A stretch of DNA of 64,000 nt from Bacteroidota bacterium. Its GTDB lineage: Bacteria > Bacteroidota > Rhodothermia > Rhodothermales > Bin80. The position numbers and the translations under genes were made by a program. Under the pieces are notes generated by a model. It saw nothing but the letters and a program-made list of their open reading frames with translations, ran no database searches and was not told the origin of the DNA. Shown here in pieces: positions 1-64,000 of the stretch; position 1 is the stretch's first letter, and each line of letters opens with the position of its first letter. Location of the stretch: positions 1 through 64,000 of the forward strand of contig JAPPGC010000047.1 of NCBI GenBank assembly GCA_028875125.1. Reading direction: 5' to 3'.

Positions 1-1
1 C

Positions 2-45
2 CGACTTAAATTCTAATTGTCGTCGACTTAAATTCTAATTGTCGT
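2..45. repeat. Perfect tandem direct repeat, 2 x 22 bp (cgacttaaattctaattgtcgt)
   Basis: Two adjacent identical 22-mers at 2-23 and 24-45; resembles the multiple terminal repeats at IS21-family ends (inference). Confidence 0.85.
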
Positions 46-252
46 TGAACACAGCCCCCAGATTAGGGCGCGGTCTAACAGGCGCACTGTTTTGCAGGAC
101 TTATCCCAGCTTGATTGGAGAATGTCGTAACGCTGGGCTATAGTCAATTTTCTTTGTGCCCCCGTTTCAGACGGTTTTTCCTCTTTGCCTTTCCTAGGAG
201 TTAGGTCTTCTCTCAGTGTCCTTACGTATCATGCCATCACCTGATATTTAAC

Positions 253-288
253 GAAAAAGTCGGGCGCAAGATAGCGCACGGCTTTTTC
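253..288 (-). terminator. Rho-independent terminator-like hairpin downstream of aldolase
   Basis: gaaaaagtcgggcgc-aagata-gcgcacggctttttc: ~15 bp stem with one mismatch, A/T tracts on both sides (could be bidirectional). Confidence 0.75.
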
Positions 289-361
289 ATTAGACCTGTT
301 CTGTTCAAGAATAGAGTGCGAGGGTTTACCCTCGCGTCATTAAAATAGCTGACTCAGGCTT

Positions 362-1441
362 CTACGCGACGGTTACAGATTTGTCGAGGTAGACATCCTG
401 AATAGCATTCAGGATGCTGATACCATCTTTCATCGGGCGCTGGAAGGCCTTGCGCCCAGAGATAAGGCCCATTCCGCCGGCTCGTTTGTTGATTACAGCA
501 GTCTTTACAGCCTGCTGCAAGTCATTTGAACCCGAAGCACCGCCGGAGTTGATTAGCCCACAACGTCCCATGTAGCAGTTGGCCACTTGATATCTGGTCA
601 GATCAATTGGATGGTCGCTTGCCAAATGCGTGTAAATACGCTCATCAAACTTACCATAGCTGGAGCCGCCATAATTCAGGGCACGGTAACCTCCATTTGA
701 GGTGGGCTGCTTTTGTTTGATGACATCCGCCTCAATGGTCACACCCAGATGATTGGCCTGCCCAGTGAGATCCGCAGAAGCCTCGTGGTTGACGCCGTTT
801 ACCTTGAAGGCACTGTTGCGCACGTAGCACCACAGGATCGTTAGCATGCCAAGCTCATGCGCAAGGGCGAACGCCTCTGACACTTCCTGTAGCTGGCGGT
901 TAGAGTTTTCGGAGCCAAAGTAGACGGTGGCTCCTACGCCGACGCAGCCCATGTCCCAAGCATTTTGAATGCTAGCAAAGGGTACCTGATCGTGTGAGTT
1001 CGGATAGCTTAATAACTCGTTGTGATTGAACTTCAAGATGAAAGGGATCTTGTGCGCATACTTGCGTGCGATGGATCCCAGTACACCATAGGTTGAGGCG
1101 ACTCCATTACAGCCCCCTTCAATAGCCAGACGGACGATATTCTCGGGATCAAAGTAAATGGGGTTCTTGGCAAAGGAAGCGCCGGCAGAATGCTCAATTC
1201 CCTGGTCAACAGGAAGAATGGAGACGTAGCCTGTTCCAGAAAGTCGGCCCGAACCGAAAAGTGTCTGGAGCGAACGCAGTACACGAGGGGTGCGATCAGA
1301 TGCTGCCCAAACATCATCCACAAAGTTCGGGCCGGGCAAATAAAGATTTTCCTGCGGGATGGTCTCGCACTTATGCGTTAAGAGATTTTCAGCAGAATCT
1401 TCGAGTATAGCAGCGGTATCGGTGCTCAAAACTTCAGACAT
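362..1441 (-). CDS. fbaB: Class I fructose-bisphosphate aldolase (FbaB/DhnA type)
   Basis: 359 aa; motifs [34 protein letters not shown]. Confidence 0.9.
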
Positions 1442-1532
1442 GGTTGTACTTGTAGGTTAGGTTGCGAAAACTACAGATCCCCAAAATTAGGGGTATCCGG
1501 GCTTTTAACGACTATTCGAAGGAAAAAGTTAC

Positions 1533-2588
1533 TCAAATCCGTCTTTTTTTCTGCACACGCAGTTCATCAGGAACTTGCTCAGGATTGGTAATCCAGTTTA
1601 CTAGGTTGCGGCCGATGTGTGCGCCAAACAACAACCCTTGTGATCCAAGTCCGATCAGGACCCACACATTTCCAGACAGTGGGCCGACCATCGGCAACCG
1701 GGTTCCGGGGACTCCTACTCTAATCCCCGCTGCTGTACTAAGTATATCTGCAGTCTCTATGCAGGGTACCATTTGCTGTGTTAGCGCGAGAATGTTTTTG
1801 GATCCCACTTTTGTGGGTTGATCATTCTGGAAGGTATGCTCGTAGGTGGTCCCAAGAATCAGTGTGTCTCGCATTGGAACTACATAACCATATCCGCTCA
1901 CCGGAATGGAGTGTGAAAAAGACTCTGGAGTGCGTACGCGAACGATTTGGCCCTTGATACAATGCAGATTCAATGCAGAGAGTACAGGAAAGGACTTGAA
2001 GCCTGCTCCGAGCGCAAGGACTAGTTTTGAGGCACGGAGGGAAGATCCTGATTTGAGGGCAACATTCACTCCGGATCCGGTGTCTTCCCAACCAACAATA
2101 TCAGAAGCCAGGACAGTACAGCGAGACGCTATCGTCCCGTGGGTGTACTCGAGCATTTTAGGCGTATCAACCACTCCGCCGGTGGTAATTGCAGCACCAA
2201 AAGGGGCGGACACATACGGATAGCGGGCATGTACCTCATAAGGCGGTAGCCAAGTGAATGAGTCAGCATGCTCCAGAACCAGCGAACGCAGTTTTACGGA
2301 CTGTGCCTCGTCCAGGGCCGTTCGCAAAATACCGCATGCGTCATAAGTATCGCTTGCATCAGCCTGCGCAAGCGTGTCCAGAAGGTCTTTGTACGCAAGG
2401 TCAGCATGCCAGGACGGGACAACGCGCTGGCCGGCAAACGGATTGATCAGCCCCGCCGCAACACCGGACGCAGCTGGAGCAGTCCCCGACAACAGTAATA
2501 CCCGATTGGAGGTGGAGAGCCACAAAGCTGCACACGCACCGCCTAGTCCAGCACCGGCAACAACTACATCGAAACTAGGTTCTTCCAC
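1533..2588 (-). CDS. FAD-dependent oxidoreductase (DAO family)
   Basis: N-terminal DVVVAGAGLGGACAALWLS Rossmann motif; GIRVGVPGTRLPMVGPL C-terminal DAO-like motif. Confidence 0.8.
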   Translation of the reverse strand: MEEPSFDVVVAGAGLGGACAALWLSTSNRVLLLSGTAPAASGVAAGLINPFAGQRVVPSWHADLAYKDLLDTLAQADASDTYDACGILRTALDEAQSVKLRSLVLEHADSFTWLPPYEVHARYPYVSAPFGAAITTGGVVDTPKMLEYTHGTIASRCTVLASDIVGWEDTGSGVNVALKSGSSLRASKLVLALGAGFKSFPVLSALNLHCIKGQIVRVRTPESFSHSIPVSGYGYVVPMRDTLILGTTYEHTFQNDQPTKVGSKNILALTQQMVPCIETADILSTAAGIRVGVPGTRLPMVGPLSGNVWVLIGLGSQGLLFGAHIGRNLVNWITNPEQVPDELRVQKKRRI

Positions 2589-2636
2589 AATCCTGGAACA
2601 GCTTTGAGTGAATAGGGTAGCAGGGCCTGCTGTAGC

Positions 2637-2710
<74 letters not shown>

Positions 2711-2713
2711 CAG

Positions 2714-2738
2714 TCGGTGGATACGGAAGGTCCACCGA
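2714..2738. terminator. Hairpin between tRNA-Arg and kdgK 3' end
   Basis: tcggtgga-tacggaagg-tccaccga, 8 bp perfect stem; no clear U-tract. Confidence 0.35.
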
Positions 2739-2754
2739 TAATTGCACGCATTGC

Positions 2755-3789
2755 CTAGCGGGTAACCCTACCGGAGGCATCTCCAGAGAGCAGTTTTTTC
2801 ACCTCAGCCACGCTCACCAGATTGAAATCCCCGGGTATAGTGTGCTTGAGACAGGACGCGGCCACAGCGAAGTTCAACGCTTTTTGATTGTCCCCATCGA
2901 AGGCTATGAGCCCATAGATTAAGCCGCCTACGAACGAGTCCCCCCCTCCAACACGGTCAACGATGTGCGTGATATCATACTCGGGCCCGTACAATAGTTT
3001 TGATCCATCCCACAGGACACCGGACCAGGCATTGTGTGAGGCACTGATGGAGCTTCGCAGTGTAATGATAGCCCGCTGGCAACGCGGAAATCGTTCCATG
3101 AGTTGCCGGCCGACCGATTCATAGGCGGAAGCATCCAGGTGGCCGCTCTTTACTTCAACTCCCTCAGGATGAATACCAAAGACCTTATGCGCATCCTCCT
3201 CATTACCTACGATAACATCGCATAAAGCAACCAATTCGGGCATTACTTCTGCGGCGGTCTTCCCCCACGTCCATAAATTAGCGCGGTAATTGAGATCAAC
3301 GGAGACCGTCACGTTGTGACGCCGTGCTGCTGCGAGGGCTTCTTCTACGGCCAGTGCTGCACCCTCAGAAACTGCTGGTGTGATTCCAGTCCAGTGAAAC
3401 CAGCCTGACCCCGCAAAGACATCATCCCAGTTGATCATTCCCGGTTCAATGGAAGCGATGCCCGAGTATGCGCGGTCATAAACAACCTTGCTTGCACGTG
3501 CAGATGCACCGGTTTCCAGGAAGTAGATTCCCAGGCGCTCGCCTCCGCGCTGGATAAATTGTGTTCCGATCCCGAGCGCACGCACAGCCTGCACTGCGCT
3601 GGTTCCTAACTCGTTGGAGGGTACGCGTGAGACGAACTGAACGGGGATCCCGAATCCGGCCAATGAAGCCGCAACATTTGCTTCGGCCCCGCCATAGCGC
3701 GCGTCAAATGAGGAAGCCTGCACGAATCGCTGGAACCCGGGCGGGGAAAGCCGCAGCATGATTTCGCCGAATGTGACGCAATGGTTCAT
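2755..3789 (-). CDS. kdgK: PfkB-family sugar kinase, likely 2-keto-3-deoxygluconate kinase
   Basis: 344 aa; GEIMLRLSPPGFQRFVQASSFDARYGGAEANVA; VDRVGGGDSFVGGLIYG PfkB signature. Confidence 0.85.
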   Translation of the reverse strand: MNHCVTFGEIMLRLSPPGFQRFVQASSFDARYGGAEANVAASLAGFGIPVQFVSRVPSNELGTSAVQAVRALGIGTQFIQRGGERLGIYFLETGASARASKVVYDRAYSGIASIEPGMINWDDVFAGSGWFHWTGITPAVSEGAALAVEEALAAARRHNVTVSVDLNYRANLWTWGKTAAEVMPELVALCDVIVGNEEDAHKVFGIHPEGVEVKSGHLDASAYESVGRQLMERFPRCQRAIITLRSSISASHNAWSGVLWDGSKLLYGPEYDITHIVDRVGGGDSFVGGLIYGLIAFDGDNQKALNFAVAASCLKHTIPGDFNLVSVAEVKKLLSGDASGRVTR

Positions 3790-3836
3790 TTATGATCTGA
3801 TGTTGTTTTGAAATTGACACGTATGTACGTTTACTG

Positions 3837-5333
3837 TCATGGTGTAGGGCTTTGTGCTACCCAGGCTGGAATAGTTCCAACATCGATCCCAAACACCCAA
3901 AGTATAATAGAGTATGCACAAATGGTAATCAGCAAGAGAAAAGCAAAGTTGAGCAAAAAGCCGGCCCGTGCCATTTCGATTACCGATACGCGTCCGCTGC
4001 CGTAAACGATAGCATTGGGAGGAGTAGCAACAGGTAGCATGAATGCACAACTGGCTCCTAGGGCGGCCGGCACCGCCAGAAGAAGTGGGCTCTCTCCAAC
4101 GGCCAGGGCTAGGGCGGCAAGCACGGGAAGGAACGTTGCTGTGGTAGCGGTATTGCTGGTGATCTCTGTAAGAAAAACAATGACACCCGTTGTGATTAGG
4201 ACAATAAGGATCGTGGGATACTGTTGAAGTGGGTGGAGTGACTCGCCAAGCCACGCAGCAAGACCACTACTGGAAACGGCACCCGCGAGGCTCAGGCCGC
4301 CTCCAATCAGGATGAGCGCCCCCCACGGAAGCTTCTTGGCGGTATCCCAATCCTGTGCGAAGATGCCTCGCTTGAAATCCACCGGGATTACGAACAGTGA
4401 TAATCCTCCAATCATCGCGATATTTGCATCGGTCAGCCCGGGGATTATTGGAGCAAGTAAAGGACGTGTGATCCAAAGGAGCGCGGTAGTAGTGAACACT
4501 ATAGCTACAATTTTCTCGCCCTTCTTCATGGGGCCGAGTTTTTGTTTTTCCCTTGCGATGATTGATTTACTTCCAATCAGATCCTGTTTATCAAATTTGT
4601 AAAGCAGTCGGGTAATTGCAAGGAATACCAAGGGTACACCAACTATTACAACCGGTACCCCGACCGAGAGCCATTTTATGAATGTTATGGTGTATCCGTA
4701 CTCACTTTCGAAGAATGCACTGATAAAGGCGTTTGGAATTGTGCCGATGAGGGTACCCATCCCTCCTATGTTGGCCGCGTAGGCAACACCCAGAAGTAAA
4801 GCAACCGCAAAATGATGCTTGAACCGCTCTACTGTTCCCTCGGTATCGGCCAGCGTTATGACAGAGAGTGCAACGGGTAGCATCATCAAGGTCGTTGCGG
4901 TGTTGCTGACCCACATGCTAAGTCCCGCGGTTGCTGTCATGAATCCCGCAATCAGGGCTCGTGGTCCCGTACCCGCACGGGAAATAATCCAGATTGCGAT
5001 GCGCCGGTGCAAATCCCATCGCATCATTCCCAGTGCGATGATGAAGCCTCCCATAAACAGAAATATGATAGGATGTGCATAGGGCGCTGCGGTATCCTGC
5101 ATGGTGCTCACACCCATGATTGGAAACAGGATAAGCGGGAGAAGGGAAGTTGCGGGAATTGGGATGGATTCGGCAATCCACCATGTGGCCATCAACAGGG
5201 CTGCGCCCGCTGTGTACCAAGCTTCAATTTCCAGTCCGTTTGGGGGAGGAAGAACAAGCACCCCCAACAGCCAAAGTGGACCCAGGAACAGGCCCACGCG
5301 TTGTCGTAATCCGTATGGCGGTGCTATCTTCAT
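3837..5333 (-). CDS. DASS/SLC13 family sodium:anion (dicarboxylate) symporter
   Basis: 498 aa multi-TM; SNTATTLMMLPVA and TEITSNTATTATFLPV repeats; PVATPPNAIVYGSG. Confidence 0.88.
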   Translation of the reverse strand: MKIAPPYGLRQRVGLFLGPLWLLGVLVLPPPNGLEIEAWYTAGAALLMATWWIAESIPIPATSLLPLILFPIMGVSTMQDTAAPYAHPIIFLFMGGFIIALGMMRWDLHRRIAIWIISRAGTGPRALIAGFMTATAGLSMWVSNTATTLMMLPVALSVITLADTEGTVERFKHHFAVALLLGVAYAANIGGMGTLIGTIPNAFISAFFESEYGYTITFIKWLSVGVPVVIVGVPLVFLAITRLLYKFDKQDLIGSKSIIAREKQKLGPMKKGEKIVAIVFTTTALLWITRPLLAPIIPGLTDANIAMIGGLSLFVIPVDFKRGIFAQDWDTAKKLPWGALILIGGGLSLAGAVSSSGLAAWLGESLHPLQQYPTILIVLITTGVIVFLTEITSNTATTATFLPVLAALALAVGESPLLLAVPAALGASCAFMLPVATPPNAIVYGSGRVSVIEMARAGFLLNFAFLLLITICAYSIILWVFGIDVGTIPAWVAQSPTP

Positions 5334-5382
5334 GATTGAACAAAACTAATGCATTACAAACAGTTAACGTCACTCGACGCTT

Positions 5383-6873
5383 ATGACATCTGCCCCCTGC
5401 ATTCTCGGACTTGATGTATCCACCACAGCCTCCAAAGCTGTTTGTATAGACGCAGAGGGCAGCGTACTTGGACAAATTGCGACGGATCATACGCTGTCAA
5501 GCCCTTATCCGCTATGGCGCGAACAGGCTCCTGAAGATTGGTGGAGAGCAATGTGCAAGAGTATTCAAGGCGTTTTGGCGTTGCCGTCGGTGGATGCAAA
5601 AGCTGTGCAGGCGATTGGGCTAACTGGACAGATGCATGGCCTGGTGATCCTAGATTCAGATGGCAAGGTTTTGCGACCGGCTATGTTGTGGAATGACGGA
5701 AGGGCCGGGGCGCAGTGCGAAGCCATTCGCGCGCAGATCGGACTTGAGCGTCTAGTTGCTATTACAGGTAATGATGCATTCACCGGATTCACAGCCCCCA
5801 AGCTCTTGTGGGTTCGTGATCATGAACCGGAAAATTTCGACAGGATTGCCCAGGTATTATTACCAAAGGACTACATCCGCTGGCAACTGAGCGGAGAATA
5901 TGCTGCGGATAAGGCAGGTGCAGGCGGAACTCTGATGCTGGATTTAGCGTCGCGTACCTGGGCCTCAGATTTACTCAAGGAATTGAATATTCCAGAGGCA
6001 TGGCTTCCCCCCACATATGAGGGCACCACAACCACAGGTAAGGTGAGTCATACTTGCGCATCGGAAACCGGGCTTCCAGAGGGGGTGCCTATATATGCAG
6101 GGGGCGGAGATCAGGCAGCGCAGGCAGTCGGGGTAGGAGCCATACACCCCAGTACCTGGGCGGTTACGCTGGGAACCTCAGGGGTCGTGTTCGCACCATG
6201 CGATCATCCACGTATAGACTCGCTTGGGCGCGCGCATGCATTTCCGCATGCGCTTCCGGAGACCTGGCACATGATGGGGGTCATGTTGAGTGCAGCAGGC
6301 AGTCTCCAGTGGTATCGCGATACGTTTGCGGGCAACACTTCTTATGACAAACTGCTCTCAGAGGCGGCGGATGTCGAACCTGGAAGCGAGGGTTTATTCT
6401 TTTCGCCGTATCTCAGCGGTGAGCGTACCCCACATGCCGATCCGCTCGTTCGAGGCAGTTTTATCGGACTCACCTCCCGTCATGGCCGGGGCCATCTTAC
6501 GAGGGCTGTTCTGGAAGGCGTTGCTTATGGATTGAGAGATAATCTTCTTCTGCTCCGTGCCTCGGGACTGCCTGCACCCGAGAGGATCAGGATTTCCGGC
6601 GGAGGTGCGAAGAGTCCACTGTGGAGACAGATACTGGCAGATATAATGGGATATCCCCTGAACGTAGTTGAGGTAACCGAAGGTGCGGCGATGGGCGCTG
6701 CGCTTCTTGCAGGAACCGGGAGTGGCATTTGGTCTTCCGTGCAGGAAGCGTGCGATGCAACGGTATGTACGCGTGAACTGTCCGAGCCGGGGAAGTCTGA
6801 ATCAAAGTATTTGGAATTATATGAACAGTTCACGGGGTTGTATCCAAGGTTGAAGGACTTTTACTACGCGTAG
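5383..6873 (+). CDS. xylB: Xylulokinase
   Basis: 496 aa FGGY kinase; LGLDVSTTASKAV, GLTGQMHGLVILD, GGGDQAAQAVGVGA, RISGGGAKSPLWRQILAD. Confidence 0.9.
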   Translation: MTSAPCILGLDVSTTASKAVCIDAEGSVLGQIATDHTLSSPYPLWREQAPEDWWRAMCKSIQGVLALPSVDAKAVQAIGLTGQMHGLVILDSDGKVLRPAMLWNDGRAGAQCEAIRAQIGLERLVAITGNDAFTGFTAPKLLWVRDHEPENFDRIAQVLLPKDYIRWQLSGEYAADKAGAGGTLMLDLASRTWASDLLKELNIPEAWLPPTYEGTTTTGKVSHTCASETGLPEGVPIYAGGGDQAAQAVGVGAIHPSTWAVTLGTSGVVFAPCDHPRIDSLGRAHAFPHALPETWHMMGVMLSAAGSLQWYRDTFAGNTSYDKLLSEAADVEPGSEGLFFSPYLSGERTPHADPLVRGSFIGLTSRHGRGHLTRAVLEGVAYGLRDNLLLLRASGLPAPERIRISGGGAKSPLWRQILADIMGYPLNVVEVTEGAAMGAALLAGTGSGIWSSVQEACDATVCTRELSEPGKSESKYLELYEQFTGLYPRLKDFYYA

Positions 6874-6877
6874 CTGG

Positions 6878-7912
6878 TTACCTGTACTTGCTGTCGTGGC
6901 GATAGCGAATACCCTTAGATCCGAGTGGAGCGTTGGCGCGTGTATCAATACCAATTGGGTTTGGACCGCGCTCCTTATATAGAAAATAGGCTGCGCCAGC
7001 TACCATGGCGCCATTATCCATACACAGATCATCACATGGTGTAAAGATTTGATACCCGTGATCGTCAGCAGCGTGTTTAAGCGCAGTTCGCAGGGGAGAG
7101 TTAAGTGCCACTCCACCCGCCAATGTAATCTGCTGCAGTTGATGTTCGCCGGCCATGCGTATGGTTTTTGAGACAAGTAGGTCCACGACGGCCTGTTGGA
7201 AGCTGGCGCACAGGTCGGCCTTGTTCAGGTTGGGATTTCGGTCAATTGCTGCAACTACTGCTGTTTTGAGGCCACTGAAGCTGAACTCACCATCGGTTCG
7301 GTTGATAAGGGGCCGGGGGAAGTTGTAGGCTTCGGGATCGCCTTTCTCGGCCAGTTTTTCAATGGCTGCGCCTCCCGGATGCCCTAATCCAAGATGCCGC
7401 GCGACCTTGTCGAAAACTTCACCTGCGGCGTCATCACGCGTGTGGCCAAGTAGTTCATAGGTCCCATGAGAGACTACTTTTAGCAGGAGAGTGTGACCTC
7501 CTGCAACTGTGAGGCAAAGAAACGGAAACTTGAGCACTTTGGAGCGTCCCATCAGGTTGGAATAGATATGTCCTTCCAGGTGATGGATGCCAATCAAAGG
7601 AATGTCGCAGGCCAGTGCTATTGATTTTGCAGCTGAAACTCCAACGACAAGCGCGAGGAGAAGCCCTTGATGATGTGAAACAGCGACTGCATCAAGGTCC
7701 GTAAATGAGATACCAGCTTCTTCTAATGCGGACTCAAGGATAAAACTGATCTTGGCGGTGTGTTCCCGTGCTGCAATCACAGGTACGACACCCCCAAATC
7801 GGTCATGAGCTTTGTATTGTGATGCAATAACATTTGACAATACTTCATGCCCATCGCGCACCACAGCCGCACCAGTATCGTCACAGGAAGTATCTATACC
7901 AAGGATCAGCAT
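6878..7912 (-). CDS. tsaD: tRNA N6-adenosine threonylcarbamoyltransferase TsaD
   Basis: 344 aa; LGIDTSCDDTGAAVV, HHLEGHIYSNL, CLTVAGGHTLL, GGVALNSPLR. Confidence 0.95.
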   Translation of the reverse strand: MLILGIDTSCDDTGAAVVRDGHEVLSNVIASQYKAHDRFGGVVPVIAAREHTAKISFILESALEEAGISFTDLDAVAVSHHQGLLLALVVGVSAAKSIALACDIPLIGIHHLEGHIYSNLMGRSKVLKFPFLCLTVAGGHTLLLKVVSHGTYELLGHTRDDAAGEVFDKVARHLGLGHPGGAAIEKLAEKGDPEAYNFPRPLINRTDGEFSFSGLKTAVVAAIDRNPNLNKADLCASFQQAVVDLLVSKTIRMAGEHQLQQITLAGGVALNSPLRTALKHAADDHGYQIFTPCDDLCMDNGAMVAGAAYFLYKERGPNPIGIDTRANAPLGSKGIRYRHDSKYR

Positions 7913-7921
7913 CGAAGACCA

Positions 7922-8569
7922 TTAACTGATTGTACCACGCTCCGCCAGGGCAGGCTGGAGGTAGACCGGTTTGAGTAGCTTGATTGCATCTCCTTCTAGG
8001 AGGGGGGATTGATTCATTGTGGAGATCAGTGATTCAGGCAGTAAGCGTGCTGCGGATTGGTACCTGTGGTCTCCGCACAACAGGTTCTCGAACGTATTGC
8101 CATACTCAAGGACTGTGACCGCGCTGGTGTCAGTCCGAATTTGATTGAAAACTGTATCCAGTGGAGCCACGGCCATTGCCGGTTGTACGTCGTGTGTAAA
8201 ACACGTGCAGCGCACATAATAGCATTGCCCCCGCCCCGCGTTCATGATGGCCCAGATAGGCTTTGAATGGCCGGCGACCAACGCATCCAGCGTACTTATC
8301 GGTGAGAGGGGTATATCCAATACCTGTGCGAATGTCTTTGCAGCGGTTACTCCAATGTTGAGGCCAGTCCACGAACCAGGCCCTACGACGACTGCGATGC
8401 GACCCAGGTCTGAGGGTTTAATATGCAAACTGGAAAGAGAGGTCTGAACTTGCTCATGCAAATGTTCAGCGGGGCGTCCTTGTAGAATGGAGGCGCTAAT
8501 AAGATTGGTCTCTTTTGCAACCAGAACGGTTGTGAATTGACCTGATGTATCAATTATCAATGTTCGCAT
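7922..8569 (-). CDS. tsaB: tRNA threonylcarbamoyladenosine biosynthesis protein TsaB
   Basis: MRTLIIDTSGQFTTV..., VVVGPGSWTGLNIGVTAAKTFA; start chosen at internal Met (ORF track extends to 8686). Confidence 0.9.
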   Translation of the reverse strand: MRTLIIDTSGQFTTVLVAKETNLISASILQGRPAEHLHEQVQTSLSSLHIKPSDLGRIAVVVGPGSWTGLNIGVTAAKTFAQVLDIPLSPISTLDALVAGHSKPIWAIMNAGRGQCYYVRCTCFTHDVQPAMAVAPLDTVFNQIRTDTSAVTVLEYGNTFENLLCGDHRYQSAARLLPESLISTMNQSPLLEGDAIKLLKPVYLQPALAERGTIS

Positions 8570-9092
8570 AGTCGGACAGTTTATTGAGCAACTGTGCGTA
8601 GGTTGAAGAGGATGAAGACACCTCAATACGCCGCGTATTTTCCTCGGGCTCCTTTGAGATCGTAACGTGCAGGAACTCCTGTGCAAAGTTCTTTATAAAC
8701 CCCGATGCCCATTCGGCGACCACGATATTTCGCGGTCCCGAGAATGCCTCCTCAAACAGCATAAAATCGTCCACAGATAGGCTTGAGAGTCTATAAAAAT
8801 CAATATGTGTGAGTTTTTGCCGACCGATCGTGTACGTTTGAATCAGATTATAAGCAGGGCTGGTTACGTGGGTATCTGCACGGACGCCGAGTCCGCGGGC
8901 TAGTCCTTGAACGAAACAGGTTTTGCCTGTCCCCAGGGTCCCATCCAGACCAACAACAGCATCGTCGGGCAATCGTGCGCCAATCCACTGACCCAAAGCG
9001 TGGGTTTCTTTGGGACCAAAAGTTAGAAGAGTAACCAGCCGTACAGAATTCTGAGCAACTGTGCAACGCTGATGATTATGTGCGGTTGCCAA
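8550..9092 (-). CDS. tsaE: tRNA threonylcarbamoyladenosine biosynthesis ATPase TsaE
   Basis: Walker A GTLGTGKTCFVQGLARGLG, VTSPAYNLIQTY, HIDFYRL; overlaps tsaB start by 20 nt. Confidence 0.9.
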   Translation of the reverse strand: MATAHNHQRCTVAQNSVRLVTLLTFGPKETHALGQWIGARLPDDAVVGLDGTLGTGKTCFVQGLARGLGVRADTHVTSPAYNLIQTYTIGRQKLTHIDFYRLSSLSVDDFMLFEEAFSGPRNIVVAEWASGFIKNFAQEFLHVTISKEPEENTRRIEVSSSSSTYAQLLNKLSDYANIDN

Positions 9093-9145
9093 TTCGGTTA
9101 GTGAGATTGCGTTAACTGGCGTATCTTAGCAGACAACCATTACGA

Positions 9146-9613
9146 ATGCATTTCTCGATGAAGTGGAATTGGATTATTATGTTATTGATATTTGCCGCTT
9201 GCCAGGCAGAGGTTGAACCTCCTGTAGAATCTACGCAGGCGGAGGCGTACATGCCGTCTACATCCGCAGAGGGGGCTGCTGTGTACATCATCGCACCAGA
9301 GGATGGATCTGTTGTACAGAGTGGTGCGGTTACGGTCAAGTTTGGACTATCTGGAATGGGGGTTGCACCGGCAGGTATAGAATTTGACAACTCGGGGCAT
9401 CATCATCTTTTGGTTAATGCAGAAGAGTTGCCGCCAATGGATATGCCAATCCCTACGGACTCGGTACATCTCCACTTTGGCCTTGGTCAGACGGAAACCA
9501 CGTTGGACCTCAGCCCGGGCACGTACACACTCCAACTAGTATTGGGTGACTATGCCCACATACCACACGATCCTCCGGTGATGTCTGAACCGATCACGAT
9601 CAAGGTTAAGTAG
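9146..9613 (+). CDS. DUF4399-type exported lipoprotein
   Basis: Lipobox-like FAAC; GIEFDNSGHHHLLVN..., LHFGLGQTETTLDLSPGTYTLQLVLGDYAHIPHDPPV typical of DUF4399. Confidence 0.75.
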   Translation: MHFSMKWNWIIMLLIFAACQAEVEPPVESTQAEAYMPSTSAEGAAVYIIAPEDGSVVQSGAVTVKFGLSGMGVAPAGIEFDNSGHHHLLVNAEELPPMDMPIPTDSVHLHFGLGQTETTLDLSPGTYTLQLVLGDYAHIPHDPPVMSEPITIKVK

Positions 9614-9782
9614 CATAACAGTCGGTTACTCTGTCAGACTGAGGTTTACTTTCGCGGATTATGAATTCAGCCCCATATGCTCGCCTGTCCGGGGTTTGAT
9701 ATTATTAGCTCAACTGCCCGGTTGTGAATCGTGTAGACGGATTCAATTTGGTGAACCGAAGGCTTGAGACGCTTCAAAATGC

Positions 9783-11225
9783 ATGGCATGGGGTATGCGG
9801 AATACTCTAGCAGGAGGAACCGTTTTGTGGCTGCGTCGGGATCTCCGGTTGCGGGATCAGCCTGCATGGAGGGCGGCACTTGAAGAAGATGGTCCTGTTT
9901 GGCCGGTCTTTATTCTTGATCCGCTCATTGAAAAGACCTACGGAGCAGCACCTAAGTGGAGGTTGGGAGAAAGCTTGCGGTCATTGGCAAGTAGTCTCAG
10001 AAAGCATAAGAGTCGGCTGCTGCTTCGACGCGGAGATCCCTTGCGGGTCTTGCGGTCTTTGATCGCGGAGACTGGAGCACGGCGCGTTGTGTGGTCTAGA
10101 CTTTACGATCCCATGTCAATTGACAGAGACGAGAGAATAAAATCGGAATTGAATGCCCAGGGCATTAGGGTCTTCGAGGTAAACTCCGGTCTGTTATTCG
10201 AGCCCTGGACAGTTGAGACGCAGCAGGGGCAGTTCTACAGGGTCTTCACGCCTTTTTGGAAAGCTGTGCAGCACAGGGATATCGGGCAACCATTAGGCTC
10301 CCCAGATGATCTTTCTCCGCCTGACAATTGGCCCGCGAGCGATGAGCTTTCTGATTGGCGCCTTGGTGCTGAAATGGGACGCGGAGCGGCCATTGTTTCC
10401 CGCTATGCAAAGGTGGGAGAGCATGCGGCCAATGAGCGGCTTGATCGTTTTATCGTAGACGCAATAGGGTGCTACAAATCCGAGAGGGACTATTTGGGGC
10501 AGGATTCAACTTCAAAGCTGTCTGAAAATCTGACCTACGGGGAAATATCACCACACAGGCTCTGGTATGCTGCGAAAAATGCCATGGAGGGCGAGCGTGC
10601 CGCAGAAGCCAAGTACTTTCTTCGAGAGATAGCATGGAGAGAATTCGCATATCACCTTCTCTATCATACTCCGCATATTGTTGAAGCGAACTGGCGTTCC
10701 GAGTGGGATAATTTTCCGTGGCGGAATGACAACGAGGATGCAGAAGCTTGGCGACGCGGAATGACGGGCACTGAGATCGTCGATGCCGCTATGCGTGAAA
10801 TGTATACGACAGGTACTATGCATAATCGAGCCCGCATGTTAGTGGCCAGCTTTTTAACCAAACATCTGATGACCGGGTGGTGGGTCGGAGAGGCATGGTT
10901 CCGCGAGTGTTTGATCGACTGGGATATCGCGTCCAATGCAATGGGATGGCAGTGGGTAGCCGGTTCGGGTCCTGATGCTGCCCCTTATTTCAGGATCTTC
11001 AATCCTGAGCTCCAGGCCGAGAAGTTTGATGCTGATAGGCGGTACAGGGATAGATTTCTAGCCGAGGGTCGCAGACTGCCTCATCCTAATGCATTGGATT
11101 TTTTTGAAGCTGCACCCAAGTCGTGGTCCCTGACTCCGGATCAAGAGTACCCTCGCCCGATCATTGACATGAGTTCCGGGAGGCAGCGGGCGCTAGAGGC
11201 TTATAAGGGGTATCGGAATAGGTGA
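9783..11225 (+). CDS. phrB: Deoxyribodipyrimidine photolyase / cryptochrome family
   Basis: 480 aa; VLWLRRDLRLRDQPAW, REIAWREFAYHLL, GTMHNRARMLVASFLTKHL, WDIASNAMGWQWVAGSGPDAAPYFRIFNP. Confidence 0.95.
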   Translation: MAWGMRNTLAGGTVLWLRRDLRLRDQPAWRAALEEDGPVWPVFILDPLIEKTYGAAPKWRLGESLRSLASSLRKHKSRLLLRRGDPLRVLRSLIAETGARRVVWSRLYDPMSIDRDERIKSELNAQGIRVFEVNSGLLFEPWTVETQQGQFYRVFTPFWKAVQHRDIGQPLGSPDDLSPPDNWPASDELSDWRLGAEMGRGAAIVSRYAKVGEHAANERLDRFIVDAIGCYKSERDYLGQDSTSKLSENLTYGEISPHRLWYAAKNAMEGERAAEAKYFLREIAWREFAYHLLYHTPHIVEANWRSEWDNFPWRNDNEDAEAWRRGMTGTEIVDAAMREMYTTGTMHNRARMLVASFLTKHLMTGWWVGEAWFRECLIDWDIASNAMGWQWVAGSGPDAAPYFRIFNPELQAEKFDADRRYRDRFLAEGRRLPHPNALDFFEAAPKSWSLTPDQEYPRPIIDMSSGRQRALEAYKGYRNR

Positions 11226-11272
11226 TATCTGCAAGTCACACTGGCATGGCAGAGGAACCAAGTACAGCAGAC

Positions 11273-11542
11273 TCAGACTGGATTCTGTTGTAAGTACATC
11301 TGGTAGCGGCGGTACAAACCACTCGCAATAACCACTGCGAATATAAAGTATGGCTCTATCGTAAATTCAGAAGTTTCGGCAATTTCTATGGCCCAAAGCA
11401 TACCAAATCCCAAACCAACTGCCATGGTGTAATAAAGCTTGGACTTTGGGGAATTCCTTTGCGTCCATAAATCACGGCCACCGTGCCAAGCGAGAGCGCC
11501 CAGAAGGAGAACAAAAACCAGGATCAGTATTGCCAACTGCAT
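11273..11542 (-). CDS. Small membrane protein, hypothetical
   Basis: 89 aa with two to three hydrophobic segments; no other ORF explains the gap. Confidence 0.5.
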   Translation of the reverse strand: MQLAILILVFVLLLGALAWHGGRDLWTQRNSPKSKLYYTMAVGLGFGMLWAIEIAETSEFTIEPYFIFAVVIASGLYRRYQMYLQQNPV

Positions 11543-11721
11543 CTCTTTACCGGCTGTGTGCAGTTGGAATGTATTTAATTTGGGGAATGTTCCCGCCAGT
11601 ATCCATCACAGGAATCAAGGAGGTCGAATAACAGCGCGACGTAGTGGAGCTCATTTCCGTTGCGCTATAGGTCTTACTGGGTAGGGTTGCACTGAGCAGC
11701 GAATCTGACCGAAATCAGGTA

Positions 11722-12468
11722 CTAATGCGTGAGTGTATAGAAGATGAAGTTGATAGCCATCTGGAAACTCACGGTTGAGGCAGATCCCAGATTGCGGCCG
11801 CCGGGCCACTCCCATCCATCACCAATGTCCTGGTTATAGCATATGACGATTGCGGGTCGACCTGCATCATCAAATACGGCATAGTAGATGTCATCTTCCG
11901 GGGAGAAACGCGTCTCGCTCCATCGCCAGTTACCGCCATTCTTTGTTGAAATCGCGGCATCCGGGTCGACATCGTAGTAGATCTGCCAGATTGGATGATC
12001 GGCAGTTAATTCCACCGGCTCACGATCCGGATAAACCCGCTTAATGTTGTCGTACATGTTACTCCACTGTGGTCCGACATACCCGCGGCCATAGTCATGG
12101 AAATCATCAATAATGAGAAATCCACCCCGATCAAGGTAGCGGCGCAAGTTGGCTACTTCTTCTTCGTTCGTGCGCCAATATCCAGGTTCAGTTAAGTACA
12201 GCACGGCGTACTCGAAAATTCGGTCGTCCGTCAGTGCGACGACCACTGGCGGCCCCTCCAATCGAAGCCCGGTTGTCCGACTGATTGCTTCGTGCAGGTT
12301 GTATTCTGCTGTTGGATAGTCTGTGGCCCAGGCATTGCTTCGATATCCCGGATGACTTTCGTACCAAACTCTTGCAAATTGAAAGCCAGAATCCTGTCCA
12401 TTTGCCTGTATCGCACAGGTAGTACTCAGCAGCAGGGCTGATGATAAAGTCAGGATCCGGTTGAACAT
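11722..12468 (-). CDS. Exported DUF4159-type protein
   Basis: Signal peptide; FEYAVLYLTEPGYWRTNEEEVANLRRYLDRGGFLIIDDF typical of DUF4159. Confidence 0.8.
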   Translation of the reverse strand: MFNRILTLSSALLLSTTCAIQANGQDSGFQFARVWYESHPGYRSNAWATDYPTAEYNLHEAISRTTGLRLEGPPVVVALTDDRIFEYAVLYLTEPGYWRTNEEEVANLRRYLDRGGFLIIDDFHDYGRGYVGPQWSNMYDNIKRVYPDREPVELTADHPIWQIYYDVDPDAAISTKNGGNWRWSETRFSPEDDIYYAVFDDAGRPAIVICYNQDIGDGWEWPGGRNLGSASTVSFQMAINFIFYTLTH

Positions 12469-12485
12469 ATTCCCCGCAGCGGTTG

Positions 12486-13595
12486 CTAATAACGCGTTGA
12501 TGAGCTCATAACCTTCGGGAAAACCTCCGTAAATCTTGCCATCTCCTCTTCATTCCCAATACTGAGGCGACACCAGTCCAGAAATGGAGGGAATGGCCGT
12601 CCAACCAGGATACCTTGGGAAGCCATGGACCTTTGAAATTCCTCGATCCCTCGGCCAAGATGGAAGAATACAAAGTTCGTATGTGACTCAATGACTTCAT
12701 GTCCCCAGCCGCGAAGCGCAGCCGTGATTTGGTTGCGACCGGCCTCAAGTTGTGTCTTACTGTAATGCAAGAAGCGTTCGTCATTAAGAGAGGCAATTGC
12801 AGCCCGTAGTCCCAGAATATTAACGGCCATGGGAGTACGATGTGTACGAAGTCGCTCGGCGATATCGGGGCGTGCGATTGCGTATCCCACACGTAGTCCG
12901 GCTAAGCCGTACACTTTCGAGAATGTTCTCGAAACAATGACATTTGCGCCCGCCTTTACAAGGGGCACAGCAGTACTGTATCTGGAGTGATTGACCAGCT
13001 CGTAATAGGCTTCATCAACCAGAATTGTGCATCGTTTGGAGACTTCTAAACAAAAGTCATTCAGCTCCTCTTTGTCGCAGATACTGCCCGTTGGGTTATT
13101 GGGGTTGCACACGAAAACCAGCTTCACATCCTTGGTTGTGCGCATATCCATGGCGGACAGGTCGAGGCTCTTGTCGGACTTAAGCGGCACACGATGCACG
13201 CGTGCTTGAATGGATTTCGCCGATGTCTCCATACCCTCATAGGTCGGATAACCCGTAACGACCTCCCCGCCACTGAGCCCATAAGCCAGCGCCGCCATGC
13301 GAAGGACTTCGGTAGATCCAGCTCCAAGGACTACATGTTCAGGCCTCAACCCCTCGCGAGCTGCAATCATAGCTTCCAGGTTCTGAGCGACGGCAGATCC
13401 TGCGTACAGATTGGTTTCGTTCAAGGCATCAACTACGGCCGTACGTGCGGACTGTGCGGGTGCATACGGGTTTTCATTGCTGTGTAGACGAATCGGGTTG
13501 TCGCTTCTGTGCGTTGCAAATCCAGGAATAGGCAAGAATGGCAGTGCTGCACCAACGGCACTGAGGCGAAGCCAGTCGCGGCGGCTGATGGACAT
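12486..13595 (-). CDS. PLP-dependent aminotransferase, histidinol-phosphate aminotransferase-like, with Tat-like leader
   Basis: MSISRRDWLRLSAVGAALPFL leader; RLHSNENPYAP, VCNPNNPTGSIC, DEAYYELV, SRTFSKVYGLAGLRVGYA. Confidence 0.85.
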   Translation of the reverse strand: MSISRRDWLRLSAVGAALPFLPIPGFATHRSDNPIRLHSNENPYAPAQSARTAVVDALNETNLYAGSAVAQNLEAMIAAREGLRPEHVVLGAGSTEVLRMAALAYGLSGGEVVTGYPTYEGMETSAKSIQARVHRVPLKSDKSLDLSAMDMRTTKDVKLVFVCNPNNPTGSICDKEELNDFCLEVSKRCTILVDEAYYELVNHSRYSTAVPLVKAGANVIVSRTFSKVYGLAGLRVGYAIARPDIAERLRTHRTPMAVNILGLRAAIASLNDERFLHYSKTQLEAGRNQITAALRGWGHEVIESHTNFVFFHLGRGIEEFQRSMASQGILVGRPFPPFLDWCRLSIGNEEEMARFTEVFPKVMSSSTRY

Positions 13596-13730
13596 TTCGG
13601 ATTGGGATAATGGTGGTCTACAATCTACGAATAGCTGTTCTTATATAAATGGTTGTCTTTAAGGAATGTAATGACCAAGGCGGCTGAGGTCGGGGGCGAA
13701 CAGACCAAGCCAGTTATCCAGCTATCGTCT

Positions 13731-14726
13731 TTAGCAGTCCACCCAGACATCTTTTTGCTCACTCTGGAAACAAGCGTCAATAACATGCATGTTACACATA
13801 GCGTCAGAAATGGGGGCAAGAAGGGGTTCACCATCAATCGCAGCTGCAGCGAAGTGATCGCACTGCTCTGCATACTGATCTGCCGGTCCACTTTCATGGA
13901 TGCTGTACTCGCTGCCATTCTGGTACTCCATACGCACGGTTTCGTCAGGCGGTGCATTGAAAGGTGTGTGTAAGGTGATTTGACCATGGCTGCCCACCAG
14001 GATGACACGCTGGTAGCGCTGCATTTGCGTCGCACACACGACTGTTGCACTCCCTTGCGGGAAATCCATAAGGATCGTAGTAAAGGTGTCTGTTCCGAAT
14101 TCGGGATGCCGCGCCATGCGTGCGCAAACTCGCCGTGGTTCGCCTTCAAATAACCAGCGTGCAACGGAGATTCCGTAACAGCCAATATCCATCAAGGCAC
14201 CTCCTCCAAACGCCAGCATGTTCCGAATATTGCCTGGGTCTTTGTTGTCATAGGAAAAATGTACATGGATGCTTTGAAGATCTCCGATACTCTTGGAGCG
14301 AATGAGATGGCGTGTACGCTTCCACTGAGGATGGTATCGATACATGAAGGCCTCCGAAACCAATTGCTTTGGATATTGCTTGGAGATTCGCTGGAGTTTT
14401 GTTACCTCCATCTCATTCATCCCCAGGGGCTTTTCGCAGAGTACATGTTTCCCTGCTTCCAAGGCTAAGGAGGCCCATTCAACATGCAAGTGGTTAGGTA
14501 ACGGGATATAGATGGCATCAATTTCTCTCAGATTAATCAGATCCTCATATGATGGGCAGACAACGGGGATTTGATGTATCTGGGCAACCTGGCGGGCCAC
14601 TGCAACATCTCTGGAGGCAATGGCCGTCACTGTGCCACGTTGACTCTTTTGAATGGCGGGTATGACCTTTTGCCGGGCTATTCGTGCACTCGACAGAATT
14701 CCCCAGTGTAGTTTTTTGCTATTCAT
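13731..14726 (-). CDS. Gfo/Idh/MocA family oxidoreductase
   Basis: LHWGILSSARIARQKVIPAI; DAIYIPLPNHLHVEWASLALEAGKHVLCEKPLG. Confidence 0.92.
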   Translation of the reverse strand: MNSKKLHWGILSSARIARQKVIPAIQKSQRGTVTAIASRDVAVARQVAQIHQIPVVCPSYEDLINLREIDAIYIPLPNHLHVEWASLALEAGKHVLCEKPLGMNEMEVTKLQRISKQYPKQLVSEAFMYRYHPQWKRTRHLIRSKSIGDLQSIHVHFSYDNKDPGNIRNMLAFGGGALMDIGCYGISVARWLFEGEPRRVCARMARHPEFGTDTFTTILMDFPQGSATVVCATQMQRYQRVILVGSHGQITLHTPFNAPPDETVRMEYQNGSEYSIHESGPADQYAEQCDHFAAAAIDGEPLLAPISDAMCNMHVIDACFQSEQKDVWVDC

Positions 14727-15160
14727 TTCTCGATTTACTCCTCAGGTGTAGCAAGTTATTTCTTTTCCACCTACGACTTGAGTGCTTCACGTTCAATTCC
14801 CATTGCCTGATCTTGCGCTCCATTGTACCCAGCACCTTGGAAAGGGGGTCAATCATCGTTCGCAGACGTGCCATCGCTTCTTCCACCAATTCAATCGCTT
14901 TGTCCAGAAAATCGCGATCTCCGATATACCGGTTACTTTATTGAACGGCAGGATTAATTGTCGCGCCATTGATTCGCCCCCCAAAGAGAAGCGGACACTT
15001 CGATTTGCTCTGCGAAAATCTGTCGGGAATCGGGCGTGGCACAAGACATGGGGTCTACGCAAAATTCATCTAACTTACGCGCTTGGAACTTATTAAGTGG
15101 TTTAAATGTCTCAGCCTTCTGCCATGGCGAGTGTCCTCGTTTTGGGTAACAACTTCTGCG

Positions 15161-15616
15161 ATGCGAACCCACCGACTATTGCCTGTAGTACTAAGCCTGA
15201 GCCTACTACTCAGTGCTATCGGACCTTTGTTACAGGCAGACTGCTCGCGAGGTGATCACAACTCGCACATGCCTGCGGACCATCATTCCACAGGAATGCA
15301 TTCCCAGGCCTCCACTCATGGACAGGATCTCCCCTGTCCACCCGACCACGATTCCACACCCGCGGAATCAGTGCCTTGTCCGCAGCACACTGTGGCTTGC
15401 TGTGCATTTCAAGCAGTGCCTGCCGCCAAGATGGCAACCATACTGATTGAATCTTCTCGATCCTCATCGGGTGAACAGATCTTATCCCGCCTCCCCGATA
15501 CCTTATCTGAGGTGGGCTCCAGGACAAGTTCAATTCGGCCCATCTCTGCACTACGATGCTCTGCCTGTCTCCCTTCCTCTGATAGGCAAGCCATACACAG
15601 CACCTTTCTGATCTGA
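15161..15616 (+). CDS. Small exported His/Cys-rich protein upstream of metal efflux operon
   Basis: Signal peptide MRTHRLLPVVLSLSLLLSAIGPLLQADC; CSRGDHNSHMPADHHSTGMHSQ; internal Met start chosen (track starts at 15083). Confidence 0.6.
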   Translation: MRTHRLLPVVLSLSLLLSAIGPLLQADCSRGDHNSHMPADHHSTGMHSQASTHGQDLPCPPDHDSTPAESVPCPQHTVACCAFQAVPAAKMATILIESSRSSSGEQILSRLPDTLSEVGSRTSSIRPISALRCSACLPSSDRQAIHSTFLI

Positions 15617-15703
15617 TAGGCTTCTGGTTGCGCCTGTTTCATGGGGTGTAGGTTCGCTGCACCTCCGTGTTGATGCACAATTAGACCTATTGTTCAGGAA
15701 GTC

Positions 15704-17014
15704 ATGAAGTTAATCCATTTCGCTGGCGTAACCTGCGTCAGCCTGCTATTACTCTTACTGCCAATCCAAGTCCGTGGCCAAGATCCACCTGATACACCGG
15801 CCGACACATTGCTACGGCTTGGAGATCTCCTAGCAGAAGTACGGACAAATAATCCGTTGCTAAACGCTTCACACCTAGAGGCGAAAGCACTGGCTACACG
15901 AAGCGCGCAGATATCCGCACTCCCGGATCCATCGGTGACAATCGCCTACCGGCCTGTGCCCATTCTAACCGCGCACGGTACCATACGTAGCCAGTGGAGT
16001 ATAGAGCAAGAATTTCCCTATCCCGGCAAATTGGGACTTCGGGGATCCATCGCAGATCTAACTGCGGATATTGAAAGCTTTGCAGCCGCAACCCTTGAAG
16101 TAGACCTTCTACTCCAGGTCAAACACGCCTACTTTGAGCTCTATCGTATCCAACAGCAGGAATCACGTATTCTCGCCTTCGCGGACAGACTCCGAAACTT
16201 TGAAGAAGCCGCCGCAACGCGATACGAAGTGGGTGCCGGTGTTCAACAGGCAATTCTGAAGACGCAACTGGAGAAGAATTCCCTATCCCGCTTGCAACTT
16301 GAGTTATCCATAGAACGACGAACAGCTACTGAGACCCTGGCCCGTTTGTTGAATCGTCCCATATCCACCGACTCCAGAGTCTCTGTAGCTGTTGAGGGTC
16401 TATCCTATGTTGAGATTGATGCAATCGATCTACTTGAACTAGCTCTCGATCAGCAACCCGAGGTCAGTGCTTTGGGCACGGCCGCAAAACGTGCCGAGGA
16501 AGAAATTGAACTTGCACGCAAACAGTTCAAGCCAAATTTCCGGTTCGGTATCACTTATTTCGATGTCGGCCGTGCTGATGTGCCATCCACGGCTTCGGGC
16601 CGCGATGCCCTCGGAATCAGTGCAACGATAAGCATACCCCTTCAGCGCAACCGATTGCGGGCTCAGTTGGAAGAAGCCCGTGTGCGTCGCAGCCAAGTCC
16701 ATGCCCGCCAGGAAGCTGTCACTACCTCGATAGTGACTCAAGTTGCGGACCTAATGCATCAATTGCGCGGGGAAGCACGACAGCTGGAGCTCTTCAAGGA
16801 AGCCCTGATCCCTCAGGCTGAAACTGCACTCCAAGCTACCCTCAACTCTTACACGACGGGACGCACCGATTTCCTGGACCTGCTTGATTCGGAACGCACA
16901 CTGTTCTCACTAGGCATGAGTTACGACAATACACTTGCCCGCTACCTCCGGGCAACTGCAGGACTTGAACGGGCTCTCGGTGTGGATGCTCTCGCCGATC
17001 TGATCACTCACTAA
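15704..17014 (+). CDS. TolC-family outer membrane efflux protein (CusC-like)
   Basis: Signal peptide; duplicated coiled-coil TolC pattern (RTNNPLLNASHLEAKAL...; ALQATLNSYTTGRTDFLDLLDSERTL). Confidence 0.88.
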   Translation: MKLIHFAGVTCVSLLLLLLPIQVRGQDPPDTPADTLLRLGDLLAEVRTNNPLLNASHLEAKALATRSAQISALPDPSVTIAYRPVPILTAHGTIRSQWSIEQEFPYPGKLGLRGSIADLTADIESFAAATLEVDLLLQVKHAYFELYRIQQQESRILAFADRLRNFEEAAATRYEVGAGVQQAILKTQLEKNSLSRLQLELSIERRTATETLARLLNRPISTDSRVSVAVEGLSYVEIDAIDLLELALDQQPEVSALGTAAKRAEEEIELARKQFKPNFRFGITYFDVGRADVPSTASGRDALGISATISIPLQRNRLRAQLEEARVRRSQVHARQEAVTTSIVTQVADLMHQLRGEARQLELFKEALIPQAETALQATLNSYTTGRTDFLDLLDSERTLFSLGMSYDNTLARYLRATAGLERALGVDALADLITH

Positions 17015-17047
17015 GATGTCTCCGGCATCTGTTTAACACGAATTGCC

Positions 17048-18400
17048 ATGAAATTGAAACAACATTTCAAACATATATGGATTCTTCTGCTTCTCGTACT
17101 TATTCTCGTTTGTGGCTTTTTCCTCGGCCGCATTTCGATTGACGAAGGAGTAACGGAATCTCAAGAATCACCTCCACTTGAACAAAGACAGGTTCTTTAT
17201 TGGCAGGCCCCCATGGATCCGGAGGAGATCTACGACCGTCCCGGCAAGTCGAAGATGGGAATGGACCTGGTTCTCGTCTACGCAGACGAGGACCGAACAG
17301 AGTCTGACAGTACCGTCTCCATTGACCCTGCCGTGGTGCAGAATATGGGAGTCCGAACCGGACATGTCCAGCGATTGGATTTCACGCGCACTATCCGTAC
17401 GGTCGGTGAGGTTCAATACGACGAAGAACGGCTCTATGTGGTCAATACAAAGATCTCTGGATGGATAGAAAATCTTTATGTCCATTTCGTGGGAGACCAG
17501 ATCCAGGCGGGAGATCCGATCCTTGAGATCTATTCACCGGAATTGGTCACGACGCAGCAAGAGTATGTGCTGGCACTTAAGAACTTTGAGTTGGTCTCTC
17601 AGAGCACCGTGGCCTCAGTCATAGAAGATGCCGAGAAACTACTGGCATCAGCCCGTACGCGTCTCGAATACTGGGACATTCCTGCATCAGAGATCGAGCA
17701 CTTGGCACAAACCGGCGAAGTCAGGAAAACGATTGTTCTCACCGCTCCGGCAACAGGAATTGTTGTAGAAAGAAATGCAATTGAAGGCGCATATGTTGAG
17801 GTTGGCGAAGATCTGTTCAGGATCGCTGATTTGCGGACGGTTTGGGTGCATGCCAGCTTCTATGACAATGAAGTGCCGTGGATTAGTGATGGGCAGCCAG
17901 TCGAAATGGAATTGTCCTATTTGCCGGGCAAGACCTATACCGGCAGGGTATCCTATGTGTACCCATATCTGAGAGAAAGGGCCCGTGATGTCCATGTTCG
18001 TCTGATCTTTTCCAACCCGGATCTGGATTTAAAACCGGGCATGTATGCCAATGTACAGCTCCATGGCAAAGTCATTCCCGATGCGGTTGTCGTACCGTCC
18101 GAGGCGGTAATCCGATCAGGAGCACGTGCTATTGTATTTGTTGTCCGTGGGGAGGGTCGATTTGCGCCCCGCGAAGTCTCGCTTGGCGAAGAAGGTGGCC
18201 CCAACAACAACTATATCCGAATCCTACGAGGGCTGCAGGGAAGTGAGGAGATTGTAACCTCCGCCCAGTTCATGTTAGACAGCGAGAGCCGCTTGCAGGA
18301 AGCGATTCGCAAGATGCTTCAAGGACAGACATCCCCGGAAGAAGCGGAGGCAGGGATGCATTCCAGAGTGACCGAGCCGGAAGAACATATGCATCATTGA
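17048..18400 (+). CDS. cusB: RND efflux periplasmic adaptor (CusB-like)
   Basis: YWQAPMDPEEIYDRPGKSKMGMDLVLVY heavy-metal-binding motif; membrane fusion protein core. Confidence 0.88.
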   Translation: MKLKQHFKHIWILLLLVLILVCGFFLGRISIDEGVTESQESPPLEQRQVLYWQAPMDPEEIYDRPGKSKMGMDLVLVYADEDRTESDSTVSIDPAVVQNMGVRTGHVQRLDFTRTIRTVGEVQYDEERLYVVNTKISGWIENLYVHFVGDQIQAGDPILEIYSPELVTTQQEYVLALKNFELVSQSTVASVIEDAEKLLASARTRLEYWDIPASEIEHLAQTGEVRKTIVLTAPATGIVVERNAIEGAYVEVGEDLFRIADLRTVWVHASFYDNEVPWISDGQPVEMELSYLPGKTYTGRVSYVYPYLRERARDVHVRLIFSNPDLDLKPGMYANVQLHGKVIPDAVVVPSEAVIRSGARAIVFVVRGEGRFAPREVSLGEEGGPNNNYIRILRGLQGSEEIVTSAQFMLDSESRLQEAIRKMLQGQTSPEEAEAGMHSRVTEPEEHMHH

Positions 18401-18466
18401 GATGGATCGTAGTAGATATCTCGTCAAGCCTGAACAGGCGATTCTGGACGCTCAAACAAGATCATC

Positions 18467-21400
18467 ATGTTAGAAAGAATCATTGAGGGATCGGTAAAAA
18501 ACCACTTTCTGGTCGTCCTGCTAACCCTATTGATCGGCTCCGCTGGTGTGTATGCACTATTTCGGACGCCAGTAGATGCTATCCCAGACCTGAGCGACAT
18601 TCAGGTGATTGTTCACACAGAGTATCCAGGGCAAGCTCCGCAGGTCGTTGAAGATCAGGTTACTTATCCTCTGACGACAGCTATGCTCGCAGTCCCATTC
18701 GCAAAGGTCGTGCGTGGCTATTCATATTTCGGCTCGTCATTCGTCTACATAATATTTGAAGACGGAACAGACCCGTACTGGGCACGAAGCCGCGTATTGG
18801 AATACCTGAACTATGTAGGTGATCGGCTGCCGAGTGGCGTAACCCCTACATTGGGGCCGGACGCCACCGGCGTAGGGTGGGTATTTGAATACGTACTTAA
18901 CAGCGACAATCGTCACGATCTCCAGCAGCTACGCTCTATCCAGGACTGGTTTCTTCGGTATGAACTAATGAGTGTACCAGGCGTGGCCGAGGTAGCCTCC
19001 ATTGGGGGCTATGTGAAGCAGTACCAGGTGGAGGTTGATCCCAACAAGCTCATTGCTTACAACGTGCCGTTGTCCAAAGTTCGCACAGCTCTGCAGCGAA
19101 GTAACAGTGATGTGGGTGGTCGCCTGATTGAGATGGGCGAAACCGAGTTTATGGTACGTGGCCTAGGGTACATCCAATCTATTGAGGATGTGGAGAATAC
19201 ACCCGTCGGGGTAGACGAGAATGGCACCCCGATACTCATCCGTAACATCGCTCATGTACACCTAGGTCCCGAACTGCGGCGCGGACTAGTTGACTGGAAC
19301 GGTGAGGGCGAAACTGTCGGCGGCATTGTCGTGATGCGCTATGGAGAAAACGCGCTCACGACAATTGACGCTGTCAAGGAAAAATTGGAGGAATTAAAAC
19401 GGGGATTACCGGAAGGGATCACGATCGAGATCGCCTATGACCGCAGTAGCCTGATCAAACGAGCAATTACCAACCTCAAAGAGAAGCTGTTGGAAGAAAG
19501 CATCATCGTCGCACTCGTGATCATGCTGTTCCTGCTGCATGTCCGAAGTGCTTTTGTAGTTATCATCACGTTGCCTTTGGGCATACTCATTGCATTCTTC
19601 GTCATGGACATCCAGGACCTGAACGCAAATATTATGTCGCTCAGCGGGATCGCCATCGCCATCGGGGCCATGGTAGACGCTGCGATCGTGATGGTGGAAA
19701 ATGCCCATAAGCATCTTGAGCGTCACAAGGGCAAAAAAGATCGCTGGCGCATTGTCGTGGATGCGACTAAGGAGGTTGGCCCGGCACTGTTCTATTCGCT
19801 GCTGATCATCACGCTTTCTTTTATGCCTGTTTTCACGCTGCAGGCGCAGGAGGGGCGGCTCTTCAAGCCTTTGGCTTTTACGAAAACATATGTGATGGCT
19901 GCTTCGGCCCTTTTGTCCATCACGATTGTCCCTGTCCTGATGGGATATTTTGTTCGTGGCAAAATCCTGCCCGAAAAGAAGAATCCACTTAGCCGCTTAT
20001 TGATCGGGGCTTACCGCCCCGTGATTCAGGGTGTCCTTCGTTTCAGATGGCTGACGGTCGCAGCCGTGCTGGTGATACTCGGAGCCACGATTTACCCGCT
20101 TGGAAAACTCGGAAGTGAATTCATGCCGCCCTTGAATGAAGGAGATCTTCTCTACATGCCTACCACAGATCCCGGTATCAGCATCACCAAGGCTAAAGAA
20201 ATTCTGCAGCAGACCGACAAGATCATCAAAAGTTTTCCCGAGGTTGAACACGTCATGGGTAAGGCCGGGCGGGCCGAAACTGCGACCGATCCGGCCCCGC
20301 TATCGATGCTGGAGACCACCATTACACTAAAACCGGAGCGTGAATGGCGCGAAGGTATGACGATGGACCAGCTCATCCGTGAACTTGACGGTGCAATCAA
20401 TTTTCCCGGTTTGACAAACGCATGGACAATGCCCATCAAGACCCGCATTGACATGCTCTCAACAGGAATCAAAACCCCCGTGGGCATCAAGCTCAGGGGT
20501 CCGGACTTGACGGTACTTTCGAATCTGAGTGAACAGGTCGCTGCCGTTGTGCAGACGATTCCGGGTACGCTGAGCGCGTTTCCGGATAAAACCGTTGGAG
20601 GCAACTTTCTTGATTATAAGATCAACCGTGAAGAGGCTGCACGATACGGGCTCACTGTAGGTGACGTACAGGATGTGATCATGTCAGCCATCGGGGGGAT
20701 GAACATTACGCAGACCGTTGAGGGCCTGGAACGGTATCCGGTCAACGTTCGCTACAGTCGGGAACTGCGCGACAATTTGCCAGCGCTGAATCGAGTTCTG
20801 ATTCCGACACCCACGGGAGCCCAGATTCCCCTCAGTTATGTGGCTGATTTCAATATTGTTAAGGGGCCGCCGGCGATCAAGAGCGAGAATGCGCGCAAGA
20901 CGTCTTGGGTTTACGTTGACATTCGAGATACCGACGTGGGCACATATGTGAACAATGCCCGTACGGCCATCAATGAGCAAGTGATCTTCCCCGAGGGATA
21001 CAGCATTGTATGGAGTGGTCAATATGAGTATATCGAACGTGCCCGGCAGCGCCTTCAGGTGGTCGTTCCGATCACCCTGCTCGTCATTTTTGTGCTGCTT
21101 TACTTGAATTTTAGAAGTGTCACCGAAAGTATGATCGTGATGCTGACCTTACCGTTTTCGGTCGTTGGCGGAATCTGGTTGCTTTACGTACTGGGCTACC
21201 ATCTCAGTGTGGCAGTTGGCGTAGGTTTTATTGCCCTTGCGGGTGTCGCCGCTGAAACGGGAGTGATTATGCTGATCTACCTGAACCAAGCCTACAGGGA
21301 AAAGCTCTCACAGGGACAGATGAATTCGTTGAAGGACCTCTACGACGCGATCATTGCAGGTGCTGTTGACCGTGTGCGTTCCAAGATGATGACTGTCATC

Positions 21401-21601
21401 ACCATTATGGCCGGGCTGTTACCGATTCTATGGGGCACTGGCACAGGTTCGGAAGTGATGAAGCGTATCGTGGCCCCAATGGTGGGAGGAATGATTTCTT
21501 CGACAATATTGACACTCATCGTTATCCCGGTAATCTACTACCTGTGGAAAAGTCACTCAATAAGGCGGCAGACAAAGATGGATTCATTGATGAGAGCCTG
21601 A
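18467..21601 (+). CDS. cusA: Heavy-metal RND efflux pump (CusA/CzcA family)
   Basis: 1044 aa; FRTPVDAIPDLSDIQVIVHTEYPGQAPQVVEDQVTYPL; GSEFMPPLNEGDLLYMPTT. Confidence 0.95.
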   Translation: MLERIIEGSVKNHFLVVLLTLLIGSAGVYALFRTPVDAIPDLSDIQVIVHTEYPGQAPQVVEDQVTYPLTTAMLAVPFAKVVRGYSYFGSSFVYIIFEDGTDPYWARSRVLEYLNYVGDRLPSGVTPTLGPDATGVGWVFEYVLNSDNRHDLQQLRSIQDWFLRYELMSVPGVAEVASIGGYVKQYQVEVDPNKLIAYNVPLSKVRTALQRSNSDVGGRLIEMGETEFMVRGLGYIQSIEDVENTPVGVDENGTPILIRNIAHVHLGPELRRGLVDWNGEGETVGGIVVMRYGENALTTIDAVKEKLEELKRGLPEGITIEIAYDRSSLIKRAITNLKEKLLEESIIVALVIMLFLLHVRSAFVVIITLPLGILIAFFVMDIQDLNANIMSLSGIAIAIGAMVDAAIVMVENAHKHLERHKGKKDRWRIVVDATKEVGPALFYSLLIITLSFMPVFTLQAQEGRLFKPLAFTKTYVMAASALLSITIVPVLMGYFVRGKILPEKKNPLSRLLIGAYRPVIQGVLRFRWLTVAAVLVILGATIYPLGKLGSEFMPPLNEGDLLYMPTTDPGISITKAKEILQQTDKIIKSFPEVEHVMGKAGRAETATDPAPLSMLETTITLKPEREWREGMTMDQLIRELDGAINFPGLTNAWTMPIKTRIDMLSTGIKTPVGIKLRGPDLTVLSNLSEQVAAVVQTIPGTLSAFPDKTVGGNFLDYKINREEAARYGLTVGDVQDVIMSAIGGMNITQTVEGLERYPVNVRYSRELRDNLPALNRVLIPTPTGAQIPLSYVADFNIVKGPPAIKSENARKTSWVYVDIRDTDVGTYVNNARTAINEQVIFPEGYSIVWSGQYEYIERARQRLQVVVPITLLVIFVLLYLNFRSVTESMIVMLTLPFSVVGGIWLLYVLGYHLSVAVGVGFIALAGVAAETGVIMLIYLNQAYREKLSQGQMNSLKDLYDAIIAGAVDRVRSKMMTVITIMAGLLPILWGTGTGSEVMKRIVAPMVGGMISSTILTLIVIPVIYYLWKSHSIRRQTKMDSLMRA

Positions 21602-21791
21602 GGGATTGCTTACATATCCTGTCGTCAATAGACATGATGGCTCTCTTGAAAATATTGGTGGAAGCTCGCCGCCCCCACTCATTGTCTGCAAGACAAATGC
21701 GCATCAGGTCTGGTGCGTGAGAAAATGCCGGAGTTAAACTGATCAACCGTAGATTAAGGCAACGAAAATTCTTCAAAGACGGCATTAAGAC

Positions 21792-22550
21792 ATGGCCAAC
21801 GTAAGAGCAAGTCTTATTCTTGGGCTCCTTACTGTCTTGTTGTCGCAAGGGTGTGTACCATCCATGAAAACCAATAACGCAAGAGATTCGACTACAGAAT
21901 CTTCCCGTGACCGGGTTCTTAGGGCATTGGATGGCCTCAGTGTTGCACCGGAACTGCAACGATGTGGTTATGATCGCGCCGATTATCCGTTTTCCTCCTC
22001 TCTCGAACACACATTGATTCTGAGGTATGGTGGTATATATGATCCTTATGAGTTGCGTTGGTACGACTCTAGAGACTCTGTAGACATAGAACACATCGTA
22101 GGAATACGGGAAGCTCATGCCAGCGGGTTGTGCAGTGATACCATAGGCTTGTATGTTCCCGCGCGATTTGTCAACGACACACTCAATCTGGTTTTTGTAA
22201 ACAGGTCAATCAATCGAAGCAAGGGAGGGAAGGATGCTGGCGAATGGTGGCCTCCTCACAATCAGTGCTGGTTTGCACGGCAGATCGTAGAGGTGCGTAA
22301 TGCCTATCAACTCTCGGTTGACCCCAGAGAGAAGGATTCCCTCGCAGAAAAGATCAATGCTTGTGATTCATTTGAAATGGAGATTACATCTACGCCCTAT
22401 CCAAGTTTTTTGACGGACAGTACAGCGGGATGTGGACCTTTTGCAAACTGTACAGAACTTCGCAAAGCCTATCCAAACGGTGTATCGCATCATCACTGTG
22501 CGTACGAGACAAGACTGGACGCAAACCTGGATGGCTGGAGTTGCAGTTAA
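21792..22550 (+). CDS. Exported HNH-like (DUF1524-type) protein with C-terminal Excalibur-like domain
   Basis: Lipoprotein-like leader (LLSQGC); VDIEHIVGIREAHASGL...LVFVNRSINRSKGGKD..W; C-term FANCTELRKAYPNGVSHHHCAYETRLDANLDGWSCS. Confidence 0.7.
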   Translation: MANVRASLILGLLTVLLSQGCVPSMKTNNARDSTTESSRDRVLRALDGLSVAPELQRCGYDRADYPFSSSLEHTLILRYGGIYDPYELRWYDSRDSVDIEHIVGIREAHASGLCSDTIGLYVPARFVNDTLNLVFVNRSINRSKGGKDAGEWWPPHNQCWFARQIVEVRNAYQLSVDPREKDSLAEKINACDSFEMEITSTPYPSFLTDSTAGCGPFANCTELRKAYPNGVSHHHCAYETRLDANLDGWSCS

Positions 22551-22579
22551 CGCGCGTTGCAATCTAAGAGACGACACAT

Positions 22580-23998
22580 ATGCAGGAATCTGTACATCTA
22601 GCTTTTGACTTGGGCGCGTCTAGTGGTCGCGCGGTCCTGGGAAGGTTTGACGGGAGTCGTATGGAAATGCAGGAAGTGCATCGTTGGGCCACACCAATCG
22701 AAGCTGAGGAAGAGCGGCTCTATTGGGATCTGGATACGGTGTGGAGCTCTATGCAGGAGGGATTGGCGATGGCTCTTGAGGAGGCTCCCGATCTGTGTAG
22801 CCTGAGTGTTGACTCGTGGGGTGTTGATTACGTACCCATGGACAGTACAATGCAGCCTCTGCGGCGTGCACACGCCTACAGAGATCTCAGGTCAGCTTTG
22901 GGGGAAGCGCTTGCCTGGCAACGGATTGCACGCAGGGATTTGTACAGCATGACAGGTGTAGCTTCACATCCCATCAACACGCTGTTTCAAGTTCTGGCGG
23001 ATGAGCAGATGACCCCTCAGAGCTATGCCGCTACGTGTTGTAGGCTGCTTGTTGCCGACTACATGAACTGGCGGTTTTGTGATCGCCCTGTAGCAGAGGC
23101 GTCACTGGCAAGCACGACGCAACTGCTGAGTGCAAACTCGCGTTCATGGTCTGTTGAGGCGATGCAGGCTTTGCAGATTGATCCAGTTACGTGGCCGCGG
23201 GTCGTACCATCGGGCACGGTACTCGGTCCTGTGCCAGATAATCCCAACGTGGCTGTTATTGCAAGCTGTTCGCACGATACGGCTTGTGCAGTTGCGGCGA
23301 TTCCAGCGGATGAGGGTTCGTCCTGGGCTTTTCTCAGTAGTGGAACCTGGTCTCTTCTAGGTGCAGAAATCTCCACACCAATCTGCACTCCCGCTGCAAT
23401 GGAGGCAGGGTTTACGAATGAGGTAGGGTATGGGGGGACTATTCGATTCCTGAAAAACCTGACTGGACTTTGGGTGCTACAGGAATGTGAGCGAGTCTGG
23501 CGGGAGGCGGGAATTAGCTTCGACTATACTGGACTGCTTGATGAGGCAAGCAGGGCAGAGCCTCCCGCGTTCACCATTGACTTCAATGACCCGAAGTTCG
23601 CAACGCCAGGAAATATGCCCCAGCGCATTGCTGCTTGGTGCAGAGAGCACGGGGAGCCCGTAGTAAGCGAACGTGGGGATATTGTACGGCTCGTACTGGA
23701 AAGTCTGGCCGAAGCATCTCGTGCCACGCTTAAGTCACTCTCAACTTTGCTGGGGAAGCGATTCAATGTACTACATGTCGTCGGTGGGGGGAGTCGCAAC
23801 AGATTGCTCAATCAACGGACGGCAGACCGCTGCGGCATACCAGTCATTGCGGGTCCTTCCGAGGCGACGGCACTCGGAAACCTGCTCATTCAGGCCAGCG
23901 CCATGAATCGTTTGCCAGCAGACAGCTCAATTCGTGAAGTGTCTGCGACCAGTGTGCAGACGGAAACGTTTCAGCCTAATCAATCCGGCGCACCTTGA
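22580..23998 (+). CDS. rhaB: Rhamnulokinase
   Basis: FGGY kinase; LAFDLGASSGRAVLGRFDG, SVDSWGVDY, GVASHPINTLFQVLAD, VVGGGSRNRLLNQRTADR. Confidence 0.92.
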   Translation: MQESVHLAFDLGASSGRAVLGRFDGSRMEMQEVHRWATPIEAEEERLYWDLDTVWSSMQEGLAMALEEAPDLCSLSVDSWGVDYVPMDSTMQPLRRAHAYRDLRSALGEALAWQRIARRDLYSMTGVASHPINTLFQVLADEQMTPQSYAATCCRLLVADYMNWRFCDRPVAEASLASTTQLLSANSRSWSVEAMQALQIDPVTWPRVVPSGTVLGPVPDNPNVAVIASCSHDTACAVAAIPADEGSSWAFLSSGTWSLLGAEISTPICTPAAMEAGFTNEVGYGGTIRFLKNLTGLWVLQECERVWREAGISFDYTGLLDEASRAEPPAFTIDFNDPKFATPGNMPQRIAAWCREHGEPVVSERGDIVRLVLESLAEASRATLKSLSTLLGKRFNVLHVVGGGSRNRLLNQRTADRCGIPVIAGPSEATALGNLLIQASAMNRLPADSSIREVSATSVQTETFQPNQSGAP

Positions 23999-25376
23999 TA
24001 CTGCGAAAATGTACCTCGTCGCCATGATCCTGCAGTAGAATATGGCCTTGAGGCCAGTGTCCAAACCCTTCCCACACAACGTACTTGCTGCGGGCCACCA
24101 GTGCGTCAAAGACGGGAGTGCCGCGCTCATATTCTAGGACCTTGCGATCGTTGAGCCAATGCTCAACATGTGCCCCCGAGAACTCAGATTGTTCCATGCG
24201 GCTGCCCAAGACACGCTCGTCCAACCGCTTGCCCGTTACGACGATACGGACACGATTCCATTGACCTGGTTCTCGAACAGTTTTCCCGTTGTCTGCCGGG
24301 ATAAGGTCATAGAGCGATCCTAATGTTCGGTTGCCGGCTGCGCCTTGAGTTGCATCGGGATGACGGTCATCATCCAACAATTGGTATTCCAGCCCAATGG
24401 CCGAAGCGTCGCTGCCATAGGACTCCGTTATGAAGTATTTAATCCCACTGTTAGCTCCCTCCGTGAGTTTGAAGTCCAGGCTGAATTCGAAGGTCGAATA
24501 TTCATCAACGGTAACGATATCACCACCGTAAGCCGCCTCAGCTCCTCCAGAGGATTCAACCATAAGTACTCCGTCCTCAACGCGCCATCCTTTTTCGGGG
24601 AAAGACTCCTTGCCTGCCCCACGCCAGCCCTGGATGGTTTTCCCATCAAAGAGCAAGGAGAATCCTTGAGCGATTTCCTGCTGGCTGAGCGAGTTGGGAA
24701 CGAGATTAATGACATACTGGCTGGTCCACTCACGCGGGGTTACATTTTCCTCCCAGACTCGAATATTACGCCAGCGAACGTTACGGTTAGCCAGATCTTC
24801 CCCAGGTACGCTATGTACCTGGAGTGCAATGAAGCCGGAGGCAGTCATGTCATCGTAAAGGGCAGCACAGGCTACATCGTTAACCCAAGTGCGGATTGAT
24901 GGTCCGATCGCTTCTATGTAGTAATGATTCCAGCCGTTGGGATTAAAGGCCACGCGGCAATCTTCATTAGCAGACAGGGGATACAACCAGCCTCGGCGGG
25001 CCTCGTCGTAGATTCCTCCACTCCAGGCGCGAGCGCTGGGATCTATCTCAACCTGATATCCGTGCACCCTGCCATTCAAGTAATCCGGTTTAGATTCACT
25101 CCGAATCTGAATACCGGAATTTATTGCGGGGTCTACCCGTACCTCGAGATTGAGGGCAAAATCGCCGTAGGGTCGTTTTGTGGCTAAAAACGTATTTGGG
25201 GTATTAGCAACCGTAGTACCGATAACCTCGCCGTTAGAGGCCGTATAGGTTGCTTCTCCTCCCAGTCGCTCCCATTCGGAGAGGTCGTCCCCTTCAACGA
25301 GAAACTTCCATTCCTGACCAAAGCTGGTGGCTGTAAGTCCGAACGTAAGGAGTGTGAGCAAAATTGCACGCAGCAT
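23976..25376 (-). CDS. Two-domain DUF1080 (3-keto-disaccharide hydrolase-like) exported protein
   Basis: Signal peptide; two DUF1080-like halves (FGQEWKFLVEGDDLSEWERLG... and FSLLFDGKTIQGWRGAGKESFPEKGWRVEDGVLMVE). Confidence 0.85.
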   Translation of the reverse strand: MLRAILLTLLTFGLTATSFGQEWKFLVEGDDLSEWERLGGEATYTASNGEVIGTTVANTPNTFLATKRPYGDFALNLEVRVDPAINSGIQIRSESKPDYLNGRVHGYQVEIDPSARAWSGGIYDEARRGWLYPLSANEDCRVAFNPNGWNHYYIEAIGPSIRTWVNDVACAALYDDMTASGFIALQVHSVPGEDLANRNVRWRNIRVWEENVTPREWTSQYVINLVPNSLSQQEIAQGFSLLFDGKTIQGWRGAGKESFPEKGWRVEDGVLMVESSGGAEAAYGGDIVTVDEYSTFEFSLDFKLTEGANSGIKYFITESYGSDASAIGLEYQLLDDDRHPDATQGAAGNRTLGSLYDLIPADNGKTVREPGQWNRVRIVVTGKRLDERVLGSRMEQSEFSGAHVEHWLNDRKVLEYERGTPVFDALVARSKYVVWEGFGHWPQGHILLQDHGDEVHFRSIKVRRID

Positions 25377-25475
25377 AGTAATAAGGCGCTTGGTTGAGTT
25401 GAGGAGTATAAGATAATCAATGCGCCGTCGCGGGCGTCTATGTTATCTTTAACAGCATCATAGGCAGATTAATTC

Positions 25476-26330
25476 ATGGTTACACGAAGAGCATTTCTTG
25501 CGCAGTCCGGGGGAGGTGTCCTTTTGGCAGGCTTGCATAAAAGAATTCCCACAATCCAGGATGTCATCAATCTGATCATGGAGGAGATTCCTGGTGCCCC
25601 GTGGGAACCAACGGTTGACACGGTTAAATCGGGAGACGTAACGCAGCCGGTACGGGCTGTGCTCACGACCTTTTTGGCTACACAACGAACCATTGATTAT
25701 GCTGCGCGTCACGGCGTGAATCTCATTATCACGCATGAACCTACCTACTATAATCATTTGGATGAAACCTCGTGGCTCGAAAACAATCCGGTTTACCAGA
25801 AGAAGCGAAAGACGCTGGAAGACAACGGAATTGTGGTGTGGCGTTTTCACGACTACTGGCATGCTCACGACCCGGATGGCATAGCGACGGGGGTTCTTAA
25901 GCGCCTTGGTTGGGAAGCGTACGCGCAACCGGATCAACCCCAGATATGCCGGATCCCTCCTGTACCTCTTGGCGAGCTTTCCAGGTTCATGAAAGATCGT
26001 TTTGGAGCGGAGCGGATCCGTGTTATGGGAAGTGCGGGTATGCCGTGTAGCCGAATAGGCCTTTTGGTTGGTGCGGTAGGCGGGCAGAGCCAAATTGAGA
26101 TGCTGTCTGACGTCGATGTTCTTGTCGTAGGTGAAGTGCGAGAATGGGAAACGACCGAGTATGTTCGTGATGCGAACTGGCAGGGCGACAGACAAGTAGG
26201 CTTGATTGTAATCGGGCACGCACTCAGTGAAGAACCTGGTATGGAGTGGCTTGCTGAATGGTTGAAGCCCAGGCTACCTGGTATCATTGTAGTCCACCAG
26301 GAAAGCGGGGATCCATTCTATTTTGTGTAG
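25476..26330 (+). CDS. Nif3-like dinuclear metal centre protein with Tat-like leader
   Basis: MVTRRAFLAQSGGGVLLAGL; NLIITHEPTYYNH, MPCSRIGLLVGAVGGQSQIEM, VLVVGEVREWETTEYVRDA. Confidence 0.8.
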   Translation: MVTRRAFLAQSGGGVLLAGLHKRIPTIQDVINLIMEEIPGAPWEPTVDTVKSGDVTQPVRAVLTTFLATQRTIDYAARHGVNLIITHEPTYYNHLDETSWLENNPVYQKKRKTLEDNGIVVWRFHDYWHAHDPDGIATGVLKRLGWEAYAQPDQPQICRIPPVPLGELSRFMKDRFGAERIRVMGSAGMPCSRIGLLVGAVGGQSQIEMLSDVDVLVVGEVREWETTEYVRDANWQGDRQVGLIVIGHALSEEPGMEWLAEWLKPRLPGIIVVHQESGDPFYFV

Positions 26331-26612
26331 TAGAGGGGATCCACTTGGAACGTGCTTTTCAAACGGGAAAGGTTCCAATAACAGGGGAGGCTATTGACTT
26401 CTTCCTAACAAGCTTCATGTTCGTAGGTCTCCGGTCAAGTCGCTTCTGAAAATGTTTTGCAAGAGGCGTGTTTTGATATTTGATCCCAATAGTTATTCAA
26501 TGTGATCATAGGGAATCCGTGGCAGGGAAATGGAAGCAAGACAACCTCCGTGATTATGTTTTCTCGTCGCTCAGGTTTACCTTTCAGTTATGGTCATCTT
26601 TTAAAATTTCTG

Positions 26613-28121
26613 ATGAGTTACTACAGACCGCATAGACTTAGTTGGTTCGTGTTAGTTGCGATTATTTTTCCGATGTCCTGTTCAACATCCGATCCGCTGG
26701 GGATTTTTGAAGGAACTACCAATGTGGGTGACGCCCCGCTGGGGGGAGGTATGTTGTTTGAGCGGTTTACGAATACGTACATTATTACCGGTAGTGGAGC
26801 GGATATCTATGGAGCCAGCGACGAGTTTTTCTTCGTCTGGAAGGAGGTCGCCGGTGATTTGGTGTTACAAGCAGATGTTGAATTTGAAGATACCACGGGC
26901 CATCAGTATCGCAAGGCGGGGTGGATGGTTCGAGAGAGTCTCGATGCAGATGCTGCTTATGTGGATGCCCTGATACATGCCGATGGGCTTATTGCACTGC
27001 AATGGCGCTCAGAAACAGGAGGTCTGACCCGCGAGGTGACGACCGCCGTTCGCGCCCCTGCTTCAATTCGACTTGAACGTACAGAAAACCTGTTCACACT
27101 CTATCTGGACAGACCAGGGGAACGAACAACGGTTGTGGGAAACATTACGGTGGAGCTGCCTGATTCGGCCTATGCAGGTCTCGTTGTTTGTGCTCATGAT
27201 GCCGAAGTTCGGGAGACGGCAATTTTCACCAATGTTCATTTGAAGGAAGAGATTGTGACAGAGGAGCGGGTAGTAGAGAGCACCCTCGAGATCATTGACA
27301 GCCAGACTGGTGAACGCCAGGTTATCCGTCAGGCTCAGGAGCATTTCGAAGCTCCCAACTGGTCACCGGATTCGCTGACACTGCTCTATAACAGTGGTGG
27401 ACGCCTGTATTATATGCCTTCTATCGGGGGTGAAGCCGTAATGCTTGACACGCAGTTTGCTGATCGATGCAACAACGACCATGGGTACTCCCCTGATGGT
27501 ACAGAGCTCGCTATCAGCCACAACACGGAAGACAAAGGATCATTGATCTATATCATGCCCGCTACGGGCGGAGAACCTCGATTGGTGACTGAACTTGGTC
27601 CCTCCTACTGGCATGGCTGGTCACCGGATGGGCAGAAGCTGGTTTACTGCGCCCGTCGTGGTGATAATTTTGACGTTTATGCGATTGGACGGGACGGGGG
27701 AGAGGAGGTCAGGTTGACGGATGCAGAGGGCCTTGATGATGGGCCGGAATATTCACCGGATGGTCAGACGATCTATTTTAACTCTGTGCGTACGGGGCAA
27801 ATGAAAATCTGGCGAATGGATGCGGACGGCGGTAATCAGACCCAGGCTACGCAACATGATGAATTTGGGGACTGGTTTCCACACCCGTCTCCTGACGGTC
27901 GCTGGATTGTATTTCTGTCTTACGATAAATCCGTAGAGGGGCACCCTCCGAACAGGGACGTGAAATTACGGATCATGCCCGCAGATGAAACCGAAGATCC
28001 AAGAATAATCGCCCATTTGTTCGGAGGACAGGGTACGATAAATGTACCATCCTGGAGCCCGGATAGCCGTCATTTTGCTTTTGTCAGCTATCGTCTGGTG
28101 GAGCAGAATAGTCAGGATTAG
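26613..28121 (+). CDS. Exported PD40/TolB-like beta-propeller lipoprotein with N-terminal concanavalin-like domain
   Basis: FPMSC lipobox; repeated WSPDG/YSPDG blades (NWSPDSLTLLYNS, GWSPDGQKLVYC, EYSPDGQTIYFNS, HPSPDGRWIVFLS, SWSPDSRHFAFVS). Confidence 0.85.
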   Translation: MSYYRPHRLSWFVLVAIIFPMSCSTSDPLGIFEGTTNVGDAPLGGGMLFERFTNTYIITGSGADIYGASDEFFFVWKEVAGDLVLQADVEFEDTTGHQYRKAGWMVRESLDADAAYVDALIHADGLIALQWRSETGGLTREVTTAVRAPASIRLERTENLFTLYLDRPGERTTVVGNITVELPDSAYAGLVVCAHDAEVRETAIFTNVHLKEEIVTEERVVESTLEIIDSQTGERQVIRQAQEHFEAPNWSPDSLTLLYNSGGRLYYMPSIGGEAVMLDTQFADRCNNDHGYSPDGTELAISHNTEDKGSLIYIMPATGGEPRLVTELGPSYWHGWSPDGQKLVYCARRGDNFDVYAIGRDGGEEVRLTDAEGLDDGPEYSPDGQTIYFNSVRTGQMKIWRMDADGGNQTQATQHDEFGDWFPHPSPDGRWIVFLSYDKSVEGHPPNRDVKLRIMPADETEDPRIIAHLFGGQGTINVPSWSPDSRHFAFVSYRLVEQNSQD

Positions 28122-29493
28122 GACTGGGCATACGTGCACCGACCTCGTCCCGCCAGGATTGGATTTTTTGCAGGAGTTCCTGGGTTTTGGCAGGTTCAAA
28201 AGTACTGATATCGGTGGTTTCACCAGGATCTGATTCGAGGTCGTAGAGTTCTGCTGAGTTCGTCTCGAACCATTCGATAGCCTTGTATCGCCCTTGGCGC
28301 ACAGCTCCAGACGGACGATTGGCGGAGCCGTGGTAGTGGGGAAAATGCCAGTAAAGTTCTCTTTCGGGTGCCGGTTCCGCAAATAAGTCGAGACCATCAA
28401 CATCAACAGGAATAGGCAGGCCTGCCAGTGAAGTTATGGTCGGTACCAGATCATCCGTTGTGCCAGGCACATCCATGATTGTCGGATCACGTTGTGTTCC
28501 ACTCACGATGAGAGGTATCCGAATCCCTCCCTCATACAGCCAGCCCTTACCTGCACGGAATGGCTGATTAGAAGTCGGTGCCCAGGTGCGTCCTCGACTG
28601 AGCGTTGATAGTCCGCCGTTGTCAGAAGTAAACACGACAATGGTGTTATCCTGAAGTTCAGCAGCTTCCAATGCCTGCAACACACGTCCCACGCTCTCAT
28701 CCACCGAGGCGACCATGGCCGCATAGACTGCATGATCTTGCGTCAGGCGTGTAGTGCCCCCAAACTGTTCCCCTTCAAACATCGTAGCGGTCTCGGTTGT
28801 CCTGAAGCGTTCAATGTCCTGTTTTTTGGCCTGCAGTGGTGTATGGACACTATAATGAGAGAGTACGAGGAGAAACGGGGTTTCACGATTGGTTTCAATA
28901 TAGTCTACAGCAAGGTCGGCTAGGCGATCAGTCAAGTAGGTACTGTCCGCATCCGCTTCCAGTCCGGGCACATTTGAAGCCGGAAAATTCGAGTTGATAT
29001 AGGGTGCGAAATAAGATCCAGGTGCTCCAGCATCATTGGATGCGAGTACCTTGTCAAATCCCTGATTGTCAGGACGAAAGAGACCGGTCCCCAAATGCCA
29101 TTTGCCGATGTATGCAGTACTGTATCCAGCCTGTGCGAATAATTCTCCAAGCGTGGTTTCTTCGAGTGGAAGTGCACGGCGGTACTCAGCCTGGAGAAGT
29201 TGCCCGTTCGCAGATCCTCCAATCCAGTTGGTGATTTGGAGCCTTGCCGGATGCTTTCCTGTCATAATACTGGCACGCGTGGGCGAGCAGACCGAGCCTG
29301 ATGCGTAAAACTGTGTAAATCGGGTGCCTGATGCTGCCAGACGATCGATATTTGGAGTCTCGTAGAATGTGCTCCCATATACGCCGGTATCTATCCATCC
29401 CAGATCATCAACCAGAATCAATACTACGTTTGGCTGAACTGGCCGGCATGCCGTCAGGAGAAGTGGGAGCAGTAAGAGTGGACTAAACTTCAA
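28084..29493 (-). CDS. Type I sulfatase (arylsulfatase A-like)
   Basis: LILVDDLGWIDTGVYGSTFYETPNIDRLAASG; C-S-P-T-R active-site motif in SVCSPTRASIMTGKHP; TSDNGG. Confidence 0.93.
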   Translation of the reverse strand: MKFSPLLLLPLLLTACRPVQPNVVLILVDDLGWIDTGVYGSTFYETPNIDRLAASGTRFTQFYASGSVCSPTRASIMTGKHPARLQITNWIGGSANGQLLQAEYRRALPLEETTLGELFAQAGYSTAYIGKWHLGTGLFRPDNQGFDKVLASNDAGAPGSYFAPYINSNFPASNVPGLEADADSTYLTDRLADLAVDYIETNRETPFLLVLSHYSVHTPLQAKKQDIERFRTTETATMFEGEQFGGTTRLTQDHAVYAAMVASVDESVGRVLQALEAAELQDNTIVVFTSDNGGLSTLSRGRTWAPTSNQPFRAGKGWLYEGGIRIPLIVSGTQRDPTIMDVPGTTDDLVPTITSLAGLPIPVDVDGLDLFAEPAPERELYWHFPHYHGSANRPSGAVRQGRYKAIEWFETNSAELYDLESDPGETTDISTFEPAKTQELLQKIQSWRDEVGARMPSPNPDYSAPPDDS

Positions 29494-32168
29494 AATGTGA
29501 TCACCAGTGTTTCAGGGTTTTCCTCTGCATCCACTTGCAGTCCAGCTAGCCGCGTTTCATTCATGGATTGATCTCCAACTACAGCAGTATATGAGCTACT
29601 CGTATCAAAAACCTTTGCTCTGAACGGCAGTGTCGAAAGACGGAGCGTGTAAAGTGTATCCATAGTGGTTTCATCAATCAGCGTTAATACTGGCTCTGTA
29701 AGCCCCTCTACAGTGATTGGGGGCAAATAACCGGCTGCCTGTCGGCCGTAGTTGCTTTCCTGGGTAACGGTAACCGGCCAGTCAGAATACTGATAGGCGT
29801 CCTTACTCCCCGGATCAACCCAGCGTGGCCATGCCTCAGCAGCAATCGTACGGGAATCCCGATTAAAACGAATAATTCCATAACCGGGCACACGATCATA
29901 GAGTGCTTCCGGTGTGCGGCCGCTTTTGACCGGATTGGCTACGGCTTGTACTGTCATGCGATTGCCAAAGCCATCTAGGTGTTCACCGGTATAGGCCGGA
30001 GCCCCCGGTTCACGATTACCGCCGGGCTCCGGTGGAAACCAGCGTCTGGGCCACACATTGGCGATCGCGGGTGATATGAAGGCATTGGGGCCATCCCCAA
30101 ATTCGTCAATGCCGTACTGCACGAAACTGCCCAGATGCTGATCGCCGGCGACGTGGAATGCGTACCCTTTCCGAATGGCCGCTAATGCACGGTTGCGCCC
30201 GCTTTGTGGCCAACCATTTGAGTCCATGTCTGTGCCTTTATGGTCGTCACCGATGTATTCCCCTGGCTCGGCGTATCTCATTTGTGGAACGACGCGATCG
30301 TCAAACGATCCACTGGGTAGTGTAGCTAGGTTGCTGAACAGGGTCTGAGATAGCATCACTTTCATCCAGACATTGTCAGGGAACTGGTGGGCCCACTGGT
30401 TCAGGAAGTTGAGTTGTCGGGGTCCCAGAAGGTGTGCTTCAGTTACTGTGGTCGCGTCATAATCCCGGTTTTCTGGCCAACCATTGCGCACCTGTGCCTC
30501 AGGAAGGACCAGACGAGGGGCTGATTTCCACATACGATCTGCCACAATGGCGAAGCTGATATCACCATAGTTCAGATTCGTATAGTACACGCTGATATCC
30601 TGTTCAATGGGGGTGGGGTCAAACGGATCTGGCAAATGGGAGACTTGTGTATTGTGGACAGCGTTGACAAAACGGGCATCCATGATGTAGCCGCCGTTAT
30701 CGGACTGTGGTCGCCACGGTCCCTCGGCCTTTTTGCCACCATGCCCCCAGATGTTTCCATGATATACATCATGGTCGTCAGGGATCGTCACAGTGGGGCG
30801 ATCACGCATCAAATCTCTGAAAGCCCAAAGGAACCTGTACCAGTGGTAGTGATAGTCCAAGTAGGTCTTGTCAAGGGGAGTACGAATTATTCCTGCAAGC
30901 CCGCCTTCGTAGATCTGATCCCCGGCGAAAAAGAGTAAGTCAGGATCATGGTAAGCCACAGCAGCCGTGAGCTCATTATGCGGATACCAGATCGTACTGT
31001 GATTCCATACCAGATCCCGCCCCCTGGAAATATTCTGGCAGTTCAGCGAAGCCAGAACAAATTCGTCATCCTCAATCTGTGCCATTCGCACCGTGCCTGG
31101 AAAGTGTACGCGTTCGTTTCCGTTTGAAGTACGCAGATCGTAGGTCAGCCGATAGGGTACGTCAGTGTTCGCCTCAAAATCGTCCACGCGAAGGGGGGCC
31201 GTATAGCTGCCAGGTATGATTGTGGCGCTTGCTGAGGGTACCCAATCTCCGTTGAGCATGAGCTCAAGCCCAACCGTAGGCGTATCGTTTTCCCCAATCG
31301 GAGGCATTTGTGCGGTCATTTTCAGCGTTCCGTCGCTCACGGTGTACAGAGCCGCAAGTATGGGGCCGAATGCCCGCGCACCATCATACAGGAATTTTGA
31401 ACCCCCAATCGTCCAGTCATCAAACCAGTAACCTTCCCCTTCCATCAGGGGACTGTTATGGCTCACCAGTGCTACATTGCCCACGAAATAGTCTTCGGGC
31501 AACCCGGAGTATTGTGCCTCGGCCAATACCTCCTCGGTAACAGGATCTGAGGCGGTAACGAATAACTCGTAGCTGCTTCCAGACGGGCTGGCTCGTATGC
31601 TCAACTTCACAGGAGCGCCCGCTGGCAGATTACCTGTGGAGGTCTCGGGTTCAATGAGCGGCCAAGCCTCAACAGGAATGTTAGCACGCGGGCCCTTCGG
31701 GGCATCTGCATTGGTATTGGACCGGGCCATGATCTGTCCATGACCGTCTATACCTACGATAAGCCCTCCATCTTCGGCGGGCCAATGGTGAACAAGGCTC
31801 GAAATCCTCCAATCCACATCGGGCCCTCCAGCACCAAGCAGAAAACCTGACCACGTATTACTATGCGCACTGTCTGTCGGTGATAATGCTCCCGTCCGAA
31901 CTGACATGGACAACTCTCCTGTCTCTGCCCCCATATAATGAGTGAGCAGATGAAGCGTTCTCATTGGTTTGGCACCTCTGCCCTCAACACATTCAATGCG
32001 ACCGTTGGCGTAACGCCAATCCATCAGGCGGTTAGCATAGAAATCGGATCCGATCCAGACACGCTCAAGATCGCCAGGGAGGTCCGATGTGACATTAGTC
32101 GTCGACGGTGAAACACAGCCGGATGCAAGGAGTCCAGCGATAAGAATGGTGACAGTAGCCCTAATCAT
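29490..32168 (-). CDS. PhoD-like alkaline phosphatase/phosphodiesterase lipoprotein
   Basis: LASLNCQNISRG, PDLLFFAGDQIYEGG, VTIPDDHDVYHGNIWGHGG, HVAGDQHLGSFVQYG; LLASGC lipobox; start set at internal Met. Confidence 0.85.
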   Translation of the reverse strand: MIRATVTILIAGLLASGCVSPSTTNVTSDLPGDLERVWIGSDFYANRLMDWRYANGRIECVEGRGAKPMRTLHLLTHYMGAETGELSMSVRTGALSPTDSAHSNTWSGFLLGAGGPDVDWRISSLVHHWPAEDGGLIVGIDGHGQIMARSNTNADAPKGPRANIPVEAWPLIEPETSTGNLPAGAPVKLSIRASPSGSSYELFVTASDPVTEEVLAEAQYSGLPEDYFVGNVALVSHNSPLMEGEGYWFDDWTIGGSKFLYDGARAFGPILAALYTVSDGTLKMTAQMPPIGENDTPTVGLELMLNGDWVPSASATIIPGSYTAPLRVDDFEANTDVPYRLTYDLRTSNGNERVHFPGTVRMAQIEDDEFVLASLNCQNISRGRDLVWNHSTIWYPHNELTAAVAYHDPDLLFFAGDQIYEGGLAGIIRTPLDKTYLDYHYHWYRFLWAFRDLMRDRPTVTIPDDHDVYHGNIWGHGGKKAEGPWRPQSDNGGYIMDARFVNAVHNTQVSHLPDPFDPTPIEQDISVYYTNLNYGDISFAIVADRMWKSAPRLVLPEAQVRNGWPENRDYDATTVTEAHLLGPRQLNFLNQWAHQFPDNVWMKVMLSQTLFSNLATLPSGSFDDRVVPQMRYAEPGEYIGDDHKGTDMDSNGWPQSGRNRALAAIRKGYAFHVAGDQHLGSFVQYGIDEFGDGPNAFISPAIANVWPRRWFPPEPGGNREPGAPAYTGEHLDGFGNRMTVQAVANPVKSGRTPEALYDRVPGYGIIRFNRDSRTIAAEAWPRWVDPGSKDAYQYSDWPVTVTQESNYGRQAAGYLPPITVEGLTEPVLTLIDETTMDTLYTLRLSTLPFRAKVFDTSSSYTAVVGDQSMNETRLAGLQVDAEENPETLVITF

Positions 32169-32638
32169 CAATACACGGAGTTTATGGTGCGTTCCAAATG
32201 GAGTCACAGCGTTGGTGAATGACCAACACCTGAATGTTTGCAGAATTCAAGGAGAATTGCCAAATGTCTAGACTCTGCTGATCAAGTGGTGCTCAATCTA
32301 CTTCGTAAATCTGACACATCCAAGCCTGTTTAAAGCAGATTGGTCAGGCCACACAATCATTCGGAGTAGATCAACAGTCGCTCAACTGGATGAAACATGA
32401 TGTCATATCATGCTGAGGGGTTATGCGCGAGGGCCTCGTATTACAATTATTGCTCGGGAATCAATTTCAGCTGGGTCTTGCATTTATGCCACTGCTCGGG
32501 TACCTCACATGTCTGAATCTCAGTATTGGATTTAGGGATCAGCGGGATCATTAGTGGCTAATGTGGGTGTGGCTATGAGAGGGATCTGAGAATATTTTGC
32601 GTCGCTTCGGTGATCTTGACAGGGGACGATAATGGAGT

Positions 32639-32721
32639 TTGATTATACGGGTATGGTCAACCAGAAGGAGTTTTATCCAGACCACTACTGGCATGCGGCC
32701 TGGATCCAGAATATTAGTTGC
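32639..32721 (+). pseudogene. Possible N-terminal fragment of a restriction-modification DNA methylase (Eco57I-like)
   Basis: MEFDYTGMVNQKEFYPDHYWHAAWIQNIS then stop; resembles start of large N6-DNA methylases from memory only. Confidence 0.25.
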
Positions 32722-32789
32722 AACTAGCCAGTTGTGACTGGATCCGACGCTACCTGAACCTCATTCTTACCGCCCTACCGGAACTGGCT

Positions 32790-32945
32790 AAAGTTTTCTG
32801 GCTTGTGCGCCGGCCCACAAAGCCTGTCTCGAAGGCTTCCGTACACGTTATCACCGACGCCCTCGTCTCCTTGAAGAATTGAGCGTTGCCCGTGCGGATG
32901 GTCGATACCTGAAGATCTTAAATACGTTGCATAAGCTAGCCCCTT
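32790..32945 (+). pseudogene. istB: IS21-family IstB ATPase fragment (degenerate)
   Basis: Translates as AHKACLEGFRTRYHRRPRLLEELSVARADGRYLKILNTLHKLA, matching the IstB block 'HKACREGY.V.YHR.PRLLEEL..AR.DGRY..LL..L'. Confidence 0.65.
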
Positions 32946-33217
32946 GCGCGCCTCTTACCGGCAGTTGTACATCCTGAATTCCGCCGGCACTGCGTCGGAC
33001 ATCCTGAAACTGAACAGGTCGTGCTTTTCCTCTTCTCCCTTCTCCTCGTGCTCCGGCGCCTCTTTCTCCGCCGGTGGCGTATCATTGGGGTTGCACCGCT
33101 GCTGCTGGCAGGCAATCCTGGCTTTCGCTACCGCTGCCTATTTGACCTCGATTTTGCAGGCTCCCGACTGCGTTAGGTCCTCGAAGCTCAGGTCCTCCAG
33201 ACGGGTGGAGCCCAGGT

Positions 33218-33643
33218 CTAGGAGCCGGACGGGTGGGCGCTGGCGGACTGCCGGTAGTCACGAATCGCCCGCCGTAGGAGCACATAGGCGAACGAGATCA
33301 TCGCAAGTTCAAATACAATGATGATCCCCTGGTTGACGGCAATTCCGGGTTCTCCAAAGAAGACTTCGATTATCAACCGCGTGAACATCAAACCGCCGCC
33401 GCCGAACACGGTACCAGCCAGCGCTGCAATTGCCAACTCTCTTGAGAAAAGCCCTCCGACAAGCAATAATCCAGAGCCAGCGACAAGACCACCATAGGTA
33501 GCACGGAGTTCCGTTTCACCCGAGAAGTCAATTGGTACAATTCCGAGCGCCTCGCCCATGGTATGGGGGTCGAAAAACGTGAAGATACCGGCCGCGAGAA
33601 AGATCCCCCCGAACACCCCGAGAAAAATGCGCTGTGCCACCAT
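33218..33643 (-). CDS. DUF4345-type membrane protein
   Basis: 141 aa; four TM segments; GGIFLAAGIFTFFDPHTMGEALGI...ATYGGLVAGSGLLLVGG. Confidence 0.7.
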   Translation of the reverse strand: MVAQRIFLGVFGGIFLAAGIFTFFDPHTMGEALGIVPIDFSGETELRATYGGLVAGSGLLLVGGLFSRELAIAALAGTVFGGGGLMFTRLIIEVFFGEPGIAVNQGIIIVFELAMISFAYVLLRRAIRDYRQSASAHPSGS

Positions 33644-33728
33644 GTTGAACGCTGTCTGATGTCAAATGTATGCTGAGATGAAACTGCCCACCCAATGAGA
33701 TTCAAATTACTTACCTGGCGAAATCCTC

Positions 33729-34180
33729 TTAGAGCTTGTGTTTTCCATCTGCTTTGTCGTTCAGATGCGTGTGTCTCATCGTTGTTTCGCGATCCAAATC
33801 CGCGGGTTCTACCAACTGTTTTCGCAGCGAATCTCCCTTGAGTTGAACGCGGTATGCGGATTGGACGAGTCGGTCCAGAAGCGCATCGGCAATCGTAGGA
33901 TTGGCCATATTTTGGTGTCAGTGTTCAACGAATAATTGACTCGTTGCGATCGCAGATCGTTCATGAATTCGATCATCTAACAATTGAAGAGATCTTCCTG
34001 CTGGGTTTGTGACAAATGGAATAATCCCCAGTCATCCAGGATCAGTAACTTAAGCTGATGCAACGTATCAAGTAGCTGACGGAAAATACGGAATTTTTGC
34101 GGCACTAATTCGTGCGGACGAAGAAACAGGATCGAAGGTGAAGATACTGGTTTTTCTCCTAAATCAAATCGGAACAATCT
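33729..34180 (-). pseudogene. istB: IS21-family IstB ATPase fragment (frameshifted)
   Basis: LLDTLHQLKLLILDDWGL...LLDDRIHERSAIATSQLFVEH*HQNMANPTIADALLDRLVQSAYRVQLKGDSLRKQ: IstB C-terminal half, broken by stops/frameshift. Confidence 0.85.
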
Positions 34181-34487
34181 TATATCAACTATTCATATTA
34201 GTCTACTTGAAATTGAAGGAGCAACTCCTTATTAATCGCGAGTAGTCAGGGACTTGGCTCATAAACTGAGATAGAACCGTATCACTACGCGTGAAAAAAA
34301 CCACGTTTGGCGTGCGGTTTGCAAGAATTTTACAAATGAAGTACTTGAAATAATCCACTACAAAGACAATTCTGTGTTCAGTTCAAACAAACCAAAGAAC
34401 AGCGACCGGTTGTCCTCCCACAGTACAGGCTGGCTGCACTGCAGAATGGATTGTTTGTAGTAGTTTTTTATCGACAGTGGATATGGA

Positions 34488-37247
34488 CTAACCAATGCAG
34501 TGCACATGCAATAGGTCAGCAGGGACGTAATCTTTCCATTTACTCACTTCGTCTTCCTGGGCCGTGAAGTAGAAAATCTGGCGGTTGGCCGCTAGGGTTG
34601 ACATGGTCTTGATGATAGCCTGTGCGCGCGGATCGTCACTATTGGCTAATGTTTCGTCCAAGGTGAGTGGTAGCCGGTAATTGGTTTCCTGTGTCTCTAC
34701 AAACGCGAGTCGTACGGACAGGAGAAGTTGCACTCTCGTAGCGCTGGACAACTTGGTTAGATCAAAGTCACGATTGAGTTGGTGATCCCTTGCTCTAAAA
34801 GTATTGTCTTCGGGAATACCGAGTGTATAGCGATTGCCGGTAACCCGTTCAAAATTCTCTTGTGCGCGCTGAAATACCGGGGGTGCGTTCCCGATTGCAC
34901 TATCGCGGAGGGTATCCAGTATGGCCTGGCCCACAGCTTTTGCCGCTTTTTGGCTCCGTACGTTCTCGAGCTCTACGCGTTTGTTCTCTTTTTCTACCAA
35001 AGCGTTTTCCAGTGAACGCCCTTTTTCAGTGCGTTCAATCTCCGCGTCAAGCCTGGTGAGACGATCTTGAAACTCCCTTGCTCGCGCGGCTTTGCTTTGT
35101 GCAGTTGCCAGTTCATCCTCAATTTTTTCGAGTTCCAGGAGTGATTCATGTTCAAGCAGATGCTCTGACGAGGGGCGTAACGTGTTCGCTCTGACCTTTA
35201 GGTTGTTCCTACGCGAATTCGCTTCTTCCCATTCGGAAAATTGCCTTGCACTGGCCGCAAGACCGGATAGATCCCCAACTTCAAGCTCCAGGTCTTTGAA
35301 CAGTTTTGCATACCGAGATTCTTGATCTTCCAGGTTGCGTTGCGTTGTTTCCGCTCCTCTTTTTTCCTGTATCAGCCGGGCATGATCACGTTTGGCCGCA
35401 TCATCGTCATTTCTGACGATATCAAGCAATCGCTCGGCATCATTTGGGTTGACGGGTTTTTCGTATCCGTATTGCTCAAACGTGCTGCCTACTGTTTCCG
35501 CAAGGGTACGGTAGGTCTCAGATACCTGTTCGCATCTGTTTGTCAGTTCCCTTGCTTTATCATCAAACTCCTGCCAGTTCAGGATGCTGCCAACAAGCTC
35601 AATCAGGGAGATTACATCATTTGGTGTGTCAATATTGATCCGATTTATTAGTTCTTCTTTCTGTGCTTCTAACTTGGACTGTTGCACGGACATGCTTTCA
35701 AGAGATCGCTCTATCCGACTGGATTCATTCAGTTTGAGCGTGTCTAACTGTGTCTGAGAGCGTTCCACAGTCAGTTGATCTAGCCCAGATTGCAGGGCGT
35801 CCGGATTGGGATTTTCGGGCAATTCCAGCACGAGGCGCTTAATATTATTTTTTTGCGAACTGGATATCTGTGGTTGACGATCTGAACGGACAATGGTATA
35901 TGCCCACCAAATCATTATGCTGATAATCAATCCCAGATATCCACTAGGATGAACAATCCCAAATGACACGGACACAAGTACGGAAGCTATTGCGGTTCCC
36001 AGGAGAAGGTTTAGGATCCTCTTTCGTTGAGGAGATTCATCTCTCAGGGCCAGGATCCATTGCAGAATATCTCGTTGCGCATCGCGAAGCTTGTTGCTGT
36101 CCGTATCTCCACGCGTGGTTTGGTCTACTCCAAGCAGAATCTTTAACTTTTCCAGTGCTTGTTTCTCCTGGGTATGTATACCGTGGTTTTTCGCATAGCT
36201 TTGCAATTGTGCAAGATCTTCTCGGGTAAACTCAGGGTGCCATCCTTCCGGCAAGAGGCCATCCAACCTTTTCCAGGCATTCAGGGCCTGTTTTTCAGTG
36301 GCTTGGTGCGTTTCTTTGAGTTCTTCAAGCTTCCGGTATTTTTCGGAAAAATCGCGAACTTGGGCGATCAGCAGTTGCAGCGCACCCGGTTCGAGACCGT
36401 CCGGTGATAGACGGTTTTCTTCTAGATTTTTTCTTACGCGTTCAATAGTCAGGCGCCCTTCATCCGCCTCTCTTTTCAGGCGGTCAATTGTCTTAGATAG
36501 CTCCTGCGCGTTCTTTACAGCATTAGTTAGGTTCTGACTGGATCGGATAACACGAGGGTAGGATTCTGCAGCATTATGGGCTTTCTTGTATTCGGCATCA
36601 GCACTACGCCACTGAATTATTTTTGCTATCAATTCCGCGCGGCGGCCGGCTTCCAGGCTTAGGTCACGCTCCTCTATGAGGTTTTTACGGTGATTTTTCT
36701 GATGCTGGAGGCTGCTTTGTTCTTGAATCACAGATCGCAGTTTCTTGCTGATCGCTTCAAACTCCTTGGCTTCGTTTGTTTTGTTGTAGCGTTTCTGGAG
36801 GTTAAAACCCAGTTTCTTGCCCGCGGCAACAATGTCAAATCCACCATTGGCTTGCTTGATGATTTCCCGGGCAAGCTCATTATCGTCATTTTTTTCGGGG
36901 AGCAGCTCCTGTAAGGATAAGTGATAGCTTTTGGGTCGCAGGAACTGGGATAGTTCGCTTTGATCAACCGTTCTCGTATTGATCCGGCATTCCGCACGCG
37001 TTCCTTTTACGTCCAGATAAATTGTCTGACTACCGAAGCCCAGGTTTGCTTGTCCGTATAGTTTCACTTCACGCCCTGCACTTGGCAGAAGCAGGCCATT
37101 TAGCGCATTAGCAATGGTTGTCTTTCCCGACCCATTCGGTCCAAATACAATATTGAGGTGTGGGGACAGTTCTGAGAGGTAAAGGTCAAATGGTAAACCA
37201 TACATCCGATCAATCCGGACCTCCTTGAAGACAAGAGACTCAGTCAT
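34488..37247 (-). CDS. AAA/SMC-like ATPase, YhaN/SbcC family
   Basis: Walker A NIVFGPNGSGKTTIANAL; long coiled coils; C-terminal RLPLTLDETLANSDDPRA; start at MTESLVFKEV, overlapping partner gene. Confidence 0.88.
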   Translation of the reverse strand: MTESLVFKEVRIDRMYGLPFDLYLSELSPHLNIVFGPNGSGKTTIANALNGLLLPSAGREVKLYGQANLGFGSQTIYLDVKGTRAECRINTRTVDQSELSQFLRPKSYHLSLQELLPEKNDDNELAREIIKQANGGFDIVAAGKKLGFNLQKRYNKTNEAKEFEAISKKLRSVIQEQSSLQHQKNHRKNLIEERDLSLEAGRRAELIAKIIQWRSADAEYKKAHNAAESYPRVIRSSQNLTNAVKNAQELSKTIDRLKREADEGRLTIERVRKNLEENRLSPDGLEPGALQLLIAQVRDFSEKYRKLEELKETHQATEKQALNAWKRLDGLLPEGWHPEFTREDLAQLQSYAKNHGIHTQEKQALEKLKILLGVDQTTRGDTDSNKLRDAQRDILQWILALRDESPQRKRILNLLLGTAIASVLVSVSFGIVHPSGYLGLIISIMIWWAYTIVRSDRQPQISSSQKNNIKRLVLELPENPNPDALQSGLDQLTVERSQTQLDTLKLNESSRIERSLESMSVQQSKLEAQKEELINRINIDTPNDVISLIELVGSILNWQEFDDKARELTNRCEQVSETYRTLAETVGSTFEQYGYEKPVNPNDAERLLDIVRNDDDAAKRDHARLIQEKRGAETTQRNLEDQESRYAKLFKDLELEVGDLSGLAASARQFSEWEEANSRRNNLKVRANTLRPSSEHLLEHESLLELEKIEDELATAQSKAARAREFQDRLTRLDAEIERTEKGRSLENALVEKENKRVELENVRSQKAAKAVGQAILDTLRDSAIGNAPPVFQRAQENFERVTGNRYTLGIPEDNTFRARDHQLNRDFDLTKLSSATRVQLLLSVRLAFVETQETNYRLPLTLDETLANSDDPRAQAIIKTMSTLAANRQIFYFTAQEDEVSKWKDYVPADLLHVHCIG

Positions 37248-38502
37248 TTTCCTCTTTCTGTGCGAGAAGCTCGTCAAGGAGCAGCATACTTTGCTGAATA
37301 ACCAATCTGGAGAGCGTTGCTGAGTCGGGTTCCTTTTCGCGGAGAGTCTTAAATCCAGCACTATTATACACGGCTGCAGAAGACTTACGAGCAGGATCAA
37401 GCAAGATGTGATCTCCGCCGTCAGTTAGTTCCAGTATCCACCGAGCAAGAATGCCTGGGGGGTCGTTATTGAGTTGTGCGATCTCATTCAGGTCTCGGAT
37501 TGGTGAGGTCTCAATAAATACTTTATCTACAGTGATGCTGCATTCACTCACTTGAACGTCAAGATCATAAACATCAGCGATTCCCTCGATAGAGAGCCTA
37601 CGGTGAAGCCGTGTTTGTCCAGTTAGAACAGGGCGGCACGATAGATATAGAAGGTTCGGGTGGCTTTCGATCAGTTCACTGCCGCGCTGCTCAAGCTGTT
37701 CAGCGACTAGGGTTTTTACATCGCTGATCTGCACCGCAGCAGATACATCAACCGGAATGGTTTCATATCGCACGGAAGCAAGTGGCAGTTGTACAGGACT
37801 AATTTGATTGTCCTCGCTGATTGTGATCATCCAGGGTCCATGAGTGCCGGGCTCTCCAGGATCAAGGGGTTGAGGTGATCCTGGATAGAGTATGGGAACT
37901 CTGTGATCACCGTACAGCTTAGGGGCATGCACATGTCCGAGCAGCCATAAATCCACAGGTAGGTCAACCAGGTCCTGTGAGGCAAGCGGAGCATACACGC
38001 TTTGCGTGTCCAAATCACCATGTACAATACCAATCGTGAAGTCGTTGCTTTGGCTAAGCCCAAGTGAGTCCAAGGGGGAACGATCATAGTGGGAACTTGG
38101 AAATGACCACCCCACGCAACGGAGGTTTCGGCCTGAACGCGTCTCTAGAACCGTGTCATTCCAAATGCCGTCACGCCCAAGAAGCGTGAAAGTATCCTTG
38201 GGCATTGATTCGGCAAGTTGAGGAAAGACATCATAATCGTGATTGCCGGCAACTGCTACGACAGGGATACCAATTTGACTGAGTTGGGTAATACCCTTCC
38301 GAAGAGCGCCATAAGCTTCGAAATAGGCGTTCTTGTTGTCGGCCATATCCCCAGTGAGAATTACCGTATCAACGCGCTCTTCAATGGCGGTTGAGACCGC
38401 CCGCTCCCAGATCGCACGCACTGAAAGCGAGTTTTCACCAGACGGGACCCTGGACGGATATCGCCCCAGGTGTGCGTCACCGAGACATAAAAGCCTGATC
38501 AA
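37240..38502 (-). CDS. Metallophosphoesterase, YhaO/SbcD (Mre11-like) family
   Basis: LGDAHLGRYPS, VILTGDMADNKNAYFEAYGAL, VVAVAGNHDYD, VDLWLLGHVHAPKL. Confidence 0.9.
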   Translation of the reverse strand: MIRLLCLGDAHLGRYPSRVPSGENSLSVRAIWERAVSTAIEERVDTVILTGDMADNKNAYFEAYGALRKGITQLSQIGIPVVAVAGNHDYDVFPQLAESMPKDTFTLLGRDGIWNDTVLETRSGRNLRCVGWSFPSSHYDRSPLDSLGLSQSNDFTIGIVHGDLDTQSVYAPLASQDLVDLPVDLWLLGHVHAPKLYGDHRVPILYPGSPQPLDPGEPGTHGPWMITISEDNQISPVQLPLASVRYETIPVDVSAAVQISDVKTLVAEQLEQRGSELIESHPNLLYLSCRPVLTGQTRLHRRLSIEGIADVYDLDVQVSECSITVDKVFIETSPIRDLNEIAQLNNDPPGILARWILELTDGGDHILLDPARKSSAAVYNSAGFKTLREKEPDSATLSRLVIQQSMLLLDELLAQKEEND

Positions 38503-38800
38503 AACGTTTTGAGAGATTCAAGGTCTGGAAATATAGTATGAGACTGTTGAAAAATGGCACTTAAATGATTAGAGAGGAATACTACAAGAGGACAGTATTG
38601 ATTATTGCGAAGATTTTGGTTTCGTTTCCGCCGTTACTGCAGCCTGAACGATCTTCGGGGAGTACGCTAATCAAAGGGTCGCAGATTGTATATGCAAAGC
38701 AAGTATTGGAGGCGGTAGCGCGCAATTTGAATCGATTCCCTGGGATTGCTGCGTGACCGGCTACCACGAGCGGCTAAGAAAACGCGCAAATCTCTTCGCG

Positions 38801-38989
38801 TTAGTACCCCTTCTCCACCAATACCTCTTGGCTATGCTGCTTACGCACCTTCTTGTCTAGGGGCACCAAGCCCTTGCTGTCATGTGCATTCGCCGGGACG
38901 AAATGCACTGCCAGGATCATACCCACTTGTCTGCCGCCACGCGTTTCGTTTACCAGTAGACCGTCACGTTGCGCTTTTTTTCCACAGAA
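38801..38989 (-). pseudogene. IS5/IS4-like DDE transposase fragment
   Basis: Uninterrupted frame FCGKKAQRDGLLVNETRGGRQVGMILAVHFVPANAHDSKGLVPLDKKVRKQHSQEVLVEKGY*, transposase-like 'LAVH..PANAHDSKGL..L......EV.V.KGY'. Confidence 0.65.
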
Positions 38990-39070
38990 GCCATCATGAT
39001 CCGGTTACCAATTAGATCCCTTTCTCCACACGTTCAACTCTGTCCTGAACCGGAGAAAAACATGCAACAA

Positions 39071-39084
39071 TTCGCGAACGCGAA
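39071..39084. promoter_or_regulatory. Inverted repeat TTCGCG-AA-CGCGAA upstream of GH116
   Basis: Perfect 6 bp arms with 2 bp spacer within a region duplicated upstream of the second TonB receptor. Confidence 0.35.
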
Positions 39085-39222
39085 TACTTTATATTGCATG
39101 GGACGTTCGTACCGATACTCACCGCCTTTGCAATTATTGCGGGCCCCTGCGCTGTTTTGACACTGAGTCCTGCGCGTAACGTGGATCCCGCCATTTGAAT
39201 ATACCAGCACATTACCATCGCT

Positions 39223-41823
39223 ATGCCGTTAACAACTATGAAGCCTGCACCGTGGATTGCTCTTTTCCTGCTGGTAACCCTAGCCGCCTGCTCCCGGCCA
39301 GATGCTCAGACCGGCTGGCCCGTGCTGAAGACATATTCGGGGGCGTATCTGGACGAAGTTGCAATGCCGCTAGGGGGTATTGGAACCGGGACGGTATCCC
39401 TCGGAGGGCGCGGAGACCTGCGGGACTGGGAAATCATGAATCGCGGCGCATTGGGCTACCTGCCGGCCTTTAAGCTCGTCCAGCCGACCATTGCCAACGG
39501 GCCGTTCTTCGCACTCTATTATCGGACGACGGACACCCCGGGTCAGGTTCGAGTGCTAGAGGGTCCCGTATCTGCAAAGGAGCACAGCGGTGACTGGGGT
39601 GCGGATGCCGTCAATTCGGGATTCCCTCGTTTTGAGTCCACGACATTTGAGTCCGCCTACCCGTTGGCACAGGTGTCGTTTGAGCATCAGAACGTACCAC
39701 TTGAGGTACGCCTGGAGGCATTCAACCCGCTTCTTGTTGGCGATGCCGAGCAAAGTGGTATTCCTGTGGCGATTCTTCGTTACGTGCTAACCAATCCGAC
39801 CCAGGATTCGGTAGAGGCGGCCGTGGTGGGCATGGTACCCAATTATATCGGAGCGGATGGCTGGACCGGTACACCGGACAGGAATGTGAACTCGTTTCGT
39901 ACAGATGGGGGCATCAGAGGCGTTTACATGACATCGGATGGTGTTGATTCTTTGGATGTAAACTGGGGCACCATGGCACTGACGACCACGGCCAGTCCAG
40001 TCACTTACCGTACCTCGTGGGATCCATTGGCCTGGAACTGGACGTTCCGAGAATTCTGGGATGATTTTATTGAAGATGGCGAGCTTACGGATCATCCCGA
40101 CAGCGCCCATATCATTCAGACGCCGCCGGCGACCCTTGCCGCTAAAGTTGAGCTCGCTCCGGGCGAGGCACGTGCAATCACATTCATGCTGACCTGGCAT
40201 TTTCCGAATCGGCGCGCGTGGGATCATGGCGTTCATCACGCTGGAGAATTCGGCGGTCCCGAAATCGTAGGCAATTACTACACGACGCTGTATGAAGATG
40301 CCTGGGATGTCGCCGTGCGCACCGCCTCGGCACTGGACAGCCTGGAAGCGGAAACTGTGCGTTTTGTACGTACGCTAGTAGACAGTGATGCTCCAGAGGT
40401 GCTCAAAGAGGCGGGACTCTTTAATCTCAACCACCTACGGAGTCAGACAGTTTTCAGAACTGCCGATGGACTTCCGTACGGCTTTGAAGGAACCGGGAGC
40501 ATCATCGGAACGAAGATCGGGGCGTCGCGCAGTTCCGGATGGGGGTTCGGGACATGCTTTCATGTGTGGAATTACGAGTCTACCGTCCCATTTCTATTTG
40601 GGGATCTGTCCAAGCGATTCCGGGAGGTGGAATTCGTGCATTCAGTCAACGACGATGGGGCCATGAGCCATCGCGTCGGACTTCCCATTGAACTTCGGGC
40701 CCGGAGCTTCCAACGCTGGGCGGCCGACGGGCAGATGGGAACGTTGATCAAGGTATATCGCGACTGGCAGCTGTCAGGAGATGATGAGATGCTCCGTCGG
40801 ATGTGGCCCAACATCCGTAAGTCCATGAGTTTTGCCTGGACAGGTATCTGGGATCAGGATAAAGATGGTGTGATGGAAGGCAGCCAGCACAACACAATGG
40901 ACATCAACTATCGGGGGCCGAATCCACAGATGGCCGGCTGGTATCTGGGTGCACTGCGTGCCTCAGAGGAAATGGCACGATATCTGGGAGATGATGCTTT
41001 TGCCGAGGAAACCAGAGACCTATTTGAGCGGGGCAGTGCCTGGATAGACGACAATATCTTCAACGGTGAATACTACGAGCATCATATACCGGAGGGCACC
41101 AGCACCGTGGCACAGTTGGGCAAGGGGTGCCTGGTTGACCAACTGGTCGGACAATATTTGGCGCACACGGCTGGCCTGGGACACCTCCTTAACAAGGAGA
41201 ACGTGCAAACCACGCTGCGCAGCATCATGAAGTACAACTACATTGACAACTTCAATGAGCACTTCAATACCTTTCGCAGCTTCGGTTTGGGCAGCGAGGC
41301 AGGTCTGCTTATGGCCAGCTATCCGCGCGGAGAGTTGCTGGATTTCCCCTTCCCATATTATACGGAGATCATGACCGGCTTTGAGTACAGTACCGCGGCC
41401 CACATGATCTACGAAGGTCAGGAGGATGCGGGTCTGAAGGTGTTTCGGGCCATTCGGGACCGCTATGATGGCCGCAAGCGCAATCCCTTCAATGAAGGTG
41501 AGTACGGCCACCGATATTCACGGGCTATGGCGGCGTGGGCCGGGCTGCTGGCTTACACGGGTTTTCAGTACTCGGCGGTAGAAAATCGCATGGGGTTCAA
41601 TCCAAGGCCCGGTACGTACTTCTGGTCTAACGGATACCAGTACGGCAGTGTAACGATTGCCGGCGGCGGATCGCAGATGTCCGTTGAATTACATCCGGCC
41701 AATGGCTCCGTTGAGTTGAATCGGCTTGTACTGCACGGCTTCGGGGAAGTGGAGTTTGCTAACGGGCGAACGTTTCCGCAGGGAGAAGCCTCCACGGTCA
41801 TTGTGGTGCGGCAGGAAATGTAG
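39223..41823 (+). CDS. GH116-like (GBA2-type beta-glucosidase/glucosylceramidase) lipoprotein
   Basis: 866 aa; lipobox [65 protein letters not shown]. Confidence 0.88.
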
Positions 41824-42250
41824 CGGAGTATCCCAAAGCGGTGACCCGCCAACTGCTCTGAGTCAGCCGGGGAGCGAGCAGACGAGCGCAACGGATAGAG
41901 ACCAGTCGGCGGGGTGGTTTCCTTCGTGTTCAGCCAGCATCTAAAATTGGACCAGAGGAATCAAGGGTATCCCGATAGGGTAAACGGCAAGGCAGGGCCA
42001 GTGCGATTACAGTGCGGCTACTGCAGTAACGGCATCCAACCATGCCCTTCTCCAGCAGGGAGCAACAGCCACGGCAATTGACCGACTGAAATTTTGACAA
42101 TAATCGCTCCTGCTTCTATTATGGAACCTGCGGGTTGTGCGGTCTACCAGATGGCAGCAGGTGGTGCACAGTAGGAACGGAGGTATCTGGCGCACGGCCT
42201 TTTCGCGTTTCCTCGAGGATAATCCTCCTGCCTGACCAAGATGAGTCCCA

Positions 42251-42341
42251 CTGTGAATCGCGAGATGCACAGTCTAGGTTCCCGGATGACAGAATGTCTG
42301 GTTCTGTTAAAGAGAGCTCTGATTTTTTGAGTCAACGGGGC
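42251..42341. repeat. Diverged direct repeat copy A (~91 bp)
   Basis: ctgtgaatcg...gttcccggatgacag.atgtctggtt...gagtcaacggggc aligns with 47442-47534. Confidence 0.8.
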
Positions 42342-42720
42342 ACCACTTCTCAAAAAGCAGCGTCTCGTTGAAAAGTCTCCGGCGGTCATCTGTATCGCGT
42401 CCGGCGGAGATCCGACGAGGCACAGTTTTTCCAGTCGCTGGAGAGCGCAGACCATCGAACTGCCAAAAAAGTAAGGGCAGGGCGTCTGAATGTGGATGGT
42501 AATGACATCTACTAAACCTGAGGTGATCGGACTTGTCGTTTCATCACAAAAAGGTCAGAAAATCTCAAAAACTGTTAACAAATTCTGTGTTATACTGAAG
42601 ACGGCTGCATCGGCAGTCGGCCAGTTTGCAAGAAGGAGGACTTGGTGACGGAGCATGCATCTGGTGCGAAGCCGTACATGCTGCCCTACGGATGATCCTG
42701 CCACCACAACAAGGTGAATC

Positions 42721-45700
42721 ATGCTTACTCGACTGCCTACTCTCCCCCTTGCACCGCTACTGGCCTTCCTGGGCGTAGCGCTGGCCCAGTCCCAGATAGC
42801 CCCCAATGCGGGAGCATATCACGGTTCGTGGGACTCGTTTGGCTTGCAACAAGATGTGACCATCACGGGCACTGTAACCGATGTCGAAGGAGACCCCCTG
42901 GGCGGCGCGACGGTGCGCGTCCCAGAGACCTTCATCGGAACGGCTACTGATGTAGATGGCAACTATGAGCTTACCGTCCCCGACGACGCAACGATTCTCG
43001 TGTTCTCGTTCGTGGGCTTCGTTACGCAGGAAGTGGCTATCGAAGGACGGACGGTCATTGATGTGATGATGGAGGAGGACATGGCGGGGCTTGAGGAAAT
43101 TATCGTTACGGGTTACGGTACCCAATTGCGCAAGGATGTCACCGGATCTATTGCCTCAGTTTCGGCTGCGGACCTGGCTTCGCGACCGGTTGCTTCCGTA
43201 GAAAAAACCTTGCAGGGTCTGATTCCGGGCATCAATGTAGCTGATCGCAGTGCCAACCCAGGGGATCTTGCTCAGATCTCAATCCGCGCCATCGGTTCCC
43301 TGTCTGCCGGCTACGAGCCTCTCTGGGTAATCGATGGATTTCCGACCGACCAGCGGAATGCCCAAATGCTTAACCCCGCGGATATTGAATCGATTGATGT
43401 GCTCAAGGACGCCTCCGCAACGGCCATTTATGGGTCTCGGGGAGCCAACGGCGTGATTATCGTCACCACAAAGTCTGGACTTATCGGGACCGCTCAGATC
43501 AATTTAGCCATGAACGCTGGGGTATCAAACATCACGCAGGCCTCACGCTTCAAGATGCTGAATGCTCAGGAATACGTTCAATTTCATACTGAGCAGAATG
43601 GCGGTACAACGCCCGAGTGGATTTCTAGCGTTTGGGATGGGTCCACGGATACGGACTGGCAGGATGAGCTTTATGAGACCGCTCCTTTCCACAGCTGGTC
43701 CCTGTCCGCACACGGGGGAACCGAAAAAGTCTCCTATCTGCTTTCAAGCAGCTATACGCAGGAATCTGGAGTCATACCCGGCGAAGGATTCAACAAGATC
43801 GGAGCCCGTGTCAAACTGGATTATCGCCCCAACAACAGAGTCACATTCGGGCTGAATGTGGCTCCGAGTGTGTCCAAGATCACGAAGTCCAGTCGGCCCA
43901 GCGAAGATGGCAGTGACTGGAGATCTGCTTGGGCGCAGGCCATTCTGTTGCCGCCCATTATTCCGATCTTTGATTCCGATGGCGAATATGCCATCGGTAG
44001 TTATGTCCCAGGCAATTTTCCAATTGGGAACCCCCTGCAGACCGTCAACCATTTCAAGCGCACGCATGATCTGTTTAGGATGCTGGGAGGAGTCAGTTTG
44101 GAGGTGGAGGCGTTTCCGGGTATTACGTTCAAGTCGATTCTGTCCACCAATATCGGATCAAATAAGAATGAATCGCTCTACGACGCTCCTCCCGGTCCGC
44201 CTCGATTTTCCTATTCGTCAGTCAGCACCCTGAATGTAGGGCAGGTGTGGCAGCGGGGATGGCTGAACGAAAATACGGTCAACTTCCGCAGGCAATTCAG
44301 ACAGGATCACTTCTTTGATGTCCTGGCCGGCTTTACCCTGCAGCGGGACAGAGTCGAATTCGTTTCCTCAAACGTAGCGGGGCTGCAGATTCCGGGGGCG
44401 CGGATACTGTCTATTGGTGACTCGGAGACGCTCACCTCCAACAACGGATTCGGCGAAAACGCACTCGCCTCTGTTCTAGGACGGCTCAACTATTCCTTTA
44501 TGGACCGATACTTGCTGACAGCCACTGTACGGCGGGACGGTAGTTCGAGGTTCGGGGCCAATAATCGCTATCAAACGTTCGGCTCATTCGCTCTCGGCTG
44601 GCGCCTCTCGGAAGAGGACTTCGTTAAGGAACTGGGTTTTGTCAACGACGCGAAGCTTCGGGTGTCTTACGGCTCCACAGGCAGCAATGCAATTCCCGAC
44701 TTCATTGCACGTCCGAGCTTGAGACCCGTCAATCATTCGCTCGGAGCCGTACAATTGACTGGCGTAGCCATTGGTGATCCGGGTAACCCTGGTCTGACCT
44801 GGGAGACATCTGAGCAACTTGATATTGGACTCGATCTGATTCTCTTTGATGGCCGCTACAGCGTGGTGCTGGATTACTACAATAATGTCACCACCAGCCT
44901 GCTCTTATCGCGGAATATCGTGGCGTCGTCTGGCTACGGGGGCTTCCTCACCAATATCGGCAGCATGCGCAACGATGGCATTGAGTTGTCGGCGAGTGTT
45001 GCCGTGATGGAAACAAATGATTTCGAGTTGGTTGTGGGCGGCAATGTGACGAACAACAATCAGGAGATTCTGGATTTGGGCGGCGATGAAGAGATCAGAA
45101 ATTTCTTCGGTGCACTACGCCGCACGGTGGGTGGAGAACTGCAGAACATTCATGTTGTAGAGCACATAGGCATTGTAAGGGAAGGGGAGACGCATCCGGC
45201 GCAGCCGGGGGCGCAACCGGGTACGATGCTGTACAGAGATGCCGATGGCGATGGATCGATCAGTAATTTCCTGGGACCTGACGGCGTTAATCTGGAAGGA
45301 ACGAATCTGGACTACATTTATGGATTCCACACCGATGTTCGCTACAAGGACTTTGAGCTTAGTGTCCGGTTCAACGGACAGGCCGGTGCCTCCGTTCTGG
45401 ATCTATACATCATTCAGATCGGCGCACCGTTCCGCCGGGTAAATCTGTCTAGGGAATTCTGGTACGATGGACGGTACATTTCGGAAAGTGAGCCTGGCAA
45501 TGGCAAGACCCCGAGCGCCTCAGGATTTGATACCGGGATCGGGGTTGTTTCCAGCCTTGGGATTCAGGATACCGATTTTCTCAGACTCCGCAACATAACG
45601 CTGACCTATAACCTGCCCCAGAGGCTGCTTCAGGGAATCGGTGTCCGGGGTGCGCGCGGGAGAATCTACACGTCTATGGAGAACGTCCACATGTGGACCG

Positions 45701-45870
45701 ACTTCATTGGCGGCAACCCCGCAGGGCGCCGGAATTCGGCCGGCGGTCCGTCGTTGTTCGGCGGATCCAGGATTCCCGGCGTAGCCGATGGCAGGGAAAT
45801 TGGACTGACGAGTCCACCGCACCTACCCCTGCCGCGCATATGGACCTTCGGCATCCACCTAACCTATTGA
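42721..45870 (+). CDS. susC: SusC/RagA family TonB-linked outer membrane receptor
   Basis: CarboxypepD-like domain ITGTVTDVEGDPLGGATV, LEEIIVTGYGTQLRKDVTGSIASV plug, 1049 aa. Confidence 0.95.
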   Translation: MLTRLPTLPLAPLLAFLGVALAQSQIAPNAGAYHGSWDSFGLQQDVTITGTVTDVEGDPLGGATVRVPETFIGTATDVDGNYELTVPDDATILVFSFVGFVTQEVAIEGRTVIDVMMEEDMAGLEEIIVTGYGTQLRKDVTGSIASVSAADLASRPVASVEKTLQGLIPGINVADRSANPGDLAQISIRAIGSLSAGYEPLWVIDGFPTDQRNAQMLNPADIESIDVLKDASATAIYGSRGANGVIIVTTKSGLIGTAQINLAMNAGVSNITQASRFKMLNAQEYVQFHTEQNGGTTPEWISSVWDGSTDTDWQDELYETAPFHSWSLSAHGGTEKVSYLLSSSYTQESGVIPGEGFNKIGARVKLDYRPNNRVTFGLNVAPSVSKITKSSRPSEDGSDWRSAWAQAILLPPIIPIFDSDGEYAIGSYVPGNFPIGNPLQTVNHFKRTHDLFRMLGGVSLEVEAFPGITFKSILSTNIGSNKNESLYDAPPGPPRFSYSSVSTLNVGQVWQRGWLNENTVNFRRQFRQDHFFDVLAGFTLQRDRVEFVSSNVAGLQIPGARILSIGDSETLTSNNGFGENALASVLGRLNYSFMDRYLLTATVRRDGSSRFGANNRYQTFGSFALGWRLSEEDFVKELGFVNDAKLRVSYGSTGSNAIPDFIARPSLRPVNHSLGAVQLTGVAIGDPGNPGLTWETSEQLDIGLDLILFDGRYSVVLDYYNNVTTSLLLSRNIVASSGYGGFLTNIGSMRNDGIELSASVAVMETNDFELVVGGNVTNNNQEILDLGGDEEIRNFFGALRRTVGGELQNIHVVEHIGIVREGETHPAQPGAQPGTMLYRDADGDGSISNFLGPDGVNLEGTNLDYIYGFHTDVRYKDFELSVRFNGQAGASVLDLYIIQIGAPFRRVNLSREFWYDGRYISESEPGNGKTPSASGFDTGIGVVSSLGIQDTDFLRLRNITLTYNLPQRLLQGIGVRGARGRIYTSMENVHMWTDFIGGNPAGRRNSAGGPSLFGGSRIPGVADGREIGLTSPPHLPLPRIWTFGIHLTY

Positions 45871-45881
45871 TCCCTAGAACC

Positions 45882-47432
45882 ATGAAATCGTCAAACAACG
45901 AAAAATTGCTATCAGGGCCCGCGGATAGAGGTGCTCCCTTACGGAATAACTGCAGGCAATGCTTCACGGCAAGAGGGCTGAGGGTTGTGATGTTTGTGCT
46001 ACTGTCTTCGCTAGTTGGGCTATCGTGTGACAGTTTCCTGGATGTGGAACCCGTTGACCGGATTGATGCTCCGTCATTTTTCTCGACGGATCAGGAGCTC
46101 CTGATCGGGATGAACGGTGTGTACGCCGCCCAAAGATCCATTTACGGGAGCGGGACTATCTACAACATTATTGAGGGAAGATCAGATAATACCGGCTTGG
46201 ATCATACGGACCAAGCCGAGCGTGTAGAGATAGACATATTTGCAGAGGTGCCGGGTAATCTGCTGCTGGATATCACGTGGGCCGCGATGTACAACTGCAT
46301 CAATCTCGCCAACACGGTCATTGTCCGAGGTCCCGATGCTGAGGGAGATGCAGCACTGATTGCGCGCATTGTGGGAGAAGCCAAATTCGTGCGCGCGTTC
46401 ACTTACTACCATATGGTCAATCTCTGGGGAGGCACACCGCTGAGAATCACGCCTACGGACGATTTTGAGGAAACTGCCGTGGCGCGGTCTTCGGAGGCTG
46501 AGGTCTACGATCAGATTGTGCGAGATCTGACGGAGGCTGCCACCGTGCTTCCCGAAACCTACGATGGCAGTTCCGGCCATGAAGTCGGCAGGGCTACCAA
46601 CTCAGCCGCTCTGACGTTGCTGGGAAAAGTAGAATTGCAACGGGGAAATGCGGGGGCTGCGACAGCCGCTCTACGTCAGGTAGTCAGCAGGCATTCGCTC
46701 CTTAGCGACTACGGGATGATCCATAGCCCCGGCAATGACAATTCGGCTGAGTCCATTTTTGAAGTCAGTTTTAACCCAGCGAATCAGACGGGGTTGTTCC
46801 GCCAGCACTTTATTCCTCAGAGCGTTGCCGTCGAACTGGGCATTGTTGCTGGAGGCTCGACACGTGAGATTCTCTTCCCGTTTGTCACTCAGGATTTGAT
46901 TGATGCCTTTGATGATCCGAATGATCTGCGGATTCCGTACACGTTTGGCACTGTCGAGGGCCGTGAGCCCGGGGGATATATTACCAAGTTCATAGATACA
47001 AGCGCGGAATCGGACGGAGCTGACGTAAACCTTGTTCTGTTGCGCCATGCCGATGTGCTGTTGTCACTTGCAGAGTCGCTGGGAGAAGGTGGCGAGGCCT
47101 ATGCCCTTATTAACGAGGTACGAAGCCGTGCGGGTCTTGCGGATATTGGACCCGACACGCCCGGCAGCTTCATGGAAAAGCTGATGAAGGAGCGTAGGCT
47201 GGAGTTTGCCTTTGAAATGCACCGTTGGTTTGATCTGGTCAGACTCCCGGAGGCTCAGACTATCGCAATAATGAACGCGCAGTTGGGGGCCCAGCAGACC
47301 ACGTTCCAGAGGATCACCAATTACAATGGGCCGACAAGCTTCAGCTTAGCGCCGGAACGCCTTGTATATCCGATTCCGCAATTGGAAATTGATATTTCCG
47401 GTGGCGTGGTAACGCAGAACCCCGGACACTAG
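45882..47432 (+). CDS. susD: SusD/RagB family outer membrane lipoprotein
   Basis: LVGLSCDSFLDVEPVDRID lipobox; AKFVRAFTYYHMVNLWGGTPL; ERRLEFAFEMHRWFDLVR; start at MKSSNNEK. Confidence 0.95.
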   Translation: MKSSNNEKLLSGPADRGAPLRNNCRQCFTARGLRVVMFVLLSSLVGLSCDSFLDVEPVDRIDAPSFFSTDQELLIGMNGVYAAQRSIYGSGTIYNIIEGRSDNTGLDHTDQAERVEIDIFAEVPGNLLLDITWAAMYNCINLANTVIVRGPDAEGDAALIARIVGEAKFVRAFTYYHMVNLWGGTPLRITPTDDFEETAVARSSEAEVYDQIVRDLTEAATVLPETYDGSSGHEVGRATNSAALTLLGKVELQRGNAGAATAALRQVVSRHSLLSDYGMIHSPGNDNSAESIFEVSFNPANQTGLFRQHFIPQSVAVELGIVAGGSTREILFPFVTQDLIDAFDDPNDLRIPYTFGTVEGREPGGYITKFIDTSAESDGADVNLVLLRHADVLLSLAESLGEGGEAYALINEVRSRAGLADIGPDTPGSFMEKLMKERRLEFAFEMHRWFDLVRLPEAQTIAIMNAQLGAQQTTFQRITNYNGPTSFSLAPERLVYPIPQLEIDISGGVVTQNPGH

Positions 47433-47441
47433 CCGGATCCG

Positions 47442-47534
47442 CTGTGAATTGTGATACGCAACGGTCCAGGTTCCTGGATAACAGTGTGTCTGGTTGTTGT
47501 TTAAGAAAGCTCTCATTTATTGAGTCAACGGGGC
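47442..47534. repeat. Diverged direct repeat copy B (~93 bp)
   Basis: Aligns by eye with 42251-42341; sits 9 nt after susD stop and directly before the GH116 fragment. Confidence 0.8.
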
Positions 47535-47550
47535 GTAGCCGGTGATCCAG

Positions 47551-47882
47551 AATGGGGAGTTGACAAGTACGGCCACCGATATGCGCGGACGCTTGGGCGG
47601 GGCTCCTGGCCTGCACGAGTTCTCGGTGCTCTACGGTTGAAGCTCGCGTGGAATTCAATCCAAATGCCGGATTCCGCTTCTGGTTTAGCGGTTATCAGTA
47701 CGGCAAAGTAACGATTATCGGCGGCGAAGTGCACTCGGCAGTTGAATCGTACCCGGCAAATGCCCCCATTGAGCTTAAGCAGTTTGTGCAGCGCGGCTAA
47801 GAAGAGGCGGTGTTCGCTGATGGGCACAATGCCTCACTGCGAAGCCTTCACCATTATTATGAAACGGCAGGAAAAGCAGTAG
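47551..47882 (+). pseudogene. Decayed C-terminal fragment of a second GH116 gene
   Basis: YGHRYARTL..., NPNAGFRFWFSGYQYGKVTIIGGEVHSAVESYPANAPIELKQFVQRG* aligns with 3' end of the intact gene ([51 protein letters not shown]); frameshifts and a stop. Confidence 0.88.
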
Positions 47883-48377
47883 GGTCTGTCAAGGCTTGGT
47901 ACGCTGGCAAGTGGCCATTTGCTTCGGCCAGACAGGGTTCACGAGATTAGCATTGCAGAATTGATCCCGGGTAAGCGCTGAGACTCTACTGTGGTCAGCC
48001 CGCACCGCAAGCGTACCGATGGAGTGGTTGTCACCAGGAAAGGCCTTCGACACCCCACTGCATCACCCCGCAATTACAGTCACTGCTGTTCAATACAGCG
48101 GCCCGAACAAACAGTCAATAAAACTCACAGAATCTTGACAGTATCGGTACGAAGATTCCATATAAATGGGAACTCAGACTAACAATGATGCCATAGCCAT
48201 GAGGATTCTCCAGAGCCCGCAGAAGCTGCAAGATGTATTCAAATTAGATGCGCTGATTGGCTCATCAATAAGATACCTTGCCCCGTGGGTTCAACTCAGT
48301 CTTTAACCAAGGACAAACACGTAACAATTCATGATTGCGAGTGAATTATGTCGCGTGGGGGCTTTGTACCGACCCTC

Positions 48378-48406
48378 TTGACAATTGTTAAGTAGTTGTT
48401 TATTAT
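48378..48406 (+). promoter_or_regulatory. Sigma70-like promoter upstream of second TonB receptor
   Basis: TTGACA, 17 nt spacer, TATTAT; aligns with the region before susC (TATACT at 42591-42596). Confidence 0.55.
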
Positions 48407-48541
48407 AGAACAGGCGGCTTGGGTAGTCCGGTGGTGGCAGGTAGTAGTAGGACTTAGTGAGAAGTTGGTATCTGCTGCGCAGACTCTCATGGCGCCTCGT
48501 GCTCCCATTGGGATAATCCTGTCAGCAGAACAAGGTGAATC

Positions 48542-51500
48542 ATGCCTACTCGACTATCTACCCTCCTTTTCGCCCTGCTTATGGCCTCTCAGGGTGTGGC
48601 ACTGGCCCAGTCCCAGACGGGCAAAATTCAAGGAACAGTTACCGATGCCAGCACTGGCGAGCCCTTGCCGGGGGTCAATGTCGTTGTTGTCGGGACGGGC
48701 CTGGGGACAGCCACCGATGTGGATGGCAACTACTTCATACTGCGGGTGCCACCCGGCCTAAATAGCGTTCAGGCGTCTTTCGTCGGATTTGTGACTGTCA
48801 CGAAGACGGACGCCCGGGTATTCATAGATCAGACAACGCCGGTGGACTTCGAACTGACCGAGGCGGTTCTCGAGACCGACGAACTCGTGGTAACTGCCGA
48901 GCGTCCGCCCGTGGAGGTCGACCTGACCGGCAGCAAGGAGCGGATGAGTGGCGAAGAAATAGCCAACAGCTGGGCCAACACAGTCCTGGAGGCTATCGAA
49001 ACCCAGGCAGCTACCAACATTAATGGAGGCATTCGCGGCGGCTTCGGTCTGGAGGACAATTACTACATAGATGGGCTCAGCCTGCGGGATAATGTTTCTG
49101 GCGGCAATCTGACAAGTGTCAACACCACGGCCATTTCTGAGCTTGAAGTGCTCACTGGGGGATGGAATGCGGAATACGGCCGTGCAATGGGGGCCATCAT
49201 CAACATCGTTACCAAGTCGGCGATGGATCGCATTCAGGGAACGGTTCGCGCGCGTCTGCGGCCCGCTGGCAAGTACCACTGGGGCCGAAATATCTACAGT
49301 CAGGAGAATTACGAATGGGCAACCATGGCGACCCTGGATTACTGGACGGAGAATACCGGAGGAGGCGAGTGGGTCAACAGAACACCCCAAGAACGACTGG
49401 ATGCTTGGAGGAACTTTATTTCCGGAGATCTTTTCGGAGAACCGTCCAGGCGAATGCAGCAATACGCCGAGCGCGCGATCTGGGAAACCGAAGCAACCAT
49501 CTACGGACCGATCACCGACAAACTCGGCTTCTTGCTGTCCGGAAAGTATCTCAAGGATGCCCCGGAATTTCCGGCCTATCTAACCTATTCTAGAGATTGG
49601 AATTATCAGGGAAAGTTTGACTATCAGCTATCCCGCAGCAACCGACTGGAATTGTCGGGGATGGTTCAGGGGTTCAACAATACCGAGGGTCCCCGGCTGA
49701 GCTATTGGTCCAGTGAAGATTCGTTTATTGCCGGCCTCTGGGGACCGGCGCCGTTCTACTATTCGGGCTACTCCACCTTCAAGTATTGGCCGTACGGTAC
49801 TTCGCACATTTTTCAGTTGCCTTCGCCCCCGGAATACATGCGACTCAAGAGCGGGCAGTTGAAATGGACGCACGTATTCAATCCTGCTTCCTTCCTGGAT
49901 GTCCAGGCGAGCTACACATCAATGGATCTGGACCGCAACAACTTCAGGCAGCTGGAAGCCAGCGACACGTACGATCCAAACTCCGAGGAATTCGGAACGC
50001 AATGGGACGAGACCATGATTCCCGGCAATCCGCTATTTCTGCTGCCGCCGATTTTTCACCGGGGACACCCCGGCGTTTTTCAGCTCACCGCGGAGGCAGA
50101 TGCCTGGTTGTTCAAGGCCGCTTACACCAATCAGATCAACCGTTTTTTCCAGGTTAAGACTGGGGCGATGTATTCGCCGCAGTACGTCTCCAAGCGGTTC
50201 AAGGCAGGCGCCATGCCCGGTGCCATTTACTCCAACCATGCGACCCGCCCCGACTTCAATCCTTGGGACGCCGCCGCGTACGCGCAAGGAAAAATTGAGG
50301 TCAATGATATGGTGATCAACGCTGGACTGCGCCTTGATGCGTTCAATGCCAACACGAAAGTGGCTCCGTCTATATTCGATCCTGCATTGATCACCAACAT
50401 GGTCGGCGTACCGCCCGACGAAATAGTCACGTATTCTGATGAAGAACACGGCGTGGATACTGAAACCAAGGCCGTCCTCTCACCGCGTTTCGGTATTTCT
50501 CACCCAGTCACCGAAAATACGGTGCTCCATTTTTCCTACGGGCACTTCAACCAGCGTCCAGCCTGGCAGCTTATTGGTGGCGGACCCACCATTTTTCACG
50601 TCTTTGGCTCGTCCGCCGGTGCTCCGCATGCCTCGCCGGACACGACGAGTTACGTGTTTGTGTTCTATCACCCGAACACTAGCACGGGCAATCCAGACCT
50701 CAGTTTTGAAAAGATTATCCAGTACGAGCTCGGATTTGACCAACATATTCCGGGCATTGCAAATCTGGATGTCACGGTTTATTACCGGGATGGAAAGAGC
50801 CTGACCTCGCTGGGAGTACGGCAGTCGCCCAACAATATCGGCGATAACCTCTTCGGTGTTGGTGGGGCGGTAACCACGGAAGTGCATTTTGATGCGGCGA
50901 ACCCACTCGGATTTGCGCCGGGCGGCGGCCGTAGCCGCGTCACTTCCAACGGGGGGTATGTGGACGTACGCGGCCTGGAGCTGTCCCTGCACTCCCTGTT
51001 CCTGGAGCATGCTCGTGCACGAATCATTTTCAACAGGTCGTTCGTCCGCTCCGGGCAGTACGGCTTCCGGCAGGTCTTCATCACGGATGAGGAGGGCAAC
51101 CCGGTTCGACCCAATACGCTGCACGGCGTGAGCCTGGGCGATAAGGGGCTGTCGGGCACCAACAGCGACACCTGGAATCCAACCACCAGTGTGAAGCTGA
51201 TCTTGGACCTCTTTTCGCCACCGGAATTTGGGCCTGCACTTGGCTTCTTTCATCCTTTGGGCGACTGGCGCCTCAATGCATACTACGTATACGCAAGTGG
51301 GCACCGCTATACTTATCACTCGCCAGGAGATTTCTCCACCGAACCCAACAACCGGCGCTGGAAGCCCCACCGCAATACAAATCTGCGCCTTTCCAAAGGG
51401 ATTAATATGCCTGGTGTTGCAGAAATGGAATTCAGCATTGACGTCCACAATGTGTTCAACTCCAAGCGGCTCAACTTCCTGACCGGCAATGCTTTGGAGA

Positions 51501-51622
51501 CCTATCACGAAGAAGGAACATTGCCGGTCAATCCTACCACGGGGGAGGAGAGTGAATGGGACTGGTACAACCAAGGTCTCCTGCCAAGGCAGGTTTATTT
51601 CGGACTCCAGGTGACCTTCTAG
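48542..51622 (+). CDS. TonB-dependent receptor with carboxypeptidase-like regulatory domain (not SusD-paired)
   Basis: IQGTVTDASTGEPLPGVNVVVVGTGLGTATDVDGNYFI; plug domain; ends QVYFGLQVTF (beta-barrel terminal Phe). Confidence 0.92.
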   Translation: MPTRLSTLLFALLMASQGVALAQSQTGKIQGTVTDASTGEPLPGVNVVVVGTGLGTATDVDGNYFILRVPPGLNSVQASFVGFVTVTKTDARVFIDQTTPVDFELTEAVLETDELVVTAERPPVEVDLTGSKERMSGEEIANSWANTVLEAIETQAATNINGGIRGGFGLEDNYYIDGLSLRDNVSGGNLTSVNTTAISELEVLTGGWNAEYGRAMGAIINIVTKSAMDRIQGTVRARLRPAGKYHWGRNIYSQENYEWATMATLDYWTENTGGGEWVNRTPQERLDAWRNFISGDLFGEPSRRMQQYAERAIWETEATIYGPITDKLGFLLSGKYLKDAPEFPAYLTYSRDWNYQGKFDYQLSRSNRLELSGMVQGFNNTEGPRLSYWSSEDSFIAGLWGPAPFYYSGYSTFKYWPYGTSHIFQLPSPPEYMRLKSGQLKWTHVFNPASFLDVQASYTSMDLDRNNFRQLEASDTYDPNSEEFGTQWDETMIPGNPLFLLPPIFHRGHPGVFQLTAEADAWLFKAAYTNQINRFFQVKTGAMYSPQYVSKRFKAGAMPGAIYSNHATRPDFNPWDAAAYAQGKIEVNDMVINAGLRLDAFNANTKVAPSIFDPALITNMVGVPPDEIVTYSDEEHGVDTETKAVLSPRFGISHPVTENTVLHFSYGHFNQRPAWQLIGGGPTIFHVFGSSAGAPHASPDTTSYVFVFYHPNTSTGNPDLSFEKIIQYELGFDQHIPGIANLDVTVYYRDGKSLTSLGVRQSPNNIGDNLFGVGGAVTTEVHFDAANPLGFAPGGGRSRVTSNGGYVDVRGLELSLHSLFLEHARARIIFNRSFVRSGQYGFRQVFITDEEGNPVRPNTLHGVSLGDKGLSGTNSDTWNPTTSVKLILDLFSPPEFGPALGFFHPLGDWRLNAYYVYASGHRYTYHSPGDFSTEPNNRRWKPHRNTNLRLSKGINMPGVAEMEFSIDVHNVFNSKRLNFLTGNALETYHEEGTLPVNPTTGEESEWDWYNQGLLPRQVYFGLQVTF

Positions 51623-51672
51623 GGGCGCCCGGAATCATTTAGTCAACCAATAAACTGGAGGAGTCTGAACAG

Positions 51673-53649
51673 ATGAAATCTCATACAATTCACAGCACCC
51701 TAATCGCGGTCCTGATGGTGGTTCTGCCCTGCACGGCGGTCAACGGCCAAAGCAGCACGAATCACACCTTTACGCGGGGCAAATTCTGGACGGTCATTAG
51801 TGAATCGGTGCCTCATCCGCCGATCTGGCTGGCCTCGTATCCCGGCTATTTTGAAGCGCCATCCAACTGGTTCAATACCTTAAGCTACTGGGCGGGCGAT
51901 GTGGATGGCACGCAGCAGGTTACCGCTGGCTTTCCCGGCTTCAACATCGTCAATCACACGCAGGTAAAGAACTACAATTTCACAGAAAGCCTGACTGAGG
52001 CAGAAGAATACTCGTTCGAGACCGTTACCTCTGTGGACCCATCCGGGTCTTCAGTCCCGGTCATTCCGCTGACAGTTTCGCGCAAGCGCATGGTATGGAG
52101 CCTGCCGAAATATGACGACTTTATTATTCAGCGGGAAGTGATAACCAACGAGAGCAGTGTCCAGGTCACCAACTGGTACTACAGCGTGGCCTACGGCATC
52201 AATATCAGCCTGGGCATTCCGTACGGCGTGACCTTTGACGACGAGTACCTGTGGGATCCGGGGTTCGGCAATTTTCGTATGGAGCAGGGCAATTTCGTGT
52301 TCTACGACGACACCTCAATGCCGCCCAACCAGGCGCCGGTGGCCTATGATATTTCCCCAGGCGATCAGACCGGTGACCGCGGCGATCCCGGCAATATCAC
52401 AATTCAGAATTCGATTGACCGGCGCCTGTACTCTCCGCAGCTCTTTACGGACAACATTGTCTATGTCACGCCCAACAAGCATGGTGAGACGACGGTCTAC
52501 CAAGGCATTTTTCACCGCATCCTGAATGAGAATCCCGGCGCACCTGATGAAGAATTCTGGCAGCCGACCAACATGGATCCGACGTACGTCTTTACCCGCA
52601 TGACGGCGCAGCAGGCCCGCATGAGCTGGCGGGACGCCAATGCGGATGGCGGCACCTTAGATGGAAACCAGTATGAACGTAGACCGTCGTTCAACCTGGG
52701 GATCGGACCCTATGACATTGCGCCGGGGGAGTCAGTTGAACTCATTCGTGTCGTTGCGCTCGGCGAAATGGACCGCAATGTCAGTGAGTTGGGGGGACTC
52801 AATGCCACCCAAAACTATCTGTCGCAGGGGCTGGCCAATCTGAAGGCGAATTGGCAGGCTGCGCTAGATATTGTAGACGGATTCAGACGGACAGGAAACT
52901 GGAATGAGGGCATCTCAGCGTTTCCGCCTCCAACGGTCGGCGATGCTCCGTTTGCCAGCAATGACGACGAGTTGCAGGTTGATCTCTACGTTGACATAGA
53001 ACAGGGTACACAGGGATTTGAGCTTATGTGGACAGCGGTGCCTCCCAACTACCGTGATCCCATCACGGGCACCAATGACTTTGCCGGATACAAAGTATAC
53101 CGGTCTGAGTCAAGGATTGAAGGGCCATGGATCGAAGCCGCTGACCTGACACGCGCCGAAGCCGAGGGGCTTACTGCCGGGGGGAAGGTGACCTTCCGCC
53201 TTCCTGCCGAGCCAGGAATTCCGTACCGTCATTGGGTTACCTCTTACGATCTGGATGGCAATGAAAGCGGATTCACCGCCTATACGTTTCATGCTCTGGC
53301 GGCCAAGCCCGCGCCGAGCAACGATCTGTCCGAGGTGCTCGTGATCCCGAATCCGTTCCGTCAGGTTAGCGGGCTTGCTGATCCATCCGAGGAGAAGCGA
53401 ATCAGCTTTCTGAACATCCCTGGCCAATGCACCATCCGCATTTTCACGGTTGCCGGGGAGCTCGTGCGCACCATTGAGCACAACGATGGCTTCGGAGAAG
53501 AGGCCTGGGGCTCGGCGATGCACGGGGATTACCTGCTGACGCGCTTCTTCCAAAACGTCCAACCGGGTGTTTATATCTACCATATCGAATCGCATGTGCA
53601 AGGACATGAAGGAGAGTCAAGCATAGGCAAGTTCATGATCGTCAAATGA
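51673..53649 (+). CDS. Exported protein with Fn3-like region and C-terminal T9SS-like sorting domain
   Basis: Signal peptide; C-term VIPNPFRQ...CTIRIFTVAGELVRTIEHNDG...GVYIYHIESH...GKFMIVK. Confidence 0.75.
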   Translation: MKSHTIHSTLIAVLMVVLPCTAVNGQSSTNHTFTRGKFWTVISESVPHPPIWLASYPGYFEAPSNWFNTLSYWAGDVDGTQQVTAGFPGFNIVNHTQVKNYNFTESLTEAEEYSFETVTSVDPSGSSVPVIPLTVSRKRMVWSLPKYDDFIIQREVITNESSVQVTNWYYSVAYGINISLGIPYGVTFDDEYLWDPGFGNFRMEQGNFVFYDDTSMPPNQAPVAYDISPGDQTGDRGDPGNITIQNSIDRRLYSPQLFTDNIVYVTPNKHGETTVYQGIFHRILNENPGAPDEEFWQPTNMDPTYVFTRMTAQQARMSWRDANADGGTLDGNQYERRPSFNLGIGPYDIAPGESVELIRVVALGEMDRNVSELGGLNATQNYLSQGLANLKANWQAALDIVDGFRRTGNWNEGISAFPPPTVGDAPFASNDDELQVDLYVDIEQGTQGFELMWTAVPPNYRDPITGTNDFAGYKVYRSESRIEGPWIEAADLTRAEAEGLTAGGKVTFRLPAEPGIPYRHWVTSYDLDGNESGFTAYTFHALAAKPAPSNDLSEVLVIPNPFRQVSGLADPSEEKRISFLNIPGQCTIRIFTVAGELVRTIEHNDGFGEEAWGSAMHGDYLLTRFFQNVQPGVYIYHIESHVQGHEGESSIGKFMIVK

Positions 53650-53690
53650 TGGTATTTAATCCTGCCCGTACCCACTTACCGAGAATTCTC

Positions 53691-54737
53691 ATGAAGCGAC
53701 TGACTTTCCTATTGGCCAACTTGGCATTCCTGACCGCCAGTCTGGCCCCCGCGCATGCTCAATTCACCCCGGACCCTGGTGCCGGGCTTCCTCCCACAGA
53801 CTTCAACCGTGTAGGGCAGTCGGGATTTCAGTTCCTTAAACTGCCGACCAACGCACGCCAGGCTGCTATGGGCGGAGTCATCTCATCACTGGGGCGTGGC
53901 GATGCGGCATCGTCGCTCACTAATCCTGCCTCGCTGGTGGATGTGACCAATCTCAATGTCGGGCTCTCAAACGTGCGCTGGATCGCCGACATCAACTACT
54001 ACAGCGCGGCTGCCGCCCGCCACTTTGAGGGCATCGGCGTCATCGGTGTAAACCTGCTGTTTTTGGACTACGGCGACATGCCGCGTACTGAAAACAGACC
54101 GATCCTACTGGATGGCATTCCCACCGGACGCTCGGAGGTGCTTACGGATCTTGGGACCGTGACCGCTCGGGACCTTGCGGTGGGGGTCAGCTATGCCCGC
54201 AGGGTGACAGAGCAGCTGCACTTCGGCGTCAACATCAAATACATTTCGGAAACCCTTGACGACGCAACTGTGGGCGCCTGGGCGGTGGACATCGGCACGG
54301 TGTTCCATACGGGGATCCGCAGTCTGCGCGTCACCATGGTGGGTCGCAACATCGGCCCCGATACGCAGCTTGCTGCTTTTGACGAGCGCATCGGGTACGA
54401 ACCGGCGGATGTCCGTATGCCGGTCAATTTCAGCTTCGGTGCGGCCTATGACCTTATTGAAGGCGATGCCGGCGGTCTGCATCACTTGACAATAGCTGCG
54501 GAGTTTGTACACCCCAATGATGGCGCCGAGAAGGTGAACTTCGGCACCGAGTACACTTTTCGCAACCTGTTGTCGATCCGTGGCGGATATCGCTTCAATT
54601 ACGACGAGGAAGGATTTACTCTGGGCAGCGGTGTCAATGTAGGCCTCAGTGACTACACGCTCAATCTGGGGTACGCATTCTGGGAATTCGGCTTGCTTGG
54701 GTCGGTGCATGTCGTCTCCGTGGCATTCGGGCTGTAG
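53691..54737 (+). CDS. PorV/PorQ-family outer membrane beta-barrel protein
   Basis: GQSGFQFLKLPTNARQAAMGGVISSLGRGDAASSLTNPASL; FGVNIKYISETLDD; start at MKRLTFLL. Confidence 0.8.
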   Translation: MKRLTFLLANLAFLTASLAPAHAQFTPDPGAGLPPTDFNRVGQSGFQFLKLPTNARQAAMGGVISSLGRGDAASSLTNPASLVDVTNLNVGLSNVRWIADINYYSAAAARHFEGIGVIGVNLLFLDYGDMPRTENRPILLDGIPTGRSEVLTDLGTVTARDLAVGVSYARRVTEQLHFGVNIKYISETLDDATVGAWAVDIGTVFHTGIRSLRVTMVGRNIGPDTQLAAFDERIGYEPADVRMPVNFSFGAAYDLIEGDAGGLHHLTIAAEFVHPNDGAEKVNFGTEYTFRNLLSIRGGYRFNYDEEGFTLGSGVNVGLSDYTLNLGYAFWEFGLLGSVHVVSVAFGL

Positions 54738-54742
54738 GCTGT

Positions 54743-56437
54743 TTGGGCGTCGCAGACATTGGTGGTCTCATGCATTTTCCCTGCAGTTGTTGCGCCAAAC
54801 CGGGCCCAATAGGCAGGACTGATGCGTGGCGGCGGTGTGGATCCTGGCATCGACGACATTTCCTTCAGGTGGTGGGACAAGCAGCGGCGTTGTTCGGAAT
54901 GGCCGGTGGACTGCCCGCCTGCCGGACGGCGCATGGGAAGTTGCCGAATTTCGTGATCATCTTTACTGACGACCAGGGCTACAATGATCTGGGTATCTAT
55001 GGATCGCCTAATATTCAGACTCCACGCATTGATCGTATGGCAGCCGAAGGCATGCGTTTTACGGACTTTTATGTAAGTCCGATCTGTAGTCCCTCGCGTG
55101 CGGCGCTGCTGACCGGAAGCTATCCCGTACGGGCAGGCATGCCCGATGTGCATTTATACGATGCTCCCTTCGGACTCAGTCCCGATGAGATTACGATTGC
55201 GGATATGCTCAAGCCCTTAGGCTATACCACCGCCTGCATAGGCAAATGGCATTTGGGACAGGACGACATATTTGCTCCAAACCGCCAGGGTTTTGACTAT
55301 TTCTATGGAATTCGCATCGTTAATGGCACGCAGCCATTCGAAAATTTTGCAGTGCCGCTTTATTACAATGATCGAAAGATCACTGAACGTCCCAACCATT
55401 TCCGGTTCACGCAGGATTTCACTCGTGAATCCATGCAGTTTATTGAGCGCAGTCAGCATCAGCCGTTTCTGTTGTATCTGGCCCATCCGATGCCGCATAT
55501 TCCCATATATCCCGGCAAGGAGTTCCAAGGCGTTTCCGATGCCGGGCTATACGGAGATGCAGTGGAGGAGATTGACTGGTGCACGGGGCTGATTCTGGAT
55601 CAATTGCTGTCGCTAGGCCTGGACGAAAACACCCTGGTCATTTACACCTCGGACAACGGGCCATGGCTGGGCTTCGAAGACCAGTCCGGTTCGGCGGAAC
55701 CACTCCGAGGCGGAAAACTGACCACATGGGAAGGGGGTGTGCGCGTGCCCTGCATCATGCGATGGCCCAACCAAATCCCAGCCGGCGCAATCTGTAGCGA
55801 GTTGGCCACGATAATGGATATCATGCCGACAATCGCAGACCTTTCAGGCGCTTCCCTACCACACGACCGCGCCATAGATGGCAAAAGCCTGTGGCCTCTT
55901 ATGCAGGCACCTGAGGAGGCAAAGAGTCCGCACGAAGTGTACTACTACTACGCCGGGACTTGGCTGCAGGCCCTACGGGCCGGGCCATGGAAGCTGCATC
56001 TTGCGCGCCCAGAGTCGCGCGACGGCATCTACGGTGAATGTGCACCGTGGCTTGCGGTCAATACGACCATTATGGATCAGCCGGAACTCTACAATCTGCA
56101 GGAGGATCCAGGTGAGACTACGGATGTGGCCGCCCAGCACCCCGACATTGTGGCCCGCCTGTCAGAACTGGCGGAAGAAGCACGTTCTGAACTTGGTGAC
56201 TACGGCCAGCCCGGCCGAGGCGTCCGCCCCACTGGATCAGCCGATCCTAGCTACCCAGTTCCCCACGAATGGCTCGGCAGTCCGCACTGGGAGGCGACGA
56301 CTAGCGCCATGCAGGAGGATATGCGCGCTTTTCGAAAGTACCGCTTCCAGTTGCTGAGTCGCGAAGACACACTTGACGCGCGCGAAAGGCTTGAATGGCA
56401 ATGGTATATGGATCACCCTGACCAGATATTTGAATAG
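54743..56437 (+). CDS. Type I sulfatase, Tat-like leader
   Basis: RRHFLQVVGQAAALFGMAGGLPAC; FVIIFTDDQGYNDLGIYGS; ICSPSRAALLTG active site; exact start uncertain. Confidence 0.93.
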   Translation: MGVADIGGLMHFPCSCCAKPGPIGRTDAWRRCGSWHRRHFLQVVGQAAALFGMAGGLPACRTAHGKLPNFVIIFTDDQGYNDLGIYGSPNIQTPRIDRMAAEGMRFTDFYVSPICSPSRAALLTGSYPVRAGMPDVHLYDAPFGLSPDEITIADMLKPLGYTTACIGKWHLGQDDIFAPNRQGFDYFYGIRIVNGTQPFENFAVPLYYNDRKITERPNHFRFTQDFTRESMQFIERSQHQPFLLYLAHPMPHIPIYPGKEFQGVSDAGLYGDAVEEIDWCTGLILDQLLSLGLDENTLVIYTSDNGPWLGFEDQSGSAEPLRGGKLTTWEGGVRVPCIMRWPNQIPAGAICSELATIMDIMPTIADLSGASLPHDRAIDGKSLWPLMQAPEEAKSPHEVYYYYAGTWLQALRAGPWKLHLARPESRDGIYGECAPWLAVNTTIMDQPELYNLQEDPGETTDVAAQHPDIVARLSELAEEARSELGDYGQPGRGVRPTGSADPSYPVPHEWLGSPHWEATTSAMQEDMRAFRKYRFQLLSREDTLDARERLEWQWYMDHPDQIFE

Positions 56438-56440
56438 TCA

Positions 56441-57046
56441 ATGAACAGGACCATACAGCAGTCTACCGGTGATTTGCACCGCGCCATTGAGGCAGGAGAC
56501 CTGACGGCCGTTCAGGCGGCCCTGACTGCAGGAGCCGACGTAAATGGTATACTCGGCGATTGGGCGCCGTTGCACCGTGCCGCAGCAACAGGTGACAGCA
56601 CCATGGTACGGACGCTTTTGGAGGCTGGAGCGGAGATAGAACAAATCGGGGCAGGCAACTGGACCCCGCTGCACCGCGCCGCTAAACTTGGCCACGAGGC
56701 GATTACAACACTGCTCCTTGAGTGGGGTGCCAATGTAGAGGCGGTAGGCATTGACGGGTGGACACCGCTTATGCGGGCCGCCATGAAAGGCCAGGAAGGC
56801 ACGGGCCGACTACTGATTACTGCAGGTGCAGATCTCACCACGGCCAATGGTGCTCAGAAATGGACCCCCTTGCATTGGGCCGCATTCAGCGGCAGCCACG
56901 CGCTCGCTGAGGCCCTTCTTCTGGCCGGGGCGGATGCAGAGGCTAATCCGGGAGGTGGATTGGACCCGAAGGGTTTGGCAATGCATTACGGTCACGACCA
57001 CATCGTGGAGTTGTTGGATGCACATTTGGAAAAATCTGGCGAATGA
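56441..57046 (+). CDS. Ankyrin-repeat protein (no signal peptide)
   Basis: About five ankyrin repeats (e.g. DWAPLHRAAATGDSTMVRTLLEAGAEIE, NWTPLHRAAKLGHEAITTLLLEWGANVE, KWTPLHWAAFSGSHALAEALLLAGADAE). Confidence 0.93.
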   Translation: MNRTIQQSTGDLHRAIEAGDLTAVQAALTAGADVNGILGDWAPLHRAAATGDSTMVRTLLEAGAEIEQIGAGNWTPLHRAAKLGHEAITTLLLEWGANVEAVGIDGWTPLMRAAMKGQEGTGRLLITAGADLTTANGAQKWTPLHWAAFSGSHALAEALLLAGADAEANPGGGLDPKGLAMHYGHDHIVELLDAHLEKSGE

Positions 57047-58536
57047 TGCAGTCCTCTCATGACAATGTTGCTTTGACAAGGCGGGAATTCATCCTGCTGA
57101 CCACCTTTGCTGCCGCCGTCCATGGAGCCGGCTGTCGGAATACGAATGCTATGGGTCCCAACATAGTCCTCATCTTTGCCGATGATCTGGGCTACGGTGA
57201 CCTTGGCTGCTACGGATCCGAAACGATCAGAACGCCTTATCTGGATCGCCTCGCCGCAGAAGGCATTCGATTCACCGATTTCCGTTCCCTTTGTTCGGTT
57301 TGCAGCCCTTCACGTGCTGCATTGCTGACAGGGCGGTATCCCTCGCGATGCGGGGTACCGTTCGCGTTGGGTGGGGTCTACAGTGATCTGGGGCTTCAGG
57401 AAAGTGAAGTGACCGTGGCCGAATTGGTCAGGGCTCAAGGCTACAGGACGGCCTGCGTAGGCAAATGGCACTTGGGCATTCCGAGCGACTTTGACTTTAA
57501 GACGCATGAAGGGTTCACGGCGCGATCGGAATTTCACCCCGCCCGCCAAGGGTTCGACCTGTTCTATGGAATGGTCGGCAATTCAAGCCCAGATGGCTCT
57601 ACGCCATTGCTGGAAAACGATGGAGTGGTGGATCCAGATGCCCATATAACCACGATCACGGAGCACTTTACGCAACGAGCGATTGAGTTTATGCTGGCGG
57701 ATCGTCGCCACCCGTTCCTGATATACCTGTCGCACACGCGTCCCCATGCACCCTGGATGCCCAATCCAAGATTCGCAGGACAGTCGCCTGCCGGCGTGTA
57801 TGGTGACATGGTTGAGGAGATCGACTGGAGTACCGGCCGGATCCTGGACGCGCTTGACGAATCCGGCCTGGCAGCCGATACACTGGTGATATTCACCTCA
57901 GACAACGGGCCTGGGCCCAACGGTTCCGCCGGGCCTTTCAGAGGCGGGAAAGGGAGCACATTCGAAGGGGGTATGCGGGTGCCCTGTATCATGCGCTGGC
58001 CTGTTCGTATTGAGGCGGGAACGGTAAGCGGCGCGATGGTCAATGCTATGGATATGCTTCCTACAATTTCCAGTCTTGCTGGGGCTGCTCTGCCTACCGA
58101 TCGCAAAGTGGATGGCAGAGATTTGTCCCCTCTTCTATTCGGAGAAGGGGTTCAAGGGTTAGACAATCGCGTATTCTACTACTACAACGGTGTGAACTTG
58201 CAGGCAGTCCGCGAGGGTCGCTGGAAGCTGCACCTTCCTCGCAGTCCAAAGATGCTAGTCTGGTGGGAGTCGGGGCTTCGCGAACCTGAACTACCGCTGC
58301 TGTATGACTTGCAGGCGGACCCCGGAGAAACACAGGATCTCGCTTCCGCCCATCCGGAAATAGTGGAACGATTGATGGAGGAGGCTGCGCGTGCACGGGC
58401 CGAGTTGGGCTCATGGGATAAGACCGGGACAGATCAACTCCCAATCACGCACTTGATGGACGATCGCCGAAGCCTACGGCATCTGCGTTCACAACAGGAT
58501 CACCAGGCAATGGGTCGTGATCTCCCAAAAGAATAG
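57043..58536 (+). CDS. Type I sulfatase, Tat-like lipoprotein leader
   Basis: TRREFILLTTFAAAVHGAGC; IVLIFADDLGYGDLGCYGS; VCSPSRAALLTGRYP active site; start overlaps ankyrin stop by 4 nt. Confidence 0.93.
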   Translation: MMQSSHDNVALTRREFILLTTFAAAVHGAGCRNTNAMGPNIVLIFADDLGYGDLGCYGSETIRTPYLDRLAAEGIRFTDFRSLCSVCSPSRAALLTGRYPSRCGVPFALGGVYSDLGLQESEVTVAELVRAQGYRTACVGKWHLGIPSDFDFKTHEGFTARSEFHPARQGFDLFYGMVGNSSPDGSTPLLENDGVVDPDAHITTITEHFTQRAIEFMLADRRHPFLIYLSHTRPHAPWMPNPRFAGQSPAGVYGDMVEEIDWSTGRILDALDESGLAADTLVIFTSDNGPGPNGSAGPFRGGKGSTFEGGMRVPCIMRWPVRIEAGTVSGAMVNAMDMLPTISSLAGAALPTDRKVDGRDLSPLLFGEGVQGLDNRVFYYYNGVNLQAVREGRWKLHLPRSPKMLVWWESGLREPELPLLYDLQADPGETQDLASAHPEIVERLMEEAARARAELGSWDKTGTDQLPITHLMDDRRSLRHLRSQQDHQAMGRDLPKE

Positions 58537-58554
58537 GTCCATTCGAAGGGTGAG

Positions 58555-61371
58555 GTGCCAACGATCGGTCAGTTAAGACTTAAGAGAACAATGGGAACTA
58601 ACGCTACAATACTCCTGATCAGCCCGCTAGGCAGGCCTGCCGGGGCCGCCTACAGGCCTCAACTCTCCGCAATGGGTCGGGCGATGGCCGCCATCATTCG
58701 TGCCAAAACCGCTAGGATCTGTACCCCCGTGCGCTGCGCCATAGTCCTACTGTGGACAATCATCCTGGCTACAGGGTCATCGGCACAGGTCAGTGTACAT
58801 CACACCGAAAACGGTTTGGAATTCTCCAACCAGCAGGTAAGGGTTGTCATTGAGAAAGATGAGTTTGGAGTCAGTCAGCACTTTTTTGCCGCCAGGGGCG
58901 GGAATTGGGTGGAGGTGGCCGAGGCCTTCAGGCCGCCATCCCCGCGACCTGTGAACACGACTGAGCTGTATTTGGATCGGTCCAATGAGCACGGTCGGGC
59001 GCTCGAAGTGGCGGATGACTACCGTATCATCGTCCCGGAGGTGCTTAATACGTTTGAAATTGCGGGACAGGACGATGATCAGGTGACTGTGACACTGTCG
59101 GGAAGTACACCGATCGCTGACATAGAGCAGTCGTTGACACTGCGCAGCGGTGCGGCTTCGGTGCACATCAATGTGCGGGCCGAGCTCAAGGGTGACCCGC
59201 CACAATTAGAATACCTGCTTTCCCCCATCGCATTTGCAGAAGGAGGTACTCCGGAATTCAGTCATGCGCCCGCATATAAGCGTTCTCCTGGTGATGTCAT
59301 TGCGGACCGTGTCTTTTTTGCGCCGACGGTAATGGTGCAGACCGGCGGGCAAGTCGCCGCCATTGTACCAGACCTGAATCTGATTAATGAGCACAGGGTT
59401 TATGCGGAACGGGCACGCCCACAGTGGCATCGTTGGATTTTTGGAGTGCCAATTGATTCGTCCAGAATAACATTGCCAGCCGTGTTGGACCTGGAACTTG
59501 TCTCCGGGATGACTAGTCAACCCCTGTTGGCTTACGGCCTAATGGACGTAATAGCAGAACAGCACGTGTTCTGGCGACATGTTAACGCCGGAGGCACATT
59601 TGTACGCACCCTTTCCGGCCATGAGTTGCAGTACGGTATGGATCTCCTTCTCGCTTCCGATGCACCGGCCCACCGCGGCTACCAGCGCGTTTCCCAATTC
59701 CTGTGGGAGCAGTATGGTCAGCACTATTTTCGGAAGCCACGACCACAGGCACTTCCATTTGCCGAATATGCCAGAGCCCTCTATCCGGCGAGCTTCGACT
59801 ACAAGGGATACACAGTGGAATTCGAGAACAATCAGCCGGTAATGGTCCAAAGATCCCAGGACGGGCCACAGGCTTGGACGTCCTGGCAGGAGTGGGAAAA
59901 GGACGGGCAGGAAATGGGCATGTTGCGGCTGACAGCGCCCCAATGGTTTCATCTGACCTACATCACAGCCTGGTGGAACAATGTCGCCGATGCGCTGGGG
60001 TTATCCTACTGGGGGGAGACATTGTCTGATGCATCATTCGAGGCTAAGGTCGATCGGATTATCAACTCGGTACTGGATGCCCCGCAGCAACAGGGGATGT
60101 TTCCGTCCCTGTATGACCTGGACAAGAAGTCCTGGCAGCGCAGCCTCTGGCGGTTTCCCGGGGAGGATTACGATCCAAATGTGACGCGCAACTACTGGGA
60201 CTGGCAGACATCGGATTATCACACGGCCGCGGCCGCTGTTACGGTCGGCTACCTGATGGAATTCTATCGTCTCGGACGGGAAGATCCGCACATTCTGGCA
60301 TTTGCGCAGCGATTTGGGGATTTTTTGATTGAGCGCATGGCCCCCGACGGCACCGTGCCCGCCTGGTTTGATGCCAATCTAGAGCCACGGTTGTCCATGC
60401 GGTGGAATGCGGAAGGAGGGGCGAATGTATGGGTACTCAGTGAGCTTTTTCGCGCAACGGGTAATCCCCTTTATCTGGATGCGGCCAGGCGAGCGGCGGA
60501 GTTTCTCTTGAGGGAAGTGCTTCCCACGCAACGCTGGGTTGACTTTGAGGCGCTTTACTCGTGCGCGGTGAAGGCCGAAACCTTCCATGATGAACGGACC
60601 GGGCAGCCGCCACGCAATGCAATGGCCATGTCATGGGCGCTGCAGGGCTTCGTTTCAATGTATGAAACAACCGGAGATCCCCAATACCTGGATGCTGCGG
60701 AGGCGGTTGCGGACTACGCAGTGCTGCTCCAAACGGTTTGGGCGCCACATTATATCATCACGGCCTATCCTTTTGGCGGTTTCACGTCGCAGATTGGGGA
60801 TGCCGAATGGCTTGACCAGCGGGATCACCGATTCGCAGGCATTCTGGTACGTCTGGGACTGCTGACCGGTCGCCAGGATTTCATTGAACGCGGCGTCGCG
60901 GCGGCGCGCTCATCCCTGACGCTGGTTACGCACCCCCGCCATACCACTAACGGAATCTACAATGCACCTACGTTTCCCTTCGGATTGGGGCCGGAGAATA
61001 TTGATCATGAAGGCTTTCCTCAGACCCCGCTACGTTCAGGGCCAAGTTGGGCGGAGGTGGGCGGTCTCATGGCAGCAGCAGATGTGCTTAAACAGTTGGG
61101 GAGCGTCTACATTGACGTAGCTCGTGATATCGCCGTGGGCGTGGACGGACTCGCCGTTGACGGCTATCACTTGGAAGGTCACTCTCTCACTATAGATATC
61201 ACAAAGTTGATGTCCGAACTGCCCTCGCCGTATGAGGAGCCCTATCCGGCGGTGATACGGATCGAGGGGCTGCCCGATGCGGGGCCCTATGACCTGACGA
61301 TTGATGGTCAGACCTACCCGGGACTACACGCCGAGGATTTGATCAGCTATTCAATTACTATAATGCCTTGA
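58555..61371 (+). CDS. Large exported protein with probable (alpha/alpha)6-barrel glycan-active domain
   Basis: 938 aa ORF (GTG start; N-terminus uncertain); NAEGGANVWVLSELFRATGNPLYLDAARRAAEFLL, NAMAMSWALQGFVSMYETTGDPQYLDAAEAVADYA. Confidence 0.7.
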   Translation: MPTIGQLRLKRTMGTNATILLISPLGRPAGAAYRPQLSAMGRAMAAIIRAKTARICTPVRCAIVLLWTIILATGSSAQVSVHHTENGLEFSNQQVRVVIEKDEFGVSQHFFAARGGNWVEVAEAFRPPSPRPVNTTELYLDRSNEHGRALEVADDYRIIVPEVLNTFEIAGQDDDQVTVTLSGSTPIADIEQSLTLRSGAASVHINVRAELKGDPPQLEYLLSPIAFAEGGTPEFSHAPAYKRSPGDVIADRVFFAPTVMVQTGGQVAAIVPDLNLINEHRVYAERARPQWHRWIFGVPIDSSRITLPAVLDLELVSGMTSQPLLAYGLMDVIAEQHVFWRHVNAGGTFVRTLSGHELQYGMDLLLASDAPAHRGYQRVSQFLWEQYGQHYFRKPRPQALPFAEYARALYPASFDYKGYTVEFENNQPVMVQRSQDGPQAWTSWQEWEKDGQEMGMLRLTAPQWFHLTYITAWWNNVADALGLSYWGETLSDASFEAKVDRIINSVLDAPQQQGMFPSLYDLDKKSWQRSLWRFPGEDYDPNVTRNYWDWQTSDYHTAAAAVTVGYLMEFYRLGREDPHILAFAQRFGDFLIERMAPDGTVPAWFDANLEPRLSMRWNAEGGANVWVLSELFRATGNPLYLDAARRAAEFLLREVLPTQRWVDFEALYSCAVKAETFHDERTGQPPRNAMAMSWALQGFVSMYETTGDPQYLDAAEAVADYAVLLQTVWAPHYIITAYPFGGFTSQIGDAEWLDQRDHRFAGILVRLGLLTGRQDFIERGVAAARSSLTLVTHPRHTTNGIYNAPTFPFGLGPENIDHEGFPQTPLRSGPSWAEVGGLMAAADVLKQLGSVYIDVARDIAVGVDGLAVDGYHLEGHSLTIDITKLMSELPSPYEEPYPAVIRIEGLPDAGPYDLTIDGQTYPGLHAEDLISYSITIMP

Positions 61372-61427
61372 ACTCAGGTTTGTATATTCAACGAACCACA
61401 ATCTGGGATCAACAATCTGACGCGCTG

Positions 61428-62663
61428 ATGACAACCAAATGCGCTATTGTGACTGCACTAATTTTGCTCGCAGCCTGCAACCCGCCCGCAACCACCATGG
61501 AGCCACTCCCCGAGACCGCCGCTTTTGGTGCAGACCTTGAATTTCTGCAAGAGCACACCAGCCTGGTAGTGCTCACTGACGCTGGAGGGCGGGCACAGGT
61601 TGCAGTCAGCCCTGACATGCAGGGACGTGTGTTGACCAGTACGGCCCAGGGCAACGAAGGCACCAGCTTTGGCTGGATTAACAGGACCGTGATTGCTTCC
61701 GGTCAGCGGCAGGAACACATCAATGTGTTTGGAGGGGAGGACCGCTTCTGGCTTGGCCCCGAGGGCGGACAGTTCTCGATATACTTCAAGGAAGGAGATC
61801 CTTTCGATCTGGATCACTGGTATGTACCGGAGGAGATTGACTGGGGGCCGTGGGCGCTCGTGTCGCAGTCTGCCGAGCAGGTCGCATTTGAAAAAGACAT
61901 GCGGCTTGCGAACTATTCCGGAACGGTCTTCGACCTGAAGGTGGATCGCACAGTACGGTTGCTCTCAGTGGACGCCGTAAATGTACTCTTGGGGCTGGAA
62001 ATCGACCCGGGTATCCACACAGTGGCGTTCGAATCCGTCAACACGGTCACCAACACTGGGAGTGAAGCCTGGACGGCAGAGACTGGACTTCTGTCCATCT
62101 GGGTTCTAGGGATGTACAATCCGTCGCCGACTACAACTGTGGTGGTACCTTACGCGGCTGGCAGTGAAGAGGATGCCGGTCCAGTGGTGAATGCGGCCTA
62201 TTTTGGGGAGGTACCCGCGGACCGGCTAACGCACGATGACGAGGTCGTTTATTTCAAGGGTGACGGCGAATTCCGCAGCAAGATCGGGTTTTCCAAGGCA
62301 CGCAGCATGCCGACATTCGGAAGCTTTGACGCAGCCAACGGGGTGCTGACGCTGGTACAGTATACCCAACCGGATGAGGATGATCTATACGTCAACTCCA
62401 TGTGGGAACTCCAGGAAGATCCTTTCAGCGGCGATGTGGTCAACAGCTACAATGATGGCCCCCCGGAGCCAGGCGTACCCCCATTGGGTCCCTTTTATGA
62501 ACTGGAAACCTCTTCTCCAGCAATGGCCCTGGCACCAGGTGAAGCGCATACACATGTGCATCGCACGATCCATTTGCAGGGAGATGAGGCGGCGCTTGAT
62601 CGCACTGCCGTAGCGGTGCTCGGCAAATCTTTGGATGCAATCCAGTCCGTATTCGGAGAGTAG
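61428..62663 (+). CDS. DUF6786-like exported lipoprotein
   Basis: MTTKCAIVTALILLAAC lipobox; HINVFGGEDRFWLGPEGGQFSIYFKEGDPFDLDHWYVP. Confidence 0.7.
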   Translation: MTTKCAIVTALILLAACNPPATTMEPLPETAAFGADLEFLQEHTSLVVLTDAGGRAQVAVSPDMQGRVLTSTAQGNEGTSFGWINRTVIASGQRQEHINVFGGEDRFWLGPEGGQFSIYFKEGDPFDLDHWYVPEEIDWGPWALVSQSAEQVAFEKDMRLANYSGTVFDLKVDRTVRLLSVDAVNVLLGLEIDPGIHTVAFESVNTVTNTGSEAWTAETGLLSIWVLGMYNPSPTTTVVVPYAAGSEEDAGPVVNAAYFGEVPADRLTHDDEVVYFKGDGEFRSKIGFSKARSMPTFGSFDAANGVLTLVQYTQPDEDDLYVNSMWELQEDPFSGDVVNSYNDGPPEPGVPPLGPFYELETSSPAMALAPGEAHTHVHRTIHLQGDEAALDRTAVAVLGKSLDAIQSVFGE

Positions 62664-63073
62664 GTGACGGCGAAATCTACACAAGTGATCCGAGATGATG
62701 GCTGATAAACTGGATTGCCAGCCAAGCTCACATACCCGGCATATAGGGATGCGATCCGGCCGAGGGGCAAAGGGCACCAACGGGGGTCAAAAGACTCTCC
62801 GGTCCAATGGAGCGATTACGACTGATGTGTCCGCATCTACTGAAAGGGTGAGCGGTCGCCAGATCAGGATACAGCCGCGCGCAGGGTGGCGTAGATTTAG
62901 GCGTTGGGAGCCATCGGAGGCACGCTGGGGCTGGGCTACGGTAACGGCCTCATCAGACCAGCCAAGGTTCCACGAGAATGCTAGCATCGTTGCCATCCGA
63001 CGGTATTTCCCCTTGAACACGTTGGACCAACAGTTGACAGGTATATTCCACTTTCATTAAAAAGGCGCTTTGA

Positions 63074-64000
63074 ATGCAGAATAAAGCGAGCAAAACTGAA
63101 CCCGGGCGGCAATTGAGGGGCACGTTGGTTCCCCGTGAGTATCTGTGGCCGTTCATACTGCTGACCAGTCTGTTTGCCTTCTGGGGTGTGGCAAACAACA
63201 TGACGGATGTGCTACTGGCCACCTTCAAGAAGATCATGAGCATGTCTGATTTCCAGACCAGCTGGATTCAGATTGCCTTCTACGGGTCCTATTTCTGTCT
63301 GGCGCTGCCAGCGGCTATTTTTATTCGGCGCTTCAGTTACAAGTCGGGGGTGATGCTGGGGCTGGGTCTCTTTGCGGCTGGAGCGTTGCTCTTTTTTCCC
63401 GCCAGCCAGACGATGGTATACGGACATTTTCTCGTAGCGCTGTTTATTCTGGCGGGCGGTCTATCGATACTGGAAACGAGCGCCAATCCATACGCAATCG
63501 CTATGGGGCCGGAGGCCAGTGCAACCCGCCGATTGAATCTGGCTCAGTCCTTTAATCCGCTGGGCTCTATAACGGGTGTGATTCTAGGCAAGCTTTTCAT
63601 CCTCTCCGGTCTCAATGAGGCATCCACCGAGGAACGGGCACAGATGGCTCCAGAGCAGCTGCAACAAATGCAAGAGGCGGAGCTGGCGGCGGTCATGGGG
63701 CCATATGTGACCATTGCCTTCATTATTGTTGGGGTGTGGATTCTGTTTGCCGTTACCAAATTCCCCCGGGCTTCAGACCAAGAAACGTCGGTAAATTTGT
63801 TGCCGACACTTAGGCGGCTGCTGGGACGCCCGCATTACGTCAAGGGTGTGATCGCCCAGTTCTTTTATGTAGGCGCCCAGATTGGCGTATGGTCATTTAC
63901 GATCCGGTACGTGATGAACGAGTTGGAAATGAACGAAGCGTCCGCCGCCAACTACTATCTGGCCTCGATTCTGTTGTTTTCGGCGTCCCGATTTGTGTGC
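63074..64000 (+). CDS. fucP: FucP-like sugar:H+ symporter (MFS), truncated by window end
   Basis: Own translation: PREYLWPFILLTSLFAFWGVANNMTDVLLATFKKIMSMSDFQTSWIQIAFYGSYF; ETSANPYAIAMGPEASATRRLNLAQSFNPLGSITGVILG. Confidence 0.92.
   Translation, partial: MQNKASKTEPGRQLRGTLVPREYLWPFILLTSLFAFWGVANNMTDVLLATFKKIMSMSDFQTSWIQIAFYGSYFCLALPAAIFIRRFSYKSGVMLGLGLFAAGALLFFPASQTMVYGHFLVALFILAGGLSILETSANPYAIAMGPEASATRRLNLAQSFNPLGSITGVILGKLFILSGLNEASTEERAQMAPEQLQQMQEAELAAVMGPYVTIAFIIVGVWILFAVTKFPRASDQETSVNLLPTLRRLLGRPHYVKGVIAQFFYVGAQIGVWSFTIRYVMNELEMNEASAANYYLASILLFSASRFVC

Follow-up and report, generated by a model that had tools for sequence, protein, structure and literature searches.

A conserved trio of TonB receptor, T9SS-type middle protein and PorV-family barrel: a candidate alternative to SusC/SusD

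The textbook design for outer-membrane uptake in the Bacteroidota is SusCD, with its lipoprotein lid. On the side of type IX secretion (T9SS), PorU and PorZ sit at the surface as parts of an attachment complex with PorV and PorQ. PorV2 (NF052325) is a putative type IX sorting protein. Substrate tails have been seen bound to PorV by cryo-EM (PMC10994853), and in F. johnsoniae and P. gingivalis T9SS proteins are held by private barrels, in the pairs SprF-SprB and PorP-PG1035 (PMC9143113, PMC12618676).

The window analyzed here is a stretch of 64,000 nucleotides from a Bacteroidota bacterium of the order Rhodothermales (contig JAPPGC010000047.1, positions 1 to 64,000). A sequence-only reading had noted, at 48542-54737, a triad without SusD in a glycan locus: a non-SusC TonB receptor, an exported protein with a T9SS-like C-terminal domain, and a PorV/PorQ-like barrel. 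It proposed that their pairing is dedicated, and named conserved synteny and a genomic T9SS as checks. We report that the trio looks like an undescribed alternative to SusC/SusD, in which a receptor is paired with a surface partner that would be delivered in T9SS fashion and anchored by a barrel.

The window trio among described systems

An ORF check of the window finds the three genes on the + strand at the positions claimed for them. Their features and context are as follows:

42721-47432, + strand: SusC/SusD pair, context outside the trio (TIGR04056, 747 bits; SusD_RagB, E 1.4e-27)
48378-48406, + strand: promoter-like site, TTGACA-17-TATTAT, 136 nt 5' of the receptor start, agreeing at 11/12 consensus positions
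48542-51622, + strand: TonB-dependent receptor, non-SusC, 1026 aa, with signal peptide, CarboxypepD_reg-like domain, plug and barrel (Pfam and NCBIfam scans)
51673-53649, + strand: MID (name given here), the putatively Sec-exported, non-lipidated middle protein, 658 aa, present in every trio
51745-52893, + strand: predicted MID N-terminal beta-rich domain closing with a 33-residue helix, about residues 25-407 (AF2 model)
52975-53307, + strand: predicted MID FnIII-like domain, about residues 435-545 (AF2 model and Foldseek FnIII tandems)
53320-53646, + strand: MID C-terminal T9SS-type domain, by its tail model a class apart from type A cargo tails, residues 550-658 (PorU/PorZ C-termini match)
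53646-54737, + strand: PorV/PorQ-family outer-membrane barrel (NF033709, 184.7 bits; matches solved PorV 6h3i)
54743-58536, + strand: sulfatase, ankyrin-type protein, sulfatase, downstream context (Sulfatase, E 4.9e-62 and 5.8e-62)

In the promoter consensus scan, sites were overall no more frequent than in shuffles, and 48378-48406 is given as a position, not as functional evidence.

The receptor carries a CarbopepD_reg_2 domain (E 2.5e-18) and has the plug in an outer-membrane barrel that defines TonB-dependent receptors. Its Plug match is weak (E 3e-4 in the protein scan; 27.4 bits, over the cut-off, in the genome scan), and OMP_b-brl_3, at 26.6 bits, stands just under its cut-off. With 80.2 bits on the SusC model TIGR04056 (cut-off 368) and the SusC signature TIGR04057 absent, its description as non-SusC holds. 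RagA is its sole solved relative, covering residues 28-157. The phrase "without SusD" is correct for the trio and incorrect for the locus: about 1.1 kb before the trio there is a complete SusC/SusD pair, so SusD is absent from the trio only.

Each of the described systems is like the trio in some respects and unlike it in others. SusC/SusD (RagA/RagB) shares a CarboxypepD_reg TonB receptor, a co-encoded surface partner, many paralogs, and adjoining glycan enzymes. However, the trio receptor falls under the SusC cut-off and lacks the signature; MID is unrelated to SusD, is not a lipoprotein, and ends in a T9SS-type tail; and a PorV-family barrel is the third gene. Type B CTD cargo and its PorP/SprF shuttles (SprB-SprF, PG1035-PorP; PMC9143113, PMC12618676) likewise set a T9SS-type protein beside its own FadL-family barrel, but the trio barrel is of the PorV/PorQ family, the tail is nearer to the PorU, PorZ and type A models, and every unit includes a TonB receptor. 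The PorU-PorV-PorQ-PorZ attachment complex has in common with the trio the PorU/PorZ tail similarity and a PorV/PorQ-family barrel, whereas MID has no sortase domain, the trio is multicopy and linked to a TonB receptor, and canonical PorU and PorV are separate genes. PorV2 is, like the trio barrel, a PorV/PorQ-family paralog, but the PorV2-like gene of this genome lies outside the trios and the window barrel fails the PorV2 model. By the sequence tests run, the trio is neither SusCD, nor a type B/SprF pair, nor canonical PorV or PorQ.

A search confined to open-access literature found no publication describing the trio. This candidate three-gene uptake design is apparently unnamed, and Pfam lacks a family for its middle gene. 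The xylan locus of R. marinus, Rmar_1067-1081, has a TonB receptor adjoining hypothetical proteins with Por tails (PMC6987092), a gene list that resembles a trio. Read at G031:C1:1219000-1238500, in a genome taken as R. marinus DSM 4252, it was rejected as a trio: the receptor is distant (122 bits), the tail protein scores 21 bits, and there is no PorV.

Distribution, repetition and co-inheritance

The source genome holds eight complete receptor-MID-PorV trios, each in the same order and on a single strand, and with eight paralogous copies the arrangement is not due to chance. A ninth MID, on contig C37 near the contig end, stands without partners. The same genome has three SusC receptors over cut-off and 38 plug-domain matches.

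The window MID was the only query used on relatives, its neighbours not serving as bait, and all ORFs were scored, because longest-ORF calling hides trios behind antisense ORFs in high-GC genomes. In other families of the same order, all 40 of the 40 loci read are full trios. Six relatives (loci L082-L087) keep the orthologous trio and its downstream genes, the sulfatase/ankyrin-type/sulfatase block, in gene order and length. Among named genomes, the MID family motif occurs at 80 loci, in Rhodothermales, Balneola, Ignavibacteria (including Stygiobacter electus and a Melioribacter roseus MAG), Calditrichia, KSB1, and Neomarinimicrobiota; 70 of these are complete trios, in eight the receptor is missing only because the contig ends, and two are orphan MIDs (L153 and L188). 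Over all loci read, the receptor lies upstream of 129 of the 131 assessable MIDs and the barrel downstream of 153 of 155, with median intergenic gaps of 22 and 15 nt once duplicates are removed. Trio lineages number about six at phylum level: Rhodothermota, Balneolota, Ignavibacteriota, Calditrichota, KSB1, and Neomarinimicrobiota. Counted as MID matches rather than as trios, 142 of 297 genomes spread over the phylum are positive, as are 77 of 100 genomes (strong matches, at least ten in some) of the Ignavibacteria, the class of Stygiobacter. Sampled genomes of one genus of the same order (g19) gave no MID match. The synteny check thus came out in favor of the earlier proposal, and the trio is certainly one conserved module.

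Joint divergence was evaluated with 45 trios from ten genomes, shuffling partners within genomes only so that species relationships were kept. Distances correlated at 0.93 for receptor and barrel, 0.86 for receptor and MID, and 0.85 for MID and barrel (MID tails were used), against null means of 0.02-0.06 and a null maximum of 0.32. For the eight trios of the source genome alone, correlations were 0.70-0.79 (p 0.003-0.007). Values this far above the within-genome null indicate that the trio genes are co-inherited as a unit, with partners unswapped. Such co-divergence is a mark of joint inheritance rather than of contact, although the three proteins may be in physical contact.

The T9SS translocon component SprA scores 1688 bits in the source genome and is over cut-off in 56 of 56 relatives (KSB1, Neomarinimicrobiota, and Calditrichia included), against 0 of 14 control genomes, so the second check also came out in favor of the earlier proposal. 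SprA is also present in two MID-less genomes of the set (G028 and G038); the trio may thus require a T9SS, but a T9SS does not entail the trio. Near all-or-none synteny, SprA in every genome tested, and the joint divergence of the three genes together lend strong support to the proposal of dedicated pairing.

Delivery and anchoring of the middle protein

The mechanism that we favor, and consider likely, is that MID is delivered via the T9SS, is kept by its dedicated barrel, and acts as a SusD-like partner of the receptor. Made with a Sec signal peptide, MID would be passed across the outer membrane by SprA, the type IX translocon, using its C-terminal domain, and would bypass the general PorV/PorU attachment machinery. 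The C-terminal domain would hold onto the PorV-family barrel of the adjacent gene, in a similar way to type B cargo on a private PorP/SprF barrel. The beta-rich and FnIII-like head would lie over or beside the TonB receptor, there to capture or present substrate, perhaps as a lid, and the receptor would import this substrate with TonB energy. The SusD-like job would then be done by a T9SS-delivered, barrel-anchored protein in place of a lipoprotein. Both retention by the barrel and contact between MID and receptor are presumed here; a surface complex of the three proteins for capture and uptake is plausible.

MID has no match in the Pfam scan, SusD included. Its N-terminus is hydrophobic in 116 of 127 members. 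Lipoprotein anchoring was rejected: a lipobox was found in two of 135 MIDs, neither convincing, leaving a convincing one in 0 of 135. In the window MID, resemblance to a T9SS C-terminal domain is confined to the final ~110 aa, which match the PorU C-terminus (E 0.0017); the earlier call of an exported protein with such a domain stands, with the qualification that the domain is divergent. The window MID does not match the type A cargo models TIGR04183 (threshold E 0.01) and PF18962, and two paralogous MIDs of the same genome score 21-26 bits, around the 23-bit type A cut-off. Against curated models, 21 of 37 MIDs matched PorZ (best 4.8e-9), 15 matched PorU (best 2e-7), and 21 matched the type A cargo model at E 0.01 (best 1.9e-6), at the C-terminus wherever coordinates are given. 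A MID-tail model, built from the same MIDs that it scored, gives them at least 102 bits (median 137), and 20 ordinary cargo tails of the genome at most 25.7. Judged by these profiles, MID tails are a class of their own, distinct from ordinary T9SS cargo and partly PorU/PorZ-like. Weak tail similarity and the co-occurrence with SprA suggest that MID may be exported by the T9SS.

MID might instead be ordinary T9SS cargo, released or attached to LPS by the general machinery, in which case the PorV copy would be a redundant shuttle, the receptor would work alone, and the linkage would reflect mere co-regulation. The type A matches of 21 of the 37 MIDs would fit, as would the canonical PorU and PorV of the genome. 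However, the genome has ~52 matches to ordinary type A cargo, and coordinate comparison places no PorV gene behind any of them, MID tails form a separate class, and linkage so near to absolute, with partners unswapped, exceeds what co-regulation needs. We therefore regard ordinary cargo as an unlikely explanation.

An AF2 model of MID built from 37 sequences (pLDDT 69.2, pTM 0.71; residues 22-90 of low confidence) predicts the beta-rich N-terminal domain with its 33-residue helix, the FnIII-like domain, and a tail sandwich; an earlier model from 19 sequences was poor (pLDDT 47.6). Fold searches returned FnIII tandems and, as a weak match assigned to the N-terminal domain, laminaribiose/cellodextrin phosphorylase (TM-score 0.19-0.22 on the query), and the MID profile found only weak FnIII-type matches among PDB sequences. 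In these glycoside phosphorylases, linker helices come after a beta-sandwich at the N-terminus. As a lead only, a phosphorylase-like fold would suit a carbohydrate-facing domain.

The barrel, whose likelier start is the ATG at 53691, opening a signal peptide, scores 184.7 bits on NF033709 against a cut-off of 90, and so belongs to the PorV/PorQ subfamily as originally read; all 23 of the 23 trio barrels scanned match the same model. The window barrel stays under the PorV/PorQ equivalog cut-offs (60 against 250 bits, and 133 against 220 bits), and matches neither the PorV2 model NF052325 nor the PorP/SprF model TIGR03519. The latter model is matched weakly by four of the 23 trio barrels, each of which scores better on PorV_fam. 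As a single sequence, the window barrel has no match in the PDB; the family profile finds solved PorV 6h3i at E 6.1e-29 and TodX at 3e-4.

The PorV/PorQ family of the source genome comprises 13 members over cut-off along with two weaker matches. Those outside trios include a canonical PorV beside PorU, which makes the trio barrels additional copies and not the general shuttle. A PorQ-like gene reaches 216.6 bits (cut-off 220), and the one PorV2-like gene is on contig C50. In a tree, a branch with support 77/91 separates the trio barrels from the other PorV-family genes of the genome, and the subgroups of trio barrels mix phyla; the paralog classes are therefore either old or moving between phyla. 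Trio barrels are apparently partner-specific.

PorV is itself a FadL-like barrel, and some trios have a fourth gene that matches Toluene_X/FadL. Both facts would accord with a barrel that conducts hydrophobic compounds as a FadL-type channel, and with a MID that binds substrate but is not exported by the T9SS, the trio handling hydrophobic or small molecules. We consider this very improbable: the barrel profile prefers PorV (E 6e-29) to TodX (3e-4), MID has a T9SS-type end domain, SprA is always present, and the window locus has sulfatases, not lipid genes.

Import and likely substrates

The least probable reading is that the receptor works in export or in assembly at the surface, with TonB energy helping to release or position MID and barrel; the receptor is almost inseparable from its secreted partner and barrel, but its plug-and-barrel architecture is typical of an importer, degradative enzymes lie beside several copies, and we know of no precedent for a TonB receptor in such a role.

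If the receptor imports what MID captures, the neighbouring genes bear on the substrate. A fragment of a sulfated glycan is the probable substrate of the window trio, which has sulfatases and a GH116 enzyme nearby. Other trios neighbour GH38, heparinase II/III, and CBM20 or LamG proteins, whereas some adjoin an Amidase_2 protein or a peptidyl-prolyl isomerase and no glycan enzymes. "Glycan locus" is accordingly apt for the window copy and for several paralogs (sulfatases, GH38, heparinase II/III), and inapt for others, and substrates may vary.

If the favored mechanism is correct, many PorV paralogs would have an uptake role, type IX secretion would be tied directly to TonB import, and many genes of poorly studied phyla now annotated as "hypothetical" or "TonB receptor" would gain a function. 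A broader proposal, to which we give slightly less than an even chance, is that the trio represents a further T9SS sorting route, with a distinct tail class, a PorV-family barrel for each member, and TonB import complexes whose surface subunit is secreted rather than lipidated. Within the FCB group it would then be an old and widely distributed counterpart to SusCD, and a main TonB uptake machine of the Ignavibacteriota and Rhodothermota. Trios are present in the genome taken as Rhodothermus marinus DSM 4252, which makes a culturable species available for testing the idea.

A leader common to two receptors

The SusC gene of the window, upstream of the trio (a non-SusC TonB receptor, the non-lipidated exported middle protein MID, and a PorV/PorQ-family barrel), shares a stretch of ~118 nt with the trio receptor gene, at ~78% identity:

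window 42679-42796, SusC gene
window 48500-48617, trio receptor gene

The alignment score is 106; random pairs (n=200) reach 54 at best. The stretch covers the ribosome-binding region and the signal peptide. Such similar leaders, despite highly divergent mature proteins, suggest from sequence that a leader was swapped between the two receptor genes. Elsewhere in this genome, three TonB receptors with plug domains, 942-959 aa long, cluster within ~6.5 kb (contig C124, 850-7269).

More glycan genes lie around the locus:

window 28084-29493, third sulfatase
window 39223-41823, GH116 enzyme
window 58555-61371, protein with weak GH127 similarity

Long MIDs

Long MIDs (~1050-1350 aa) contain a stretch that matches positions ~601-658 of the model for SprA, the type IX secretion translocon (E 1e-4 to 1e-9), and that was seen in almost all genomes searched:

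this genome, contig C13, 10015-10194, SprA-model match in a long-class MID; likewise in long MIDs of many genomes

The ninth MID of this genome, on contig C37 (locus L240, 294-3776), is also long (1160 aa). No barrel gene was found behind it; the locus is close to the contig end.

Trios in other genomes

A trio subclass carries an extra fourth gene 3' of the PorV gene, whose ~500 aa product matches Toluene_X/FadL:

locus L073, 8224-9624, fourth gene
locus L147, 7692-9230, fourth gene
many other loci, likewise

A close relative of the trio (locus L132; MID identity 49-53%) occurs in OTbin.62, a MAG labelled Actinomycetota; the label or the binning is probably wrong. Further trios (loci L238 and L239) are in a genome taken to be that of Rhodothermus marinus DSM 4252, which would provide a test species that can be cultured.
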